DNA from: Chelativorans sp. J32 | GTDB lineage: Bacteria; Pseudomonadota; Alphaproteobacteria; Rhizobiales; Rhizobiaceae | Reading direction: 5' to 3' | Assembly (NCBI RefSeq): GCF_000518985.1 | Contig: NZ_JAEQ01000007.1 | Location: 124,001 to 188,000 of the forward strand | Length of the DNA stretch: 64,000 nt | Shown here: positions 1 through 64,000 of the stretch, piece after piece | Position numbering within the stretch: the stretch's first letter is position 1 | Layout: each line of letters starts with the position of its first letter | Made by a program: the position numbers and the translations under genes | The notes under the pieces: generated by a model | What the model saw: the letters and a program-made list of their open reading frames with translations, nothing else | What the model was told of the DNA's origin: nothing | The model's database searches: none

Positions 1-1103
1 CTCGTGAGCGCCGGCGAAAAGGAGTAGGATCCCGGGCCGAGATTGCAGGTAAAACTCAAGACGAATTCTATCTCGTCATTCTTCCTGATCTCCCTTTGCA
101 CTTGCTCCGTGTGCCATGTATTCGTGCCCCATACCACATGCCCTGTGCGATCGCGCAGCATAAAGCCGAGCACAAGCTGTGGTATGTTGGCTTCAGCCTT
201 TGCTACTAACCGAAGGAGCAACTTTTGGCCGACGCGAGCCGTGGCAACAGGCTCCTGAGTCTCCGCGTCGACTAGTTCGATCCTCCTCGCAGCGATCTCC
301 AAAGTGCCCGACCGCGTGTATTGCCAGCCGCTTTCACCCCGCTTCTGCTCAATCAACATGCGCGCATTGTCCTTCTCGGCAATCAGCGCGTTATAATAAT
401 CGACGATCTCGTCGGGCGAGCCGTCTTTCTGGACCGAGCCATGGTCCAGCAGGATAACGCGGTCGCAGAGCGCGCGGACATCGTTCATACTGTGGGAGAC
501 GAACAGAATAGCGACGCCCTCTTCCTTGAAGCGCCGGATCTTATCGAAGCTCTTATGCTGGAAATAGCTATCGCCTACCGATAGTACCTCATCTACGATC
601 AGCACATCCGGCCGCGCGGCGGTGGCCAGCGAAAAGGCGAGCCGCGCATGCATGCCTGAGGAATAGACGCGCAGCGGCTTGTCGAAGAACTCACCTAGTT
701 CTGCGAAATCCTCGATTTCGGGCATCATCTTCGTCAACTGCTCGCGCGAGAAACCCATGAGGCCGCCTGCCTGATAAACATTTTGCCTACCAGTGAATTC
801 AGGATTGAAGCCAAGCCCCAATTCAAGAATTGCGCTAATGCGGCCCTGAACCGCAATGCTTCCTGTCGTCGGGCGTACTGTTCCGGTGATCAGCTTTAAA
901 AGCGTGCTCTTGCCGGCTCCGTTCTGCCCAATGAGCGCTAGCGCCTCTCCCTTACCTAAGCTGAAGCTTATGTCGCGGACAGCCCAGAACTCGCTCAGGG
1001 GTGAGATCTTTGCGCCAAACCAGGTGGCGAACCGGGCCAAATTCGAAGGGTAGGTGGCGTAACGCTTGCCAACCTGATCGATGCGTAGAACTTCGTGGAT
1101 CAT
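1..1103 (-). CDS. wzt: Polysaccharide ABC exporter ATPase, Wzt-like (3' end outside window)
   Basis: ATP-binding subunit of an ABC-2 polysaccharide (O-antigen or capsule) exporter, acting at the inner face of the cytoplasmic membrane with the permease encoded just upstream. I translated 367 residues, with the gene still open at base 1. The Walker A GQNGAGKST lies at residues 59-67, the ABC signature begins YSSGM at 147-151, and the Walker B VLIVDEVLSVGD is at 167-178. Residues from about 250 on form an extra C-terminal domain of the kind that in Wzt proteins binds the glycan end. The start overlaps the permease stop as ATGA, implying translational coupling. The C-terminal end is not visible. 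Confidence 0.9.
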   Translation of the reverse strand, partial: MIHEVLRIDQVGKRYATYPSNLARFATWFGAKISPLSEFWAVRDISFSLGKGEALALIGQNGAGKSTLLKLITGTVRPTTGSIAVQGRISAILELGLGFNPEFTGRQNVYQAGGLMGFSREQLTKMMPEIEDFAELGEFFDKPLRVYSSGMHARLAFSLATAARPDVLIVDEVLSVGDSYFQHKSFDKIRRFKEEGVAILFVSHSMNDVRALCDRVILLDHGSVQKDGSPDEIVDYYNALIAEKDNARMLIEQKRGESGWQYTRSGTLEIAARRIELVDAETQEPVATARVGQKLLLRLVAKAEANIPQLVLGFMLRDRTGHVVWGTNTWHTEQVQREIRKNDEIEFVLSFTCNLGPGSYSFSPALT

Positions 1104-1894
1104 AGCACATCCACGAGCTCGGGGCTTGCCCGCTTGAATAGCAGGAAGGAAAGCGAAAATAATCCGAGCGCAATCACCGTTGGTAGAAGGAGAGGCGCGA
1201 GGTCAGGCATACGGTTGAAGACTAGCGCGTCCTGGTAGATGCCGACGAGCGACACCATGGGATTAAGATGCAGCAGCCAGCGTAGATGTTCCGGAACAAC
1301 CGTTTGAGGATAAACAATGGGCGTAACCCAGAACCAAAGCTGCAGGGCGACTGTAAGTATTTGACCTATATCCCTCGAAAAAACGTTGAATATGCCTAGC
1401 ATCACACCCAGGCCGAACGCAAACAAGGATATAAGTACAATACCCAGCGGCAGCACCAGCCAAGCCGCTCCGGGGATATACCCGAAGAACAGAAAAACCA
1501 CCACTATGGCCGCCAGCAGAAAGACATGATTGAGCAGTGCGCTTCCCCAGACAATGACGGGCAGGCAGATGCGCGGAAAGGCAATCTTCTTTAGCGTGCC
1601 GGAATATTCGATGAAAACCGATAGACAGCGGTTCAGGATTTCACTGAAGAGCGTCCAAGCAGCCATGCCGGCTAACAGATACACAGGATAGGCGGTCTTG
1701 TCCTCAACCCCTCCCAACTTAGCGCCGAGCACTTCTGCGAGTACAAGAGCGAAAATGGCAGCTTGCGCCAGTGGGTGTAGGATCGACCAAAGGAGGCCCA
1801 ATCGCGACCGGGCGAACCTACCGCGAAGCTCGCCGGCAATCGAAGCCAGGACGAAATACCGATAACGCCAGAGCGCTTCAAACATGCTTTGCAT
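1100..1894 (-). CDS. wzm: Polysaccharide ABC exporter permease, Wzm-like
   Basis: 264-residue integral membrane protein of the ABC-2 family that forms the channel for export of a lipid-linked polysaccharide. The N-terminal amphipathic stretch ending in RSRLGLLWSILHPL is typical of Wzm/KpsM/TagG permeases and is followed by several hydrophobic segments. Length fits the family (about 260 residues). It lies between the reductase gene (6-base gap) and the Wzt ATPase (ATGA overlap), so the four genes 3865 to 1 read as one operon. Host polysaccharide identity is inferred from the GDP-rhamnose genes, not seen directly. Confidence 0.88.
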   Translation of the reverse strand: MQSMFEALWRYRYFVLASIAGELRGRFARSRLGLLWSILHPLAQAAIFALVLAEVLGAKLGGVEDKTAYPVYLLAGMAAWTLFSEILNRCLSVFIEYSGTLKKIAFPRICLPVIVWGSALLNHVFLLAAIVVVFLFFGYIPGAAWLVLPLGIVLISLFAFGLGVMLGIFNVFSRDIGQILTVALQLWFWVTPIVYPQTVVPEHLRWLLHLNPMVSLVGIYQDALVFNRMPDLAPLLLPTVIALGLFSLSFLLFKRASPELVDVL

Positions 1895-1900
1895 CTCGTT

Positions 1901-2866
1901 TTATTCCGCACCGGTGCCAGTGCGTGCCCTGCAATCTGCCAGGACATCGGCCAAAGTTTGTTCAAAAAGGTAATGTGGCTTCCAACCTAGCAGTTGCTGA
2001 GCCCGCTCAGCGTTCCCCACGATCCGTGGAAGATCGCTTGCCCGCATGCGTGCTGGGTCCTGCTCGACTTTGATCGATACCTTGCTCAAATGAAGCAGGC
2101 CTTCCAGCACATCTGAGATGGGACGCGCTTTACCGGAGGCGATGTTCAAGATGGTACCCGTCTCCAAAAGGCCAGCTTTTTGTGCGACCAGAGCGTAGGA
2201 AATAGCGACGTCGCGCACGTCCAGAAAATCCCGCTCGGCCTCTAGGTTACCAACCCGGATAACAGGCTCGGCGAGTCCTGCTTCAATTCTGGCGACTTGC
2301 ATTGCAAATGCCGAAACCACAAACGCTTCAGTCTGGCCAGGGCCGGCGTGATTGAAAGGGCGCAGCCGAACGCATTTCAGCCCTCGACGGGCCATCGCGC
2401 CAAGAGCAAGGTCGGCTGAGGCCTTGGTGACACCATAGTCATCGACAGGGGAGAGCACCGTCGTTTCGTCGAGTGGATGACCACCTTTTGCGCTGTCACC
2501 ATAGACCAGACCCGAACCGGCATGAATAAGCCAACAATCGGGGGCCGATTTCATAATGGCAGATGCGACATTGAGGCTGCCTTGGACATTCACGCGCCAG
2601 GCGATCTCCGGCTGGCGTGCTGCAAGGGCGGGAGCAGCAACGCCTGCAAGATGGACAACGCAATCCGGTCGATGGCGCCGGATCGCCCTTTCGACCGCAT
2701 CGCGGTCAGTTATGTCGAGTGCCTCGAGACCATTGGATGGGCCCCGATCTGGGCGTCTCGAGGTGGAAATGATGTGCAGATCGCCGTCGCAAACCTGCTT
2801 CAGAGCGGTGACCACATGAGGGCCGACAAACCCGCCCGCGCCGGTGATCAACACGCGCATCGACAA
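1901..2866 (-). CDS. rmd: NAD-dependent epimerase/dehydratase, probable GDP-6-deoxy-D-mannose reductase
   Basis: Extended short-chain dehydrogenase of about 320 residues. The Rossmann motif TGAGGFVG is at the N terminus and the catalytic YxxxK appears as YGVTK near residue 143. Placed directly after gmd and before an exporter, its likely reaction is reduction of GDP-4-keto-6-deoxymannose to GDP-D-rhamnose. A GDP-fucose synthase or other sugar-nucleotide epimerase is possible, since substrate is not readable from motifs. Start is uncertain: TTG at 2866 has a GAGGG about 6 bases upstream, while ATG at 2860 is six bases further in. Nine bases separate it from gmd, consistent with one transcript. 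Confidence 0.78.
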   Translation of the reverse strand: MSMRVLITGAGGFVGPHVVTALKQVCDGDLHIISTSRRPDRGPSNGLEALDITDRDAVERAIRRHRPDCVVHLAGVAAPALAARQPEIAWRVNVQGSLNVASAIMKSAPDCWLIHAGSGLVYGDSAKGGHPLDETTVLSPVDDYGVTKASADLALGAMARRGLKCVRLRPFNHAGPGQTEAFVVSAFAMQVARIEAGLAEPVIRVGNLEAERDFLDVRDVAISYALVAQKAGLLETGTILNIASGKARPISDVLEGLLHLSKVSIKVEQDPARMRASDLPRIVGNAERAQQLLGWKPHYLFEQTLADVLADCRARTGTGAE

Positions 2867-2875
2867 TCCAGACCC

Positions 2876-4454
<1,579 letters not shown>

Positions 4455-5561
4455 CTATGCTGCGGCCCTTCCGCGTTCCGGAAAGAGCTTTAAAAGCCCT
4501 TCGGCGGAGGCCTCTGCCACGCCCCGTTCCGTAATGAGCCCGGTCACGAGTCGCGCGGGCGTCACGTCGAAGGCAGGATTGGCAGCAGGAGTCGCATCAG
4601 GCGAGATCCGCACCTGCGTGATCTCGCCTGATGCGGTCTTCCCCCAAACGAGCGAGACCTCCTCCGCCGAGCGTTCCTCGATTGGGATCTCTTTCACCCC
4701 GTCGCGCACAGTCCAGTCGATCGTAGGGGAGGGGAGGCCGACATAGAAAGGCACGCCATTGTCCTTGGCGGCAAGCGCCTTCAGATAGGTGCCGATCTTG
4801 TTGCAGACATCGCCATTCGCCGTGGTACGGTCGGTGCCGACAATCACCATGTCGACCAAGCCGTGCTGCATCAGGTGCCCGCCGGCATTGTCGACGATCA
4901 GCGTGTGCGGCACGCCGTGGCCTGCCATTTCCCACGCCGTGAGATGCGCGCCCTGATTGCGCGGTCGGGTCTCGTCCACATACACATGGACCGGGATTTT
5001 CTCTTCAGTCGCAAGATAGATCGGCGCGGTGGCGGTGCCGTAATCGACGGTGGCGAGCCAACCCGCATTGCAGTGGGTGAGGATGTTCACCGGCTCACCG
5101 GGTTTCTTGCGCTTGGCGATCTCCTTGATGATCGAAAGCCCGTGCTTGCCGATCGCGCGGTTCAGTTCCACGTCCTCGTCGGCGATCTCTGCCGCCCGCA
5201 CATAGGCTGCTGCGGCACGTTCGCCCTCGGGAAGCGGGCGCAGCGTCTCGCGCATCGCGTCGAGCGCCCAGCGCAGATTGATCGCGGTGGGCCGGGTCGC
5301 ATGCAGTTCTTGCCAAACGGCATCCAGAGCCGCATCGGATGGGTCTTCCCGCATGCGGATCGCCACGCCATAGGCAGCCGTCACACCGATCAGAGGCGCT
5401 CCGCGGACCCACATATCGCGGATGGCTGTCGCGATCCCAGCCACCGTGCGGACATTCTCGATGCGGAATTGATGCGGCAGCCAGCGCTGGTCGATGAGAA
5501 CCACCGACCAGCCGTCTTCGTTCAGCCAGATGGTGCGGTAATGCTTGTCTCCGACCTTCAT
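4455..5561 (-). CDS. mtnA: S-methyl-5-thioribose-1-phosphate isomerase
   Basis: Isomerises 5-methylthioribose 1-phosphate to 5-methylthioribulose 1-phosphate in methionine salvage. 368 residues, normal length. The substrate-binding WVRGAPLIG lies at residues 51-59. The catalytic cysteine is Cys164 in [10 protein letters not shown] and the catalytic aspartate is Asp244 in [11 protein letters not shown], matching the Cys/Asp pair of characterised MtnA rather than an eIF2B subunit. It follows mtnK by 16 bases on the same strand, an operon. No mtnB, mtnC or mtnD is nearby, so the classical route to methionine is not encoded here; an aldolase gene lies 5.3 kb away instead. Confidence 0.94.
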
Positions 5562-5577
5562 CCTGTTTCTCCTTGGC

Positions 5578-6837
5578 TCATAGCCCTTGGTCGAGCGACT
5601 TCGCCAGCCGGTCGAGCTCCGCCAGTGAACTGATGTGCTTGCGATTCACGGCGATATGCCGCCCAAAGCGGAGCGCAGCGGCCTCGCAGGAGGCCCTGAG
5701 TTTGGTATCCTCTATGCTCTCGAAATCGGCATTGTGGGCGAGCCCCAGGATCCGCCGGTGGATTTCGATGCCCGCAAAGCCCAGCATATCCGTCCAGATG
5801 TCATGGATCACATGGTTCAGCGCCTGTTCGGCGCCCAAGGCATCTCCTTGGTCTTCATAGAGGCTCCGGTGGTAGAGCATGCCCCTGCGCTCGGTACGCC
5901 AGAGCCTGGCGAACTCCTCGCGGAAGATGGCCCAGGTCTCCTCGATCACACGCACTAGATAGGCGCGCATGTCCTCGCGGGAACCCTCCGCTTCATGCCC
6001 ACGCTGGGAGAAAAAAGCCATCCAGTAATTGGAGAGCAGCATGCCCACATCGAACGCCATTGGCCCATAGAAGGCGAATTCAGGATCGATGATGCGCGTG
6101 TCGCTTTCCGTCACCATGACCGAGCCCGTGTGCAGGTCTCCATGCACTAGGGTTTCCGCCTTGGCGGCGAAAAGATGCTTCAGCTTCTGGGCTTCGACTT
6201 TCAGGTCACGGTCGGCCCTGAGCTCCGCGACCACCGGACCGAGTTCCGGCGTGTGCCGGTTCATGGGGGCGGAGAAATAAGGGTCGGTGAAGACGAGATT
6301 CTCGGTGATGTCGCAGAGCTCCACATTCTCGGCGAAGAGCGCTAGATCCGCCTTGCGGTCGCGCGTTTCCATGTGAAGGTCGGAGCCGCGGAAGAGCGTG
6401 CGCGCCATGAAGAGGCCGAGATCCTCTGCGATGCGCGGAAGCTGCCGTCCTTGGATCAGTGCCCGCCGCAGAATGATATGCGGCGACAGGTATTCCATTA
6501 CGATCAGCGCCTGCTGCTCGTCGAAATGGTAAATGGCCGGCACCTGGCCTGGCGCTCGCTTCTCCTGGCGCGTCAGCGCGTGATATTCGAAGAAGGAACG
6601 CTTCAGCGGCAGCGGCCAGCTATCGCCGACGAGGCGCACGTAGGGAAGCGCCTGCTTGACAACGACCGCGCCCCTGTCTCCCTCGACGATGAAGACGAGG
6701 TTGAGGTTACCATCGCCTACCTCGCGCACCCTCCAGCTCGATCCTGTGCCGCCGACATGCTCCGCGACCGCGGTCACCCTTACGAGGCGTTCAGGCAAGG
6801 TCTCCACCGTCAGGGGCTGAAACGCGCTGCCATGCAT
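5578..6837 (-). CDS. mtnK: S-methyl-5-thioribose kinase
   Basis: Phosphorylates methylthioribose at C1 using ATP, the entry step for salvage of the sugar made from methylthioadenosine. 419 residues with the aminoglycoside-kinase-like fold. The GDGNLN nucleotide loop is at residues 41-46. The catalytic HGDLHTGS at 232-239 is diagnostic for MtnK, and the metal-binding DPEFAFYGP is at 251-259. First gene of the mtnK-mtnA operon, divergent from the importer genes starting at 6952. The shared 114-bp intergenic region contains a 7-bp inverted repeat that may serve a common regulator. Confidence 0.94.
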
Positions 6838-6885
6838 GGGTCTCCTCCATCCTCCTCCGCATCACCCTCTCACGCTAGCAAGTGG

Positions 6886-6913
6886 TTTGTCATTTTTCAA
6901 TGGTGTTGACAAA
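6886..6913. promoter_or_regulatory. Inverted repeat TTTGTCA/TGACAAA in the mtnK-importer divergent promoter
   Basis: Perfect 7-bp inverted repeat, TTTGTCA at 6886-6892 and TGACAAA at 6907-6913, separated by 14 bases. It is centred in the only shared regulatory region of mtnK-mtnA and the ABC importer. Position and symmetry suit an operator for the SorC-family regulator encoded at 12994-13977. That pairing is inference. Confidence 0.45.
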
Positions 6914-6951
6914 TGCTCGGCACCTGATAGCGTCCGAGGTGGGAGGAAATC

Positions 6952-8463
6952 ATGGCAGAGGGCGCCATCTTCCGCATTGCGGGTCTCGGAAAATCATTCG
7001 GCCCCAACGATGTCTTGCGCGGCGTCGCGATGGAGCTTCGCGCCGGCGAGGTCACCGTTCTTATGGGCGCCAATGGCGCCGGTAAGTCGACGCTTGTGAA
7101 GATCATGAGCGGCATTCATCAGGCTGATCGAGGCGTGATGATGTTGGCAGACGCGCCTTTCCTGCCCGCCACCCCCGCAGAAGCGATGCGCGCCGGCGTG
7201 GTTACCGTGCATCAGAACATCAATGACGGGGTGGTCGGTGCACTCGACGTCGCCACAAACCTGGTGCTTGATCGGCTGAATGATACGGGCCGCGGAATCT
7301 TCTTCAATCCGCGTCGCGTGCGCCGCGAGGCAGCGGACGTGGCGGCCCGCATGGGCCTGCGCCTCGATCTTTCCGCCGATGTGACCGAACTGCCGCTCGC
7401 CGACCGGCAGATGGTCGCCATCGCCCGAGCGATGGCGCACGAGCCGAAGGTCATGATCCTGGACGAGCCGACCTCTTCGCTTTCGGCCAATGAGGCCGCG
7501 CGTCTGTTTGACCTGATCGACCGGCTGCGCGCGCGCGGTGTCGCCATCCTCTATATTTCCCATCGCATGTCCGACATCCGGAGGCTTGCGGACCGCATCT
7601 TCAGCTTGCGCGATGGCCAGATCGTTGGCCGTTTCGAGGAGAAGCCGCTCGATTATGAGGGTGCGGTGAACGCAATGCTCGGGCGCAATCTCGGCCGGAG
7701 CGGCATAGCCTCCCGTGCTGCTTCACGCCCGATCTTTTCTGCCGAAGGGCTACTGATATCACCGGCTGGCCGACCGTTTTCGCTTACGCTCGGAGCGGGT
7801 GAAGTGGTGGCAGTGACGGGGCTCGTCGGCGTCGGCAAGACACGGCTCGCCGAGACCCTATATGGCATTCACGCCCCGCTTGGGGGGACGATGCAGCTCG
7901 ACGGCAGCGTTTACCGGCCGAAAGCGCCGGCGGAAGCCATTGCCCGCGGCGTCTTTCTCGTCGCGAAGGATCGCGCGCAGACGGGCATCGTGCCGGATTT
8001 CAACATCTACGAGAATATGAGCCTGCCGTTTCTGCCTCGTTTCTCGCATTTCGGCGTGGCGCGGCGCCGTGCGGAGCGGGCAAAGGCACGGGAACAGATC
8101 AAGGATCTGAAGATCGTCTGCCGCTCCGAGCGCGACGATCTTGCAACGCTGTCGGGCGGCAACCAGCAGAAGGTGACCGTCGCGCGCTGGCTTTCACAAC
8201 CCTCCCGGCTCCTGATCCTGGATGAGCCCTTCCAGGGCGTGGACATCGCCGCTCGGCACGATATCGCCGCCAAGCTGCGCGAGAGCGCGGCGGATCGCGC
8301 CACGCTCCTTTTCCTCACGGAATTGGACGAGGCGCTGGAAACGGCGGACCGCATCCTCGTGATGTCTGAGCACACGATCGTCGGGGAGCACCGCAGCGCG
8401 GAAGTCGACATGGAGCGCCTGCTGGCCGATGTGGCGGGGAGGGGCATCGGCGATGCTGCATGA
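6952..8463 (+). CDS. Sugar ABC importer ATPase (two ABC domains, RbsA/XylG type)
   Basis: 503-residue energising subunit of a ribose-type sugar importer at the cytoplasmic membrane. The first ABC domain has Walker A GANGAGKST near residues 43-51 and Walker B VMILDEPTSS. The second has a degenerate Walker A (GLVGVGKTRL) and an intact signature LSGGNQQK, the usual asymmetry of this family. GGGAGGAAATC precedes the ATG. It is first in a three-gene plus-strand operon with permease and binding protein, and divergent from mtnK. From context the cargo is probably methylthioribose or another 5-modified ribose. The motifs alone say only carbohydrate. Confidence 0.9.
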   Translation: MAEGAIFRIAGLGKSFGPNDVLRGVAMELRAGEVTVLMGANGAGKSTLVKIMSGIHQADRGVMMLADAPFLPATPAEAMRAGVVTVHQNINDGVVGALDVATNLVLDRLNDTGRGIFFNPRRVRREAADVAARMGLRLDLSADVTELPLADRQMVAIARAMAHEPKVMILDEPTSSLSANEAARLFDLIDRLRARGVAILYISHRMSDIRRLADRIFSLRDGQIVGRFEEKPLDYEGAVNAMLGRNLGRSGIASRAASRPIFSAEGLLISPAGRPFSLTLGAGEVVAVTGLVGVGKTRLAETLYGIHAPLGGTMQLDGSVYRPKAPAEAIARGVFLVAKDRAQTGIVPDFNIYENMSLPFLPRFSHFGVARRRAERAKAREQIKDLKIVCRSERDDLATLSGGNQQKVTVARWLSQPSRLLILDEPFQGVDIAARHDIAAKLRESAADRATLLFLTELDEALETADRILVMSEHTIVGEHRSAEVDMERLLADVAGRGIGDAA

Positions 8464-8525
8464 GATATCCGGAAATGCGGGCGTCTCTTCGCGCCCCCGA
8501 GCACCGAGGATCATGAGAGGTGACC

Positions 8526-9581
8526 ATGAGTAGCGATCTCGTCGGAAAGCCTGTCACGGAAGCCCAGCCATCCGGCGGCGCCCGCCTTTCCCTGCGCGAA
8601 CTCGCCATCCGCTATGGTTTCCTGCTTCTGCTGGCTGGTCTCATCGTTTTCTTCTCGCTCGCCACGCGCGGCTTCGCCTCGCCGCAAGCAGCCGTTTTCA
8701 TCCTCCAGTCGGTCTCCATAACGGGAATCCTGGCGCTCGGCGTGACCGCCACCATGGTGGTGGGCGGCTTCGACCTCTCCATCGGCTCGATCGCCACAAG
8801 CGCAATGATGGCCGCGGCCTATGTGATGGTGGTCATGGAGCAGAACGCATTGGTGGCGGTGCTCGTCTGCCTGGCCATCGGTGCGCTGGTCGGCCTGATC
8901 AACGGGCTGATCATCTGCTATATGCGCGTGCCGGATCTGCTCGCCACGCTCGGCATGATGTTCCTGCTGATCGGCCTCCAGCGCATCCCGACCGAGGGCC
9001 GCTCCATCGCCGCCGGCATGACCATGCCCGACGGCTCGACCGCTGCCGGCACCTTCAGCGCTAATTTCCTGGCGCTGGGCCGGCATCGCTTCGATTTCTT
9101 CATTCCCGATCTCGTGCCAGCCTCGGTGGTCGTGCTCATCGTGCTTGCGGTGCTTATCTGGTTTTTCCTGGAATACACGCGCTTCGGCCGCATGATGTAT
9201 GCCGTAGGTTCCAATGCGCGGGCGGCGGAGTTCGCCGGCGCGCCGGTCAAGGCATACAAGATCTGGGCCTATGTCATCTCCGGCATCTTTTCTTCCATCG
9301 GTGGTATCCTTTTGGCCGCTCGTCTCGGGCGCGGCGATATCGCCTCGGGGAACAATCTTCTGCTCGATGCGGTGGCCGCAGCATTGATTGGCTTTGCCGT
9401 GCTCGGCGCGGCGAAGCCGAATGCTTTCGGCACCGCTATCGGCGCGCTATTCGTGGGTGTGCTGCTGCAGGGCCTCACGATGATGAACGTGCCCTATTAC
9501 ACGCAGGATTTCGTCAAGGGAGCGGTGCTCGTCATCGCGCTCGTCTTCACTTTCTCGCTGCTCGGCCGCAATGCCCGGTAG
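8526..9581 (+). CDS. Sugar ABC importer permease (RbsC type)
   Basis: 351-residue polytopic inner-membrane protein of the ribose/xylose permease family with about ten hydrophobic segments. Recognisable stretches are VGGFDLSIGSI, the hallmark of RbsC-like permeases, and VGSNARAAEFAGAPV in the EAA-like cytoplasmic loop. I take ATG 8526 as start because GAGAGGTGACC lies just upstream; a GTG six bases earlier is possible. 62 bases separate it from the ATPase gene. Likely carries the same substrate as its binding protein at 9612. Confidence 0.88.
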   Translation: MSSDLVGKPVTEAQPSGGARLSLRELAIRYGFLLLLAGLIVFFSLATRGFASPQAAVFILQSVSITGILALGVTATMVVGGFDLSIGSIATSAMMAAAYVMVVMEQNALVAVLVCLAIGALVGLINGLIICYMRVPDLLATLGMMFLLIGLQRIPTEGRSIAAGMTMPDGSTAAGTFSANFLALGRHRFDFFIPDLVPASVVVLIVLAVLIWFFLEYTRFGRMMYAVGSNARAAEFAGAPVKAYKIWAYVISGIFSSIGGILLAARLGRGDIASGNNLLLDAVAAALIGFAVLGAAKPNAFGTAIGALFVGVLLQGLTMMNVPYYTQDFVKGAVLVIALVFTFSLLGRNAR

Positions 9582-9611
9582 CGCTGAAAATTCGGTTCAA
9601 TGGAGGAGAAA

Positions 9612-10667
9612 ATGATTTTCACAAGAAGAGTTCTGGGCAAGGTTGGGCTTGCCCTTCTGGGGGCGAGTTTCCTGGCACCCGTGGCGGCGATCGCGCAGGA
9701 CAAACCCGCGCCGTTCGACAACCCCGGCGAGGTCGACATCGCGCTGGTGCGCTATCTTTCGACCGGTGACTTCTTCCAGGCCTATCTTTCGGGGGTAGAG
9801 GCTCAGGCCAAGGCGCTCGGCGTCAATCTGCGTGTTTTCGATAGCCGCCAGGATGCTGCGCTGCAGGCCGATATGGTCGACCAGGCGATCGCCCTCGGCG
9901 TCGACGGCATCATCATCCAGCACGGCCTGACCGAATCCATGAAGGAAGCCGCCCAGCGCGCGGTCGATGCCGGCATCAAGGTTGTGGCCTTCGACGTGAA
10001 TGTGGAAAACGAGGCCATCCCGCAGATCGAGCAGTCCGACCGCGACCTCGCCCGCCTCGCCCTGGAACAGGCCATCAAGGACAATGGCGAAAGCTGGAAG
10101 GCGGCTTACGTCTACGTCGCCGGCATTGCGCCTCTCGACCGCCGCGACGAGACCTGGCGCGAGTTCAAGGAAAAATATCCGGGCATCGAGGAAGTGGCGC
10201 AGTTCGGCACGCTCGACAACCCGATCGCCAATTCCGTGGCCAACCAGGCACGTTCCGTGCTCACCGCCAATCCGGACGTCCAGGTGGTCTTCGCCCCCTA
10301 TGACGAATTCGCCAAGGGCGTCAAAATTGCCGTGGACGAGGCTGGCATGTCCGGCAACATCAAGATCTATTCCGCTGATATCTCGACGGCTGACATCTCG
10401 GCCATGCGCGAGCCGGGCAGTGCCTGGGCAGCCACGGCCGCGACCAATCCGGCGGTTGTCGGCGAGGTTTCGGTTCGCGCGCTCGCCATGCTGCTCGCCG
10501 GCGAGGATCCCGGCCAGAGCGTGATCGTGCCTCCGACGCTGATCACGCAGGCTCAGCTGAACGAACAGGATATCAAGAACATGGAAGAACTCTCGCAGAA
10601 GCTGCCGCAGTTCGCCCATGCGGATGTTGCCGTTCCGGCCTGGATGCCCCTCCCGCCGCGGGATTGA
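9612..10667 (+). CDS. Periplasmic sugar-binding protein of the ABC importer
   Basis: 351-residue precursor of a periplasmic ribose-family (Peripla_BP_4) solute-binding protein. The N terminus MIFTRRVLGKVGLALLGAS ends in AAIAQ, a plausible signal peptide cleaved after about residue 28. The ATG at 9612 is preferred to the in-frame ATG at 9600, because the strong GGAGGA at 9602-9607 would otherwise lie inside the gene. Typical motifs are DSRQDAALQADMVDQAIALGVDGIII and PYDEFAKGV. Last gene of the importer operon, followed by a strong terminator at 10686. Substrate is inferred from the mtn neighbours. Confidence 0.88.
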   Translation: MIFTRRVLGKVGLALLGASFLAPVAAIAQDKPAPFDNPGEVDIALVRYLSTGDFFQAYLSGVEAQAKALGVNLRVFDSRQDAALQADMVDQAIALGVDGIIIQHGLTESMKEAAQRAVDAGIKVVAFDVNVENEAIPQIEQSDRDLARLALEQAIKDNGESWKAAYVYVAGIAPLDRRDETWREFKEKYPGIEEVAQFGTLDNPIANSVANQARSVLTANPDVQVVFAPYDEFAKGVKIAVDEAGMSGNIKIYSADISTADISAMREPGSAWAATAATNPAVVGEVSVRALAMLLAGEDPGQSVIVPPTLITQAQLNEQDIKNMEELSQKLPQFAHADVAVPAWMPLPPRD

Positions 10668-10685
10668 AGCTTTGCGCTGATCGAG

Positions 10686-10714
10686 AAGGGCGGCTCACGG
10701 CCGCCCTTTTCTTT
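10686..10714 (+). terminator. Rho-independent terminator of importer operon
   Basis: A 9-bp stem AAGGGCGGC/GCCGCCCTT with a five-base loop is followed by TTCTTT. It lies 19 bases after the binding-protein stop codon. The remainder of the gap to 10908 shows nothing I can name. Confidence 0.85.
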
Positions 10715-10908
10715 ATCCAGCTTCCCTGATTTCGGTTATCCTGGAAGCCGGAGCGCGCCGTAGGCTATCCTGAACCCCAGAGACCTCAGCGGTTCCGCAA
10801 AGCCACAAGCGATCCTGAAGAACGCCACGACGAGCGGCCCGTGCTCGACGTCCAGCGGTAAATGGGTCCGGCTCTCGCTTCGCTCAGGCGGGGATGACGA
10901 AGTGACGC

Positions 10909-12963
10909 CTATCTCAACGCGGCCGCGATATTGCCGCCGTCGACGGTTGTCACATTGCCGGTGGTGCGCTCGGCCAGCGCCTGATGCAGGAAGGCCTGCG
11001 CCACATCCTCGGCCCGCACTTCGAGGCCGAGCAGGTTCCCGCCCATATATTCCTTTTCCGAAACGCCGCGTGCCTTGGCCCGGTTGGCGATCATCTCGTC
11101 CGTCAAGAGCCCCGAGCGGATGCGGTCGGCGTTCACCGCGTTGGAGCGCACGCCGATCGCGCCATAATCAATCGCATACTGGCGGGAAAGGAAGAGGGTG
11201 GCCGCCTTTGGCAGGCCATAGGCGCCGAAATTCGGCCCCGGATTGACCGCCTGCTTGGAGGTGTTGAAGAGCAGAACGCCGCCTGTCTTCTGCATCTTGA
11301 AGATGCGCACCGCATTGCTTGCTACGCTCTGATGGGCGAAGAAATTGAGCTCGAAGCTTTTCCTGAGCAGAGCGTCGTCGACCTCGCCGATCCTGCCCTC
11401 CCAGGCCGCACCGGCATTCGAGATCACGATATCGACGCCGCCATAGGTATTCACCGCCTTGTCGAAGGCTCCACGCACGTCTGCCGGATTCGTTACGTCC
11501 GCACCGATCCCTATCGAGTTGTTGCCGGCGTCCTTGGCTGCGGCCTGGGCGTTCTCCCCGTCGAGATCGACCACGACCACATGCGCGCCATAGGAGGCGA
11601 ACAGTTTTGCTGTGGCCGCGCCGATAGCGCCTGCGCCCCCTGTCACGAGCATGACTTGGCCGGAGAGCGGCTTCGGCTTGTTGGAGGCGAGTTTCGCCTG
11701 TTCCAGGGACCAGTATTCCAGCTCGAAAAGATCGGAGAGCGCCAGCGGGTGGAACGAGCCGATCGCTTCGGCTCCGGTCACTGCCTCGATCAGCATTTCA
11801 CCCACATCGGCAGCGATCTTGGCCTCTTTGAGGCTGCGGCCGTGGCCGAAAAGCCCCAGACCGCGAACGAGCGTCAGCCGCGGCATGGGGTCGAGCATGG
11901 TGCGCGTCACGTCGTCCCGCGCGTCATTGGTTTCGAAATAATCCCGGTATCGGTTGGAGTACTCCGCCACCCGCTCACGGACGATGTTGGAATAGTCCTC
12001 CAGCTTGCCAGTTTCAGGCGCCGGCAGAACCATGGGACCCGTCTTGATGCGGATCGAGAGATCAGGCGTTGAGACGCCGCGCCTGGCGAGATCCTCCGCC
12101 GTATCGGCGTTCACATAATCCAGGATCTTGGGCGACGTACGGAAATCGCAGACCATGCGATCAAACCGGCCTTCGCCATGGTCGACTGCCACCGCACCGC
12201 GCAGATAGGGCGCGATCTCAGAAGGTGATGCGAGCGAGGAGGGCAGGGCGGCCGCGGAAAACGGCTTCCTGCCCTTTCTCGCCACGAATTCCTCCGCCAG
12301 CGTCACGAACTCGATCATGAGATCGTAGGCTTCCTTCGCCCCTTCGGCGAAGGTGAAGATGCCGTGCTTGTCCAGGATCAGGCCCTCGACGGAAGGATCC
12401 GACTCGTAGATCTCGGCCGCCGCCTTGGCGAGGTCAAAGCCCGGCTTGATATACGGCACGAAACCCAGGCGCTTGCCGAAGACCTCGCGGCAGAGCGGCT
12501 CGCTTTCCTTCTGGTCCACCAAAGCCAGAATGGCCGTCGAATGCGTATGATCGACGAATTTATGCGGAAGAAATGCGTGCAGAAGCGTTTCGATGGAAGG
12601 GTTGGGCGCATACGGGTCGATGAGATTCGCCCTCTGCATCGCCACCATGTCTTCATCCGACAGCTGGTCCAGCTTTCGCGCGGCGAGCAGCGCCTCCATC
12701 TTGACGGCCGGCAGGCCGGCCGGCTCGATCACCGCCATGTCCCAGCCGCTGCCCTTTACGCAGAGCACGTCCCATTCCTGGCCGAGCAGATCCCTGGTCT
12801 TGGTTTTCAGAGAGGTGTTACCGCCGCCATGGAGCACAAGCCTGGGCTCGCCGCCCAGAAGCCGCGTCGTATAGACCCGAAGCGCCAGATCGCGATCCAC
12901 TCCCTTTGCGCCATAGGCGTTTACGAGCTTTTCGGCTTCGCTGTCGTTCCAGAGGTTCTGCAT
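10909..12963 (-). CDS. Class II aldolase / short-chain dehydrogenase fusion
   Basis: 684-residue fusion of the RhaD-like bifunctional type. The N-terminal half is a zinc class II aldolase domain, with LHGGGNTSLK near residues 44-53 and the metal histidines in DHTHSTAI. The C-terminal half is an SDR with VTGGAGAIG and catalytic YGLPK. Family members split rhamnulose 1-phosphate to DHAP and lactaldehyde and then oxidise or reduce the aldehyde. No rhamnose isomerase or kinase is nearby, but mtnK and mtnA are, so methylthioribulose 1-phosphate is the likelier substrate, giving DHAP and methylthioacetaldehyde. The start at 12963 fits the upstream GGCGGGAAGACG; ATG at 12984 or 12981 is possible. 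Confidence 0.85.
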   Translation of the reverse strand: MQNLWNDSEAEKLVNAYGAKGVDRDLALRVYTTRLLGGEPRLVLHGGGNTSLKTKTRDLLGQEWDVLCVKGSGWDMAVIEPAGLPAVKMEALLAARKLDQLSDEDMVAMQRANLIDPYAPNPSIETLLHAFLPHKFVDHTHSTAILALVDQKESEPLCREVFGKRLGFVPYIKPGFDLAKAAAEIYESDPSVEGLILDKHGIFTFAEGAKEAYDLMIEFVTLAEEFVARKGRKPFSAAALPSSLASPSEIAPYLRGAVAVDHGEGRFDRMVCDFRTSPKILDYVNADTAEDLARRGVSTPDLSIRIKTGPMVLPAPETGKLEDYSNIVRERVAEYSNRYRDYFETNDARDDVTRTMLDPMPRLTLVRGLGLFGHGRSLKEAKIAADVGEMLIEAVTGAEAIGSFHPLALSDLFELEYWSLEQAKLASNKPKPLSGQVMLVTGGAGAIGAATAKLFASYGAHVVVVDLDGENAQAAAKDAGNNSIGIGADVTNPADVRGAFDKAVNTYGGVDIVISNAGAAWEGRIGEVDDALLRKSFELNFFAHQSVASNAVRIFKMQKTGGVLLFNTSKQAVNPGPNFGAYGLPKAATLFLSRQYAIDYGAIGVRSNAVNADRIRSGLLTDEMIANRAKARGVSEKEYMGGNLLGLEVRAEDVAQAFLHQALAERTTGNVTTVDGGNIAAALR

Positions 12964-12993
12964 CGTCTTCCCGCCTGTCATCATTGAGGGGCT

Positions 12994-13977
12994 TCACGCG
13001 GTTGCGCGTGTGGCTTCGTCCTTGGATTGAGTTGCGTTTGCGTGGTCGAGCAGGCGTTTGGCCATGCGCGACGTTAGCACGAGATGTGTCGAAAACCGGC
13101 CTTTGAGCGCGGCCAGGAGCGGCTCGAACTTCTCGTCCTCCTGCACCACCATCAGCCGGCGTGGAATGGCGCGAATGGCGTCGAAATCAGCCGAGATCAT
13201 GCGGCGATTGTAGTCGCAGTCGAGCAATGTGCCTTCCTCGGTGATCACCTGGCCTGCAATGACACCGACCCCGCCCTTCCGCTTGATGTCGGAAAATTCC
13301 TTCAGGCTCAGCGCGCCGCATTTGATCACATGGCTGTCTTCGTTGAGGGTGCCGACAGTGAAAAGCGCAAGGTCGCAGGAACTGACCCCTTCCAACTGCT
13401 CGCGAATGACCGGTTCTTCGCGCAATTGCCGCGCAAGCTCTTCGGTGCTCAGCACCAGCGGTGCATAGCAGTTCAAGCCTTTGGCGTTCAGCCTGCGCGC
13501 AATCTCCATGGTGCATTGGTCCGGCCGATAGGAATAGGGCGAGCCGAGATTGCCGCAGAGTTCCACGACCGTGACGTCCTGCCGGTCCGCATAGGACATG
13601 GCGTCCGCCATCGCGTATACCGTACGGCCCCAGGCGACGCCCACGCGATCGCCATTGTGCACCATTTCGAGAAAAACATTCGCCGCCAGCGTCGGAATTT
13701 CCGCGGCCGCATCGTGCGCCAACCCTTCCTCGCTCACCATCCAAACGGAGTCGAGCCCGTAAGCGTCCTCCAACTGGCGGGCCATCATGTCGTCGCGGAA
13801 GAGATCGGTGGAAGTGGAGATGGTGACGATCCCCATTTCTCGTGCGCGGCGCAGATAAAGCGCCACCGACGCGCGCGAAATATTGAGCCGCTGGGCTACC
13901 TCGTCCTGCCGCAGCCCGTGCGTGTAATAAAGCCAGGCGGCCTTGTGGACGATCTGTTCTGCAGAACGAAGCGCCAT
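12994..13977 (-). CDS. SorC-family sugar-responsive transcriptional regulator
   Basis: 327-residue regulator. An N-terminal helix-turn-helix, DEVAQRLNISRASVALYLRR at residues 25-44, is followed by a sugar-phosphate-binding domain with the family signature motifs GVAWGRTVYA and CGALSLKEF. It is upstream of and co-oriented with the aldolase/SDR gene (30-base gap), a probable operon. SorC proteins usually sense a phosphorylated intermediate of the pathway they control. Here methylthioribulose 1-phosphate or DHAP would be a reasonable inducer, which is inference. GGAGGAAAG precedes the ATG. Confidence 0.88.
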   Translation of the reverse strand: MALRSAEQIVHKAAWLYYTHGLRQDEVAQRLNISRASVALYLRRAREMGIVTISTSTDLFRDDMMARQLEDAYGLDSVWMVSEEGLAHDAAAEIPTLAANVFLEMVHNGDRVGVAWGRTVYAMADAMSYADRQDVTVVELCGNLGSPYSYRPDQCTMEIARRLNAKGLNCYAPLVLSTEELARQLREEPVIREQLEGVSSCDLALFTVGTLNEDSHVIKCGALSLKEFSDIKRKGGVGVIAGQVITEEGTLLDCDYNRRMISADFDAIRAIPRRLMVVQEDEKFEPLLAALKGRFSTHLVLTSRMAKRLLDHANATQSKDEATRATA

Positions 13978-14001
13978 CTTTCCTCCTCGGATTAGACATT
14001 A

Positions 14002-14015
14002 TTCATGGCCATTAA
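14002..14015. promoter_or_regulatory. Near-palindrome upstream of the SorC regulator gene
   Basis: TTCATGGCCATTAA, imperfect at one symmetric pair, lies 25 bases upstream of the regulator ATG. It may be an autoregulatory site. It does not obviously match the inverted repeat at 6886-6913, which weakens the case that both bind the same protein. Confidence 0.3.
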
Positions 14016-14154
14016 CAAAAGTCAATCAGACCCCTCTCCCCCAGGTGAGATGCCGGCTTAAGGCCACGAAAATGCGCAGCCGACAACGATCGGCCGGCAC
14101 GGCAAAGCCTGCAGCCGTGGGGCGGAGATTTAGAAATCGCGGCCTATCGCGACC

Positions 14155-15441
14155 TTACGCCGAGATCCGCTCGAAGCAGGCGAAGTAAAAACCGTCGGTA
14201 TCGGTCGTGGCGGGTGTGAGCGTAATGCCATTGGCCAGGCGCGGCTTTGCCTTCGCTCCTGGAAGACGTTGATGCCAATACGCTTCGTAATCGACCGGGC
14301 GGAACTCGGGCGAGCGGGCCAGGAAGGCGGCAGCCTGATCCGCGTTCTCTTCCTGGAAGATCGAGCAGGTGATGTAGGCGAGCCGCCCTCCAGACCGAAC
14401 ATATCGGCTTGCGGCGTCGAGGATTGTGGACTGCTCCGTGCGCCGGGTCTCGAGCTGCTGGGCCGTAAGACGCCATTTCGCATCCGGGCGACGGCGCCAC
14501 GTGCCGGAGCCGGTGCAGGGCGCGTCCACCACCACCAGATCCATTTGGCCCGCAAGGCGCTCCAGTTGCGGAGCTTCCGTGACCACCTGCACGTTTCGGC
14601 ATCCTGCCCGCTTGAGCCGTTCAAAGATGGGCGCGAGCCGCTGCCGGTCCGCGTCATAGGCGTGGACCTGCCCGCGATTGTCCATCATCGCGGAGAAGGC
14701 CAGGGTCTTGCCGCCCGCACCTGCGCAGAAATCGAGCACCTGCTCGCCCTGAGCGGGTCCTGCCAGTTCTGCTACAATCTGCGAACCTTCGTCCTGCACC
14801 TCGAACCAGCCTTTCTGGAAAGCCGGCTCCGCCTGCACATTGGGATGGCGGCCATCGCCTGAAATCGGCGCTATGCGAAGGCCGTTCGGCGCCAGCGCCG
14901 CCGGGACTGCGCCGGTTCGCGACAGGGCCGAAAGCACCTTCTCCCGCGTCGCTTTCAGGCGATTCGCCCGCATGTCGAGAGGCGGCCGCGAGGCGAGGGC
15001 AGCGCCTTCCCCGGCCCACTCGGAGCCGAATGCCCTTTCCATCAGCGTCTCACACCAATCCGGCGCATTGGCGCGCACGGAGGCCGGCAGATCTTCCGAA
15101 AGCCTGGAACGGAGAGTCCCGAGCTCCTCCTCGATCAGCGAGGGTGGGCCAAAGCGGTCGTCTTGAAGAGAGCCGATGAGTTGTTCTGGTGAAACACCGT
15201 TCTCGATGAGGTAAGCGCCCAGAACCAGCGTGCGGGCCGTCTCTGCATCGAAGATCCAGGCTGCCTCACGCCGCCGGCGCAAAGCGTCGTAGACGAAATT
15301 GCCAATGGCCGCCCGATCGCCCGCTCCGGCGAAACGATGTGACAGCCCCCAGTCCCGCATCGCATCCGCCGCGGGACGGTGACGTGTTTCGATGTCCTCG
15401 AGAATCTCGATGGCCGCAGCAAGCCGCCCGCCAAGTCGCAT
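14155..15441 (-). CDS. rsmB: RsmB/NOP-family 16S rRNA cytosine-5 methyltransferase
   Basis: SAM-dependent RNA m5C methyltransferase, 428 residues from the ATG at 15441. An N-terminal NusB-like helical region (to about residue 140) is followed by the methyltransferase domain. The SAM motif is FCAGAGGKT, the substrate-recognition cysteine is in DAPCTGSGTW, and the catalytic cysteine is in ITCSIFQEEN. I prefer ATG 15441, beginning MRLGGRLAAA, because GAAAGG lies about 6 bases upstream. The open frame extends to 15594, but that stretch contains the luxI terminator. Which rRNA base is modified is assumed from family (C967). Confidence 0.85.
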   Translation of the reverse strand: MRLGGRLAAAIEILEDIETRHRPAADAMRDWGLSHRFAGAGDRAAIGNFVYDALRRRREAAWIFDAETARTLVLGAYLIENGVSPEQLIGSLQDDRFGPPSLIEEELGTLRSRLSEDLPASVRANAPDWCETLMERAFGSEWAGEGAALASRPPLDMRANRLKATREKVLSALSRTGAVPAALAPNGLRIAPISGDGRHPNVQAEPAFQKGWFEVQDEGSQIVAELAGPAQGEQVLDFCAGAGGKTLAFSAMMDNRGQVHAYDADRQRLAPIFERLKRAGCRNVQVVTEAPQLERLAGQMDLVVVDAPCTGSGTWRRRPDAKWRLTAQQLETRRTEQSTILDAASRYVRSGGRLAYITCSIFQEENADQAAAFLARSPEFRPVDYEAYWHQRLPGAKAKPRLANGITLTPATTDTDGFYFACFERISA

Positions 15442-15522
15442 GATGAGCCTTTCCGGTATACCCGTCTTGGGGCTCTGGCTAACCCGAGAGGCGTGGATGT
15501 ACAAGTGGCAAAGAAAAGAAGA

Positions 15523-15544
15523 GGGCGCAGATTGCTCTGCGCCC
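15523..15544 (-). terminator. Rho-independent terminator of luxI
   Basis: An 8-bp perfect stem GGGCGCAG/CTGCGCCC with loop ATTGCT. Read on the minus strand it is followed by TCTTCTTTTCTTT. It lies 61 bases beyond the luxI stop codon and upstream of the rsmB start. Confidence 0.75.
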
Positions 15545-15604
15545 CAAGTTGGGGGAGGAACATCGTAGGAGCTGATGAAAATCGGGCCCCGCAATCAGGA
15601 TTGA

Positions 15605-16243
15605 TCAGGCCGCAACAAGTTCCCTGGCCTGGCGGTGGTAAACCGGACCATTGCAAGCGAGCGCTGTCCGCATCCGCATTATCACCCGGTCGGATATTTC
15701 GAAAACGCCGCAGCACACGGGCTGGCGGCCAAATCCTTCGGCCCTGCCGACCTGTTTAGGAAACGCGCCCATCCTGTCATAGATGCGCTGCCAGGCCGGC
15801 TCGTAATTGGCCACCAATGCCCTGACGCCGTTAACCCGGCACCATTCTATGGCGGCCAATGCCAAAATGCCGAACGCCTTGCCGGCATCCATGCCTGGAA
15901 AGTCGCGTGCGAGATTTCCGGAATGGATGCATGCACGGGTCGCCTCCCAGATCCCGGGTGCTGCCAAGGAGGCGTCCGGCATGGTCTCGCGAAACACGTC
16001 GAAAAGTAGAGTTGGGCCGGTCGTCGGAAGCAGCCGCATGGATGCGTAAAGGGCAACCCGCTCCGGATCGTACCAGGCGAGATAAACCGGCCCCAGCGTG
16101 TCGTAGTGATCCCGTTCATAGTGCCCAACGAGCGAAACCTCCCATTTCAGAGCATCGTGGAAGACCTGCTTGCGCAGGCGAAACATCTGGTCGAGAACAT
16201 CTGCATGCTCATCGATCTGGTCAGGCGCGATGGATATGAACAT
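15605..16243 (-). CDS. Acyl-homoserine-lactone synthase, LuxI family
   Basis: Makes an N-acyl-homoserine lactone signal from SAM and an acyl carrier, in the cytoplasm. 212 residues. All ten family-invariant residues can be placed: Arg24, Phe28, Trp34, Glu43, Asp45, Asp48, Arg70, Phe84, Glu100 and Arg103, almost exactly at the canonical spacing. It lies 90 bases downstream of the LuxR-type gene on the same strand and ends at a clear terminator. A 24-bp imperfect dyad in the gap may be the lux box. Acyl chain length cannot be read from sequence by eye. Confidence 0.93.
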   Translation of the reverse strand: MFISIAPDQIDEHADVLDQMFRLRKQVFHDALKWEVSLVGHYERDHYDTLGPVYLAWYDPERVALYASMRLLPTTGPTLLFDVFRETMPDASLAAPGIWEATRACIHSGNLARDFPGMDAGKAFGILALAAIEWCRVNGVRALVANYEPAWQRIYDRMGAFPKQVGRAEGFGRQPVCCGVFEISDRVIMRMRTALACNGPVYHRQARELVAA

Positions 16244-16310
16244 AGTTCCCTCCGCATCTTGGGCGAAGGGATTGTCCTATGGGGTCAGGCGGAGAAAAAT
16301 CGCCCCAAAT

Positions 16311-16334
16311 GATCGCCCCCATATGGGAGGGGTC
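16311..16334. promoter_or_regulatory. Lux-box-like dyad between luxR and luxI
   Basis: A 24-bp dyad centred at 16322/16323 with a perfect CCCATATGGG core (16318-16327) and 9 of 12 symmetric pairs overall. It overlaps the luxR stop codon and lies about 70 bases upstream of luxI. Size and position suit an autoinducer-regulator operator for luxI. Confidence 0.5.
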
Positions 16335-17067
16335 ACAAGGAGATGATCCTGAAGTGAACGGCCTTCGCAACCGCCTGTGAAAGCGTGCTGCAGTCAAGCT
16401 TGTTGCGCACCGATTTAAGGTAGGCGCGCACCGTGTTTGCCGACAGTTGAAGGATGATCGCAATAGCGCGATAGTCCTTCCCGCGGGCTGTCCATCGCAG
16501 GCACTCCACTTCCCGCGGACTCAGATGCGGGAAATGGTCCTCCTCGCCATAGATTTCGAGGATCGCCTGGCGATGTAGCCTTTGTCCGATCTCGGCGAGA
16601 GCGGCAGAATGGCCGTCGAGGAAGGCAGTCCATTCGTCCGGGCTTCTGGAAGACGTCACCGAAAGCAGCGAGCGCCGCCCCTCGCGATCGACAATGGGAA
16701 TGGAATAACCGTTTGCGCCAAGCCCGAAGGCTTTTGCCTCCGCCATAAGCTGATGCTCGGCGGGAGAAAGCTCCAGGCTTTCCCAGCCGAAGGGCTCTTG
16801 CGCGGCGAAGCCGTGCCTGACTACCGGATCAACATTGACGTAGTTGCGCAGCAGATAGCGTTTGACCCACTCGGCGGGATAGGTGCTTTTGACATAGGGG
16901 GTGTCGAAAGTGCCGGCGATGCTCTTGGCCACCTGGAAGGTGGCATGGTCCAGGCCATAGGCGAGCCGCAAGACCTGCACGGCCGTTTCCACGGATGGTG
17001 AACGGGTGACGGCATCGATGGCCGCCGCCCACTGGGTCTCCTCATAAGCCTGTCTGATTGCGTTCAT
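16333..17067 (-). CDS. LuxR-family autoinducer-binding regulator
   Basis: 244-residue quorum-sensing transcription factor. The N-terminal ligand domain shows the family pattern W-x3-Y-x8-D within EWVKRYLLRNYVNVDPVV (about residues 66-83) and GANGYSIPI. The C-terminal helix-turn-helix is LSPREVECLRWTARGKDY followed by SANTVRAYLKSVRNKL. It precedes luxI on the same strand, so luxI can be read through from its promoter or from its own site in the gap. It is probably the cognate receptor. Activator or repressor mode cannot be told. Confidence 0.9.
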   Translation of the reverse strand: MNAIRQAYEETQWAAAIDAVTRSPSVETAVQVLRLAYGLDHATFQVAKSIAGTFDTPYVKSTYPAEWVKRYLLRNYVNVDPVVRHGFAAQEPFGWESLELSPAEHQLMAEAKAFGLGANGYSIPIVDREGRRSLLSVTSSRSPDEWTAFLDGHSAALAEIGQRLHRQAILEIYGEEDHFPHLSPREVECLRWTARGKDYRAIAIILQLSANTVRAYLKSVRNKLDCSTLSQAVAKAVHFRIISL

Positions 17068-17124
17068 GGATTACCCCCCTGTTTCCGCCGCAGGCTTGAA
17101 CATGAACATGATTATAAAAACACT

Positions 17125-17136
17125 TCAAGTACTTGA
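17125..17136. promoter_or_regulatory. 12-bp perfect palindrome upstream of luxR
   Basis: TCAAGTACTTGA is a perfect 12-bp palindrome 58 bases upstream of the LuxR-type start, set in an AT-rich stretch (ATTATAAAAACACT to its left). It is suitable as an operator for autoregulation, but its sequence differs from the CCCATATGGG dyad upstream of luxI. Confidence 0.4.
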
Positions 17137-17291
17137 TAATACATGCGCAGGTTGAGTGATGCCGAAACGCTAATCTTCTTTTTGTGGTAGACCGCCTCCC
17201 AAATCGTACCAACCGGTCACGGATATTTTACAAATAGCGCGGTGGTGGCTGGAAGTATGTGAGACGGCAGGCGAAGACTGCTCGTGGCAGC

Positions 17292-17325
17292 AAAAAAGGG
17301 CGCGGATTTCTCCACGCCCTTTTTC
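17292..17325 (-). terminator. Terminator of katA
   Basis: An A/T-flanked GC stem, AAAAAGGGCGCGG/CCACGCCCTTTTT with one mismatch and a six-base loop. It is 20 bases beyond the katA stop, and its symmetry would let it work in both directions. Confidence 0.85.
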
Positions 17326-17345
17326 TGTTTCGAAAAGGTGGTCCG

Positions 17346-18851
<1,506 letters not shown>

Positions 18852-18904
18852 GCAATTCTCCCTGCTATCGCGCGGAAAAAAGCTGCTCGCGCGTCGTGTC
18901 TAAA

Positions 18905-18955
18905 TTGGAACAATTCCAAACTAGCCGCTGTTCGTGATAAAGGCCAATTGCCTTT
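18905..18955. promoter_or_regulatory. katA-oxyR divergent operator region
   Basis: Two inverted repeats sit between the divergent starts: TTGGAA-CAA-TTCCAA at 18905-18919 and AAAGGC-CAATT-GCCTTT at 18939-18955. Their centres are 35 bases apart. One or both are likely OxyR sites; LysR-type regulators commonly bind two such boxes in a divergent promoter. Confidence 0.55.
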
Positions 18956-18981
18956 GCTAGTTGCCTCGATAAGATATCCTT

Positions 18982-19902
18982 ATGACGCGACTGACCCTTC
19001 GACAGATGCAGTATTTCCAGAAACTGGCCGACGTCCTCCATTTCGGACGCGCTGCCGCCGCCTGCGGGGTGACGCAGCCGGCCCTGTCGGCGCAGATCGC
19101 TGAAATGGAAGCGCAGCTTGGGTTCCAGCTCTTCGAGCGCGGTGGCGGCGTTGTCCGGCTCACCCAGGAGGCACGGGAACTGCGGCCACGCATCGAACGC
19201 ATCCTTGCCGAGGTGGAGGATCTGGAGCAGATGGCCCGGCGTGACAGGAATGCGCTTGAAGACCGGTTCAGACTGGGGATCATCCCAACGGTCGCGCCGT
19301 TCCTGCTGCCGCGTCTCCTACCGCGGCTCAGGCAGGATTTTCCCGCCCTGAGGCTGGAATTGCGTGAAGCGGTGACGGACACGTTGATAGAAGAGACGAG
19401 CGGCGGAAGGCTTGACGGCATGATTGCCGGAGCGCCCATCGAATCCGCCCAGCTCAAATGCGAATTGCTGTTTGAGGATCGCTTCTATCTGGCTGTTCCC
19501 GAGGCGGAAGCGGAGAGGATAGCGCCGCCTGTCGCGCAGGAGAGCATGGCGCTGGAACGGCTGATGCTGTTGGAGGATGGTCATTGCATGCGTAACCAGG
19601 CGCTCGCGATATGCGGCATGGTCAAGCCGGTTACGATGGCAAGCTTTGGAGCGACAAGCCTCATGACGCTGGTCCAGCTTGTAGCGCATGGTTTCGGTGT
19701 CACCCTGATACCGGAAATGGCGCGGGCGTCTGCCGAGGCGCAACAAGGCGTCCGCATTCTCCCCTTTGCCGAGCCGGCACCCTCGCGCACCATCTGTCTC
19801 GCCTGGCGCAGGACCAACCCACGCGAAGCGGATTTTTCCGCGCTAAGTAAAACGGTCAAGGATTTGTTCGGTTATGGCGGAAGAACCGGACGCCCTAGTT
19901 AA
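18982..19902 (+). CDS. oxyR: Hydrogen-peroxide-sensing LysR regulator OxyR
   Basis: 306-residue LysR-family activator. The N-terminal helix-turn-helix includes FGRAAAACGVTQPALSAQIA (residues 21-40). In the C-terminal sensor domain Cys202 (DGHCMRNQ) and Cys211 (LAICGM) are nine residues apart, the same spacing as the redox pair Cys199/Cys208 of E. coli OxyR, so peroxide sensing by disulfide is expected. It is divergent from katA, its likely main target. The gene ends 75 bases before aqpZ. Confidence 0.93.
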   Translation: MTRLTLRQMQYFQKLADVLHFGRAAAACGVTQPALSAQIAEMEAQLGFQLFERGGGVVRLTQEARELRPRIERILAEVEDLEQMARRDRNALEDRFRLGIIPTVAPFLLPRLLPRLRQDFPALRLELREAVTDTLIEETSGGRLDGMIAGAPIESAQLKCELLFEDRFYLAVPEAEAERIAPPVAQESMALERLMLLEDGHCMRNQALAICGMVKPVTMASFGATSLMTLVQLVAHGFGVTLIPEMARASAEAQQGVRILPFAEPAPSRTICLAWRRTNPREADFSALSKTVKDLFGYGGRTGRPS

Positions 19903-19977
19903 ATTAATCTGATTTATTGCGTTTATCCCCAAGTTGTAGGATGTTTCGGTATTTACAATTGTGGGGATGATTCGATC

Positions 19978-20682
19978 ATGAGAGCCTACATAGCGGAAGT
20001 ATTCGGCACATTCTGCCTGGTGTTTATCGGGTGCGGGAGTGTGGTGCTCGGCGGCTTCGGCCCGCTGATTCCGACGGGGGGCGCTTTGGGCATAGCGGTC
20101 GCCTTTGGTGTTGCCGTGGTGGCAATGGCTTATGCCGTTGGCCCGGTTTCAGGCGCCCACCTCAATCCAGCGGTTACGGTGGGGGCGTTCCTCGCGGGGC
20201 GTCTGCCAGCAAAGGACGTCGCGCCTTACATGATCTCGCAGGTTGTGGGCGGTGTTCTGGGCGCGCTGGTGCTCTGGATCATCGCGTCCGGTAAGACAGG
20301 CGGTGCACCCGCCAGCCTCGGCGCCAATGGTTGGAGCGACTATTCGACTGCCGCCGCGTTCATCGGCGAGGTCGTGGCCACCTTCATTTTCGTCATGGTG
20401 ATCCTGGGTGTGACTTCCGAAAGGCACACGACGGTAATGGCGGGTCTCGTCATCGGCCTTACGCTGACCGCAATCCATATCTGCTTCATCGCGGTCACCG
20501 GCACCTCGGTCAATCCGGCTCGCTCCATCGGACCGGCGCTGTTCTCGGGTGGCGCGGCGATCTCGCAGCTCTGGCTGTTCATCATCGCTCCGCTGATCGG
20601 CGGCGCGCTGGCCGGGCTCGTCTACAAGTCTCGTGCGCTTGAGAACACACAGCCAGACCTTCTCAAGAAGGCCCAGGCCTGA
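19978..20682 (+). CDS. aqpZ: Aquaporin Z
   Basis: Water channel of the inner membrane, 234 residues with six expected transmembrane helices. Both pore motifs are present: SGAHLNPAVT in the first half and GTSVNPARSIGP in the second. Length and the GGALAGLVYK C-terminal region are typical of bacterial AqpZ. Lies after oxyR with its own ATG; AATTGTGGGGATG gives a moderate ribosome site. Converges on guaB across a shared terminator. Glycerol facilitators are usually longer, so water is the likelier substrate. Confidence 0.93.
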   Translation: MRAYIAEVFGTFCLVFIGCGSVVLGGFGPLIPTGGALGIAVAFGVAVVAMAYAVGPVSGAHLNPAVTVGAFLAGRLPAKDVAPYMISQVVGGVLGALVLWIIASGKTGGAPASLGANGWSDYSTAAAFIGEVVATFIFVMVILGVTSERHTTVMAGLVIGLTLTAIHICFIAVTGTSVNPARSIGPALFSGGAAISQLWLFIIAPLIGGALAGLVYKSRALENTQPDLLKKAQA

Positions 20683-20807
20683 GTTTTCTATAGCGCGGTG
20701 CGTCCATTCGGATGCACAAAAGCCGCTGTTGTTGAACCGACTGCATCGTGCTTTCCGAAACCGGTTCCGATTTTCGGTCCGATGCTGCAGAGAACCTCAA
20801 AGAAAAA

Positions 20808-20833
20808 GCGCCCGGTTATCCGGGCGCTTTTTT
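20808..20833. terminator. Bidirectional terminator between aqpZ and guaB
   Basis: An 8-bp perfect stem GCGCCCGG/CCGGGCGC with loop TTAT, flanked by AAAAA on the left and TTTTTT on the right. It can terminate both convergent genes. Confidence 0.9.
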
Positions 20834-20859
20834 GTTGAGCGGGGCTGGCTGCCTTTTGC

Positions 20860-22431
<1,572 letters not shown>

Positions 22432-22525
22432 TTAACCCTTTGCGGATTGGCAAGGGCTGGTAACACGTCTGTTGGCCGAAGGAAAGATGCAGGCTGGCCC
22501 CGCTCGAAATTATCTCACCAGGGAT

Positions 22526-23341
22526 CTATGCCTCTGATGGCATCTCTGTTCTGCTGAACCAGTTGAGGCAGCCCGCGACCACGGGCGAGCCGCTTACGAG
22601 CAGTGCGCCGTTTCGGTAAAGCGGCCAGACGCTGGCATCCCGCGGCAACGCGATTGCCCAAAGCTGATCGGATTTGTCCGACCAGATCAACCGTCCGTCT
22701 ATCTCGGTTACGGCGGAAAGCGCCTGCGCCGGAGACACGCCTGGCCGGAATACGACGAGCACGTTGCCATTGTCGGCCGGCGGCAGTGCCGCCGCCGCGC
22801 CGCTTACCAGGGCAAAGACGGAAAGAGCCGCCGAACTGAAGCTGGTGTTGCGTGCGCCAGAGCTTCCGCTGGACCTGAAAAACAAGCCCGCCAGAACGAA
22901 CACGACGCCGAAAAGGAAGAACCAGAGCAGGTCCCAAAACAACGGAACGGCCGAATCCATTCGTATACGGTGGATCCCGAGCACCCAGTGAGAAAGAATT
23001 CCATCAAGAATATGCCAGGCGCCAAATCCTATCAGCGCGTTCCCAAGGATCAGGCGGTTGCCCGGCGGCAGCGAAAATGTGGCTCGGGCGCGCCATAGAA
23101 GCCATAGGCCCAGCAACAACAAGACATACATCATCAGATGGAACAGGCCATCGGCAAGGATCTGGAATCGCAGGTCACCAGGCCCGCCGTCGCCGAGCCC
23201 GGAAAGAAGATGATGCCACTGCAGGATCTGGTGGAGCAGGATGCCGTCGAAAAAACCGCCTATGGCAAAGCCAAGCAGATAACCCGCCCATCGATACTCG
23301 GCCGAAAATTCCCTTCGCCCACCCCCGACTGCGACGCTCAT
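22526..23341 (-). CDS. DUF2243 membrane protein with extra C-terminal soluble domain
   Basis: 271-residue predicted inner-membrane protein of unknown function. Residues 17-160 show four hydrophobic segments with the DUF2243 signatures GGFFDGILLHQILQWHH and GAWHILDGILSHW, whose histidines suggest metal or quinone contact. A further hydrophobic stretch near 175-195 leads to a C-terminal domain (NVLVVFRPGVSPAQALSAV...) that resembles the inhibitor-I9-like tail of some anti-sigma factors. ATG 23341 is chosen because GAGGAG lies 6 bases upstream. It stands alone between guaB and a divergent MFS gene. Confidence 0.8.
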   Translation of the reverse strand: MSVAVGGGRREFSAEYRWAGYLLGFAIGGFFDGILLHQILQWHHLLSGLGDGGPGDLRFQILADGLFHLMMYVLLLLGLWLLWRARATFSLPPGNRLILGNALIGFGAWHILDGILSHWVLGIHRIRMDSAVPLFWDLLWFFLFGVVFVLAGLFFRSSGSSGARNTSFSSAALSVFALVSGAAAALPPADNGNVLVVFRPGVSPAQALSAVTEIDGRLIWSDKSDQLWAIALPRDASVWPLYRNGALLVSGSPVVAGCLNWFSRTEMPSEA

Positions 23342-23521
23342 GTCAGCTCCTCTTCCGGTCCAGTGCCGAACAACAAGCGCCCGTCGCAGTTCCCGATTTT
23401 GTGAGCCGGGCGAGGAGGCCCCGCCGCTCTTCCCCCTGCACAAGCGGGGACGAAGATGCTAAGGGCACCCTACATATGAAACGGCCGCCGGCCGGGATGT
23501 TTCTAAGATTTAGAGATTGCC

Positions 23522-24961
23522 TTGAACCGCACGCTTCCGTTGGTCCTTGCCGTAGCTCTCTTCATGGAGAACATGGACTCCACCGTTATCGCCACCTCGT
23601 TGCCGGCGATTGCGGAGGATATCGGCACCAATCCGGTGACGCTGAAGCTGGCTTTGACCACCTACCTGGTGGCGCTTGCGGTCTTCATTCCGGTCAGCGG
23701 CTGGATGGCAGACCGCTTCGGCGCCAAGCGGGTCTTCCGGTTCGCGATCGGGGTTTTCGTGCTCGGCTCCCTGGCCTGCGCTTTTTCCAACTCGCTTCTG
23801 GCTTTCGTTCTGGCCCGCTTCCTGCAGGGAATGGGCGGAGCGATGATGACACCGGTTGCACGGCTGGTTTTGGTCCGGGCAACGCCCAGGAACCAACTCA
23901 TTTCGGCGATGGCATGGTTGAGCGTGCCGGCCCTTGTCGGTCCTGTTTCCGGACCACCTCTTGGTGGCTTCATCACCACATATTTTTCTTGGCACTGGAT
24001 CTTTCTCATCAATGTGCCGATCGGGCTGGCCGGCATCCTGCTGTCGGGCCGCATTTTGCCCGATTTCGAGCCGGAGCATACAAAGAAGCTTGATTTCACG
24101 GGGTTCTTGCTTTCGGGCCTCGCAGCATCGGGCATTGTTTTCGGCCTTTCGGTCATAAGCCTTCCAGCGCTTCCGCCTGTTGTCGGCGTCGTCACGGCGC
24201 TCTTCGGCTTCCTTATGGCTGCCCTTTACATTCTTCATGCACGGCGCGCGGCGAATCCGGTCTTGAACCTGCGGCTCTTTTCAAACCACGCTTTTCGCGC
24301 CGCCATTGTCGGCGGATCCCTTTTCCGGATCGGCGTCGGCGCAGTTCCCTTCCTGCTGCCGTTAATGTTCCAGCTGCAGTTCGGCTTGACGCCTTTTCAA
24401 TCCGGCCTGCTCACCTTCGCCTCCGCCCTTGGGGCAATCTCGATGAAATTCGTCGCTACGACGGCTTTGCGGGCTGCCGGCTTCCGTCTCACCCTCATCT
24501 TCGCCGCTCTCGCCGGAAGCCTCCTGATCGCCGCCAACGCGCTTTTCGCGCCTTCCACGCCTCATGGCGCGATTTTTGCCGTGCTCCTGGCCGCGGGTTT
24601 CCTGCGCTCGCTGTTCTTCACCTCCAACAACGCGCTCGTTTTTGCCGAACTCAGCGATCGTGAAGCGGGGCAGGCGACAGCTATCGCTGCCGCAACGCAG
24701 CAGATCAGCATCGCTATGGGCGTAGCCATCGGTGGCGGAATCCTCGAGATCACGGGCTACATAACGGGAGAGCCGCTCGGTCCGCAGGCCTTCGTGAATG
24801 CCTATGTCATCGTGGCATTCCTGTCAGCACTGGCTGCCTTCTCCTTCATTCGCCTCCCGGCCGATACCGGAAGCGCGGTATCCGGGCATGGGACAAAGCG
24901 AACGGCAGAACAGGAGCAGGCACTTGCGGCGGAGCGGAGCGCTCAGCCTTCTTCCGCCTGA
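23522..24961 (+). CDS. MFS multidrug efflux transporter (DHA2/EmrB type)
   Basis: 479-residue polytopic transporter. The motif [20 protein letters not shown], typical of 14-helix drug:proton antiporters, lies at residues 15-34. Motif A appears as [13 protein letters not shown], and motif C-like glycines as [11 protein letters not shown]. Start is TTG at 23522, which gives the hydrophobic first helix its full length; the next ATG at 23564 would truncate it. No periplasmic adaptor gene is adjacent. The 3' end overlaps the convergent rlmE by 19 bases. Substrate unknown. Confidence 0.85.
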
Positions 24962-25650
24962 CGTCCCTTGAAGCCCTTGGCCAGGATGTAAAGTTCCACC
25001 GACTCGTCGCGCGAAGCAGGCGGCTTGACGTGATGCACGGAGCGGAAATTCCGCTTGAGCAGCGACAGGAGCTCGCCTTCCGTACCCCCCTGGAAGGTCT
25101 TGGAAAGGAAGTGGCCGCCGGGCTTCAGCACCGAAATGGCGAAATCGGCCGCGGTTTCGCAGAGCTGCATGGTGCGGAGGTGATCCGTCCTGCGGTGTCC
25201 TGTCGTGGGCGCGGCCATATCCGACAGCACGACGTCCGGAGGGCCGCCGAGCATCTCGATAAGCCGATCCGGTGCATCGTTGTCGAGGAAGTCCATCTGC
25301 AGGAAGGACGCACCCGGAACCGGGTCCATTGGAAGATAATCGATGCCGACGACGGAAGGGTGCGCGGGGTCTGATTTCACCCGCTCGGCGGCGATCTGGC
25401 ACCATCCGCCGGGAGCGGCGCCGAGATCGATCACCCTCATGGCCGGGGTCAGAATGTGATGCTTATCGTCGATCTCGATCAGCTTATAGGCGGCGCGCGA
25501 GCGCATTCCTTCGGCGTTCGCGCGGCGCACATAGGGATCGTTCAGATGTCGTTCGAGCCACCGGCGGGACGAGCTCTTCAAGCCCCGCTTCTTCTTAACC
25601 CGCGTCTTCAGGACGCGGGTGCCGGCACCCGCTTTCCGCTCCTTCGTCAC
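24943..25650 (-). CDS. rlmE: 23S rRNA 2'-O-methyltransferase RlmE (RrmJ/FtsJ)
   Basis: Methylates the ribose of U2552 in 23S rRNA during late 50S assembly, using SAM. 235 residues from a GTG at 25650 that overlaps the ppx stop as GTGA. The long open frame continuing upstream to 25866 is ppx antisense-frame artefact. The SAM motif is DLGAAPGGW, and catalytic K-D-K-E members can be placed in [26 protein letters not shown] and [10 protein letters not shown]. The N-terminal basic [11 protein letters not shown] region probably contacts RNA. Confidence 0.93.
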
Positions 25651-26960
25651 GCCGGGTGTTCTCCATTGTTTCGCCGGCGCCGCCACACCCCGTCGCGCGC
25701 CATCATTTCGTTGAGCATGCCTTCCCGCAAGCCCCGGTCGGCCACTCGCAGGCGCTCGGCCGGCCAATGGCGGCGGATCGCCTCGAGAATAGCGCAACCG
25801 GCAAGGACGAGGTCCGCCCGCTCCGAACCGATACACGGGTTTGCCTTTCGCTCGTCGAAGCTCCAACCCAGGATCGTCTCGATGATGCGGTCGACGCTGG
25901 AACGCTCCATCCAGAGCCCGTCCACCTGCCGGCGATCGTAGCGCTTGAGGCCCAGATAGACGCCGGCAAGGGTCGTCACCGTGCCGGATGTGCCCAGGAG
26001 ATGGAACCGGCCGCTGCCCGCGATATGGGCAAGCCTGCCGCCGCCGTCGAACCGGGCGAGCATCTCCGAGACATGGCAGACCATGGCTTCGAAGATCTCC
26101 GGCGTGACGTGGCGGCCGCCGAAACCTTCAGCCAGCGACACAACGCCCGTGGGCAGGGATGTCCAGGACACGATGTGATCAGCCAGTCGGGGGGTGCGAT
26201 GCCGCGACAGGTCGATCAGCGCGATCTCCGACGAACCGCCGCCGATATCGAACAGGACGACGCCGTCCGTCTCGCGCGAGATGAGCGAGCCGCAGCCGGA
26301 GACGGCCAGTCGCGCCTCGGTTCGTCGGTCGATGATCTCCAGTTCCAGGCCCGTCGCCCGGCGGACACGCTCGACGAAATCAGGCCCGTTCTCGGCAGAG
26401 CGGCAGGCCTCCGTGGCGATCATGCGCACACCGCGCAATCGCCTTCCGTCGAGCTTCTGCGCGCAGACGGCGAGCGCCTCCACGGCACGCTCCATCGCCG
26501 CCTCGCTCAGGCGCCCGTTTGCCGCAAGCCCTTCGCCCAAGCGTACGATGCGGGAGAACGCATCGACGACGCGGAAGCGGCCGGGTCTGCCCGGGGTGGC
26601 AATCAGCAGTCGGCAATTATTGGTGCCCAGATCGAGGGCCGCGTAAAGCGATTCGCCCTCACGCGCCCGGGACAGCCGGGCCGTGTAAGCCTTACCGCGG
26701 CGGACAAAGTCGGTGGATGCAGGTGGAATATTGGTCGGAAGCTTCGGCGGAAGAGCTCGCTTTTCGGCGCAGGGCTCGGCTTGCCGCACGAACACGCCGC
26801 GCTTTCGTCTTCTTCTGCGCCTTCGCTTTGGCTGCGTGAAACCGGCCGGCGCAGAAACCGTAGCCGGCTCCCGTCCGTTGTCCACGCCGCCCCCGGCTGA
26901 CGCGTGATCGCGAATACGCTCCGCGACCGGTGGCGCGTCACCTTTTCCGTGGTCGTCCAC
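25647..26960 (-). CDS. ppx: Exopolyphosphatase / pppGpp phosphohydrolase family protein
   Basis: 437-residue Ppx/GppA protein of the ASKHA fold, hydrolysing polyphosphate or pppGpp. The first phosphate loop is [14 protein letters not shown] (about residue 107 on), the catalytic region EACRSAENG follows, and the second loop is [13 protein letters not shown]. An unusual N-terminal extension of about 100 residues includes the arginine-rich [12 protein letters not shown], probably disordered, as in other Rhizobiales members. Translationally coupled to rlmE (GTGA). Polyphosphate versus pppGpp specificity cannot be told. Confidence 0.9.
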
Positions 26961-27187
26961 CGTCTATCCTTCCGCGCCGCGCAGCACCGTTGGGCGCGCA
27001 GCAGGCGCTCTATATCTTCATGTTGAGAACAGATTAGCAGCCAAGCGACCATCCACCAAGAGCAGACGGAAGCAAATTATTTCGCCCGTGGTGGCCGTGG
27101 AAACAGATTCATGTTCGAACGCGCAGGCGAGGGGGGACGAACGGCCAGGAAAAATATGCGCGAGGGGATTTGAAAGCGTTGCCGGGG

Positions 27188-27215
27188 TTGACTATTAAAA
27201 GCGCATGGCTAAATA
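27188..27215 (+). promoter_or_regulatory. Probable promoter of tRNA-Gln
   Basis: TTGACT at 27188-27193 and TAAATA at 27210-27215, 16 bases apart, lie 31 bases before the tRNA. A small GGCCT/AGGCC hairpin at 27229-27242 lies in the 5' leader. Confidence 0.5.
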
Positions 27216-27246
27216 GCTGTGCTGCTCGGCCTTGCGAGGCCGCTGC

Positions 27247-27320
27247 TGGGGAATAGGTTAACGGTAGACCCGCGGACTCTGACTCCGTTAGTCCTGGTTC
27301 GAATCCAGGTTCCCCAGCCA
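27247..27320 (+). tRNA. tRNA-Gln (anticodon CTG)
   Basis: 74 nt including encoded CCA. The acceptor stem TGGGGAA/TTCCCCA carries U1-A72, a tRNA-Gln identity element. The anticodon loop CTCTGAC places CTG at positions 34-36, and the T arm is CCTGG-TTCGAAT-CCAGG. The 3' part from the anticodon loop onward is the left attachment site of the prophage, and the gene stays intact because the phage supplies the same sequence. Confidence 0.95.
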
Positions 27321-27321
27321 C
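27276..27321 (+). repeat. attL, 46-bp core in the tRNA-Gln 3' part
   Basis: Identical base for base to 59154-59199. The flanking bases differ on both sides (G and C here, T and T at the right copy), which sets the repeat length. Confidence 0.95.
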
Positions 27322-27382
27322 CCACTTTCCTTAATAAAATCAGCGCATTATCCGGGTTCAAGCGGCAGATTTTCCGCTCTTT

Positions 27383-27472
27383 CATGTCGCGTTTGTGTTG
27401 CAAACCAGTTCCCTTGATTTTCAAGGGTTTTCATCCACACTCGGCAAATCCACGCGACATGGATGCGACATG
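27383..27472. promoter_or_regulatory. Left-end integrase arm-type sites (GCGACATG)
   Basis: GCGACATG occurs at 27454-27461 and 27465-27472, 11 bases apart or one helical turn, and once inverted at 27383-27390. The same 11-base-phased pair occurs at the right end (59097-59115). Presence at both phage ends close to the att cores is the pattern expected for integrase arm-binding sites. Confidence 0.6.
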
Positions 27473-27525
27473 AGTTGACGCGATTTTACCTCCTGGTGCA
27501 CTCTGCCGGCGGCCGGGAGGGCAGC

Positions 27526-28287
27526 ATGGCAAACGAAACTAAGATCGGCACGAAACTGAGGGCGTTCTGCGCTAATTGCAAAGGTGAGCGGAATTGCGAG
27601 GTAAAAGGTCATCACCGCGAAAGCGGCTCTGACGGCATTTTTGACTGGTGGCGAAATTGGTATCTTCTCGTGTGTTGCGGTTGCGACCACGTGTTTGCTC
27701 AGTCGGTGTACTGTGATTCCGAATCGTGCTACCCGGTCGCCGAAGATCAAGACGGCAATATCGAATATCAAGAAGACGAGCTGATTAGGAGTTGGCCGGC
27801 TCGCTTCAAGCGAGATCGGCCTGTATGGCTGAACTCGATTGACTATGATGTGGAGCACGAAAGGTCCTCCGACCTTTCTGCATGCCTGCTTCAGGTCTAT
27901 GAAGCCCTAGACCACGATCTCAACATCTTGGCCGCTATCGGTATAAGGACCGCGTTCGACGTGGCCTCAGAGATACTCGGGGTTGACCCTAACGATCGAT
28001 TTGAAGCCAAGCTTAAGGAGATGGAGGCGAAAAGCCTGATCAGTCCTTCCCAGAGAGACAATTTCGAGGTTCTCGTCAACGCCGGAAATGCCTCCGCTCA
28101 CCGCGGGTGGAATCCTACATTCCAAGATCTCGATCCTCTGGTCACTACACTAGAGCACTTCATCAACGACACTTTCGTGGTACCACAGTTGCGGAAAAGG
28201 GCGGATGATGCAGTGGCAAAGGTAAAATCGAAAGTGCCGGCCAGGGCGAAAAAGGCACCTTCAAAATTGCCGAAGGTCGTCGCCTAA
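27526..28287 (+). CDS. DUF4145-like cargo protein
   Basis: 253-residue cytoplasmic protein of unknown function. The N terminus has zinc-ribbon-like cysteines (FCANCKGERNC, then VCCGCDHVF and DSESCY). The middle and C-terminal part has the helical DUF4145 pattern, with LSACLLQVYEALD, a region ending IRTAFDVASEILG and NAGNASAHRGW. The tail is lysine-rich. ATG 27526 is preferred because GGGAGGG lies 7 bases upstream. It is next to attL, on the strand opposite to the late operon, so it is prophage cargo expressed in the lysogen. DUF4145 modules are often attached to restriction or defence proteins. Role here unknown. Confidence 0.75.
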   Translation: MANETKIGTKLRAFCANCKGERNCEVKGHHRESGSDGIFDWWRNWYLLVCCGCDHVFAQSVYCDSESCYPVAEDQDGNIEYQEDELIRSWPARFKRDRPVWLNSIDYDVEHERSSDLSACLLQVYEALDHDLNILAAIGIRTAFDVASEILGVDPNDRFEAKLKEMEAKSLISPSQRDNFEVLVNAGNASAHRGWNPTFQDLDPLVTTLEHFINDTFVVPQLRKRADDAVAKVKSKVPARAKKAPSKLPKVVA

Positions 28288-28400
28288 ACCCGATGGCCTG
28301 CCTCGGCGCCGTGAAGCTGATAGAGCCGGAGGGATATGCGAAGTCGCATATTCTTCACTTGACATTAACACACACTGCACGACATTAGAGTGTGAAAAGT

Positions 28401-28471
28401 CGCCCTGCCTGGCCGAACTGTCACCGTATGGTGTGCGTGCTTGGCATTCGTCAAGATAGGCAGGCAGGGCG
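28401..28471. repeat. Long hairpin element between DUF4145 and DUF3800 genes
   Basis: An 11-bp perfect inverted repeat, CGCCCTGCCTG at 28401-28411 and CAGGCAGGGCG at 28461-28471, encloses 49 bases that contain a smaller CACC-GTAT-GGTG hairpin (28422-28433). It lies between two convergent genes. It could be a bidirectional terminator without T tracts, or a structured RNA. Confidence 0.5.
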
Positions 28472-28479
28472 CATCTAGC

Positions 28480-29091
28480 TCACTTGAAATCCCAAATATC
28501 TTCGATCTTTGGCTCTAGCATCTTGCGCCAGCGGTCAGTGTCATCCCTATTTTCTCGGTATGATCTGGCAATTGCCCCAGTACACATATCGGCAAGCTGT
28601 ACGAGTCTGTCGCTGCGCGAGTCTGAGAATTTCACAGAGCGGATTGCACCCTTCTCGGTATGCCTGCGCAAGTAGCTTGACAGCTCCTTTTTGAAGATGC
28701 GCTCGCCAGAACCGTCTATGATCACCCGGGCATTTTTCAGGAGGCCATTGTCGAACTTCAGCATCGACTTCACAAAGAAGCTGTAGAATGCCTCCTTGTG
28801 AGAACGGAGATATCCGCTGTGGATTTTCTCCTTCTCTACAACAATTGCCCTAATGCAAAAATCAAATGGCAATACCGCGTAAAAAAAGGCATCTCGAATA
28901 TCAGGTCGACATTTACTGAACTTGAATTCGGGTTTAACGCCATAAGTTGCCGCGACAGTATCGATAGCTGACTGTGTCTTAATGGAAACATCAGCATCGC
29001 TGAACGCAACCAGAGCAACCACAAATGCCGGCGATGAACCTTTTGAGACTTTGAAACCGGGATCTCCCGACTCATCGATAAATACGAGCAT
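28480..29091 (-). CDS. DUF3800 protein, prophage cargo
   Basis: 203 residues. The N-terminal VFIDESGDPGF and the C-terminal LQLADMCTGAIARSYREN are the two signature regions of DUF3800, a domain with predicted RNase H-like fold whose aspartates (here Asp6, Asp10 and the Asp of LADM) would bind metal. It is visibly more AT-rich than the structural genes, which suggests recent transfer. It lies beyond the late-operon terminator and converges on the DUF4145 gene. DUF3800 genes are recurrent in mobile-element cargo, and a nuclease role in defence is plausible but unproven. Confidence 0.82.
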   Translation of the reverse strand: MLVFIDESGDPGFKVSKGSSPAFVVALVAFSDADVSIKTQSAIDTVAATYGVKPEFKFSKCRPDIRDAFFYAVLPFDFCIRAIVVEKEKIHSGYLRSHKEAFYSFFVKSMLKFDNGLLKNARVIIDGSGERIFKKELSSYLRRHTEKGAIRSVKFSDSRSDRLVQLADMCTGAIARSYRENRDDTDRWRKMLEPKIEDIWDFK

Positions 29092-29249
29092 AAGCTGCTA
29101 ATACCGACGAGGCCTCCCGCGGTCTATCCTGCAGGCATTGCACGCCCGTTATCCACACCAGGCGAGCGAATCGCCATCGTCGCGTGCAATGACAGATTAG
29201 CCCCATTTCCTTTTGTTCAGCGGCACGATCCGTTGGCTCAAATTCCAAA

Positions 29250-29284
29250 CACAAATAAGCCCCGCCGGCCGGAGCCAGCGGGGC
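29250..29284 (-). terminator. Late-operon terminator
   Basis: A 7-bp stem GCCCCGC/GCGGGGC (29259-29265 and 29278-29284). On the minus strand it is followed by TTATTTGTG. It lies 60 bases beyond the last gene of the tail/lysis operon. Confidence 0.65.
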
Positions 29285-29343
29285 CTTCATGCAGTTGATG
29301 ACGGGTCAACTGGACCGCAAACTAGGCGGCTTCAGGAATGTTC

Positions 29344-29727
29344 CTACGGAGGGACTGGGCGGCTCTGGGCCGCTTCTATTCGCTGTAGGATTTCCCGGGT
29401 GACCTTCATATCGGCGGCGAGACCGTTCAACGCTGCCTCTACGGCTCGCATGGCGGTCGCCGCATCAGTAGCTTGCTTCTCAACATTGCTGATGCGCAGC
29501 TCGTGATTGTCCAAGGTGCGGGATGCCGTCTCGAGAGCCGTGACGCGCTTGTCCAGCCGCTCGATATCCATGGCATGGTCGCCCTGCCTTGAGGTGATGC
29601 GCTCCCAGGCGGCGCCATAGGCGGCAATCGTGCCGATGAACCCGAGCAGGATCACCACGGTATTGAGGTTCCATTCCCATTTCCACGCTGGAGTGCGCAT
29701 CTGCCGTTCCTCGTGCAAGCCCGCCAT
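29344..29727 (-). CDS. Small phage membrane protein with coiled coil (lysis region)
   Basis: 127 residues from ATG 29727, which has GGGGATGAG directly upstream. One hydrophobic segment (LNTVVILLGFIGTIAAYGAAW, about residues 20-40) is followed by a heptad-rich helix to the end (DIERLDKRVTALETASRTLD and NVEKQATDAATAMRAVE). The layout resembles the small one-span proteins found in phage lysis cassettes, some called holin-like. Last gene of the late operon. Holin, holin regulator or spanin partner are all possible. Confidence 0.65.
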   Translation of the reverse strand: MAGLHEERQMRTPAWKWEWNLNTVVILLGFIGTIAAYGAAWERITSRQGDHAMDIERLDKRVTALETASRTLDNHELRISNVEKQATDAATAMRAVEAALNGLAADMKVTREILQRIEAAQSRPVPP

Positions 29728-29865
29728 CTCATCCCCATTCAAATGTCTTTTGATTGTAAGGTTCCGAGCCGATAGAGTTCGGCCAGCCGTCTCGATCCAC
29801 CCACTACCAATCGAGATGGTCAGGGCTGGCGCGAAGGTAGCCCCCTCTCGCGCTGGCCCGCTATC

Positions 29866-30078
29866 TCAGCCCCAGCATCCGCGGCTGGCCCCGAAGGTGT
29901 TGTGAGCCGCGACCTGCTCGGCAAAGGGCCGGTCATTCCGGATGATGAAGTCTCGGGTCTGTGCGGCCGGCGAAAGCTGTCGCCAACCGTCGCATTCACT
30001 CACAGGTGCCGGCGTCTGACATCCGGCCGCCAAGAGCGGCGCAAAGAGCGACATCGTCCATATTGCGGATCGTCTCAT
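29866..30078 (-). CDS. Rz1-like outer-membrane lipoprotein (o-spanin)
   Basis: 70-residue lipoprotein precursor starting MRRSAIWTM. A lipobox LAAGC follows the hydrophobic segment, so the mature protein would begin at that cysteine and be attached to the outer membrane. Its 5' part is embedded out of frame in the Rz-like gene (29996-30078), the classical Rz/Rz1 nesting. With that partner it would fuse inner and outer membranes at the end of lysis. ATG 30096 is an alternative start. Confidence 0.72.
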   Translation of the reverse strand: MRRSAIWTMSLFAPLLAAGCQTPAPVSECDGWRQLSPAAQTRDFIIRNDRPFAEQVAAHNTFGASRGCWG

Positions 30079-30244
30079 CGGTGGCGTTCCTTTCACGGAG
30101 AAGATCGATCGAGCGTTCCAGAGCTTCCCGGCGCTCGGATTGCGCGCCGGCCCGGTAGGCGGCGGTATGGCTCCAGATGAGTGCAGCGGCGATCGCCACG
30201 CCGATGCCGACGCGGATCCATGTGCTGAAGGTGAGGCCGAGCAT
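29996..30244 (-). CDS. Rz-like inner-membrane spanin subunit
   Basis: 82 residues. One N-terminal transmembrane segment (VGIGVAIAAALIW, about residues 12-24) is followed by a charged helix AGAQSERREALERSIDLLRE in the periplasm, the i-spanin layout. Its start overlaps the stop of the preceding gene as TGATG, and the o-spanin gene is nested in its 3' half. The two C-terminal cysteines may form disulfides. The call rests on layout rather than on a recognised family motif. Confidence 0.65.
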   Translation of the reverse strand: MLGLTFSTWIRVGIGVAIAAALIWSHTAAYRAGAQSERREALERSIDLLRERNATDETIRNMDDVALCAALGGRMSDAGTCE

Positions 30245-30453
30245 CACAGATCATCCGCCCTTCGTCGGCGCAGGTATTCCGTCGCCAACCCGTTCAGGAA
30301 CAGAAACCAGGGTGCATAATCCCCAAGTAGAGGAGCAATGAGCGTCGGCTCGACATAGGTGAGCAGGAGGGCAAGAAGGCCGAGAACGGCTTGAATGCGA
30401 GCCCATGCGATCGTCTCACTGTCCTTGAAGAAATCTTTCACGCGCTGCCACAT
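30244..30453 (-). CDS. Holin-like small membrane protein
   Basis: 69 residues from ATG 30453 (MWQRVKDFF). Two hydrophobic segments, AVLGLLALLLTYV and APWFLFLNGLATEYL, are separated by LIAPLLGDY, with a basic C terminus RRRRADDL. Size, two spans, charged tail and position directly after the endolysin gene fit a holin, but I do not recognise a named family. Confidence 0.6.
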   Translation of the reverse strand: MWQRVKDFFKDSETIAWARIQAVLGLLALLLTYVEPTLIAPLLGDYAPWFLFLNGLATEYLRRRRADDL

Positions 30454-30455
30454 GG

Positions 30456-31139
30456 TCAGCCTCCACAGAAGAAGCCGAAGAGATTGCAGGGAAAGTTCGC
30501 GAGCCAAGCGCCGACAGCGGCGAGCGCTGCGAACAGGGCTGCAATCGCCCCTCCCTTGCCCACTGGCGCGGGTTTTGGTTCGGCGGGCGTCTGAGGCTCT
30601 GGATAGGGCGACGGCGCTGTGTGCCCTTCCATGGCCATCGCAAGCGCATGAATGCGAACGTCAGAGACACGCCGCGTCCATCCCTTGCCGAAGGTCTCCC
30701 AAGTCTCGAGGGCCTCCAGAAACGCCAGCCGCTTGTCGCACAGGGCATTGATCAGTTGGCCTGCATCTGCCCTCTTTGCTGCCGCGATTGTCTGCGGGCC
30801 GATGATGCCATCCACCTTCACCAGCAAAAGCGATTGCAGGTATTCTGCTGCCCTCTTCGGGCCGCTGTTCACCGCGAAATCGAACACGGCATAATCAACG
30901 CCGGCCGGCAGATCGTCGCCCTTCACCTTGTTCCAGTAGTGGAGCTTGTAGACGGTGGCGACCTGGGCATCCGTGATGCGCTTCAGATCTGCGACCGTGC
31001 CGTTGTGCTTCACATATTGCCGGAAGGTCTTGAGTGTGATGCCCTTATTCGTGGCCCCGCCAGGGTCGGACGGATGGTCGGCAAAACCGCCCTCATGCTT
31101 CAGGGTGAGCGCAAGTGCCCTCTGGAAGTTGGCTTCCAT
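30456..31139 (-). CDS. Phage endolysin, glycoside hydrolase family 108
   Basis: 227-residue muramidase-type lysin. The N-terminal catalytic domain shows HEGGFADHPSDPGGATNKGI with catalytic Glu16, typical of GH108, and FDFAVNSGPKRA. A peptidoglycan-binding part (VDGIIGPQTIAAA) follows. After a proline-rich linker the C terminus holds a hydrophobic segment GGAIAALFAALAAVGAWLAN, so the protein may be tethered to a membrane. Followed at once by the holin-like gene. AAAGGAAAGCCG precedes the ATG. Confidence 0.9.
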   Translation of the reverse strand: MEANFQRALALTLKHEGGFADHPSDPGGATNKGITLKTFRQYVKHNGTVADLKRITDAQVATVYKLHYWNKVKGDDLPAGVDYAVFDFAVNSGPKRAAEYLQSLLLVKVDGIIGPQTIAAAKRADAGQLINALCDKRLAFLEALETWETFGKGWTRRVSDVRIHALAMAMEGHTAPSPYPEPQTPAEPKPAPVGKGGAIAALFAALAAVGAWLANFPCNLFGFFCGG

Positions 31140-31166
31140 CGGCTTTCCTTTCAGTTGGCTATCAGT

Positions 31167-31214
31167 TCAGAAGTCGAGCAGGATCGCCGCGCCGGCGGGC
31201 ACGGTACGGTCCAT
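31167..31214 (-). pseudogene. 15-codon lysin-like start fragment
   Basis: A minus-strand mini-ORF MDRTVPAGAAILLDF preceded by AAAAGGACCTGAC, a good ribosome site. The peptide resembles the conserved N terminus of a family of phage muramidases, cut off by a stop after 15 codons, just upstream of the GH108 endolysin. Probably a relic of lysin replacement, though translation is still possible. Confidence 0.4.
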
Positions 31215-31363
31215 GTCAGGTCCTTTTCAGGGGATGGTTTAGATCAGTGTGGATCGGCCCAGACACTTGTTACGGGTGGTGAATGCGAGTAGCAATCAGG
31301 ACGGCAGTTGATATGCAAACCTTAGAACGTTACGGATAGCCTTATCCGATTGGGGGGAATGAC

Positions 31364-32149
31364 ATGCTCGATGCGAAAACCCTGCCCCGTAAGGCCAATT
31401 TGGGCTGCGGCTATGACATTCGCCCTGGCTACTTAAATGTGGATCTTTATGAGCGTCACGGTCCCGACCTGGTAGCTGACGTCACCGATCTCCCCATGCT
31501 GCCCAGCGGACATTTCGAAGAAATAATCGCCCAAGACGTGTTGGAGCACCTTGAAAGGCACAAGACCGTTCCAACTTTGCAGGAGTGGTCGCGGCTGTTA
31601 GCTCCCGAGGGAGTTATTCATATTCGCGTCCCGAGCCTGTTCGATCTCTTCGAGATGTTAGCTTCACCTGATTGGCGTTCGATAGAGCGAACGGAAGAGG
31701 TTATTCATCTTCTCTACGGCACACAGGCCTACACCGGAGACTATCATCTGGCGGGCTTTACGCCCGCCATCTTGGTCGAATACCTCCAGCGCGCGGGGCT
31801 GCAGCTATGCAGAGGGTCTCTGCTACACGGATGGTTGTACGAGGTGAGCGCGAGAAAGACCAACCAGCTCAGTGACCCCGAGGAGATTGTGCACAATGCT
31901 TACTTTCGTGTTCTCCAAAGACCCGCCGACGAAGGCGGCCTCAATCACCTGAGCCTCCAATTGAAACAAGGGAGGATGACCGCGAACGCGGTCGAAGAGG
32001 CTCTGAGACAGAGCGACGAGGGCCGCTTTCTGGAGACCCATCCATACTATCTGCGGCGGTATATGCATTCCATACAAAATGAGAAGCCATCACCCGCGTC
32101 ACAAGATGTAGTCACCAGAATTAAAAGCCGCATAGGCCGCTTCATCTAG
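31364..32149 (+). CDS. SAM methyltransferase-like protein with C-terminal DUF4214 domain
   Basis: 261 residues. The N-terminal part is a class I methyltransferase fold, with NLGCGYDIRPGYLNVDLYE as SAM loop and acidic end of strand 2, and DLFEM/HIRVPS regions as in surface-glycan methyltransferases. Residues about 170-235 match DUF4214 (YFRVLQRPADEGGLNHLSLQL), a repeat found with glycosyl and methyl transferases. It opposes the tail operon and has its own ribosome site (GGGGGGAATGAC), so it is lysogenic cargo. It may change host surface sugars and thus block phage receptors. Lower GC than its neighbours. Confidence 0.75.
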   Translation: MLDAKTLPRKANLGCGYDIRPGYLNVDLYERHGPDLVADVTDLPMLPSGHFEEIIAQDVLEHLERHKTVPTLQEWSRLLAPEGVIHIRVPSLFDLFEMLASPDWRSIERTEEVIHLLYGTQAYTGDYHLAGFTPAILVEYLQRAGLQLCRGSLLHGWLYEVSARKTNQLSDPEEIVHNAYFRVLQRPADEGGLNHLSLQLKQGRMTANAVEEALRQSDEGRFLETHPYYLRRYMHSIQNEKPSPASQDVVTRIKSRIGRFI

Positions 32150-32152
32150 GTG

Positions 32153-34840
32153 TCAAAAGTTCCCATCTACGATCTTTTGGGCTGCCGCCGCCGCATCGTT
32201 AACTACCTGGGTAGCGATGCCACCTGCCATATTGTTTCGGATGGCGTAGAAATTCGCGCCTGAGATTGTGGCAGCAAGTGCAGCGATCGAGTTTGACGTA
32301 CTCATCCTCTGAGCGGTGTTGCCTGTGACTATGGCGTTTTGAACTCCACTTCCGACAGTCACCATGTTTCCACCGTTGCAGTCGGTGAAAAAGTTGTCTG
32401 TCACGATATAGCCGACAACATTGCCATTTGCGTAGATGACGTCGCCTACGTTGTTGATGAAATAGTTGCCTCTGATAAAAACCCCGCGAACTATTCCGCT
32501 GTTCGAAGTAGCGATATTCACGGCCTTAACCGTGCCTATAATTCCGCTAGCAACATACCCGTTGCTGATGTTGACATTGTAGAGGTGCGATCCTGTCCCG
32601 TCAGACAGAAGAATGAAGCCCTCAGTCAGAAAAACATCAAGCTGCCAACCACTATCAAACCAGATGTCACATACGCGGGCGCCGGCCGAGGCGGAAATAA
32701 CAACGCCTCCTTGATACATGATAGCGGCGTGGTGCCGAATACCGGAAAGAGTTGCAGTCGAGCCGCTTGCTGACATGAAAATAGTGCGGCCGTTTGTTCC
32801 CTTTGACACAAATTGGCAGCTGTAGGTATCGAAGTCTCCCGTGAACTCGCCATTCGCAGCCACAACACGAAACGCACTCGCTCCAGCAAGAGTCTCAGAC
32901 CACCCACCGCAGCGGCTCCACTGCACCAATCGTGCATTCTGCACGTACCAACATTCGTTGAATTGGTAGACATTAATGTCTTCGAAAAGCGCACTTTCTT
33001 GAACGCCCCCGTGGAGAGTTGTAGCCCCTGCTCCAATGATGATGCCAACAGCGGAGCCAGTGCCGGCCGTCTCAGGAATGACCCTGAACCCACAGAAATG
33101 CCATTCGGAATAGGTCTGATTTGACGGGGCGGCTGCAAACTTGATGACCCCATTGGGCCCCGACCAAGAGGCAAGCGCAACGATGAATGTTCCGCCAGAG
33201 CCGCCCTGTCCGCGCCATTTCAGACAGATATCTTGACGTGGCGTAACGACCACCTGGGCCGCGAAAGCGTATGACCCGCCACCGAGAATGACGACGGCCT
33301 CATCGCCATCGGATTGGGCCGATGCTTCAATACAGTTCTGCGCTGCTTGGAACTGTGCGTGAACGGGCGTGGTACCATCCTTTACGGCGCCCCACCACTC
33401 GGGATGCACCTTCCGGATGCCAACTACTGCCCCTGTGCCGGTGCAGTTGAAAATCTTGTTCGGTTCGGGGTTGGCCTTCGCCAGCTTTCGCCAAATACCA
33501 GCGATGACCTGTCCTCGAATCGTGAGTGTTACTCCATTGGCGACATCCAGCTGCCCACCGTTGACGAAAAAGTAGCGCTTCCCGTTCGGCCAAGTCGCCG
33601 TCGAGGTGATCGCAACCGGCCGGTCTATGATGATGTCGTCGGCCAGCGCATGGGCCGTATCAAGGGCTGCTTGCGTGTCACCGATTACACTGAGGTGGAG
33701 TGGACCAGCGGCCTTAGGCAGAGCAAGCGCCCGATCGCCGATAGAGATCCAATCGATTTCGAGGGTATCGCCGGAAGACTGAGAAAGGTCGATGCGCAGC
33801 CGCGTTATGGTGCTGGTGATCCAATCATTCCCGCCCTGAGTCAGATCGGCCATGTCCCATTCAAGCACCTGCCACTCGTTAAAGTTGGAGGGTGCAGCAA
33901 TGCGCTTCAGATAGGATCCAGAAATTCCGTGGTTGGTGGTGGTGTAATAGATGCTGCCGTCCCAGGTTCCGTTACCCGAAATTCGGCGAACGCGCATCCG
34001 GATCTTGCTGAAGAGGGCGCCGGGAATGGCAATTATGGGTGAGCTCAGTTGCGGATCGGCGGCGGTCGATACAAACGTAAGGACCCCGTTCTGGGCTGAC
34101 AAAGTTCCATTGAGTGCCGTCCACCCCTCGACGGATGTCTCGAATCCCCACTGACGGAATGAACTGAAGGAAATGTCCCCCAATTTCGGCAAGGTGATCG
34201 CCCGGTCGGCTACAACGGCGGCAAATGCCTGCCAGGCTGACCCATTCCAAATGCGCATCTCGCTGCTGGTTGTGTTCCAATACAGCTGCCCACTCGATGG
34301 GGTTCCTCCGGCGGCCGCAGTAGCGGCGGCATTGTCCGCGAAGGAGCCGAGATATCGCCTCTTCATGTCGTTGAGCAGCGTCTCCATCTGCGCAACGAGG
34401 GCGGCGCTCGCTTGGTCGGTGAGCAGCCGGAAACTCGACCCATTATCGAGGAAGAGATACATCCCCCCTGCAACAAGACCGCCAGCCGTAAGTTGATTGC
34501 CCGAGCTCGTCAGCAGCGGCTTGCCGTTGATCGTGACCGGTCCTGTATTGGTCTGCTGGATCTGTATCGAAAACAGCGCAAGCCCCGGACCGCTCGGTAC
34601 GGGAAGGTTCGGAGTGGCGGTGATCGCGTTCGGAGTGCCCCCGGTGACCGTATAGCGGATCAGCAGGTTCGGAAGGTCGATGTCCCCGCCAGCACCGGCG
34701 ATCAGCGCTATCAGGACCTGCCACCATTCCGAAAGCAGCTGGCGGATCTCAGGCTTGCGCGGGTCCCATTTGCCGGAGGCGGGAATGCCATCGGTCACGA
34801 AATCGCGGAACACGTAGTTGGGATCGCGATCAAGGGCCAT
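32153..34840 (-). CDS. Tail spike / tail fibre with beta-helix
   Basis: 895 residues from ATG 34840 (GGAGAA upstream). The N-terminal part (MALDRDPNYVFRDFVTDGIPASG) and a collar-like SSGQLYWNTTSSEMRIWNGS region suggest attachment to the tail. A carbohydrate-binding-like jelly-roll stretch (FETSVEGWTALNG) follows, then from about residue 410 a pectate-lyase-type right-handed beta-helix typical of spikes that bind or cut surface polysaccharide. GDTQAALDTAHALADDI marks its start. No catalytic residues were identified. Last structural gene; its end lies 3 bases from the end of the convergent methyltransferase gene. Confidence 0.8.
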   Translation of the reverse strand: MALDRDPNYVFRDFVTDGIPASGKWDPRKPEIRQLLSEWWQVLIALIAGAGGDIDLPNLLIRYTVTGGTPNAITATPNLPVPSGPGLALFSIQIQQTNTGPVTINGKPLLTSSGNQLTAGGLVAGGMYLFLDNGSSFRLLTDQASAALVAQMETLLNDMKRRYLGSFADNAAATAAAGGTPSSGQLYWNTTSSEMRIWNGSAWQAFAAVVADRAITLPKLGDISFSSFRQWGFETSVEGWTALNGTLSAQNGVLTFVSTAADPQLSSPIIAIPGALFSKIRMRVRRISGNGTWDGSIYYTTTNHGISGSYLKRIAAPSNFNEWQVLEWDMADLTQGGNDWITSTITRLRIDLSQSSGDTLEIDWISIGDRALALPKAAGPLHLSVIGDTQAALDTAHALADDIIIDRPVAITSTATWPNGKRYFFVNGGQLDVANGVTLTIRGQVIAGIWRKLAKANPEPNKIFNCTGTGAVVGIRKVHPEWWGAVKDGTTPVHAQFQAAQNCIEASAQSDGDEAVVILGGGSYAFAAQVVVTPRQDICLKWRGQGGSGGTFIVALASWSGPNGVIKFAAAPSNQTYSEWHFCGFRVIPETAGTGSAVGIIIGAGATTLHGGVQESALFEDINVYQFNECWYVQNARLVQWSRCGGWSETLAGASAFRVVAANGEFTGDFDTYSCQFVSKGTNGRTIFMSASGSTATLSGIRHHAAIMYQGGVVISASAGARVCDIWFDSGWQLDVFLTEGFILLSDGTGSHLYNVNISNGYVASGIIGTVKAVNIATSNSGIVRGVFIRGNYFINNVGDVIYANGNVVGYIVTDNFFTDCNGGNMVTVGSGVQNAIVTGNTAQRMSTSNSIAALAATISGANFYAIRNNMAGGIATQVVNDAAAAAQKIVDGNF

Positions 34841-34910
34841 GCCAAGTTCTCCAAGTGAGATTGCGCCGGCGAGCCGCCAGCGGGATGAGGTTTCGGATTC
34901 GTGAGGTTCG

Positions 34911-36668
34911 TCAGGGTGTGGTGGCGGTGGCGCTCGGGCCCCAGGTGCCCACACGGCCCTTTTCAGTGCGCAGGGCCATCTGGAATTCGTATTGTGTGGT
35001 CGCCGCCAGTGTTGGCGTCGTGTAGGTTTCCGCGTCCTGACTGAGCGGGCCGACCGTTGTCCATTCCGTGTCGGCTGTCTTCTTGTAGCGGACCAGGTAG
35101 CGGAGCAGGATCGAGGGCGACGGCGAGAACGTCAGTTCGGCAACCGGCCCCGGCAGCAGGTTCACATCCGGCGCGGCGGGAACGGGGATGCTGTCGTCAA
35201 CCTCGCTTTCGTCCGATTCTGGCGCATCGCCCTCTTCCTGTGCCGGGTCCCACGAATAGGCCGCCTGCGGCATTGATTGGACCTGGATGGTGACCCCTTG
35301 GAGGATGTTCCCATCGCCGATTACAAACCGGAAGTCCTGCACCTCGAAGACGCTGTTGATGCCGAATGCAGGATATTGGATGCGGACAAAGCGCTCTCCG
35401 AATGCCGCGAGGCCGCGGAGATTGCACTGGAAGTTTGCCACCCAGCTGGGGTTCGCCCGATAAGCCTCCAGCTTCATCAGCCGCCTCGCTTGGCTGTGCG
35501 ACGGCGCCATGTTGAACTGGACATCCTTCGATATTTCCCCACGATCCAAAACATCGTCGGCGTCGACCCATGGGTCCGCGTCCGTGGCCTGGAAATCCTG
35601 CGTTGGATCGAGGAAGGTCGCGCGAATCGTGTTCGCCGTTTCCATGATGTTGCGGCCGCGCCCCAGATCGGAAAAGCCGGTGATAGCGTCGGGCCCGATG
35701 ATGACGGTCGGCTCCTGCCACTTTCCGATATCAAGCGTCAGGCCTCCATCCGGCGTGGGAACGAGGCGACCATCGCAGGCCGCGAGCATGCGCCCGAGGA
35801 CATCAGCCGGGCGCTCGTCAAGCTGGTAGGAGCCCCAGAGCCGATAGCGCGGCTCTGTCCCGCCTCCCTTCAATCCTATGGGTTCGTTCGACCTGATATA
35901 AGCCTGCTCCCACCCGGCCTGGGCTAGAGGCGTCGTGAAGATGCTATGGGGCAGCCGCATGCCATCGGCATGGCTCATGTAGTCTCGTATGACGGACGCC
36001 GCTCGATCGTCCCAGGCGACAACGCCGGTCAAAGGGTTCTGGATAATGGCACCGCGCAGGATAACCCGGTAATTCGTGTTGATGCCGTTCGGAAAGCGCG
36101 AGAGATATACGCTATCCTCTGAAGCGAACTGCTTGGCATAGAGGCTGGCAACGCCGTCCCCTCGGTGGGCTGCTGTCCATTCCGGAAATGTCGCTGTGAG
36201 CGATCCATAGGCCGTTTCAATCGGCAGCCCACGCCGCGTTTGGATAATGACCTTGTAATCGCCGCCGTCATACCAGGGTTCCTGTTGCACCCCGCCACCG
36301 GGTGCCAACGTCACCTGATGGTCATCGATCCAGTATTCTTCGATGCCATCGATTGGGCCTTGGCCAAGCGCCAAGACCTTATGAAAATTGCCGCTTTCTG
36401 CCTCCGCGAAAACCCAAGGACCGGAGGTCTTTACCCGCCCGTAGTGCCGCACGCGTGGCGCCGTGGCCTGACGATAGGATTGCTGCACGTCTTCCGGCTT
36501 CGGCTGCTTCGGCCTGTACAGCGAGGATGCCAGAGCCGACAGGCCAACCGACAAACCAAGCTGGACAGCGGCACCGAGAAACCCGAGCGCACCGATGCCA
36601 ACGAGACCGTTGGTGATGATGGCTGGAGCGCCGGCGTAGAAAAGCAGGAGCGCGAGAGACTGAGGCAT
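34911..36668 (-). CDS. Central tail hub / tip protein with fibronectin type III domain
   Basis: 585 residues. The start ATG 36668 overlaps the upstream stop as TAATG; the longer frame to 36743 lies inside that gene. An N-terminal hydrophobic segment (ITNGLVGIGALGFLGAAVQLGLSVGLSALASSL) and YRATAPRVRHYGRVKTSG-like motifs occur in lambda-J/GTA-type hub proteins. The C-terminal 85 residues form a fibronectin III domain, LLRYLVRYKKTADTEWTTVG and YEFQMALRTEKGRVG. It caps the tail and carries the spike encoded next. Confidence 0.75.
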   Translation of the reverse strand: MPQSLALLLFYAGAPAIITNGLVGIGALGFLGAAVQLGLSVGLSALASSLYRPKQPKPEDVQQSYRQATAPRVRHYGRVKTSGPWVFAEAESGNFHKVLALGQGPIDGIEEYWIDDHQVTLAPGGGVQQEPWYDGGDYKVIIQTRRGLPIETAYGSLTATFPEWTAAHRGDGVASLYAKQFASEDSVYLSRFPNGINTNYRVILRGAIIQNPLTGVVAWDDRAASVIRDYMSHADGMRLPHSIFTTPLAQAGWEQAYIRSNEPIGLKGGGTEPRYRLWGSYQLDERPADVLGRMLAACDGRLVPTPDGGLTLDIGKWQEPTVIIGPDAITGFSDLGRGRNIMETANTIRATFLDPTQDFQATDADPWVDADDVLDRGEISKDVQFNMAPSHSQARRLMKLEAYRANPSWVANFQCNLRGLAAFGERFVRIQYPAFGINSVFEVQDFRFVIGDGNILQGVTIQVQSMPQAAYSWDPAQEEGDAPESDESEVDDSIPVPAAPDVNLLPGPVAELTFSPSPSILLRYLVRYKKTADTEWTTVGPLSQDAETYTTPTLAATTQYEFQMALRTEKGRVGTWGPSATATTP

Positions 36669-37048
36669 TAGCGCAGGCTCCAGGCTTTCCACATTGCATC
36701 GACCGGCGCGGAGAACATGCCCCGCTCGTCTCGGCCGACCCACATTGCCCCCGAATGGATGGCGGCGCAGAGACGCCCATCATGGATGATCAGGCCAACA
36801 TCCCCGGCCTGCGGCGTCTTGGTCTTCGGGACGCCGGCGGCGCTCGCCACCCGGTTCACCGCAACAGCCATGCCGCCGGGCTCCGAAAGCCACTGGCGCA
36901 CATCGCTGTCAGTGAGGAAATCGCGCCCGTAGCGGGACAGGGCGGAATAGCCCTTCACTTGCTGAAACCAGCGATCGACCATGCGGCAGCACGCGCCGGG
37001 GTACGCCGGAAGCGCAGCCTCGGCGGCAAGGAATTCCTCGACGGTCAC
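36668..37048 (-). CDS. DUF6950-like / NlpC-P60-type tail-tip protein
   Basis: 126 residues. PGACCRMVDRWF supplies a cysteine and AAIHSGAMWVGRDE a histidine, spaced as in the small papain-fold (NlpC/P60-like) proteins that follow the distal tail gene in many siphoviruses and in GTAs. Such proteins may cut peptidoglycan during DNA entry. Whether this one retains the full catalytic set is unclear. The stop overlaps the hub start. Confidence 0.65.
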   Translation of the reverse strand: MTVEEFLAAEAALPAYPGACCRMVDRWFQQVKGYSALSRYGRDFLTDSDVRQWLSEPGGMAVAVNRVASAAGVPKTKTPQAGDVGLIIHDGRLCAAIHSGAMWVGRDERGMFSAPVDAMWKAWSLR

Positions 37049-37051
37049 GGT

Positions 37052-37645
37052 TCAATAATCCGGGTATTTGAAGGATTTGAAGAGAAGGCTTCCGACGAAG
37101 GTGAAGAACTTATCGCCGGGCGAGCGCCGCTGCTGGTCGCGATCGGTGTAGCGGCCATAGGGTGGCCGGGACCGGTTGAAGAACGCGTTCTCGGCCTGCA
37201 TGGAGATGGACTGCACCGCGCCCTCGGTCCCCTGCATTTCCGTACGCGTGATCCGCGGTGGCTGCATGAAGCCCCACCAGATACCGATGGGAGCACCGAC
37301 CGGCTGCCAGTCATCGGCAAACAGATGGAGGAAGACAGTGACGAGTTGCTGCGTAATGTCGGGCGTTTCCTCAAGGGCCTTGGCGAGGAAATCTGTCGCC
37401 TGTCCAGGGAGACCGTTTAGCTGAAATGTCACCGTCTCGGATGTCGTGCCGGGCGAAATGGAAAGCCCGTCGATAGAGGCCGCGCCATAGGCCGGTTTCC
37501 AGGTCTGCCCACCGGTCACAAGGTCTGTGTTGCCGTTCCAGATATAGATCGTTTCCGACTTAAACTCGAACTTGGCGAGCAGGTCGATACGGACCTCGCG
37601 CTCGGACAAGACCGCGATCTGCTCTGGCGTGAAGAAGGACATCAC
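37052..37645 (-). CDS. Distal tail protein (minor tail, upstream of tail-tip hydrolase)
   Basis: 197 residues beginning MMSFFTPEQIAVLSEREVRIDLLAKFEF. Beta-rich with no hydrophobic segments. The position between a second tail-tip protein and the NlpC-like gene, and the wording of the N terminus (sample of field strength, WNGNTDLVTGGQTW), are those of minor tail proteins that bridge the tail tube and hub. Start ATG overlaps the upstream stop. Named by position more than by motif. Confidence 0.6.
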   Translation of the reverse strand: MMSFFTPEQIAVLSEREVRIDLLAKFEFKSETIYIWNGNTDLVTGGQTWKPAYGAASIDGLSISPGTTSETVTFQLNGLPGQATDFLAKALEETPDITQQLVTVFLHLFADDWQPVGAPIGIWWGFMQPPRITRTEMQGTEGAVQSISMQAENAFFNRSRPPYGRYTDRDQQRRSPGDKFFTFVGSLLFKSFKYPDY

Positions 37646-38322
37646 ACGTCCTCAATGAAGTTCACGGTCGGAAACGACCAGCGCCCATAGTCGAGCGGAA
37701 GATCCATCTCCCCGTCGCTGGCGAGGCGCATGCGGCATACGGGGAAATCGAATTCCAGCCGTGTCCCGACACTGGCGGCCTCCCGCGCCGGCGGCCGGAA
37801 GGTGATTGCGGCAGTGGTTTCGGAGGTGTAGTTCACCGTCCTCACGCGATACAGCCGCCCCTCGATGCTGAAATGCTGCCCCGGCTGGATCATGTCTGCC
37901 GACTTGATGGAGATGTTCGCTGTCACGCCGCGCAGAGGAATGGCAGAGGCCAATGTGACATCGATCACGCCGCCCTGATACATCGACCCGTCGCTAAACG
38001 GGCTTTGATCCGAGTGGGGCACGGGGTCGTATAGCGCGAGCTCGTCTGCCTCTGCCGGGACCGGCTGATACCAGCGCCAAATTGGAACGAGGATTGAGAT
38101 CAGCCGTCCTTCAAGCAGGTTGTTGATCGCCCTCCACGCGAGCACCTTCTGATCGTCTACAACGGGGATACCGGCATAGGTCGCCTTCCAAATGCCGGCA
38201 TCGGACGCCACCACCTGAGATACACCCGAAACGCTCGATGGACCCGCCAACGAACGCGGTGCAATATCGATCATCAATTCGCGCGGGGGGAGCACCCCTA
38301 GCGGCCAGAGAAGTGTCGCCAT
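37642..38322 (-). CDS. Minor tail protein
   Basis: 226-residue beta-rich protein directly after the tape measure gene, whose stop it overlaps (TAATG). PPRELMIDIAPRSLAGPSSVSG and ITFRPPAREAASVGTRLEFDFP are recognisable as phage tail sequence but not as a family I can name. In siphovirus order this slot is the distal tail protein. Confidence 0.55.
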   Translation of the reverse strand: MATLLWPLGVLPPRELMIDIAPRSLAGPSSVSGVSQVVASDAGIWKATYAGIPVVDDQKVLAWRAINNLLEGRLISILVPIWRWYQPVPAEADELALYDPVPHSDQSPFSDGSMYQGGVIDVTLASAIPLRGVTANISIKSADMIQPGQHFSIEGRLYRVRTVNYTSETTAAITFRPPAREAASVGTRLEFDFPVCRMRLASDGEMDLPLDYGRWSFPTVNFIEDV

Positions 38323-40505
38323 TACAAGCTCCGGGATTGCGCCTGGGCGATCATGTTCGGCATGGACTGCTGGACCTGCTTCACAGCCAATGCCGCGCCC
38401 GCCTGGCTGGCTTGGGCACCCATGTCCGTGATCTGGCCTTTGATGATGCCATTATCGTCAACAAACACACCGCGCACGATGACTTCGGCTATGCCGCCGC
38501 CCAAATCCTGCCCGGGCTTTGTGATGCTGACCGTTTCATCAGGGGAGGCTCGGAAGGCAACGATCTGACTGTCAATCCCGCCGGCTCCACCTACCTGAAA
38601 TTGCCCCCCATTGGCAAAGCCAAGGAGGCCGCCGAGGCTGCTGAAAAGGCCGCCCCAAAAGCCGCCTCCTCCGCCTAGACCACGGCCACCGAATAGGGAT
38701 TGAAACGCCTGGTTCGCAAGCATGTCGGCGAGCTTCGAGAGAACTTCAGAAAGCGCTTGCTTCACACTCTTCGACCCATCGATGACGCCCTTGAAGGCGC
38801 TCCCTATCGACTGGCCTATTTCTTGCCCGACATCGCCGAGCTCTCCCATTTTTGCACTAACCTGATCGACAGATTCCGCCGCAGGCTGAACCATATTCGC
38901 GTCAAGCAGCCCCATCCATTGGCCGATCTCCGTCACCATGTCGGGGATGAAGGAGTGCCCGACGACCGCGTCATAGAGGTCATAGAACTTGTTCTTGACG
39001 GCTTCGACCTTGGAGGTGACGCCATCCCAGATTGAATTCAACCGGCCCGTGATCCATTCCTGAATGCCGGTGACCATGGCTGATACGGCCTCGATCGCTT
39101 GATCCTTCATCTGCACGACAGTCGTGCCGAAGGCCTGGATCTTCGCCTTGGCCTCCTCGCCGACCGAGATCAGGAACTCGTTTACCGCTTTCCCCGCAGC
39201 CGAGATTTCAGGCCAGAAGGCGATAATCGCGGTGGTGAGCGCAGTTATGCCGGCCACCACCAGAGCGACAGGTGCTCCAACCGCAGCAATGCCGGTCGCG
39301 AGAAGGCCGACAGAGAAGACCACCGGTCCAAGGGCCGCAGCCAGCCCCCCGATTATCGTTCCCCACTTCAGAAGCTCTGGGTTCGTCTCAGCGAGAGCAT
39401 CAACCCATTCGGCCACCTTCGACACGAAGTCGGTAACCATCGTCAGGAGGCCGCTGTCGGCAATGGCTATCTGAAGCGTCTCGAAGGCGCCTGAAAGCTT
39501 CTCCAGTTCACCGTTGAAGCCCTTGAGGCGAGCAGCCGCCTGCTCCTCGGCGGACGCCTCGGCGATCTTTGCGCGCATCGCATCGAGACCATCCGCGCCC
39601 TGCTGCATCAGCATGATGGCCGTGCGCATCGCATCCACGCCGAAGATGTCCTTCATGGCTGTATTCAAGTCCTGATCGGACAGGCCAGACATCTTTGTGC
39701 GCAGTTCATCCGCGATAGCGGCCATACTCTTCATCGAGCCGTCGGCGTTGAAGAACTCGAGTCCAAGCTCGTCCATTGCCGCGGCGGCCGTTTTCGAAGC
39801 GGGGACAAGCCGGGTCAGGAAGTTCTTGAAGGACGTGCCGGCATCCGAACCGCTGGCGAACGCGCTCGACGTTGCTGCGATAACGGTGTTGAAGTCCTCG
39901 AAGGTCACGCCGAGATTCCCGGCCACGCCGCCAGCCTGGCCGATGGCAAGCCGGTAATCGTCAAAGCCAAACTTCGACTGAAGCAGGACGCCGGTGATGC
40001 CGTCGACAAGACCGCCGAGTTCCTTTGCCTCCTTGCCGAAGTTCATCATCACGTCTGTTGCGACATCGGCTGCTGCCGACAGATCGGAACCGCTCGCGGC
40101 TGCAAGAGACATGCTGGCGGAAACTGCCCCATCGAGGATCTGGCTTGCTGCGAGGCCGTTCTTCGCCAGCATCTCCATGGCGTCAGCGGATTCGGAAGCC
40201 GAGAAGCTGGTATCGGCCCCGAGCTGCACTGCCATGTCGCGCATGGCCTTGATCTCATCGGCCGTCGCCCCGGTCGCTGCCTGCACGCGGTTCATGCTGG
40301 CTTCGAAGTTGCCCGCCGTCTTAATCGTGAGGGCACCGAACGCGGTCAACGGGGCCGTGATGGAGGCTGACATGGTTGTGCCGATGCTCTGCATCGACTT
40401 GCCGAGCCCCTTCAGCCCTTTCTGCAGGCCGGAAATGCCCTCCCAGAACTGCGCGCTGTCGATCCCGAGATCGACCCTCAGGGCGCCGATAACCGCACTT
40501 GCCAT
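38322..40505 (-). CDS. Tail tape measure protein
   Basis: 727 residues. It sets tail length and is ejected with DNA. The N-terminal third shows the TP901-type core, with ATGATADEIKAMRDMAVQLG, TSFSASESADAMEMLA, and QLGADT/FGVDAMRTAIMLMQ. The hydrophobic middle (GTIIGGLAAALGPVVFSVGLLATGIAAVGAPVALVVAGI) would span the membrane during entry. A glycine-rich C terminus follows. At about 1.5 Angstrom per residue its length predicts a tail near 110 nm. It starts 4 bases after the frameshifted chaperone frame. Confidence 0.93.
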   Translation of the reverse strand: MASAVIGALRVDLGIDSAQFWEGISGLQKGLKGLGKSMQSIGTTMSASITAPLTAFGALTIKTAGNFEASMNRVQAATGATADEIKAMRDMAVQLGADTSFSASESADAMEMLAKNGLAASQILDGAVSASMSLAAASGSDLSAAADVATDVMMNFGKEAKELGGLVDGITGVLLQSKFGFDDYRLAIGQAGGVAGNLGVTFEDFNTVIAATSSAFASGSDAGTSFKNFLTRLVPASKTAAAAMDELGLEFFNADGSMKSMAAIADELRTKMSGLSDQDLNTAMKDIFGVDAMRTAIMLMQQGADGLDAMRAKIAEASAEEQAAARLKGFNGELEKLSGAFETLQIAIADSGLLTMVTDFVSKVAEWVDALAETNPELLKWGTIIGGLAAALGPVVFSVGLLATGIAAVGAPVALVVAGITALTTAIIAFWPEISAAGKAVNEFLISVGEEAKAKIQAFGTTVVQMKDQAIEAVSAMVTGIQEWITGRLNSIWDGVTSKVEAVKNKFYDLYDAVVGHSFIPDMVTEIGQWMGLLDANMVQPAAESVDQVSAKMGELGDVGQEIGQSIGSAFKGVIDGSKSVKQALSEVLSKLADMLANQAFQSLFGGRGLGGGGGFWGGLFSSLGGLLGFANGGQFQVGGAGGIDSQIVAFRASPDETVSITKPGQDLGGGIAEVIVRGVFVDDNGIIKGQITDMGAQASQAGAALAVKQVQQSMPNMIAQAQSRSL

Positions 40506-40508
40506 GGA

Positions 40509-40850
40509 TTACCTCTTTCGGGAAAGAGCCGCCGTCCATTGCATGGCAATGGCGATTTGCTCTTCAATCGTCTGCCGGCGCTTTGGCTTGTCGGCGCCGT
40601 GCAGCATCTCTTTCAATTTCGGTGGTTTCCTCACGCGCCCGATCATCGCAGTATGCCATGCGAGCCACGCCCGCTCGTTGTGCTCGCGCTTCAGGCGGGC
40701 TGCTACCCCGGCGAGAATGACGGCGATTTCGCGATAGGTGAGCCGCCAGAAATGCGAAGGCTCTTGCCCTGCTTCGACCCATGACTTCAGGAGGTCGAGC
40801 GGCTTTAAGCCTTCGCCTTCGGAGGGCGGCCGGCTTCCTTCCCCTCCGCT
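40509..40850 (-). CDS. Tail assembly chaperone, frameshift extension (GT-like frame)
   Basis: Open for 113 codons in the -1 frame relative to the preceding chaperone gene, from the stop at 40851-40853 to TAA at 40509. It has no usable start codon before its middle. The translation LKPLDLLKSWVEAGQ...HFWRLTYREIAVILAGVAARL...RAWLAWHTAMIGRV has the pattern of phage tail-assembly chaperones. It overlaps the G-like gene and abuts the tape measure gene, exactly as GT overlaps G in lambda. It is therefore most likely made only as a -1 frameshift fusion. Confidence 0.65.
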   Translation of the reverse strand, partial: SGGEGSRPPSEGEGLKPLDLLKSWVEAGQEPSHFWRLTYREIAVILAGVAARLKREHNERAWLAWHTAMIGRVRKPPKLKEMLHGADKPKRRQTIEEQIAIAMQWTAALSRKR

Positions 40851-41155
40851 TCAGGAAAGGCGAGTTTGAAGGCTTTGCCGATCGCTTCCATACAGGCCGG
40901 AACCCCGGCTTCAGTCGCGATCTGTCCGGCCTCTTTCAGGGCGGTCTCATCGTGGTGATCGCGCAGCGCGGCCCACACCAGAGCGCGCACCGTGCTCATG
41001 CGCACATTGCCTGGATCATTGAGAGACAGGGCTATCTGCGCCACTGGCTGCCCAAGTAGATCTTCAAGCTCGCACAGTGCATTGACGGAGAACGAAAGAG
41101 TATACGCCCGGTCGCCGACCTGAAGAGCGACCGAGCCGCGATGTGGGTTCGCCAT
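40805..41155 (-). CDS. Tail assembly chaperone (G-like, GTA gp10-type)
   Basis: 116 residues starting MANPHRGSVALQVGDRAYTLSFSVNALCELEDLLG, a pattern shared with the gene-transfer-agent tail proteins of alphaproteobacteria. It would coat the tape measure protein before tube assembly. The 3' end carries the candidate slippery heptamer G-GGG-AAG at 40844-40838 that can move ribosomes into the -1 frame. It follows the tail tube gene by 2 bases. Confidence 0.75.
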   Translation of the reverse strand: MANPHRGSVALQVGDRAYTLSFSVNALCELEDLLGQPVAQIALSLNDPGNVRMSTVRALVWAALRDHHDETALKEAGQIATEAGVPACMEAIGKAFKLAFPEAEGKEAGRPPKAKA

Positions 41156-41157
41156 GA

Positions 41158-41589
41158 TCAGGTAGCCATCCCCGTGACATAGGAGCCGGTGACCTTGATG
41201 GTGACGGTCGCCGTCATCTTGTCATCGGTCGGGGCGGCTGGCTCATAACCGGTCAGCAGGCCCGAGAACGTCCAGGTGACGTTGTTCGGGAATGTGATCC
41301 GGCATGTCCGCCTCTCCCGCGCGGTGCGCCAGTCCTGAATGGCAGTGTCACCTGCACCACCTGGGATGAAGTTCATTTCGAAGGAACACTCGCCTGGGTC
41401 ACGCAGGCCGAGAATGAATTCTCGTGTGGCATCGGGCGATTGCATATGGGTGGCATCGATCACGTCCATCGTGTCGGATGGCGGCGTGATGTCGTAGACC
41501 TCCGCGATGTCGGTAAAGACCTCAGGGTCTGCGCCATCGCCTACGGCAAATTTACTGCCATAGCCAATCATGGCTTCGGTTTCGGCCAT
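41158..41589 (-). CDS. Major tail tube protein
   Basis: 143 residues forming the hexameric rings of the tail tube. AEVYDITPPSDTMDVIDATHMQSP and FTGLLTGYEP-like FSGLLTGYEPAAPTDDKMTATVTIKVTG are hallmarks of lambda gpV/HK97 gp6-type tube proteins. Lies in the usual place, after the tail completion gene and before the chaperones. GGAGAACTGAA precedes the ATG. Confidence 0.88.
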   Translation of the reverse strand: MAETEAMIGYGSKFAVGDGADPEVFTDIAEVYDITPPSDTMDVIDATHMQSPDATREFILGLRDPGECSFEMNFIPGGAGDTAIQDWRTARERRTCRITFPNNVTWTFSGLLTGYEPAAPTDDKMTATVTIKVTGSYVTGMAT

Positions 41590-41603
41590 TTCAGTTCTCC
41601 TGT

Positions 41604-41999
41604 TCAGGCGTGGTGGATGATGAAGTCGAGGGAAGTGCGGAAGCGGTTGTAAACGTCATCATCCTCATCGGTGGTCGGCAGGTCGCGCTCGCCATCGAGG
41701 AAGATGCCTTGGATATTGATTGCGCCCTGCTTTCCCCGGCGTCCGGAGAGAGCATTGACGATCGCGCGTGCTGTCCGTTTCGCTTTCGTGTAGGTCAGCG
41801 CGTACACATCAATCTGGATCCGCCGCTCCTCATAACCAGAGGGCCCGGCCATTGTGTAATCCGGCAAGCGCGTCACGCTACGCACCAATGCGTATTCGGT
41901 AGACACACCTTGTGGCGCACGGCCGGGATAGACCTGCGTGCCGATCTGGCCCGCTACGCCGGCGTCGGCGAGCAGGATTGCAATGATTGCTTCTTCCAT
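41604..41999 (-). CDS. Tail terminator/completion protein, DUF3168
   Basis: 131 residues with the DUF3168 pattern, N-terminal LLADAGVAGQIGTQVYPGRAPQG and C-terminal DVYNRFRTSLDFIIHHA. Members cap the tail tube at the head-proximal end. It lies between the gp10-like gene (3-base gap) and the tail tube gene. ATG 41999 has a nearby CCGGCAAATAGTCC leader only, so translation is probably coupled to the upstream gene. Confidence 0.85.
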   Translation of the reverse strand: MEEAIIAILLADAGVAGQIGTQVYPGRAPQGVSTEYALVRSVTRLPDYTMAGPSGYEERRIQIDVYALTYTKAKRTARAIVNALSGRRGKQGAINIQGIFLDGERDLPTTDEDDDVYNRFRTSLDFIIHHA

Positions 42000-42002
42000 G
42001 GA

Positions 42003-42461
42003 CTATTTGCCGGCCTTTGCCGCCTTGCGTGCCTGACGCTGTGCCGCCTTGTCGATCTCGGTCCAAAGCAGGTGCTCGATGATGTGGAGCGCCTGCCTTT
42101 TTGTCGCGTCCCAGGCCGGTCGCATAAAGGGCTGAGGCGGGTGGCGTTCGTTGCCGAACTCCTGCTGCACGCCGGCGGGATCTGCTGCCCCCACGAAAAC
42201 CTCTGCACTCGCCCGGTCATCAGCAAAGGTCTTGCGGTGAAGGGCAGCTTGCCGGCGCGTCAGCTTCGTGCCCACATCGATATTTTCCACCAGATGCAAC
42301 TCGAGCTTCGGCGCTCGGTCGCGTGCGGCCCTTGCGATTGGCTCGCCTGCCTCCTTCAGCACGCGACGCAGAACGCTCTTGCCCGTTGCTTTTGGAAGCT
42401 GGCCGAGCGCTCGATCGAGTTCACGCAAGCCCTCGATCTTCACCTTCATCCCGCGCGCCAT
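42003..42461 (-). CDS. HK97 gp10-like head-tail joining protein
   Basis: 152 residues, lysine/arginine-rich. MKVKIEGLRELDRALGQLPKATGKSVLRRVLKEAGEPIARAARDRAP is the classical N terminus of the HK97 gp10 family, and QQEFGNERHPPQPFMRPAWD the conserved C-terminal region. It completes the tail and joins it to the head. ATG overlaps the upstream stop by one base. Confidence 0.88.
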   Translation of the reverse strand: MARGMKVKIEGLRELDRALGQLPKATGKSVLRRVLKEAGEPIARAARDRAPKLELHLVENIDVGTKLTRRQAALHRKTFADDRASAEVFVGAADPAGVQQEFGNERHPPQPFMRPAWDATKRQALHIIEHLLWTEIDKAAQRQARKAAKAGK

Positions 42462-42706
42462 CAGACAACCTCGAATGTGACCTTGCCGCGCAAGGTCTCC
42501 AGAAGAATCTCGCCAGAGTGAGGGTTGATCGAGATATTCCCTTCCGCAGTTCTCCGCGGGTGGATTACGATGCCTTCGACATCATCGGCGGTGATAGCAT
42601 CTTTCAACAATGCGCCATCTAGATAGACGAGAACCTTGCGGCCATCGCTTGCCAAATCGCACCATGCTTTGTAGCCGGCATCGTCTTTGTCGCAGGAATA
42701 GCGCAT
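42461..42706 (-). CDS. Hypothetical phage protein in connector region
   Basis: 81 residues, acidic, starting MRYSCDKDDAGYKAWC. No family recognised and no membrane segment. It overlaps the ends of both neighbours by single bases, so it is part of the connector operon. The sequence VEGIVIHPRRTAEGN reads like a small beta-barrel. Function unknown. Confidence 0.7.
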   Translation of the reverse strand: MRYSCDKDDAGYKAWCDLASDGRKVLVYLDGALLKDAITADDVEGIVIHPRRTAEGNISINPHSGEILLETLRGKVTFEVV

Positions 42707-43044
42707 CAGTCACTGTCCTTCACGGCCGTGATTTCGATGAAGCGGAAGCGACCTTCATTGGCCTCCTTAACGCCGAGGATGTTGAACGTCGCCCCTTCAT
42801 GGACGAGGCGGTCCTTCGTGGTGACAGTCCGCGTCTCCGTCGAGGAGCGAATAACGAAGCGCGTGGTGAGCGAGGACCCGATTTGACCGGCGGCGAACTT
42901 CTCGCCGTCACTCACATCCCTGCGCTTGGCGCGGCATGTAAAGAAATCCGCCCAGGTTTCGATGGGCTCGTTAAACTCATTTGGAACGGAGGTGTACCGC
43001 TGGATGGTGATCTTGCGGTCGAGGTCTTGTGCCGTGGTCATCAT
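42706..43044 (-). CDS. Head-tail adaptor / head closure protein (SPP1 gp16 type)
   Basis: 112 residues. LDRKITIQRYTSVPNEFNEPIETWADFFTCRA is the standard opening of phage head-tail adaptor proteins, and VHEGATFNILGVKEANEGRFRFIEITAV the standard close. It forms the ring that closes the portal channel. The start overlaps the upstream connector stop as ATGA. Confidence 0.86.
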   Translation of the reverse strand: MMTTAQDLDRKITIQRYTSVPNEFNEPIETWADFFTCRAKRRDVSDGEKFAAGQIGSSLTTRFVIRSSTETRTVTTKDRLVHEGATFNILGVKEANEGRFRFIEITAVKDSD

Positions 43045-43349
43045 CGCACCGTCGGGCGCCGCATCATGCAGAGCATGGCGACTATGGGGTTTTTCGGATC
43101 GGAAGAGGCGAGGCCGGCGATCAGATCGAGGCGATCCGGATCATAGACTGATTGGACGCCCATGATGATCGCCAGCCGTACCGCTTTCGGCACAGTCTCT
43201 TCGGTCCAGTCGTTTTCTCCGAGCACCCGTAAGTAGCGCAGGACAGCTTCTTGAACGCTCTCGATATAGTCCTGAAGCAAGGTGTCGTCGTCACCGCTGT
43301 CGATATGCAGCGCTGCTTTGACACTCTCAAGCGAAACAAGACTGGCCAT
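43041..43349 (-). CDS. Head-tail connector protein (gp6-like)
   Basis: 102 residues, helical. SLESVKAALHIDSGDDDTLLQDYIESVQEAVLRYL is typical of the HK97 gp6/SPP1 gp15 connector family that docks under the portal. ATG 43349 is preferred; a TTG at 43355 overlapping the upstream stop is an alternative. ATGA overlap with the next gene. Confidence 0.85.
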   Translation of the reverse strand: MASLVSLESVKAALHIDSGDDDTLLQDYIESVQEAVLRYLRVLGENDWTEETVPKAVRLAIIMGVQSVYDPDRLDLIAGLASSDPKNPIVAMLCMMRRPTVR

Positions 43350-43351
43350 GG

Positions 43352-43951
43352 TCAATCCGCCTTTGCCGGCACGCCGACGCGTATCGGTTCTTTCAGCCGT
43401 GCGGGTGCCTCCAGCGCGTTCTTGCCGTCCCGGCCCCTCTTCACCGCCAGACGCCAGCCTTTGCCGCTGTCGGGCTTCTCTGCCGTCTCCTCCTGCGCAA
43501 TCCAGAAAGACCCACCGTAGGTGACCCCATCGCCGGCCTGATAGGTGCTGCCGGCCTTGTAGACGCCGCGGTCGAGCACGACAGCCATGGTGTGCCGAAA
43601 TTCCTTCACCTGATCGCCACGCTGATAGCGCCGAACGATCGTGCGCCCGTCGTCGGCAAGCTCCTCGGTCATGTCATCGAAGCCAAGGCCATCGACACCC
43701 GGTTCGCCATCCTTCCCGACCACCTGTCCGATGTCCTTGGTAGAACCGTCTGACATAGTGAGTATCAGGGAACCGTTCCGGTCGATCACTGCGCTCGTGA
43801 CGCTTACGGCGTCCTTCTGAGCGGGAGCTTCGGCAAGTCTCTTCTCAACCGCTTCGATGCGATTCATTGCCCTGGCGACTGCGGCCTCGGTGAACTCACG
43901 GATGACCGGCGCAAGCTCCGCCATCATCGCCTTGATCTCGCGACTGTTCAT
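43352..43951 (-). CDS. Phage protein with collagen-like and carbohydrate-binding (CBM5/12-like) motifs
   Basis: 199 residues. An N-terminal helix (MNSREIKAMMAELAPVIREFTEAAVARAMNRIEAVEKRLAE) could be a coiled-coil trimer. A short Gly-rich GKDGEPGVDGLG stretch follows. The C-terminal half (VYKAGSTYQAGDGVTYGGSFWIAQEETAEKP) has the aromatic CBM5/12 pattern found in tail fibres and some capsid decorations. It sits between portal and connector genes, an odd place for a fibre, so a head decoration is possible. The genuine role is unknown. Confidence 0.7.
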   Translation of the reverse strand: MNSREIKAMMAELAPVIREFTEAAVARAMNRIEAVEKRLAEAPAQKDAVSVTSAVIDRNGSLILTMSDGSTKDIGQVVGKDGEPGVDGLGFDDMTEELADDGRTIVRRYQRGDQVKEFRHTMAVVLDRGVYKAGSTYQAGDGVTYGGSFWIAQEETAEKPDSGKGWRLAVKRGRDGKNALEAPARLKEPIRVGVPAKAD

Positions 43952-43965
43952 GCTGTCATCCTGTT

Positions 43966-45309
43966 TCAGGCCGCCAGGCCGAGTTCCTTGCGGAGGGCCG
44001 CCCGCATGAGGAGGCCCTTGTCCTCTTCCTCGATCTCGGGCTCGGGTGGCGGTGCCGGCGGATTGTTCGCGTCCGAAATGAGCTGCTGGTCGCGGGCTGC
44101 TATCGCTGCGAGGCTATGGTCCTGCTGCTGCATGTAGATGGTGCTGCCGCCGTCGACCGTTCCCACGCCGATCATGCGGCGCTGCTCATTCAGGGTCTTG
44201 ATGCCCTTTGCCTTGGCGGCGACCTCGTACTGAGTGGCCGTGTCCATGCGCAGGAGGGCATCGGTGTCGAACTCGGTCCCGATCGTCACGCCGTCCATGC
44301 CAAGGCCCTCGTCAAGGCAAAGCTCGATCGCTTCGATGAGCGATTGCAAGCAGCTGCTGTAATACTCGATGTTGAGCGCCTGCACGTTCGTATGCGTCGG
44401 GATAGAGCCGAGGCCGATCTTGTACGGCGGCACGTGGTAAACCGAGCAGACGACCTCAGCAGACCATTTCAGCTGATCGATGAGCTGCGAATCGACCGCC
44501 TTTGCCATGATCGGATGATAGGAAAGACCACCGCCCACAACCGCGATTTTGCCGCGGTTCTTGCCGCCGAACTGCTCATTGAAGTATGCCTTCAGTTCCT
44601 CCGCGTCCTTGTCATCAAGCTCAAGTTCCGACGAGAGCACGCCGCCCGGTTGCGCACCGTTCTGGAAGAAGATCGTGGAGCTGTCCTGAATGGCGAGGCC
44701 TTGCATTGCGGCAAGACCGCCCGCGAAAATGGGAGACAGCCCGACAAGCGGATGGAAGAAGCAATTAAACCGGTCGTGGATGATCTCTCGCGCAGGAACG
44801 ATGATCTGCTCGGGCAGACCTGAGAGACTATCGGTGTTCAGTTGGTAGAACACCTCACCGTTGCTGGCGACGAGCGGGGTAACGAGATCCGGGTCGAGGA
44901 CGTACAGCCGTTTGACAACGCCCCGGCCGTCGCGCTGCTTCAGAACGTAAGTGTTCCCCTTCTGCAGCTTTGACAGGACCCAGGCCTCGAAGAACTGGAT
45001 GCGGTTCTGGAAATGGTTCGGCTTGCGCAGGACTGGCGAATAGGCGGGATTCGTCGTCTCCTCCCAAACGTCATTGCCGATGTGCTTCACAAGCTTCGGG
45101 CGAAGCTTTGAGATGTCGGAGGCAATGAGTGTCCTGCACGCGAAATCGGCGTGATTGGAGAGAACGCTGTCGTATTTGACCTCGACATTGCGTTGCCACG
45201 CTCCGGCGAAACTCTCCAAGATCGTCCAGCCACCGCGCCGCGGGGCGACAGGCGAAAGCGACTTCTCCGCAGTCGGGCGGCGGATTTCGAGACCAAATGG
45301 CAGGCGCAT
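43966..45309 (-). CDS. Phage portal protein (HK97 family)
   Basis: 447 residues forming the dodecameric DNA gateway at the capsid vertex. ANFACRTLIASDISKLRPKL-like text near residue 52, NHFQNRIQFFEAWVLSKLQKGNTYVLKQRDGRG, and VVCSVYHVPPYKIGLGSIPTHTNVQALNIEYYSSCLQ are typical of HK97 gp3 relatives. It begins 2 bases after the upstream small gene. It is encoded downstream of the capsid gene rather than between terminase and protease, an unusual order. Confidence 0.92.
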   Translation of the reverse strand: MRLPFGLEIRRPTAEKSLSPVAPRRGGWTILESFAGAWQRNVEVKYDSVLSNHADFACRTLIASDISKLRPKLVKHIGNDVWEETTNPAYSPVLRKPNHFQNRIQFFEAWVLSKLQKGNTYVLKQRDGRGVVKRLYVLDPDLVTPLVASNGEVFYQLNTDSLSGLPEQIIVPAREIIHDRFNCFFHPLVGLSPIFAGGLAAMQGLAIQDSSTIFFQNGAQPGGVLSSELELDDKDAEELKAYFNEQFGGKNRGKIAVVGGGLSYHPIMAKAVDSQLIDQLKWSAEVVCSVYHVPPYKIGLGSIPTHTNVQALNIEYYSSCLQSLIEAIELCLDEGLGMDGVTIGTEFDTDALLRMDTATQYEVAAKAKGIKTLNEQRRMIGVGTVDGGSTIYMQQQDHSLAAIAARDQQLISDANNPPAPPPEPEIEEEDKGLLMRAALRKELGLAA

Positions 45310-45311
45310 AA

Positions 45312-45548
45312 TCAGCCCTTAGCCTTCGCTTCGGCGATTTTCGCCTTCAGGGTTCCCACGTCCCACTTATGAAATGGGCGCTTGCCGACGACCTTCTGGT
45401 ATTCGGCGCGCAGTGCCGTGATGTCTTCGGTTGGCTCCTGGGGGCGGGCCTGCATGTCGCGGCTCCCATAGCCCAGCTTACCCAAGATACGCGCGAAGCG
45501 GGGATCTCGCGCCCGGAGTGCGCGTGTCATGTAGGACTGCGATTTCAT
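45312..45548 (-). CDS. Small hypothetical protein between capsid and portal genes
   Basis: 78 residues from ATG 45548, chosen for the GGAGAG 6 bases upstream. Basic N-terminal half (MTRALRARDPRFARILGKLGYG) and a C-terminal helix resembling small SAP/HeH-like modules (ITALRAEYQKVVGKRPFHKWDVGTLKAKIAEAK). It may bind DNA or the portal. No family is certain. Confidence 0.7.
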   Translation of the reverse strand: MKSQSYMTRALRARDPRFARILGKLGYGSRDMQARPQEPTEDITALRAEYQKVVGKRPFHKWDVGTLKAKIAEAKAKG

Positions 45549-45609
45549 GGGCTCTCTCCAAAGGAGTGCCGGCCGCAAGTTCTGCGGCCGACAGTTTCAG
45601 ATCAGGCGA

Positions 45610-47610
45610 TCAGGCGCCTTCGGGTGGCGGAGGTGCATTCCACGCAAGATTGTTGACCCAGGCGGCGGCAGAGGGCCGGCGCCGCGCCCAGCTGATGGTG
45701 CGCTCGGCGCGGAATGCCACGCTGTTCGTCTGGAACATCGACACAAGCTCGACAGGGGTGGGCGTGTCCGAATCGTGCGTCGGCGCGCTGTCCATCTCAA
45801 GAGAGGCCTCAGTCGACATCGCGATTTCGATCCCGCCCTCGTCGCCGTAGTGGATGTCTTCCGCGTTCACGAGGGCGAGGTAATTGCCCACGTAGTTGGA
45901 GACGATGACGGGCAGGTCGAAGAACGTTCCGCCTTGAAGCGACACGCCGGGGAATTCACGCTGACCAAGCGGATTGAGCATCCCCATGATCTTGAGCGCG
46001 GTGAGGCCCGATATGACCCACACGCCGGAAGTGAGCGGGTTATTCGCCGTAACGAACGCCGCCATGATGGCCTGGGCGTCCTCTCGGATGCCATCCGCGC
46101 CCCCCGCCGTGCTCGCCGCGATCGGCGCGACGCCGTTGAGGATCGAACCGGGGCGCACACCCGGGATGGCCGCAACAGCCGGATCAAGGAATGTGAGATC
46201 CAGGCGCTTGGTGATTGCCTTCGCCAGCGCGTTGCGGATCAACACGTCCGACGAGGGGGAGCTATCGCGGATAAGCTCCATAGTCTGAACCGCGATGGTT
46301 GCGACCTTGAGCGGGTCCAGAGTGGTGCGCCCGTAAGTAGTGCGGGTAAGCGGCTTGGCCTTGGCTTCACCAACCCACTGCGCATCCGCCTCGCTGATCT
46401 CGCCAATGATGGGAGTGCGGAAGGGGATTTTCGACAACGCCGGAATGGTGCCTGTCCCGAAGCGGCCAATGATCGTCATCGGCGTCAGGAACTCGACAAA
46501 ATCCGCGAACCCGCCGATGTTCCCGACGAGCTCGCTTGTGTTGCCGGTCGTCATTGCCGACACCGCCGCCTTGGCAATGTCAACGAAATCGGGGTCTGCG
46601 GCGCCGTAAAGGGTCTCTGCCACGTCAGCGATGCGCTGATTTGTCTTCGTCGCGATGGCAAGGCACTTGGCATAGCGAGCGAAGCGAATGCCTTTGTCAG
46701 GCTCGTTCGCCTTCAAGGAAAGGCCGTTCCGTAGTGCAGTGCCCATGCCGGCCGTCTTGATCTGGTTGGCGACCACCGGCTTGGCAGTGGCGGCCTGGGC
46801 CTTCTCCAGAGACCGGAGCCGCTTGAGGTCGCCGTCGATCGCTTCGACTTCCTGCTCAAGGGTATCGAATTCTTCCTGTTCGGCCTCATCGGTCGAGCGG
46901 CCTTCGTCTATGGACTTCTGCATGACTTCGGCCATGCGCGCGGCCTTGGCCTGCCGGGATGCCTCCAGCGCCGCGATTTGCTCAGCAATGGTCTTCATTG
47001 CCGTTCCTTTCTTCGGATTAAGAGTGACATGGTTGATGGTTTTCCCCGCAGCGCCGGGGTCGGGCTTCGTCGGACGCTCAATTTCGCCAGTCGCGGCCGG
47101 AGCGTTCGTGTCGAAGGACTTGATGAGCGCGACACCTGCCGCGTCCATATTCTTGATGCTCGTCATCAGGGCCTCGGGCTGTGCCGGGATGGTGACGGCG
47201 GAGAGTTCGTAGACTTCCGTCTTGATGAAGCGGATGCCGCCTTCATCGAGGAAGGCGTACTCAAGGGCACGGAAGCCGATCGACACGGCGCGCACCAGAC
47301 CGATCTTGATCGATTGCCAAGCTTCCTCAATGCGATCGCGCAAGGTGCCAGGCTCCGAGATCGTCGGTATCTCCGCCTCGAATGTGATGCCGTCCTTGGT
47401 CGGCTTATCGAACTTCACCGTTCCGATCGGCTGTTTGTGATCGTGCTGCCACAAGAACGGCATCGGGTTCGTAAACTTGACGCCCAGCGGCTCCACGATG
47501 TCGCCAACTCGATCAACGGCAGGCGTCGTCGCGACACCGCGGATGATGCGCTTCTCCTCATCGACAGACTTGATCGTGAGCGACGAGTATGCGCGGCGCG
47601 CCACTGTCAT
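45610..47610 (-). CDS. Prohead protease fused to HK97-type major capsid protein
   Basis: 666 residues. Residues 1-160 are an HK97-family (U35) prohead protease, with the histidine in LWQHDHKQPIGTV and the serine in VRAVSIGFRAL. After a Pro-rich linker, residues about 205-275 form a coiled-coil scaffold (delta) domain and residues about 290-660 the HK97-fold capsid protein (LVGNIGGFADFVEFLTP, AQWVGEAKAKPLT). AAGGAGGTCGTC precedes the ATG. An internal ATG at 46998 with its own ribosome site may yield capsid alone. Separate genes are usual. Confidence 0.9.
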   Translation of the reverse strand: MTVARRAYSSLTIKSVDEEKRIIRGVATTPAVDRVGDIVEPLGVKFTNPMPFLWQHDHKQPIGTVKFDKPTKDGITFEAEIPTISEPGTLRDRIEEAWQSIKIGLVRAVSIGFRALEYAFLDEGGIRFIKTEVYELSAVTIPAQPEALMTSIKNMDAAGVALIKSFDTNAPAATGEIERPTKPDPGAAGKTINHVTLNPKKGTAMKTIAEQIAALEASRQAKAARMAEVMQKSIDEGRSTDEAEQEEFDTLEQEVEAIDGDLKRLRSLEKAQAATAKPVVANQIKTAGMGTALRNGLSLKANEPDKGIRFARYAKCLAIATKTNQRIADVAETLYGAADPDFVDIAKAAVSAMTTGNTSELVGNIGGFADFVEFLTPMTIIGRFGTGTIPALSKIPFRTPIIGEISEADAQWVGEAKAKPLTRTTYGRTTLDPLKVATIAVQTMELIRDSSPSSDVLIRNALAKAITKRLDLTFLDPAVAAIPGVRPGSILNGVAPIAASTAGGADGIREDAQAIMAAFVTANNPLTSGVWVISGLTALKIMGMLNPLGQREFPGVSLQGGTFFDLPVIVSNYVGNYLALVNAEDIHYGDEGGIEIAMSTEASLEMDSAPTHDSDTPTPVELVSMFQTNSVAFRAERTISWARRRPSAAAWVNNLAWNAPPPPEGA
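46996..47010 (-). promoter_or_regulatory. Internal ribosome site and start within the protease-capsid gene
   Basis: AAAGGAA at 47010-47004 lies 5 bases before the in-frame ATG at 46998, at the exact junction between protease linker and scaffold domain. Translation from here would give a 462-residue capsid precursor in excess over the fusion. Confidence 0.6.
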
Positions 47611-47643
47611 GACGACCTCCTTAGTTTTCGATTTTCGGGCTTG

Positions 47644-47796
47644 TCAGTGCCGTTCTGTAGGCCATCCGCTTCGCGTCGCCGGCCACGGTGGCGGAGGCCG
47701 TCGGGCAAGCAACTCCGGCGTCGGCGGCGGGTTACGTCCCTGCTTCGCCCGTCCAGCGGCCAGCCAGCGGAACAGTCGTGCCACGAGCTTCTTCAT
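47644..47796 (-). CDS. 50-residue basic phage protein after the large terminase
   Basis: [20 protein letters not shown] followed by a Pro/Arg-rich tail. The ATG overlaps the TerL stop as ATGA, a coupling seen throughout this operon, so I believe it is translated. The N-terminal part could be an amphipathic membrane-binding helix. Function unknown. Confidence 0.6.
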
Positions 47797-49502
47797 CGTG
47801 ATCCGCCCAGGATCAGGACCTTGGCCTTTTTCTTCCGGTAGGCCTCCGGGTTCCGGCTCATCAGCTTTGCCGCGTTCAGCAGCGCTATGAACGGGTCGAT
47901 CTTGGCGGAACCGGAGACCTGCTTTGTGATGGCCCGGGCAGAGCCCTTCAGGATTTCCTTGGCATTCCCAACCGCCCATGCCATCAGCGCCTGGCCAGCA
48001 TGCTTCAATGTTCCGTCAGCGAGTTTGCGAGCTACGCCGACGATCACGTCATTCAGGAAGCCGCCTTGTCCGATGCCGGTGATGGTCCCGCCGTTCGCGT
48101 CGGTTTCAAAGCCCGCTGCGATGAGGGCATCCACAAGCGCCGGCAAGCCGAGCTTATCGACGCCGATTCCTTCCTTTTCGGGCAGCAGTCCGGCATCGCG
48201 CACCTGGCAGCAGATCGCGACAACCTCCTCCAGATCCTGCGTTGGCTTCTCGCAGAACACGAGTTCGCCGTCCTTGGCGAAGCCGCGAAGCTGCTCGGCA
48301 ATCTCCTTCCGACGCTTGAGGACGATCGGATGAGCCCATGCCTTAGACCACACCAGCCAGCGGCGTGTGCCTTTCTCGCGGCCGATCACAGCAATCCCAA
48401 GAAGGTCATCGAGGCCACCGCCGTCGATACCGATCGTGGCGACCTCGCACCGCTCCATCAGGCCTTCGAGCGTCAGGCCTGGCTCTGCGGCATCCAACCA
48501 GAAATCAGCACCCGACCAGCGGTCGCGCCGATTGCGCAGTCCGATTTCAACGTTCAGGTGCTTGGCGAGGAAGGTCTGGAGGTCTTCACCTTCCTCGCCT
48601 TCGCCTTTCATGATCTGCTGGAGCTTCCGCTCCAGCCATTCCTGCCGCACCGATCGGCCAAGGTTTGGGTTGGTCATGTAGAACGTTTTCGGATCGAGGT
48701 GCTGCTCGGCCTCGATCATCTCCGGCGGGTGCTCATAGATCACCGGCAGGAAACGGGGATCCTCGATCACCCCGTCCCGAACGTCCCGTGCGTACTCCAG
48801 CTTCTCCTTGAATACGCCGGCGGGCGGCTCATCGCTCTGCGTCGAGAGATAAATGACGAAGCCTTCCGGTCGCGAAACGAGACCGCCCGTTGCCTCCTGC
48901 AGCATCGCGCCGGCGCCGTCGCGCTTGCCGAACATCCAAAGCTCATCGACAAGGATGAAGGCCGCCTTCTTGCCTCCGACCGTCTCTGTGTCAGCCGCAA
49001 CGATCTTCAGCTTCGCGTTCGTGCGCCGGTGCGTAATCGTCCGAAAGTTCTCCTGCACGTGTAGCAGGTCATTTAGCTCCGGATCCGCGAACACCATGTC
49101 ACGCGCCGGCTCGAATGAATTCTTCGCGACCTCGATCGTCGGCGCCAGGATGTTGAGTTCAGCTGAAAACCGCCAATTCCGAATGAGCGCGGTGAGCATG
49201 ATGCCCGCGGCGGTGGTCGACTTCGTGTTCTTCTTGCTGATGAGCAGGAAGAACTCCTCGATCAGCCGTGTGGCCGTTCCGTGGTCATAGGCGCCAAAGA
49301 TAGCCCGGACGAAATCAAACACCCACTCGTCGCTGCATTCAGCGAAGGTTGGGCTTCCCGCAAGGTCCACCACCCGCAATGACTTGAAGACAGCTAGCGC
49401 CGCTTCGGCCTCATCCGGAAAGAGCGGGTCGAACGGGATCAGAGATCGACCCTCAACGATCCTTTCCCGCCAGTCCAGGCAGGCAGTCGACCACGTCTTC
49501 AC
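47793..49502 (-). CDS. Terminase large subunit
   Basis: 569-residue DNA-packaging motor. The N-terminal ATPase has a deviant Walker [15 protein letters not shown] and a Walker [14 protein letters not shown], as in the Terminase_1/YmfN family. The C-terminal RNase H-like nuclease begins [14 protein letters not shown], with its metal aspartates. GTG start overlaps the TerS stop as GTGA. Together with TerS it cuts the concatemer and fills the prohead. Headful or cohesive-end mode cannot be told by eye, although the HNH gene upstream favours the cos type. Confidence 0.93.
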
Positions 49503-49933
49503 TTGCTGTTGTTCACCACGAGCTTCGGCGGCTCAGGAGTTGCAAATTTGCCGCCTACGTTCTCAGCCGCGATCCGTCGCTCTTCCTTCTTGCCGAGCTT
49601 CGGGGCTTTTGCCTCTCGCCCCTTTACTGCGTCCGCCGCGCTCGACACGCGTCCCATTTCCTCGAGCTTCTTGATCGCGGCCACGTTCTTCGCCGCAGCC
49701 GCCTCGAACAAATAGCCGATCACCTCGCGCCGCCGGTTGGCATGCCCGTTCTCCAGCTCTTCGGCAAAGTGCTTGCGCAGCGTCGCAACATCGATGCCGA
49801 GGGACCGGGCAATCGTATTCTCGCTTTCGCCGCAAAACTTCATCTGCTCGACCGTTTCTCGCTGTTTCAGAGACGGCCGAAACTCAGGGCGCCCACGCTT
49901 TGCGGGCTCCTTGCGACCTTTCCTTTTTTCCAT
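49499..49933 (-). CDS. Terminase small subunit
   Basis: 144 residues, very basic. The N-terminal [52 protein letters not shown] is a helix-turn-helix typical of small terminases. A lysine-rich C-terminal part follows. It recognises the packaging site and recruits TerL, encoded next with an overlapping GTGA. AAAAGGAAAGG precedes the downstream residues; the leader upstream is AT-rich. Confidence 0.85.
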
Positions 49934-50029
49934 CGATTTTCACTCTTCAGCCGAAATTTCGGATCGGCAGAAAAAATTGTGCGAATGCGGGGGGCGCGGG
50001 TCTAGGCCGGCTGATGCCCTGGACTTTCG

Positions 50030-50040
50030 CCCCCCCCCCC
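50030..50040. repeat. Homopolymer of 11 cytosines
   Basis: Eleven consecutive C between the divergent terS (minus) and the 275-codon cargo gene (plus). It lies 57 bases before the ATG at 50097, outside any open frame I accept. Such tracts change length easily, so it may tune promoter spacing or be a read error. Confidence 0.6.
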
Positions 50041-50096
50041 GCCATTGACATTCCGACCGCGGAACTCAAAATCGGGCGGAAATAGGGGGTGCGCGC

Positions 50097-50924
50097 ATGA
50101 CAGATGGCAGATGTCAGCTCACAGGTTCGTTCGGCAAGCTCGTAAGATGCCATCTTCTCCCGAAATCACTGACCAAATCGCCGACGCCAGGTGAACCGCG
50201 AGCAGAGGGTATCCCGGGAGCGCGCCCAATCAAACGCTTTGACGGTTGGTACGACACAAATCTGGTCACCCGTGATGGCGAGGACCTCCTTGAGCGGTAT
50301 GACGACTGGGCAATTAAGGAGCTGAGGCGCTTAAAACTGGTTTGGAGTTCGTGGGGCGGCAGCAATTCATTGCCCGGTGGAACGGAGGCTATTGAGCCAG
50401 CCACTGGAGCTGGACTGCGGCGCTTAGAAACACGCGATCCTGCTCGTCTCCGGCTTTTCTTTCTGAGTCTCTTATGGAGGGCGGCGAGTACGAAGCTGCC
50501 ATACTTCCATGTCGATGTGCCGAAACCTCGGTTGGAGGTGCTGCGTGATATGGTGTTGACGGGGAATTCTTCGCCAGCGTCAATGTTTCCGATTCTGCTC
50601 ACGCAGCTGTCAACGAAGGGGGCCTGGCACAATGCGGGTCCGAGGACCGAGTACAAAGAGTATCTTACTCCTCCTAGGATGGAACCCGCGCAGGTAAGGT
50701 ACTACCGATTTTATCTCGATGGACTGATAGTTCATATCGATGACGAGGAGACGGACCCAATAAAGGACAGATGGCGTGAATACGCAGTTGGTGGCGATCG
50801 TCTCCTCAATGTTTTGACCCGTCCATACGAAGGCTCGTATCAACAGGAGTGGATCGAAAACCTTATCTTTGAAAGCCTTCGCAACCACTTCACACACGTC
50901 GAAAGCATTTTCCAACGCTCCTGA
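50097..50924 (+). CDS. Cargo protein with N-terminal HNH/zinc-like motif, function unknown
   Basis: 275 residues. The N terminus CQLTGSFGKLVRCHLLPKSLT resembles the first half of HNH-type or related Cys/His modules found in uncharacterised phage and genomic-island proteins. The rest is mixed with no membrane segment and no recognised domain. It is the only plus-strand gene inside the packaging module, sits between HNH and terS, and has only moderate GC, all marks of an inserted moron. Its promoter should be in the 160-bp gap that also contains the C tract. Phage defence is a guess. Confidence 0.7.
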   Translation: MTDGRCQLTGSFGKLVRCHLLPKSLTKSPTPGEPRAEGIPGARPIKRFDGWYDTNLVTRDGEDLLERYDDWAIKELRRLKLVWSSWGGSNSLPGGTEAIEPATGAGLRRLETRDPARLRLFFLSLLWRAASTKLPYFHVDVPKPRLEVLRDMVLTGNSSPASMFPILLTQLSTKGAWHNAGPRTEYKEYLTPPRMEPAQVRYYRFYLDGLIVHIDDEETDPIKDRWREYAVGGDRLLNVLTRPYEGSYQQEWIENLIFESLRNHFTHVESIFQRS

Positions 50925-50941
50925 GCAACGACTGTCTCGCA

Positions 50942-51319
50942 TCAATACCACACGCCCTTGATCTCGCTCTGCTCCTCGGCCTGCTTGACGGTATCGTGGT
51001 AGGCCTTGCTGACCGTCATCAGGTTCGCCTCGTCCCAGAAGAGTTCTGGGTCGCCACGGTGCGGCTTGATGTGATCGACCACCGGGCTATTCGGTGCCGG
51101 GTGCCTGCCGGTGAGCAAGACGCCCGTGCGCTGGCAGGTGTAGAAGTCTCGCTTCAGGACGAAAGCGCGAAGCTTCTGCCACCGTGCCGTCTTGTACCAG
51201 GCCCGCCATGGCTGGCTGTCATTGCGGTAGTGGTCTCGGGCCTTCTCATCCGTTGGAGCTTGGCCGATGCGCGTGGAGAGGCTACCGAGTCGAGGTTTTA
51301 AATTGGAGAGCTTGGTCAT
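50942..51319 (-). CDS. HNH endonuclease, packaging-associated
   Basis: 125 residues from ATG 51319 (MTKLSNLKPRLGSL). The HNH core is seen as CQRTGVLLTGRHPAPNSPVVDHIKPHRGDPELFWDEANLMTVSKAYHDTVKQ, with DHI as the first histidine and the following Asn/His in place. KTARWQKLRAFVLKRDFYTC is the typical lead-in. Such HNH proteins act with TerS/TerL in cos cleavage of HK97-like phages. The cargo gene lies between it and terS, so a former HNH-terS pair seems to have been split. Confidence 0.88.
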   Translation of the reverse strand: MTKLSNLKPRLGSLSTRIGQAPTDEKARDHYRNDSQPWRAWYKTARWQKLRAFVLKRDFYTCQRTGVLLTGRHPAPNSPVVDHIKPHRGDPELFWDEANLMTVSKAYHDTVKQAEEQSEIKGVWY

Positions 51320-51405
51320 CCTCTCAACTGAATGAGCGGGGACAAAAGTCTGGCGGCGTAAGTGGCGCGCGTGATATTGCTCAGCTGCAACCAATGGGGG
51401 AGTAG

Positions 51406-51693
51406 ATGAAGATAACGGTTAAAGGAACAGCGAAATTGCGCCCGCTTAGTGGGGGTGAGGTTGTCGATGTTTTGCCTGAGGACCTTGATTGGGATGTGGT
51501 TTCCACTGAAGAGAGAGAAATGGGAACTGCCGTACATTACGAAGCCACCTACGATCTAGGTCCGAGGGGGTCTGTTACTTGGACGTTAGTAGAATATCCT
51601 ACCGGCGCAGAGAACTTCCGCCGCACGCATTGGGACAGGGTCGAGGTGCTTCAAGACTTCGATTACTATCTGGAACATACGCCTGACGATTGA
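51406..51693 (+). CDS. Hypothetical acidic phage protein
   Basis: 95 residues, starting MKITVKGTAKLRPLSGGEVVDVLPEDLDWDVVSTEEREMG. GGGGGAG lies 4 bases before the ATG, a strong ribosome site. Beta-rich and acidic with no family recognised. It is divergent from the HNH gene on the plus strand, i.e. against the direction of the surrounding operon, so it likely has its own promoter and may be expressed in the lysogen. Confidence 0.65.
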   Translation: MKITVKGTAKLRPLSGGEVVDVLPEDLDWDVVSTEEREMGTAVHYEATYDLGPRGSVTWTLVEYPTGAENFRRTHWDRVEVLQDFDYYLEHTPDD

Positions 51694-51711
51694 GATCGAC
51701 CTCGAGTGAAA

Positions 51712-51736
51712 GAGCCGCCTCTGACCCAGGCGGCTC
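51712..51736. terminator. Hairpin after the early operon
   Basis: A 9-bp perfect stem GAGCCGCCT/AGGCGGCTC with a 7-base loop, flanked by AAA on the left and AAAAA on the right. On the minus strand it would terminate the early operon after RNase H, though only three T follow. The gap 51694-51945 holds no other clear element. Confidence 0.5.
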
Positions 51737-51945
51737 AAAAACCGGCACGTTTCTCGCCTCCGTGAGCGCACCATTCTTGCATCGTCTCACTCGCTCACGA
51801 GTCTCCGACGATAGCGGGAATATGCCCGTTTTGAGGGGTGCTGAGCAACACCCGCAAAACACGCATTCCGTTATGCAGGATGGTTTTGCGGGCAAGTTCG
51901 GCGGAAAGTGCATCCCAAAGGTGGACGCGGCAGGGATGATCAAGA

Positions 51946-52731
51946 TCACACCACCTCGTAAGCAAGCTGCTGCTCGATCAGCGAACCGTTCCCGGCCGGA
52001 ACGGTTTCCAGTGCCTTCTCACGCCCGATCAGGCTGAGTTCGTCGGCGCGCTCGTTGCCAAGGATGCCGGCGTGGCCCTTGCACCACTCGAGAGTGATCG
52101 GAACCAGCGTCAGGGCTTCATCGAGCTCGCGCCATAGGTCGGCATTCGCAAGCTCCTTCTGTGGCCCGCGCTTCCAACCCTTCTTCTTCCAGCCGTGCCG
52201 CCATTCGTTGCATCCCCTCACGACATACTGGCTATCGCAGAGCAGGCGAACGGGCTCGATCACGCCGCGGGCGGCAAACCACCGTAGCGCCATCAGGGCG
52301 CCCGTGAGTTCCATCGTGTTGTTGGTCGCAACTGGATCGCCGCCGCATTCGGTATGGATCTCCACACCATCGCGATAGACCACAAAACCCCATCCGCCAG
52401 CGCCGGGGTTCGGGTCGCAGGCACCGTCACAGTAAATGACCAGCCCGGCCGGAGGGGTGATTTCCACTTGCGGCCTTCCCCGCTTGGAGCCCTTGGACTG
52501 CGTTGCCGTGGAGGCGATTCCCTCTGTAATTCGTATCTGAGCGGCCGCCTGGATTTTCTGCAGCACCAAAATGCAGCTCTGTCCTTTCGGCGGGAACTTG
52601 AACCGCGTGCCGGCAAGCCGCTGTGCCATGAACGCAGTCTGGCGCTCGGTCTTGAGTGATTGTTCGTCCAGCCCCTGCGCGGCGAGCCAGTCGCGGAGCG
52701 GATGCAGGGAGGCAGGGAAGGTGTAAGCCAT
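51946..52731 (-). CDS. Ribonuclease HI with N-terminal extension
   Basis: 261 residues. Residues 95-240 form RNase HI: VIYCDGACDPNPGAGGWGF (first Asp), NNTMELTGALMALRW (Glu), LLCDSQYVVRGCNEW (Asp), and WCKGHAGILGNERADELS (His and last Asp), so all catalytic carboxylates are present. The first 75 residues are a separate small domain of unknown role. It degrades RNA in RNA-DNA hybrids, probably during phage replication. Last gene of the early operon. Confidence 0.9.
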   Translation of the reverse strand: MAYTFPASLHPLRDWLAAQGLDEQSLKTERQTAFMAQRLAGTRFKFPPKGQSCILVLQKIQAAAQIRITEGIASTATQSKGSKRGRPQVEITPPAGLVIYCDGACDPNPGAGGWGFVVYRDGVEIHTECGGDPVATNNTMELTGALMALRWFAARGVIEPVRLLCDSQYVVRGCNEWRHGWKKKGWKRGPQKELANADLWRELDEALTLVPITLEWCKGHAGILGNERADELSLIGREKALETVPAGNGSLIEQQLAYEVV

Positions 52732-52732
52732 T

Positions 52733-52963
52733 CTACCGCGCCCTCTTCAGGTCAGGTGCATCAGCGATCTTGCGGAAGCCCTTCCACATGAGCCCTGAAA
52801 CTCCGCCGAACTGCTTCATTGGACCGGGCTGCTCATCCGACCATCGCGCCTCTATGCGTTGCATCTCCACCGTGGGCTCAAGGTAAAGACCGGTGACGAG
52901 CCAGCGATCGCCGTTCTCGTCTTCGTATATTTCACCGGGATTCCTGGGGGCCAAATAGCTCAT
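52733..52963 (-). CDS. Small hypothetical early protein
   Basis: 76 residues, MSYLAPRNPGEIYEDENGDRWLVTGLYLEPTVEMQRIE, from ATG 52963, which overlaps the upstream stop as ATGA. Beta-rich, no cysteine, no family recognised. Text of this kind (a tryptophan-containing update of field values) is common in small phage proteins of Rhizobiales. Part of the early operon. Confidence 0.65.
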   Translation of the reverse strand: MSYLAPRNPGEIYEDENGDRWLVTGLYLEPTVEMQRIEARWSDEQPGPMKQFGGVSGLMWKGFRKIADAPDLKRAR

Positions 52964-53244
52964 GCCGGTTCCTTCCCCTTCAATGGCGCGCCGTCGCAAC
53001 AACCGCATTCTCCAGCATCGACGCACTCGCCTACCGTGAAATAGTCTGGCCGGCCGTTGCATGGACGCGGACAGAAACACCCGCGCAAGGCAGCCTCTAG
53101 ATCGCGGATTCTCTGGTCGCGGAAAGCAAGTTCCTTGTTCCGATGGATGCAGAGATCGAGTGCGGCCCGACGCTCGCCGTCAATTCCGTCCATAATCTTC
53201 TCAAGTTCAGCGACCTTCGCCCGCTCTTGCTTTTGCCACTTCAT
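52960..53244 (-). CDS. Small cysteine-rich early protein
   Basis: 94 residues from ATG 53244. An N-terminal coiled-coil helix (KWQKQERAKVAELEKIMDGIDGERRAALDLCIHRNKELAFRDQRIRDLEAALRG) is followed by a C-terminal cluster of six cysteines (CFCPRPC and CVDAGECGCC) that may bind zinc. Start overlaps the stop of the 31-codon gene upstream as ATGA. No family recognised. Confidence 0.68.
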   Translation of the reverse strand: MKWQKQERAKVAELEKIMDGIDGERRAALDLCIHRNKELAFRDQRIRDLEAALRGCFCPRPCNGRPDYFTVGECVDAGECGCCDGAPLKGKEPA

Positions 53245-53336
53245 GCCGCCCCCATCACGTAGCCGATGATGAAGCCGCCGATCAGCGTGGCGTAGCGCAT
53301 CGCAACGCTGATGCGATCTTCGTGTCTGAGCCTCAT
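53241..53336 (-). CDS. 31-residue single-span membrane peptide
   Basis: ATG 53336 follows GGGAGGGGAGC, one of the strongest ribosome sites in the operon, and both ends overlap neighbours as ATGA. The product begins MRLRHEDRISVAMRY and continues into a hydrophobic TLIGGFIIGYVMGAA, a probable membrane segment. It is too short for usual gene callers. The chained overlaps argue it is real. Confidence 0.6.
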   Translation of the reverse strand: MRLRHEDRISVAMRYATLIGGFIIGYVMGAA

Positions 53337-53758
53337 GCTCCCCTCCCGAAAATGTGCGGCAGCGCGGCGTGGATCTTGGTGAGCGCTTCCGCACGCGTTC
53401 TCTTGGCAAAATCAGCCATTACTCGCGCCGTCTCTTCCTCGATCGCTCGATCAGCGGCAAAGCCGATGGTGAAGAGCTTGTCGCGAAGGGCCAGCATCTC
53501 ACCGGCCGTGTCGGCTGCGGCAACTACCAGGGTTCGGCTGCGTCGCTTGCCGTCGACATCGAGGAACGTCTTCGGCATGACGCGCTCGACCCGAACCACG
53601 TCGAATTGGTCATCAGGCTTGTAGAGGCACGTCCAGCCCGAGCCGCCCTTGACTAGGCGTTCGAGAGCGCCGGCCATGTCGCCATCGAAATAGCCTGGGT
53701 AGAAGTGTTCAATGTAGGCGAGAGCCCACTGGCCCGGTTGCATAGGAATAAGGGTCAC
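53333..53758 (-). CDS. Hypothetical early phage protein
   Basis: 141 residues from GTG 53758, which overlaps the upstream stop as GTGA. MQPGQWALAYIEHFYPGYFDGDMAGALERLVKGGSGWTCLYK at the start and a helical C-terminal half (ADRAIEEETARVMADFAKRTRAEALTKIHAALPHIF). No known domain. It could act in DNA metabolism, given its neighbours, but nothing in the sequence shows it. Confidence 0.68.
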   Translation of the reverse strand: MTLIPMQPGQWALAYIEHFYPGYFDGDMAGALERLVKGGSGWTCLYKPDDQFDVVRVERVMPKTFLDVDGKRRSRTLVVAAADTAGEMLALRDKLFTIGFAADRAIEEETARVMADFAKRTRAEALTKIHAALPHIFGRGA

Positions 53759-54066
53759 GCTGCACCTCCACCGGGTCGCTGCCCACTGCGATTGCATTCA
53801 TAGGCAAGGCGGTACATTTCACCTCGCACGGCTTCGAAGAACTCCCGAATTTCTGCGTCTATCTCCTCCGCAGAGAGCCCGACGCGCTCAAGGTGCTTCC
53901 GGTTGGCAGCGACGACCTGTTTCCAATAGAGGTTTGCGTCCTCGCCATTCTTCTCGGAGAGCTTGAGCGCTGTGTGCCTGACTTTGCCGATGCGTTTGGT
54001 CAACGGGAAGAGCAGTACCCGGCGGGGTGGCTGCCATGCGAGGAGAGGAAGGTCCTCAAGCTGCAT
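53755..54066 (-). CDS. DUF6074 family protein
   Basis: 103 residues. LPLLAWQPPRRVLLFPLTKRIGKVRHTALKL followed by YWKQVVAANRKHLERVGLSAEEIDAEIREFFEAVRGEMYRL is the recognisable DUF6074 pattern, common in Rhizobiales prophages next to replication genes. The start overlaps the end of the replication-type gene by 11 bases. Function unknown; the RIGKVR region and helical second half suggest nucleic acid or protein binding. Confidence 0.8.
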   Translation of the reverse strand: MQLEDLPLLAWQPPRRVLLFPLTKRIGKVRHTALKLSEKNGEDANLYWKQVVAANRKHLERVGLSAEEIDAEIREFFEAVRGEMYRLAYECNRSGQRPGGGAA

Positions 54067-54616
54067 TGGTCTTACCTCCCATGGTATATCTATATGTGTC
54101 CGGTGGAGCGGACTGTGTGCTTCCCGAAATTCGCTCTACAGTCCGTTGGGGCGGACTGTGAGGCATAGTTTCTGCCTTTATCGAGGCCGCCGTGTCCGGT
54201 GGAGCGGACTGTGTGTCCGTTGGGGCGGACTGTGTTTTTTTTCCCAGACCCCATCGCATGAACTTCTTGCTGGCCGGCTCCCCAGTCACATCGCACCGAT
54301 ATTCTGTCAGCCTCCATTCGGTGACAGCGCGATTCTTGAGGTTAAACGCGCTCGCCTTTGTTTTCTCGATGAAGCCTTTTTCCTGAAGCCCGTCGAGCGC
54401 TTGAGATGCTGTGGTACGACCCATGCCGATCTCGTCGGCGAGCTCTCTACATCCTAACCCTATGCGGCCGTTGTTCACGCCGTCATACCGCCATTTCACC
54501 TCGAGGTAGGCCGAACGTTCCACCGGAGTGAGGGCTTTCCATGCGGCGCTCCGCTTCACGTACGCCTCGATCATGATGAACTTGGATTTGCCCTTGCGTT
54601 TCCACTTCGAACTCAC
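54056..54616 (-). CDS. Helix-turn-helix replication-type protein containing iteron-like repeats
   Basis: 186 residues from GTG 54616 (GTGA overlap upstream; ATG 54631 possible). The N-terminal half is a winged helix, with VKRSAAWKALTPVERSAYLEVKWRYDG, GCRELADEIGMGRTTASQALDGLQEKGFIEKTK. The C-terminal half is low-complexity and encodes QSAPTDT/QSAPPDT repeats. At DNA level these are four GTCCG-N6-CGGAC repeats, like the origin iterons inside lambda O, so this is probably the replication initiator or its origin-bearing partner. Confidence 0.72.
   Translation of the reverse strand: MSSKWKRKGKSKFIMIEAYVKRSAAWKALTPVERSAYLEVKWRYDGVNNGRIGLGCRELADEIGMGRTTASQALDGLQEKGFIEKTKASAFNLKNRAVTEWRLTEYRCDVTGEPASKKFMRWGLGKKTQSAPTDTQSAPPDTAASIKAETMPHSPPQRTVERISGSTQSAPPDTYRYTMGGKTNAA
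54098..54230. repeat. Four iteron-like inverted repeats, candidate phage origin
   Basis: GTCCG-N6-CGGAC occurs at 54098-54113, 54141-54156, 54194-54209 and 54215-54230. The six central bases alternate GTGGAG, TTGGGG, GTGGAG, TTGGGG. Flanking TGTG/CTGTG is also shared. All lie in the 3' part of the winged-helix gene, with an AT-rich run (GTTTTTTTTCCC) just beyond the last one. Confidence 0.7.
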
Positions 54617-54831
54617 CCCCAAGCCCTCCATGTCATAGAGATCCAGAGGACACAGATCGCGAGGCCCGCCATGGAGGCGAGCAGGAGCCGCTCAGTTGGC
54701 AGCAGCGGATGACCGGCCTTGGCCCTCAAAATGAGGGCTTTGGCGCGATCGGCGTGGGCGTTAGACCGGCGCTGAAGGTGGAGCGCGCGGCGGGCGTGGA
54801 AGACCGCCAATGAGGAGCGGAGGAGCCTCAT
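54613..54831 (-). CDS. Small basic membrane protein
   Basis: 72 residues. The N-terminal half is arginine/alanine-rich and helical (MRLLRSSLAVFHARRALHLQRRSNAHADRAKALILRAKAG). A single hydrophobic segment (LLLASMAGLAICVLWISM) is near the C terminus. ATGA and GTGA overlaps with both neighbours support translation. No family recognised. Confidence 0.62.
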   Translation of the reverse strand: MRLLRSSLAVFHARRALHLQRRSNAHADRAKALILRAKAGHPLLPTERLLLASMAGLAICVLWISMTWRAWG

Positions 54832-55103
54832 GAAGCGCCCCCAATGACAGGTGTCAGTGCGTGGATGAGCTTAATCCGGTCGAAGTCGTCCCACTCGAAG
54901 AACGTCCGGGTCTTGGCCATAAATTCGGCCTTCGTCCTGATCTCTTCCAAAGTGGCGGCCCGATGGTCCAGCAAGGCATCGCGGGTTGCGTTGACAGTTT
55001 CGCCGAGATCAATGCCTTGCTCTTTCCATTCCGCGTCTGACAGGGAGTCATAGGCGGTGAGCGCAGCTATGTGAGCCTCCATGAGGCTGAGAAGAAGGTT
55101 CAT
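54828..55103 (-). CDS. Hypothetical helical early protein
   Basis: 91 residues, acidic and helical, MNLLLSLMEAHIAALTAYDSLSDAEWKEQGIDLGETVNATRDALLDHRAATLEEIRTKAEFM. GAGGGAGTAA precedes the ATG. No domain recognised. Its stop overlaps the next start as ATGA. Confidence 0.65.
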   Translation of the reverse strand: MNLLLSLMEAHIAALTAYDSLSDAEWKEQGIDLGETVNATRDALLDHRAATLEEIRTKAEFMAKTRTFFEWDDFDRIKLIHALTPVIGGAS

Positions 55104-55114
55104 TTACTCCCTCC

Positions 55115-55384
55115 CTAAGAAGCCCGATCAACGATGAGAGCGAAGCGGTGCTCGTAATCGATCGTCGCTGTGTAGAATGCCTCGGGGTAGATCTCCTGCA
55201 TCACGTCTGCCAAAGCATTGGCATGGTACCGAGCCCGATCAGTTGCCGATGCTGTGGCAAGGAAATGGTCAATGCTCGGCCTCTGATGTGCGGCGGGCTC
55301 AGAGCCCGCGAGAAGCTCACCTGCGCCTGCGACGGCGGGAATGGCGGCGATTCCCGAAAGGATGGTGCGTCTGGAAACGTTCAT
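55115..55384 (-). CDS. Hypothetical protein with twin-arginine-like signal
   Basis: 89 residues. MNVSRRTILSGIAAIPAVAGAGELLAG has two arginines, a hydrophobic core and a small-residue end, the layout of a Tat export signal. A short mature part PSIDHFLATASATDRARYHANALADVMQEIYPEAFY follows. If exported this would be a tiny periplasmic protein made in the early operon, which is odd for a phage. The start overlaps the upstream stop as ATGA. Confidence 0.6.
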   Translation of the reverse strand: MNVSRRTILSGIAAIPAVAGAGELLAGSEPAAHQRPSIDHFLATASATDRARYHANALADVMQEIYPEAFYTATIDYEHRFALIVDRAS

Positions 55385-55713
55385 GCCGCCCTCCCGTCGA
55401 TCATCTCGCAGACTTCCTCGAGCGCATCTTTGATCACATCGGAGCCGGCGCAGATGGCATTGGCCGCGTCCCTGCTGATGCCGAGCATTCCCTCGCCAGC
55501 CATGAAGATCAGCTCGTTCAGATCTTTGATGCGCGAGAGCTTGTCTCTGACGTCGAACAGCACGTTCTCCGCGGTCGGTTCTTGCGAGGTAGGCGCGCTG
55601 CTGCTATCTCTGTGCATGTTCAGCTTTCCTTTGGCTTGGGAAGTTTGAGATACGGGCCCGGCAGGATGGCAGTCCTCGCTGGGCCTTTTCTTCGGAGAAG
55701 AGACGGCGTTCAT
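55381..55713 (-). CDS. Hypothetical early protein
   Basis: 110 residues from ATG 55713 with GGGAGGGG just upstream. The first 45 residues are polar and probably disordered. The rest is helical (VRDKLSRIKDLNELIFMAGEGMLGISRDAANAICAGSDVIKDALEEVCEMI), a pattern met in small phage proteins of unknown role. Overlaps both neighbours by four bases. Confidence 0.65.
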   Translation of the reverse strand: MNAVSSPKKRPSEDCHPAGPVSQTSQAKGKLNMHRDSSSAPTSQEPTAENVLFDVRDKLSRIKDLNELIFMAGEGMLGISRDAANAICAGSDVIKDALEEVCEMIDGRAA

Positions 55714-56414
55714 TTGCCCCTCCCGGTAATCAGGGTGAGTTTTCGCTGGCCCTGACGCTCCAGCGCATAGTTCTTCGCCGTTATCAGAAGGCCGTTCTTC
55801 AGGCACACCGCTGCGCGATCTGGATCGAATAGGCGAACTGGTCGGCCGCCAATGTCCGCGCGTCCAGCGTGCTCAATCTGACAGCCCATTTCAGCGAGAC
55901 GGTTTCCAAACCAGACCGCGGCACCTTTTAGCCTCGGGAGGCCATGTTGCTTCCAGATCGTGCCGGCAGTGCAGCCAGCCCGAAACAGAAGCGCCCGCGA
56001 AGCAAGCTCGCCCCTGATGAGCGAAGGAATGATCTCAGCAAGTTCCTTATGGACCACCGACTTCACGATGCCGCCGATCACACGGCGCGCATCAACGTCT
56101 AGCTCTGTTGCGGTCGTCGTTGCACCCGCGACAGCGGCTTCTAACTCCTGCCAGCGATCTATGATGCGAGCCCGCATCTGAACCGAGTAGCCCGATACAA
56201 GAATAAGGCTTTCTCGTTTGGGGAGATTGATAATCTCAAGCGGGCGACCACCACCGCTAGAGACTTTAGCCCAACTTTGGGCGAAAGTTTCCGACGCGTC
56301 CAAGGCGTCCAGCATCTTGCGAATGTCGCGGAGAACATGGCGGTGCGCTTTCCCCGTCAGGCCGGCAATCTCAAGGCTCGACATCGTGAGGGGGATCTGG
56401 GCGAGTGCGTTCAT
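55710..56414 (-). CDS. Rha-family antirepressor/regulatory protein
   Basis: 234 residues. The N-terminal Rha domain is seen as MSSLEIAGLTGKAHRHVLRDIRKMLDAL, LPKRESLILVSGYSVQMRARIIDRWQELE. The C-terminal part (RALLFRAGCTAGTIWKQHGLPRLKGAAVWFGNRLAEMGCQ) resembles KilA/ANT-type C domains. Rha proteins control the lytic switch and often interfere with the host or repressor. Early in the operon behind the operators, it would be made on induction. Confidence 0.87.
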   Translation of the reverse strand: MNALAQIPLTMSSLEIAGLTGKAHRHVLRDIRKMLDALDASETFAQSWAKVSSGGGRPLEIINLPKRESLILVSGYSVQMRARIIDRWQELEAAVAGATTTATELDVDARRVIGGIVKSVVHKELAEIIPSLIRGELASRALLFRAGCTAGTIWKQHGLPRLKGAAVWFGNRLAEMGCQIEHAGRADIGGRPVRLFDPDRAAVCLKNGLLITAKNYALERQGQRKLTLITGRGK

Positions 56415-56680
56415 GCCGTCTCTCCCGTCAGATCATGAACGGTGCCAAAATCGGGCGAGAGGATGCGAGCTTGGGCAATTGCCGCGGCGTGGCTTGCGCC
56501 ATCCCACAAGCTCACCCGCTTGCCATCCGCCTCTACGACCTCAACGAAAAAGCGGTGCTCCCCGATACGCGTTAAATCTTCCCGGGTGCCGTTCTCGTCC
56601 GTGACCGTCGCAGACTGGATTGTACCGCTCGTGATCTCGATGTGGGTGCCATGGAAGAGAGGTTGAGCGCGAGCGTTCAT
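56411..56680 (-). CDS. Hypothetical early protein
   Basis: 89 residues from ATG 56680 with GGAGGACGCGGC upstream. MNARAQPLFHGTHIEITSGTIQSATVTDENGTREDLTRIGEHRFFVEVVEADGKRVSLWDGASHAAAIAQA reads as a small beta-rich protein. No family recognised. Overlaps the frameshifted gene upstream and the Rha gene downstream by four bases each. Confidence 0.68.
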   Translation of the reverse strand: MNARAQPLFHGTHIEITSGTIQSATVTDENGTREDLTRIGEHRFFVEVVEADGKRVSLWDGASHAAAIAQARILSPDFGTVHDLTGETA

Positions 56681-56866
56681 GCCGCGTCCTCCAGAAAGAA
56701 AGCGGTCAACTTCGAGCGCTCGGCGACCCAGCGCCCGCCGACCTTCTTGGCGGGCAACAGGCCCTTTCTCCAGCATGTGAAATGTTTGTCTTTCGGTTCG
56801 GCCTATCACCTTTGCTATCGCTGAGACCTCCCAAATGAGGTCTAGAGGGGTGTCTGCTTCTGCCAA
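56677..56866 (-). pseudogene. Excisionase/MerR-like HTH gene with one-base frameshift
   Basis: First gene of the early operon, starting TTG 56866 after AAGGAGATCATACG. The first 35 codons (LIWEVSAIAKVIGRTERQTFHMLEKG) form a winged-helix DNA-binding motif. In the same frame the reading then turns into improbable text. Dropping one G from the GGG at 56762-56764 restores LLPAKKVGGRWVAERSKLTAFFLEDAA and a stop overlapping the next ATG. So this is a frameshifted gene, a programmed shift or a read error. Intact, it would be an excisionase-like or Cro-like regulator. Confidence 0.68.
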
Positions 56867-56894
56867 CGTATGATCTCCTTTAATACGATTTGGT

Positions 56895-56949
56895 AACCAC
56901 GGTGATCACCTAACCACCGTGGTTCCTTGCAGTCAAGACCACGGTGGTC
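56895..56949. promoter_or_regulatory. Three-site operator region of the prophage switch
   Basis: Three 13-bp sites between the divergent early operon and repressor gene: AACCACGGTGATC at 56895-56907 (left half perfect), AACCACCGTGGTT at 56912-56924 and GACCACGGTGGTC at 56937-56949 (both perfect palindromes with one central base). Centres are 17 and 25 bases apart. A minus-strand TTGACT (-35) lies at 56936-56931, so binding at the central site would cover the early promoter spacer. Confidence 0.75.
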
Positions 56950-56979
56950 CATAACGGGTGAAATTTGTGGAGTGACTGA

Positions 56980-57435
56980 ATGGCTCGCGAAGACCCGCAG
57001 CTAAAGCTGCGACTGACGGAAGAGATGAAGGATATGGTCACCGCCGCTGCGCGTGAAAACAACCGATCCGTAAATGCTGAGATCGTCTGGCGAATTGAGA
57101 ATTATGAAAAGGCTAAGCAGGCGTGGGCTTCGTTGGACTCTGAACTGAACAAGCTTGAGAGCGAGTTACAGGAGAGGCAGGCGGAAGTCGCACGTCTCTA
57201 CGATGAGAGAAGCCGCCTGTTCGAAGCGATGAATAACCAGGAACGGAGCCTGCAAACTCTCCGGGAGGCACTCGGAACGTTGACAATAATGGCGCGGTCA
57301 CTTGGCCAGGCATTCCTCTCCGACGGCGATAAATCAGAGATTGTGAAGGTTCTGGCTCTCGGGTTAGCCGACATCGAGGTCGACTTGTCGTCCGAGGCAT
57401 CGGAACGTGTCCCGCGTCAACCGTGGGAAGATTAA
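56980..57435 (+). CDS. Arc-type ribbon-helix-helix repressor with coiled coil
   Basis: 151 residues. MAREDPQLKLRLTEEMKDMVTAAARENNRSVNAEIVWRIENYEKA is an Arc/MetJ ribbon-helix-helix domain (beta strand about 7-12, then two helices). From residue 48 a long heptad-rich helix (LDSELNKLESELQERQAEVARLYDERSRLFEAMNNQERSL) would oligomerise it. It is divergent from the early genes over three palindromic operators and cotranscribed with the integrase (3-base gap), the place of a lysogeny repressor. Most such phages use a CI/LexA-type repressor instead. Confidence 0.75.
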   Translation: MAREDPQLKLRLTEEMKDMVTAAARENNRSVNAEIVWRIENYEKAKQAWASLDSELNKLESELQERQAEVARLYDERSRLFEAMNNQERSLQTLREALGTLTIMARSLGQAFLSDGDKSEIVKVLALGLADIEVDLSSEASERVPRQPWED

Positions 57436-57438
57436 CCC

Positions 57439-58647
57439 ATGTCCGTCCGCAAGCGCACATGGACCAATAGCAAGGGTGAGGAGAAAACCGCCTGGGTGGT
57501 CGATTATGTCGACACCAAGGGCAAGCGGCGGCTGAAGACGTTCAAGCTGAAGAAGGAAGCGGACGCCTTCGCCAGCAAGGCCGATGTGGAGGTGCGTGAG
57601 GGAGTGCACGTTGCTGACAGCGCCACGATCACGGTGAAGGAAGCGGGCGCTCTGTGGATTGCAAGCTGCGAAGCGGCTGATTTGGAGCGATCCACGATCG
57701 ATCAGTACAAGCAGCATCTCACGCTCCACATCGAGCCGTTCATTGGCGCCACTAAGCTGTCGAAGATCACCGTGCCGGCTGTGCGGGACCTTCAGGAGAA
57801 GCTGCGTGAGGCCGGCCGATCGGCGGCGATGATAAAGCGGGTGACGGTGAGCCTGGGCAGCATCCTTTCCGACGCCCAAGAACGCGGCCTTGTGGTGCGG
57901 AACGCGGTGCATGAGATGTCCAAGCGCCGCAAGGGCGGGGCAAAGGCAGAGAAGCGCCAGAAAGCGCGTTTGCGCTATGGAGTGGATATTCCGACCATGC
58001 AGGAGGTCCGCGCCATTCTGGAAGCCGCTGAGGGGCGCTACAGGCCGTTTCTGATCACGGCCATTTTCACAGGCATGAGGGCTTCAGAGCTTCGCGGCCT
58101 GACATGGGCCGATGTGGATCTTGATAAAGCGAAAATCCACGTCCGCCAGCGGGCCGACAAATATCACGTAATCGGAATGCCTAAATCAGACGCGGGGCAG
58201 AGGACGATTCCGCTCACGCCAATGGTCGTGAACACGCTTCGTGAATGGCGCTTGGCCTGTCCGAAGGGCGATCTGAATCTTGTCTTTCCGAACGGGGAGG
58301 GGAATGTTGAGTGGCACCAGAACATCATCAAGCGTGGTCTGCATCCGACGCTGATCCGAGCAAAGGTGACGGTGCCGACAGGAAAGGTGGACGAAGAGGG
58401 CAATCCGATCCTTGCTCCCAAATACACCGGCCTGCATGCCCTGCGGCACTGGTTCGCTTCATGGTGCATCAACAGCAAGGCTGATGGTGGTCTGGAACTC
58501 TCTCCGAAAGCCGTGCAGGCCCGCATGGGGCATTCCAGCATTCAGGTGACGTTCGACACCTACGGCCACCTGTTTCCAGCCTTAGACGAGGCGGAAAGTC
58601 TGCGAATGGCAGAGCAGGTATTGCTTGAAGGACGCAGACATGGGTAA
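57439..58647 (+). CDS. int: Phage integrase, tyrosine recombinase
   Basis: 402 residues, catalysing integration into and excision from tRNA-Gln. An N-terminal arm-binding domain (residues 1-60) is followed by a core-binding SAM-like domain (about 65-165). The catalytic set is complete: Arg214 (GMRASEL), Lys249 (MPKSD), His333 and Arg336 (HALRH), His365 (MGHSS) and Tyr375 (DTYGHL). It reads towards attR, 0.5 kb away. It is likely expressed with the repressor, so it is made in the lysogenic mode. Confidence 0.95.
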   Translation: MSVRKRTWTNSKGEEKTAWVVDYVDTKGKRRLKTFKLKKEADAFASKADVEVREGVHVADSATITVKEAGALWIASCEAADLERSTIDQYKQHLTLHIEPFIGATKLSKITVPAVRDLQEKLREAGRSAAMIKRVTVSLGSILSDAQERGLVVRNAVHEMSKRRKGGAKAEKRQKARLRYGVDIPTMQEVRAILEAAEGRYRPFLITAIFTGMRASELRGLTWADVDLDKAKIHVRQRADKYHVIGMPKSDAGQRTIPLTPMVVNTLREWRLACPKGDLNLVFPNGEGNVEWHQNIIKRGLHPTLIRAKVTVPTGKVDEEGNPILAPKYTGLHALRHWFASWCINSKADGGLELSPKAVQARMGHSSIQVTFDTYGHLFPALDEAESLRMAEQVLLEGRRHG

Positions 58648-59116
58648 TCGCCGCATCAATTGGGCTCGTGGTTTTTTTCGGCTCTGGGTTCTAGTATCGT
58701 TGCTTTGGATTGCCACCGTAACCACGTTCATGTGGTCAAGCATCAGCAATCCGTATGTAGCTCCTCATGTATTCATTGGCCCTGAAGGTGATGTAGCCTG
58801 GGCAGCCCATTCTAATCAGGCGCGGGCGGCGCGAGAGCTAAAAGCAAGAGGCGAATTTGTCGAAGTCGAGGTAGACGGTGCACCCAACATCACATATCTC
58901 GGGAGGGATAATGGGAACCTTGCGGAAATCATGGAGCAGAAAGCTCCGGTGATGGTGGGCTTCTACAAAACGCAGGTATCGACAGGAAGAGCGAGTGCGG
59001 TATGGCAGACCGTCAGCGTCGGTCTTATTCCACCTGCGATCATCCTTGTCATCGGCTTTTTCATCAGCTGGGCAATGCGCGGATTTCTGCATGGACGCGA
59101 CATGGACGCGACATGA
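58640..59116 (+). CDS. Two-span membrane protein between integrase and attR
   Basis: 158 residues from ATG 58640, overlapping the integrase end by 8 bases. Transmembrane segments are FRLWVLVSLLWIATVTTFMW near the start and VSVGLIPPAIILVIGFFISWAM near the end, with a soluble domain of about 90 residues between. No family recognised. Its place in the lysogenic operon, after repressor and integrase, suits a superinfection-exclusion or other lysogen-expressed protein. The last codons overlap the right-end arm sites. Confidence 0.65.
   Translation: MGNRRINWARGFFRLWVLVSLLWIATVTTFMWSSISNPYVAPHVFIGPEGDVAWAAHSNQARAARELKARGEFVEVEVDGAPNITYLGRDNGNLAEIMEQKAPVMVGFYKTQVSTGRASAVWQTVSVGLIPPAIILVIGFFISWAMRGFLHGRDMDAT
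59097..59115. promoter_or_regulatory. Right-end integrase arm-type sites (GCGACATG x2)
   Basis: GCGACATG at 59097-59104 and 59108-59115, again 11 bases apart, 38 bases before the att core. Same octamer, same phasing and same orientation as the pair at 27454-27472. Confidence 0.6.
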
Positions 59117-59153
59117 CCGCGAAAAGAGTAGTTAAAACAAGGTTCCTCCAAAT

Positions 59154-59199
59154 ACTCTGACTCCGTTAGTCCTGGTTCGAATCCAGGTTCCCCAGCCAC
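59154..59199 (+). repeat. attR, second copy of the 46-bp core
   Basis: Identical to 27276-27321, comprising the anticodon loop to CCA end of tRNA-Gln. The 5' part of the tRNA is absent, so this copy is not a functional tRNA. It marks the right boundary of the prophage. Confidence 0.95.
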
Positions 59200-59572
59200 T
59201 TCTTGGCTCTTCATACGCTCGTGCACGCGAAGGAATCGCCATGAGTGAGCGTCTTGATCGTTACTGATCTGATTGGTACTTGTTTAGGGTAAGCAGAAAT
59301 GTTGAAAGCCGCAGCTGATTGGTTGCTGCTGTCACGTGATGGTCTTGTCGCTCACATTCTCCCGAATTACTTCTGTTACTCCTAGTTCACCTAAGCATCC
59401 GTGAAAATCAGGGTTCGTTTCGAGCCCTGCCAGGGCTTCTATGACCTTCTCAGAGGGCAGAGGTCATGAATAGAGGATTAGCCGCGTTAGAGAGGGCTGA
59501 TCATCAGGTTGAATGTCGGATCGATTACCCGTAGCAACTGCGCACGTGGCCGATCCTCATGATGGAAGACCG
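59200..59572. other. Host intergenic region right of attR
   Basis: No gene is supported. A 28-codon ORF from ATG 59299 has no good ribosome site. A 7-bp inverted repeat, ATGACCT/AGGTCAT, at 59441-59447 and 59461-59467 lies about 110 bases upstream of the glycosyltransferase ATG and could be an operator. A small AGCCCT/AGGGCT hairpin lies at 59423-59437. Confidence 0.4.
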
Positions 59573-60691
59573 ATGAGCCAGCACCCCACCGTGGCTGTTT
59601 TTCACGACTATTTCGCCATCCGCGGCGGCGGAGAGCGTCTCGCGCTCACACTCGCCGAAGCTCTGGATGCCCATCTCTATTTTGGCTACCGAACCCCTGA
59701 CTCATACGATGAAGAGGCCTTTCCTGGAGCCGCCAAGGAAATCGGGCTCGCCTCAGCCCTTCGCGCCCCAGGCGTGCGTCCGGTCCCGCTCGCAATTGCA
59801 TTCGCCACATATAGGCGTGAGGCCGAGCGCTACCCAATCCGCATCTTTTCGGGCGTTTCCGCTCCATTCGCCGCGCCCCGAAGAGGCAAGGGCCTGAACA
59901 TTTTCTACTGTCACACTCCTCCCCGGTTTCTTTTTGATCAGCGATCACATTTCGCAGGTCGCATGCCGGGCATAACCCGCGGCATCGCGCCAGCCATTCT
60001 GGGGATGTTCGAGCGAGAGTATCGGCGGGCCGTCTCGCGAATGGATGTGATCGTTACGAATTCCGAAAATACCAAGGCGCGCATTCGCAAGTACCTGCAA
60101 CGTGACAGTGTGGTTGTCTATCCGCCTATCGAAACGACGCAGTTCGTCTGGTCCGGGCAGGGGGACTACTATCTCTCCACCGCGCGCCTGAGCCCGCTCA
60201 AGCGCGTGGATAGGATCATCGAAGCATTCAAGGCGATGCCGGACAAAAAGCTGGTGGTTGCTTCCGGAGGCACCGAACTGGAAAGGCTGAAGGCTCTGGC
60301 TGAAAACGCAGCGAATATTGAATTTCGCGGATGGGTCGACGATAAGGAGATGATTTCGCTCATCGGTAATTGCATCGCCAGCATTTACCTGCCTCGAGAC
60401 GAAGATTTCGGTATGTCTCCCGTGGAGTCGATGGCTGCCGGCAAACCCGTCATCGGGGTCGCTGAAGGCGGCCTTCAGGAGACGATCATATCTGGCGAAA
60501 CGGGTTCTCTTCTGCCCCCCGAGTTCACCCTCGACGATTTAGTGGGAGCAATCCGGGACCTGACCCCGACAAAGGCGCTTTCGATGAGGGCTGCGGCCGA
60601 AGCCAGAGCTCAGCGCTTCTCGCGCGAGCGATTTCTTTCCGAGATCAAGAAGGTGATCGATGACGCCGGAATGTTCACGGTTAAGCATTGA
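59573..60691 (+). CDS. Glycosyltransferase family 4 protein
   Basis: 372 residues from ATG 59573 (GGAAGACCG upstream). An in-frame ATG at 59513 would add 20 residues. It has the GT-B fold: an N-terminal VAVFHDYFAIRGGGERLALTLAEAL with acceptor-site glycines, and a C-terminal RDEDFGMSPVESMAAGKPVIG holding the ExxxxxxxE nucleotide-sugar motif. It adds a hexose from a nucleotide donor to a surface glycan or lipid. It is apart from the polysaccharide genes at the other end of the window, so a link to them is unproven. Confidence 0.85.
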   Translation: MSQHPTVAVFHDYFAIRGGGERLALTLAEALDAHLYFGYRTPDSYDEEAFPGAAKEIGLASALRAPGVRPVPLAIAFATYRREAERYPIRIFSGVSAPFAAPRRGKGLNIFYCHTPPRFLFDQRSHFAGRMPGITRGIAPAILGMFEREYRRAVSRMDVIVTNSENTKARIRKYLQRDSVVVYPPIETTQFVWSGQGDYYLSTARLSPLKRVDRIIEAFKAMPDKKLVVASGGTELERLKALAENAANIEFRGWVDDKEMISLIGNCIASIYLPRDEDFGMSPVESMAAGKPVIGVAEGGLQETIISGETGSLLPPEFTLDDLVGAIRDLTPTKALSMRAAAEARAQRFSRERFLSEIKKVIDDAGMFTVKH

Positions 60692-60915
60692 AAACCTGCC
60701 GCTCCCATGCGTCGCGCCGGTGTACCAGGAATGTGAACAATATCCTGAGGTCGGCACATAGATCGCCGCAATGTAGCAGGCCCGTTCTATCTGCTTTAAG
60801 CGCCGGGAACACCCTGCTCGATCGATCCCCGCATCCTGGCCTGTCCACGGATCGATCTTCGGATTGCTCCACAAACGTCGCTTTGCCATAAAGGCCGCCG
60901 AACAGGGAGACGCCC

Positions 60916-61374
60916 ATGGCGGAAAGACGACTGGCCGAGGAGGATTTCGAAGCGCGGGTGCGCGCCAGCTTTGCCCGCCAAAAGGCCATGGCCACGATTG
61001 GGGCAGAGCTGACGCTCGTGACGCCAGGCATCGTCGAAATCGAAATGGCGCATTCCGACAATTTGACCCAGCAGCATGGCTTCCTGCATGCGGGCGTCGT
61101 CTCCATGGCGCTCGACACCGCCTGTGGCTACGCCGCTTATTCGCTGATGCCCGCCGAGGCGGGTGTGCTCACCATTGAGTTCAAGGTCAATCTGCTGGCG
61201 CCGGGGAAGGGGGAGCGTTTTTTGTTCCGGGGCTCCGTCACCAAGCCCGGGCGCACCATAATCGTGGCCGACGGCCAGGCCTATGCCTATGACGGGGAAG
61301 GGGAGGCAAAACTGATCGCCACCATGACCGGCACCATGATGACCATCGTCGGACGGGAGGGCATTGCGGGATGA
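60916..61374 (+). CDS. PaaI-type acyl-CoA thioesterase (hotdog fold)
   Basis: 152 residues. The hotdog helix is LTQQHGFLHAGVVSMALDTACGYAAYSLMPAEAGVLTIEFKVNLLAPG, and QQHGFLHAG holds the catalytic His/Gly region typical of the PaaI family. It hydrolyses small or aromatic acyl-CoA esters in the cytoplasm. The stop overlaps the start of the nucleosidase gene as ATGA, so the two are cotranscribed, although their reactions are not related in an obvious way. Confidence 0.83.
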   Translation: MAERRLAEEDFEARVRASFARQKAMATIGAELTLVTPGIVEIEMAHSDNLTQQHGFLHAGVVSMALDTACGYAAYSLMPAEAGVLTIEFKVNLLAPGKGERFLFRGSVTKPGRTIIVADGQAYAYDGEGEAKLIATMTGTMMTIVGREGIAG

Positions 61375-62009
61375 AGATTCCGATCGCCGATCTGGGGGAC
61401 AGGAAAGTGCTGTTCGCGATGGCCGCGGAGGCGGAATATGGGCCCTGCCTCAAGGCACGCTTCACGCCGTTGATGATCGGCATCGGTCCGGTCGAGGCGG
61501 CCGTGAAATTGGCGGCCGCGCTGTCGGAGCTTCGGCACGAAGGCAAGCTGCCGGATCTCGTGGTTTCCCTGGGCTCTGCCGGCAGCCGGACCCTGGAACA
61601 GACGGAAGTCTATCAGGCAAGTTCCGTTTCCTACCGCGATATGGACGCGTCTCCGCTTGGGTTCGAGAAGGGCGTAACCCCTTTCCTGAGACTACCGGCG
61701 GAAATCCAGCTCCCGATGCGGATCCCCGGCATTCCCCAGGCCAGGCTCTCCACCGGCGGAGGGATCGTCAGCGGTGAAGCCTATGGCGAGATCGCGGCCG
61801 ATATGGTCGATATGGAAACCTATGCCTGCCTGAGGGCCTGCCAGCATTTCGGCGTGGGCTTGGTCGCGCTGCGCGGAATTTCGGACGGCGCTCAGGAGCT
61901 GCGTCACGTCAGCGACTGGACGCAATACCTGCACGTCATAGATGAAAAGCTTGCCGCCGCGGTCGACCGCTTGACGGCAGCGATTGTCGAGGGCGTGATC
62001 GCACCATAG
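61371..62009 (+). CDS. mtnN: 5'-methylthioadenosine/S-adenosylhomocysteine nucleosidase
   Basis: Cleaves methylthioadenosine to adenine and methylthioribose, and SAH to adenine and ribosylhomocysteine. 212 residues, slightly short. The catalytic base region MAAEAEY is at the N terminus, VDMETYA holds the Met-Glu ribose contact, and RGISDGA the catalytic aspartate. Its product methylthioribose is the substrate of MtnK at 5578. It also detoxifies SAH and methylthioadenosine left over from SAM use, including AHL synthesis by the LuxI of this window. Confidence 0.85.
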   Translation: MKIPIADLGDRKVLFAMAAEAEYGPCLKARFTPLMIGIGPVEAAVKLAAALSELRHEGKLPDLVVSLGSAGSRTLEQTEVYQASSVSYRDMDASPLGFEKGVTPFLRLPAEIQLPMRIPGIPQARLSTGGGIVSGEAYGEIAADMVDMETYACLRACQHFGVGLVALRGISDGAQELRHVSDWTQYLHVIDEKLAAAVDRLTAAIVEGVIAP

Positions 62010-62137
62010 CTTATTTCAGTGGTGCCCTCACAAAGCCGCGCTCCGTCCGGCCGCCTGCAGCCGCACCTGTTACAAAATCCGGCAAAAACCCGTGCAGACC
62101 AGTTGCGTGAAACCGCTTCCTTCTTTAAAGCCCCGCC

Positions 62138-63700
62138 ATGAGCACCACGATCCATCCTGATACCGTTCTGATTGTCGATTTCGGCAGCCAGGTCACACAG
62201 CTTATTGCACGGCGCGTGCGCGAGGCAGGCGTCTATTCCGAGATCGCCCCCTTCCAATTGGCGGAAGAGGCCTTTCGGCGCTTGAAGCCGAAGGCGGTCA
62301 TTCTGTCCGGGAGCCCGGCCTCCACGGTCGAGATTGGAAGTCCGCGCGCGCCCGATGCCATCTTCCAGTCCGGCGTGCCCGTGCTCGGCATCTGCTATGG
62401 CGAACAGACCATGTGCGCCCAGCTGGGCGGCAAGGTTGAATCCAGCGACCACCGTGAATTCGGCCGCGCCTTCCTGGAGATCGAGGAGGATTGCGCGCTC
62501 TTTTCCGGGGTCTGGGCGCCCGGGACGCGCCATCAGGTCTGGATGAGCCATGGCGACCGCGTGACGGCGCTGCCGCCCGGCTTCAAGGTGGTAGGCACAT
62601 CCGCCGGTGCCCCCTTTGCGGCCATCGCCGACGACAAGCGGAGATATTACGGCGTGCAGTTCCACCCCGAAGTGGTGCACACTCCCGACGGCGCGCGACT
62701 GCTTGCCAATTTCGTGCACAAGATCGCGGGCCTCAAAGGCGACTGGACCATGGCTGCCTATCGCGAGCAGGCGGTCCAGGCGATCCGCGATCAGGTAGGC
62801 TCCGGCAAGGTGATCTGTGCGTTGTCGGGCGGCGTCGATTCCTCCGTGGCCGCACTGCTCACGCATGAGGCGGTTGGCGACCAGCTCACCTGCATCCTCG
62901 TGGACCATGGCCTGATGCGGAAGAACGAGGCGGCGGAAGTGGTCGCCATGTTCCGCGAGCACTACAACGTGCCGCTGATCCTGGTCGATGCCTCTGACCG
63001 ATTCCTCGGCGCGCTCGAGGGCGAGACGGACCCGGAGAAGAAGCGCAAGACGATCGGCCGTCTTTTCATCGAAGTTTTCGAGGAAGAGGCCAAGAAGCTT
63101 GGTGGCGCCGACTTCCTGGTGCAGGGCACGCTCTATCCGGACGTCATCGAAAGCGTCTCCTTTACAGGCGGCCCCTCGGTCACCATCAAGTCGCACCACA
63201 ATGTGGGCGGACTACCCGAGCGCATGAATATGAAGCTCGTCGAACCGTTGCGCGAGCTCTTCAAGGATGAAGTGCGCGTGCTGGGCAAGGAACTCGGCCT
63301 TCCTGAGCATTTCATCCGCCGCCACCCGTTCCCCGGGCCGGGCCTTGCCATCCGCTGCCCCGGCGGCGTGACGCGGGAGAAGCTCGAAATCCTGCGCGCT
63401 GCCGACGCTATCTATCTCGACGAGATCCGCAAGGCTGGTCTCTATGATGCCATATGGCAGGCTTTTGCGGTTCTGCTGCCGGTGCAGACGGTCGGCGTCA
63501 TGGGCGACGGGCGCACTTACGAATTCGTTTGTGCGCTGCGCGCAGTCACCTCGGTGGACGGCATGACGGCCGACTTCTATCACTTCGACATGGAGTTCCT
63601 CGGCCGCGCCGCGACACGCATCATAAACGAGGTGCGCGGCATCAACCGGGTGGTCTATGACGTGACGAGCAAGCCACCCGGAACGATCGAGTGGGAATGA
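62138..63700 (+). CDS. guaA: GMP synthase (glutamine-hydrolysing)
   Basis: Converts XMP to GMP with ATP and glutamine, the step after GuaB. 520 residues, full length. The glutaminase domain (residues 8-200) has nucleophile Cys86 in GICYGEQTM and the His/Glu dyad in [10 protein letters not shown]. The ATP pyrophosphatase domain starts with the P-loop [12 protein letters not shown]. The C-terminal dimerisation domain ends GTIEWE, the family terminus. It is separated from mtnN by 128 bases. Confidence 0.97.
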
Positions 63701-63875
63701 TCTGACGTCCCTCACGGTCTCGGCTCGAGCAGATCCCTGAACTTTGCCTGTGACAATTTCGCCTACTCGAGGCACTAGCCAAGACCAGTCCAGAAACCCT
63801 CCGGTGACGGCTACAGCATAAAGGGCACCGTAGGTTTAGGCGGGAACTGCTAAAACATCCCCGTTTACGCTTATA

Positions 63876-63907
63876 CGCCCCGCCGGCTTCGGCCGGCAGG
63901 GCGTTTT
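63876..63907 (+). terminator. Terminator downstream of guaA
   Basis: A long GC stem CGCCCcGCCGGC/GCCGGCaGGGCG, one internal C/A mismatch, with a TTCG tetraloop followed by TTTT. It is 175 bases after the guaA stop. The rest of 63701-64000 shows no gene; the last 60 bases may be the promoter region of a gene outside the window. Confidence 0.8.
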
Positions 63908-64000
63908 GTCATTCTTCGCGCGAGTCGCTCACCGGGACGGCGCACGCTCTGCTCATGGGTCGTTAACCACACGCCTTTAGGTTTCCCCCGATTCGGAGAG

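Follow-up and report, generated by a model that had tools for sequence, protein, structure and literature searches.

A conserved gene module in Chelativorans sp. J32 predicted to import and cleave external methylthioribose and/or 5-deoxyribose through a fused aldolase-dehydrogenase

Methylthioribose is a cast-off sugar of methionine metabolism. In the window (the whole 64-kb stretch of contig NZ_JAEQ01000007.1 from Chelativorans sp. J32 that was analysed), seven intact open genes spanning positions 4455-13977 encode MtnA, MtnK, a CUT2-type ABC importer, a class II aldolase fused to a short-chain dehydrogenase (SDR) and a SorC-type regulator, a make-up proposed in an earlier note and borne out by reading frames and family matches alike. 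On the minus strand, mtnK, the S-methyl-5-thioribose kinase gene (5578-6837; TIGR01767, 504.4 bits, cut-off 275; matches to 2pyw and 2olc), lies 16 nt upstream of mtnA (4455-5561; TIGR00512, 429.8 bits, cut-off 279; alignable with 1t9k), and we infer that the two form one operon. Both proteins align over nearly their full length with solved relatives, and the methylthioribose kinase and MtnA isomerase expected of a DHAP shunt are both present above curated cut-offs. Divergently, on the plus strand, run the genes for an AraG/YtfR/RbsA-like ATPase (6952-8463; PF00005 in two stretches, giving two ABC domains), a permease (8520-9581; PF02653, 144.8 bits) and a periplasmic binding protein of the CUT2/ribose-type ABC family (9600-10667); among the families shown, none of the importer genes passed an equivalog cut-off (for the ATPase, the best 25 of 190 families). 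Convergent with these, again on the minus strand, the fusion gene (10909-12984, with the start common to its relatives at 12963) follows 9 nt after the regulator gene (12994-13977), whose product combines the PF04198 sugar-binding domain of the SorC family (174.5 bits) with weak matches to HTH-type domains at its N-terminus. Between the binding-protein and fusion genes, a GC-rich hairpin with a T-run (10686-10714), picked out from the sequence and missing from the terminator-scan listing, may be a terminator; it lies within the fold of 10660-10920, which as a whole is not unusually stable (z -1.08).

Each transcription unit is preceded by an operator-like site. An inverted repeat at 6888-6916, with two mismatches to its pattern, separates the divergent mtnK and ATPase genes, and a related pattern is present in 61 of 62 loci; on the minus strand, a second site at 13997-14025, with one mismatch, stands before sorC and the fusion gene, its related pattern recurring upstream in 61 of 63 loci. 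Each is the sole site for its pattern in the window and neither pattern occurred in 100 shuffles; because the patterns were derived by visual inspection of promoters, among them those of the window and of many counted loci, the counts describe how well the sites are conserved and how rare they are elsewhere in those loci and are not an independent test. The second site overlaps a sigma-70-like promoter match (14025-13998), one of two such matches in the region against 2.5 expected in shuffles. SorC would release both promoters as a phosphorylated intermediate accumulates, and the operator-like motif opens the regulon to direct testing.

The fusion belongs to a large protein group so far named only 'bifunctional aldolase/short-chain dehydrogenase' (NF006192, 1119 bits, cut-off 639), for which the present analysis proposes a function; the model also covers a protein outside the mtn context (L006), so the score does not define an mtn-type group. 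The fusion in the window also matches PF00596 and SDR domains. Numbered from the methionine at 12963, residues E125, H139, H141 and H200, which we take to be the aldolase metal site, and S569, Y582, K586 and D466, presumably the catalytic and NAD positions of the SDR half, are identical in all 66 aligned fusions of non-RhaD type. An enzyme for rhamnulose 1-phosphate (RhaD/RhaEW) that merely neighbours mtnK and mtnA would have the same two-domain architecture, and the fusion is indeed 33.7% identical to the genome's own RhaD; that reading was nevertheless rejected, and we regard it as very improbable. The fusion reaches 493.6 bits on TIGR02632 (RhaD/RhaEW), under the cut-off of 567.75, whereas the genome's RhaD fusion scores 1091.9 bits and sits on another contig, in a rhamnose locus with rhaI (TIGR02629, 836 bits against 647), RhaS (TIGR02637, 505 against 342) and a DeoR-type regulator. 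The earlier note had counted a rhamnose set elsewhere under the present SorC protein as an argument against its reading; the set found has its own aldolase fusion and its own regulator, while the fusion in the window stands with mtn genes. In a tree of the quick kind, which carries a long-branch warning, very long branches with support of 100 split the fusion group from RhaD, a separation that the note had suggested checking. A fork holding 63 mtn-type rows has an SH-aLRT of 88, and the rows with mtnK beside the fusion do not form one clade (six changes).

The association with mtn genes extends across a class and into another phylum, which also argues against the rhamnulose enzyme. Among 290 sampled genomes of the same class, mtnA occurs in 56 of the 57 that have a fusion relative, in every case over the cut-off, and in 95 of the 233 that lack one, 88 of them over the cut-off, a comparison that ignores shared ancestry; relatives were taken at E <= 1e-150, a set that includes 45-54% identical proteins and one fragment (G389). 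mtnA lies within 1 kb of the fusion relative in 29 of the 57 genomes (one case depending on an mtnA fragment below the cut-off, in G404) and is on another contig or absent in 22, counting the mtnA matches listed (second matches in G439 and G500 lie outside these). The whole set, SorC included, is present in 56 of the 80 best-matching loci, and the arrangement is therefore not a matter of chance. Gemmatirosa, of another phylum, carries an mtnK-mtnA-fusion tandem with both mtn genes over the cut-off, and in Tistrella the order is mtnP-mtnA-fusion. That importer, kinase, isomerase, fusion and regulator are one conserved module is thus supported, and many rhizobia carry the cluster.

In 16 of the 80 loci, several of them on short contigs, no mtnK, mtnA or mtnP lies beside the fusion; in some genomes it adjoins unrelated genes, and a group of 50-53% identical fusions occupies loci without mtn genes, several of glycerol-phosphate or polyol type. 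Such settings would suit a fusion that acts on another sugar phosphate or just clears aldehydes, with mtnK and mtnA feeding a different, unseen step. We consider this unlikely: mtnA is found elsewhere in 11 of the 12 genomes whose fetched fusion locus has no mtn gene, and no MtnD, RuBisCO-family or MtnB-named gene that might take MtnA's product was found in the J32 genome. Acireductone dioxygenase (MtnD, PF03079), the mark of canonical methionine salvage, had no match in J32 or in its 18 relatives with the importer-type cluster (0 of 19 genomes), in a search whose control gave a match in 5 of 14 known genomes; nor was a RuBisCO-family gene (PF00016), the mark of the MTA-isoprenoid shunt with its RuBisCO-like isomerase, found in the genome. 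The absence of mtnD reported in the earlier note extends, in this search, to the genome. That of mtnB holds in so far as none of the genome's four PF00596 genes is given the MtnB name by NCBIfam; one 351-aa PF00596 protein had no family match at E <= 1e-20.

What the importer carries is suggested by its binding protein. The closest solved relative, both by sequence and by fold, is 4RY8 (TLET_1677), titled a 5-methylthioribose transporter binding protein, with which it shares 38% identity and the same fold in a structure predicted from an alignment of 18 relatives (pLDDT 89.4); an alignment-free prediction was poor (pLDDT 43.8) and was discarded. The protein is on this basis predicted to bind methylthioribose, and preference for an unrelated sugar, which would have counted against the earlier note, is not what the best relative indicates. 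TLET_1677 and MtrACB, the probable methylthioribose importer of B. cereus and gammaproteobacteria, are sugar-type ABC importers, as here; in the accessible text of its report, however, MtrACB accompanies a full methionine salvage pathway rather than a set resembling the DHAP shunt (PMC3228920). An identical module that serves mainly 5-deoxyribose, derived from the 5'-deoxyadenosine of radical-SAM enzymes, and uses methylthioribose as a secondary substrate shares ground with our preferred reading and is a fair contender, though the less likely one. DrdK of B. thuringiensis, a relative of MtnK, is described as accepting either sugar, at comparable specificity constants (PMC6079011), and the names of the E. 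coli enzymes refer to both (PMC10986504), whereas the title of the closest solved binding protein names methylthioribose.

We consider it likely that the locus encodes a DHAP shunt under SorC control that uses methylthioribose and/or 5-deoxyribose from outside the cell, with a RhaEW-type fusion standing in for Ald2 and providing the missing dehydrogenase. The ABC importer would take up either or both sugars, MtnK would phosphorylate them at C1, and MtnA would yield 5-methylthioribulose 1-phosphate (or 5-deoxyribulose 1-phosphate), which, judging from co-occurrence and synteny, the aldolase half would cleave to DHAP and 2-(methylthio)acetaldehyde (or acetaldehyde). The SDR half would then convert the aldehyde with NAD(H), probably to the acid rather than the alcohol, a guess that leans modestly towards oxidation because of the analogy with RhaEW. 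This reading draws on the genes and their families, synteny, co-occurrence, shared operator-like sites and the kinship of the binding protein; the reactions, the effector and the redox direction we infer. The earlier note's view that the locus imports and burns these sugars is in part sustained, by the conserved module, the kinship with 4RY8 and the separation of the fusion from RhaD, and its description as self-contained fits import and cleavage but not the fate of the aldehyde.

Comparable systems are in print, and what follows reflects the accessible portions of those reports. The DHAP shunt of R. rubrum, R. palustris and some E. coli runs through MtnK or MtnP, MtnA and Ald2 (PMC5893883, PMC10986504, PMC12632272), and shares with the present locus a kinase or phosphorylase, an isomerase and a class II aldolase-type protein that gives DHAP and an aldehyde. 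In the shunt with Ald2 the alcohol dehydrogenase is only putative, whereas here a RhaEW-type aldolase is fused to an SDR, making the fusion a candidate for that enzyme; control in E. coli lies with MtnR, a DeoR-family repressor, and CRP, in contrast to the SorC regulator and dedicated ABC importer found here. In RhaEW, aldol cleavage is linked to NAD-dependent oxidation of the aldehyde, as shown for C. aurantiacus, with weak activity in B. subtilis, and the RhaEW/RhaD enzymes of rhamnose catabolism share the aldolase-dehydrogenase architecture (PMC3870299); the fusion belongs to a different group, and its gene accompanies mtn genes, not rha genes. R. palustris with Ald2 forms the alcohol and not the acid, which counts against an oxidative reading of the fusion (PMC5893883). 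The 5-deoxyribose disposal cluster DrdK-DrdI-DrdA is likewise a kinase-isomerase-aldolase trio, with predicted sugar transporters in some clusters, but DrdA is a fuculose-1-phosphate aldolase homologue for which the available text mentions no SDR fusion (PMC6079011).

The possibility that Ald2 of R. palustris (RPA4655, PMC5893883) is already this fusion was judged improbable from seven genomes treated as Rhodopseudomonas-like on account of their four RuBisCO-family genes each, a selection from all those with that number. Their 16 class II aldolase matches have frames of 232-456 aa, none of fusion length, and in two genomes one aldolase lies about 200 kb from mtnA, consistent with the distance between the tags RPA4655 and RPA4820/4821. 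Against class II aldolases of such genomes, the fusion's best match was 29% over 103 aa (E 0.001); against the two lying about 200 kb from mtnA it gave 19% (E 7.5) and no match. In the openly licensed PMC literature, searched mostly at title level, no paper was found that joins an aldolase-SDR fusion or a SorC regulator to the DHAP shunt. Since gene clusters that combine a kinase, an isomerase and an aldolase, in some cases with sugar transporters, have already been published (PMC6079011), the novelty claimed in the earlier note narrows to the fused aldolase-SDR in methylthioribose/5-deoxyribose breakdown, with its importer and SorC operator, which looks new. Many rhizobia and related soil bacteria may scavenge external methylthioribose or 5-deoxyribose in this way, with a bearing on carbon and sulfur cycling. 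A bolder extension, to which we give distinctly less credence, is that a separately recruited RhaEW-type enzyme of alphaproteobacteria passes 2-(methylthio)acetaldehyde directly to an NAD-dependent oxidation that yields methylthioacetate (or acetate when 5-deoxyribose is the substrate), making an oxidative, carbon-yielding, externally fed DHAP shunt, and that in rhizobial relatives a linked split transketolase and RuBisCO-like protein form a second, undescribed branch from methylthioribulose 1-phosphate.

The module may also be supplied from inside the cell, as an unlinked predicted MTA/S-adenosylhomocysteine nucleosidase encoded on the plus strand at 61371-62009 (TIGR01705, 353.7 bits against 152.2; PF01048) can provide methylthioribose. 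A second MtnN-like protein, L016 (TIGR01704, 93.8 bits against 73.8), has, by eye, a signal-peptide-like start. Its candidacy as a secreted nucleosidase feeding the importer from the periplasm was dropped and no link to the module is drawn, because a relative is found in just 3 of 31 genomes, Chelativorans sp. J32 included.

The mtn-fusion module is real and conserved. Seven open genes span 4455-13977 of the window, just as the earlier note had described them: the minus-strand pair mtnA and mtnK, both passing curated cut-offs; an ATPase, permease and binding protein set on the plus strand, divergent from that pair; and, converging on this importer from the minus strand, the gene of a SorC-type regulator, 9 nt ahead of the aldolase-SDR fusion (10909-12984). 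The fusion, 691 residues long, scores 1119 bits against NF006192 (cut-off 639), and eight of its positions, which we take to be aldolase metal-site and SDR catalytic and NAD residues, are identical across all 66 aligned non-RhaD fusions.

A scan for fusion relatives yielded at least 581, and 56 of the best 80 loci carry the full set of mtnK, mtnA, importer, fusion and SorC regulator. Among the same 80, two have mtnK-mtnA without the importer, five mtnA without mtnK and one mtnP alone, while 16, several on short contigs, show none of these mtn genes. In two Mesorhizobium loci (L032, L034) SorC, fusion, mtnK and mtnA are kept, with the importer unmatched within the fetched stretch. The order mtnK-mtnA-fusion recurs in Gemmatirosa (Gemmatimonadota), both mtn genes over cut-off, and mtnP-mtnA-fusion in Tistrella.

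In 17 scan genomes, 14 of them picked because the full set was unseen beside the fusion, mtnA was present in 16, and in 11 of the 12 whose fetched fusion locus has no mtn gene. Across 290 evenly sampled genomes of the class, taken from its nearest named relatives to be Alphaproteobacteria, 57 hold a fusion relative (E <= 1e-150); mtnA occurs in 56 of these, always over cut-off, vs 95 of the 233 without a fusion (88 over cut-off), an association of Fisher p = 1e-17 on the 95, uncorrected for kinship. It lies within 1 kb of the fusion in 29 of the 57 (one a fragment under cut-off), at 1.7-5.4 kb in three, farther along the same contig in three, and is absent or on a different contig in 22. At L091, L093, L098 and L100 an RNase E-like gene, recognised by the beginning of its translated sequence, precedes the fusion, which has no adjoining mtn gene; three of these four genomes have mtnA elsewhere.

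The same architecture serves rhamnose catabolism, where, in the portion of PMC3870299 consulted, the aldolase-dehydrogenase fusion requires NAD and yields lactate and DHAP. Such a role is ruled out for the window fusion, to genomic limits, by a TIGR02632 (RhaD) score of 493.6, under the cut-off of 567.75, and by a separate rhamnose locus (L019). This locus, on contig C1, holds a second fusion (TIGR02632, 1091.9; 33.7% identical to the window fusion). Its neighbours are a DeoR-type regulator, an L-rhamnose isomerase with 836 bits against TIGR02629 (cut-off 647) and a rhamnose-binding protein with 505 bits against TIGR02637 (cut-off 342), together with ABC genes and a sugar kinase read by eye, the kinase without NCBIfam match at 1e-20; two annotated rhamnose loci resemble its layout.

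A quick tree was built from 72 proteins: the window's, 55 from the 80 scan loci, and others from plasmids and this genome. In it, 63 mtn-type rows group with fork support 88, and split from RhaD with support 100 on a very long branch that drew a long-branch warning. Since these rows were picked by similarity, the tree describes separation from these outgroups rather than a complete family. Fusions adjoining mtnK cluster yet need six changes and so are not one clade. A further group, 50-53% identical (L006, L007, L023, L142, L143), splits off with support 99; its loci lack mtn genes, three have glycerol-phosphate dehydrogenase-type genes, and the L006 fusion also exceeds the NF006192 cut-off. 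Ten columns fixed (>=97%) in the 63 rows differ in three rows of that group and in the single RhaD examined; F205, which lies five residues past H200, is one of these columns.

As to mtnB, mtnC and mtnD, which the earlier note gave as absent, MtnD was found in none of 19 genomes searched (this one and 18 importer-type relatives). This genome yielded no RuBisCO-family protein, and none of its five PF01048 proteins passed an MTA phosphorylase cut-off, leaving no alternative exit for the MtnA product among those tested. An MTA/SAH nucleosidase (61371-62009 of the window) passes its own family cut-off. Another MtnN-like nucleosidase of this genome (L016, G000:C7:58256-59191) has a signal-peptide-like N-terminus; a search of 31 genomes turned up relatives in only three, its own genome among them.

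TGTCAA-N5-TTGACA (one mismatch allowed) occurs in the divergent mtnK/ATPase promoter of 61 of 62 loci, with 63 sites in total across their 1.39 Mb; TTGACTTTTGTCA (one mismatch allowed) lies within 150 bp in the sorC promoter of 61 of 63, with 62 sites on that strand of those loci. As the motifs were drawn from the very promoters counted, these figures express conservation and rarity, not independent prediction. Longer patterns of the two operator-like sites (6888-6916, mtnK/ATPase; 13997-14025, sorC) each occur once in the window and never in 100 shuffles. From such sites one would naturally infer a single SorC regulon spanning both operons.

The published DHAP shunt employs MtnK or MtnP, MtnA and the Ald2 aldolase (PMC5893883, PMC10986504 and PMC12632272, in the parts consulted). 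Excerpts of PMC6079011 describe kinase-isomerase-aldolase clusters with fuculose-aldolase homologues, some with transporters, and excerpts of PMC3228920 describe mtrACB, a probable methylthioribose importer accompanying full methionine salvage. Our search of CC-licensed PMC articles found no paper joining an aldolase-SDR fusion to the methylthioribose/DHAP-shunt pathway; the module is therefore regarded as a variation on a described pathway, the fusion being the element that looks new. The pathway predicted by the earlier note, a DHAP shunt for methylthioribose or 5-deoxyribose using the fusion, is probably the right reading of the module, and the best supported. In it the SDR half would oxidise or reduce the aldehyde, and either sugar may be the preferred one.

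Many rhizobial relatives add a split transketolase/DXS-like pair (11 of the best 80 loci) and a RuBisCO-like protein (10 of the 80; best solved relative of the L022 protein, 3qfw) within the module (L002, L003/L008, L004/L009, L021, L022, L065, L066, L069, L071-L074, L077, L078, L080, L082). Neither was seen beside the window mtnA. Together they possibly form a second branch from methylthioribulose 1-phosphate.

Elsewhere in the window, two long ORFs within 32153-36743 have no Pfam match at 1e-8. At 15605-17067 an autoinducer synthase of the luxI type (PF00765) adjoins a luxR-type regulator (PF03472, PF00196), with an rsmB-like gene beside them, and a phage-like minor tail protein (PF10145) and integrase (PF00589) lie at 38322-40505 and 57439-58647.
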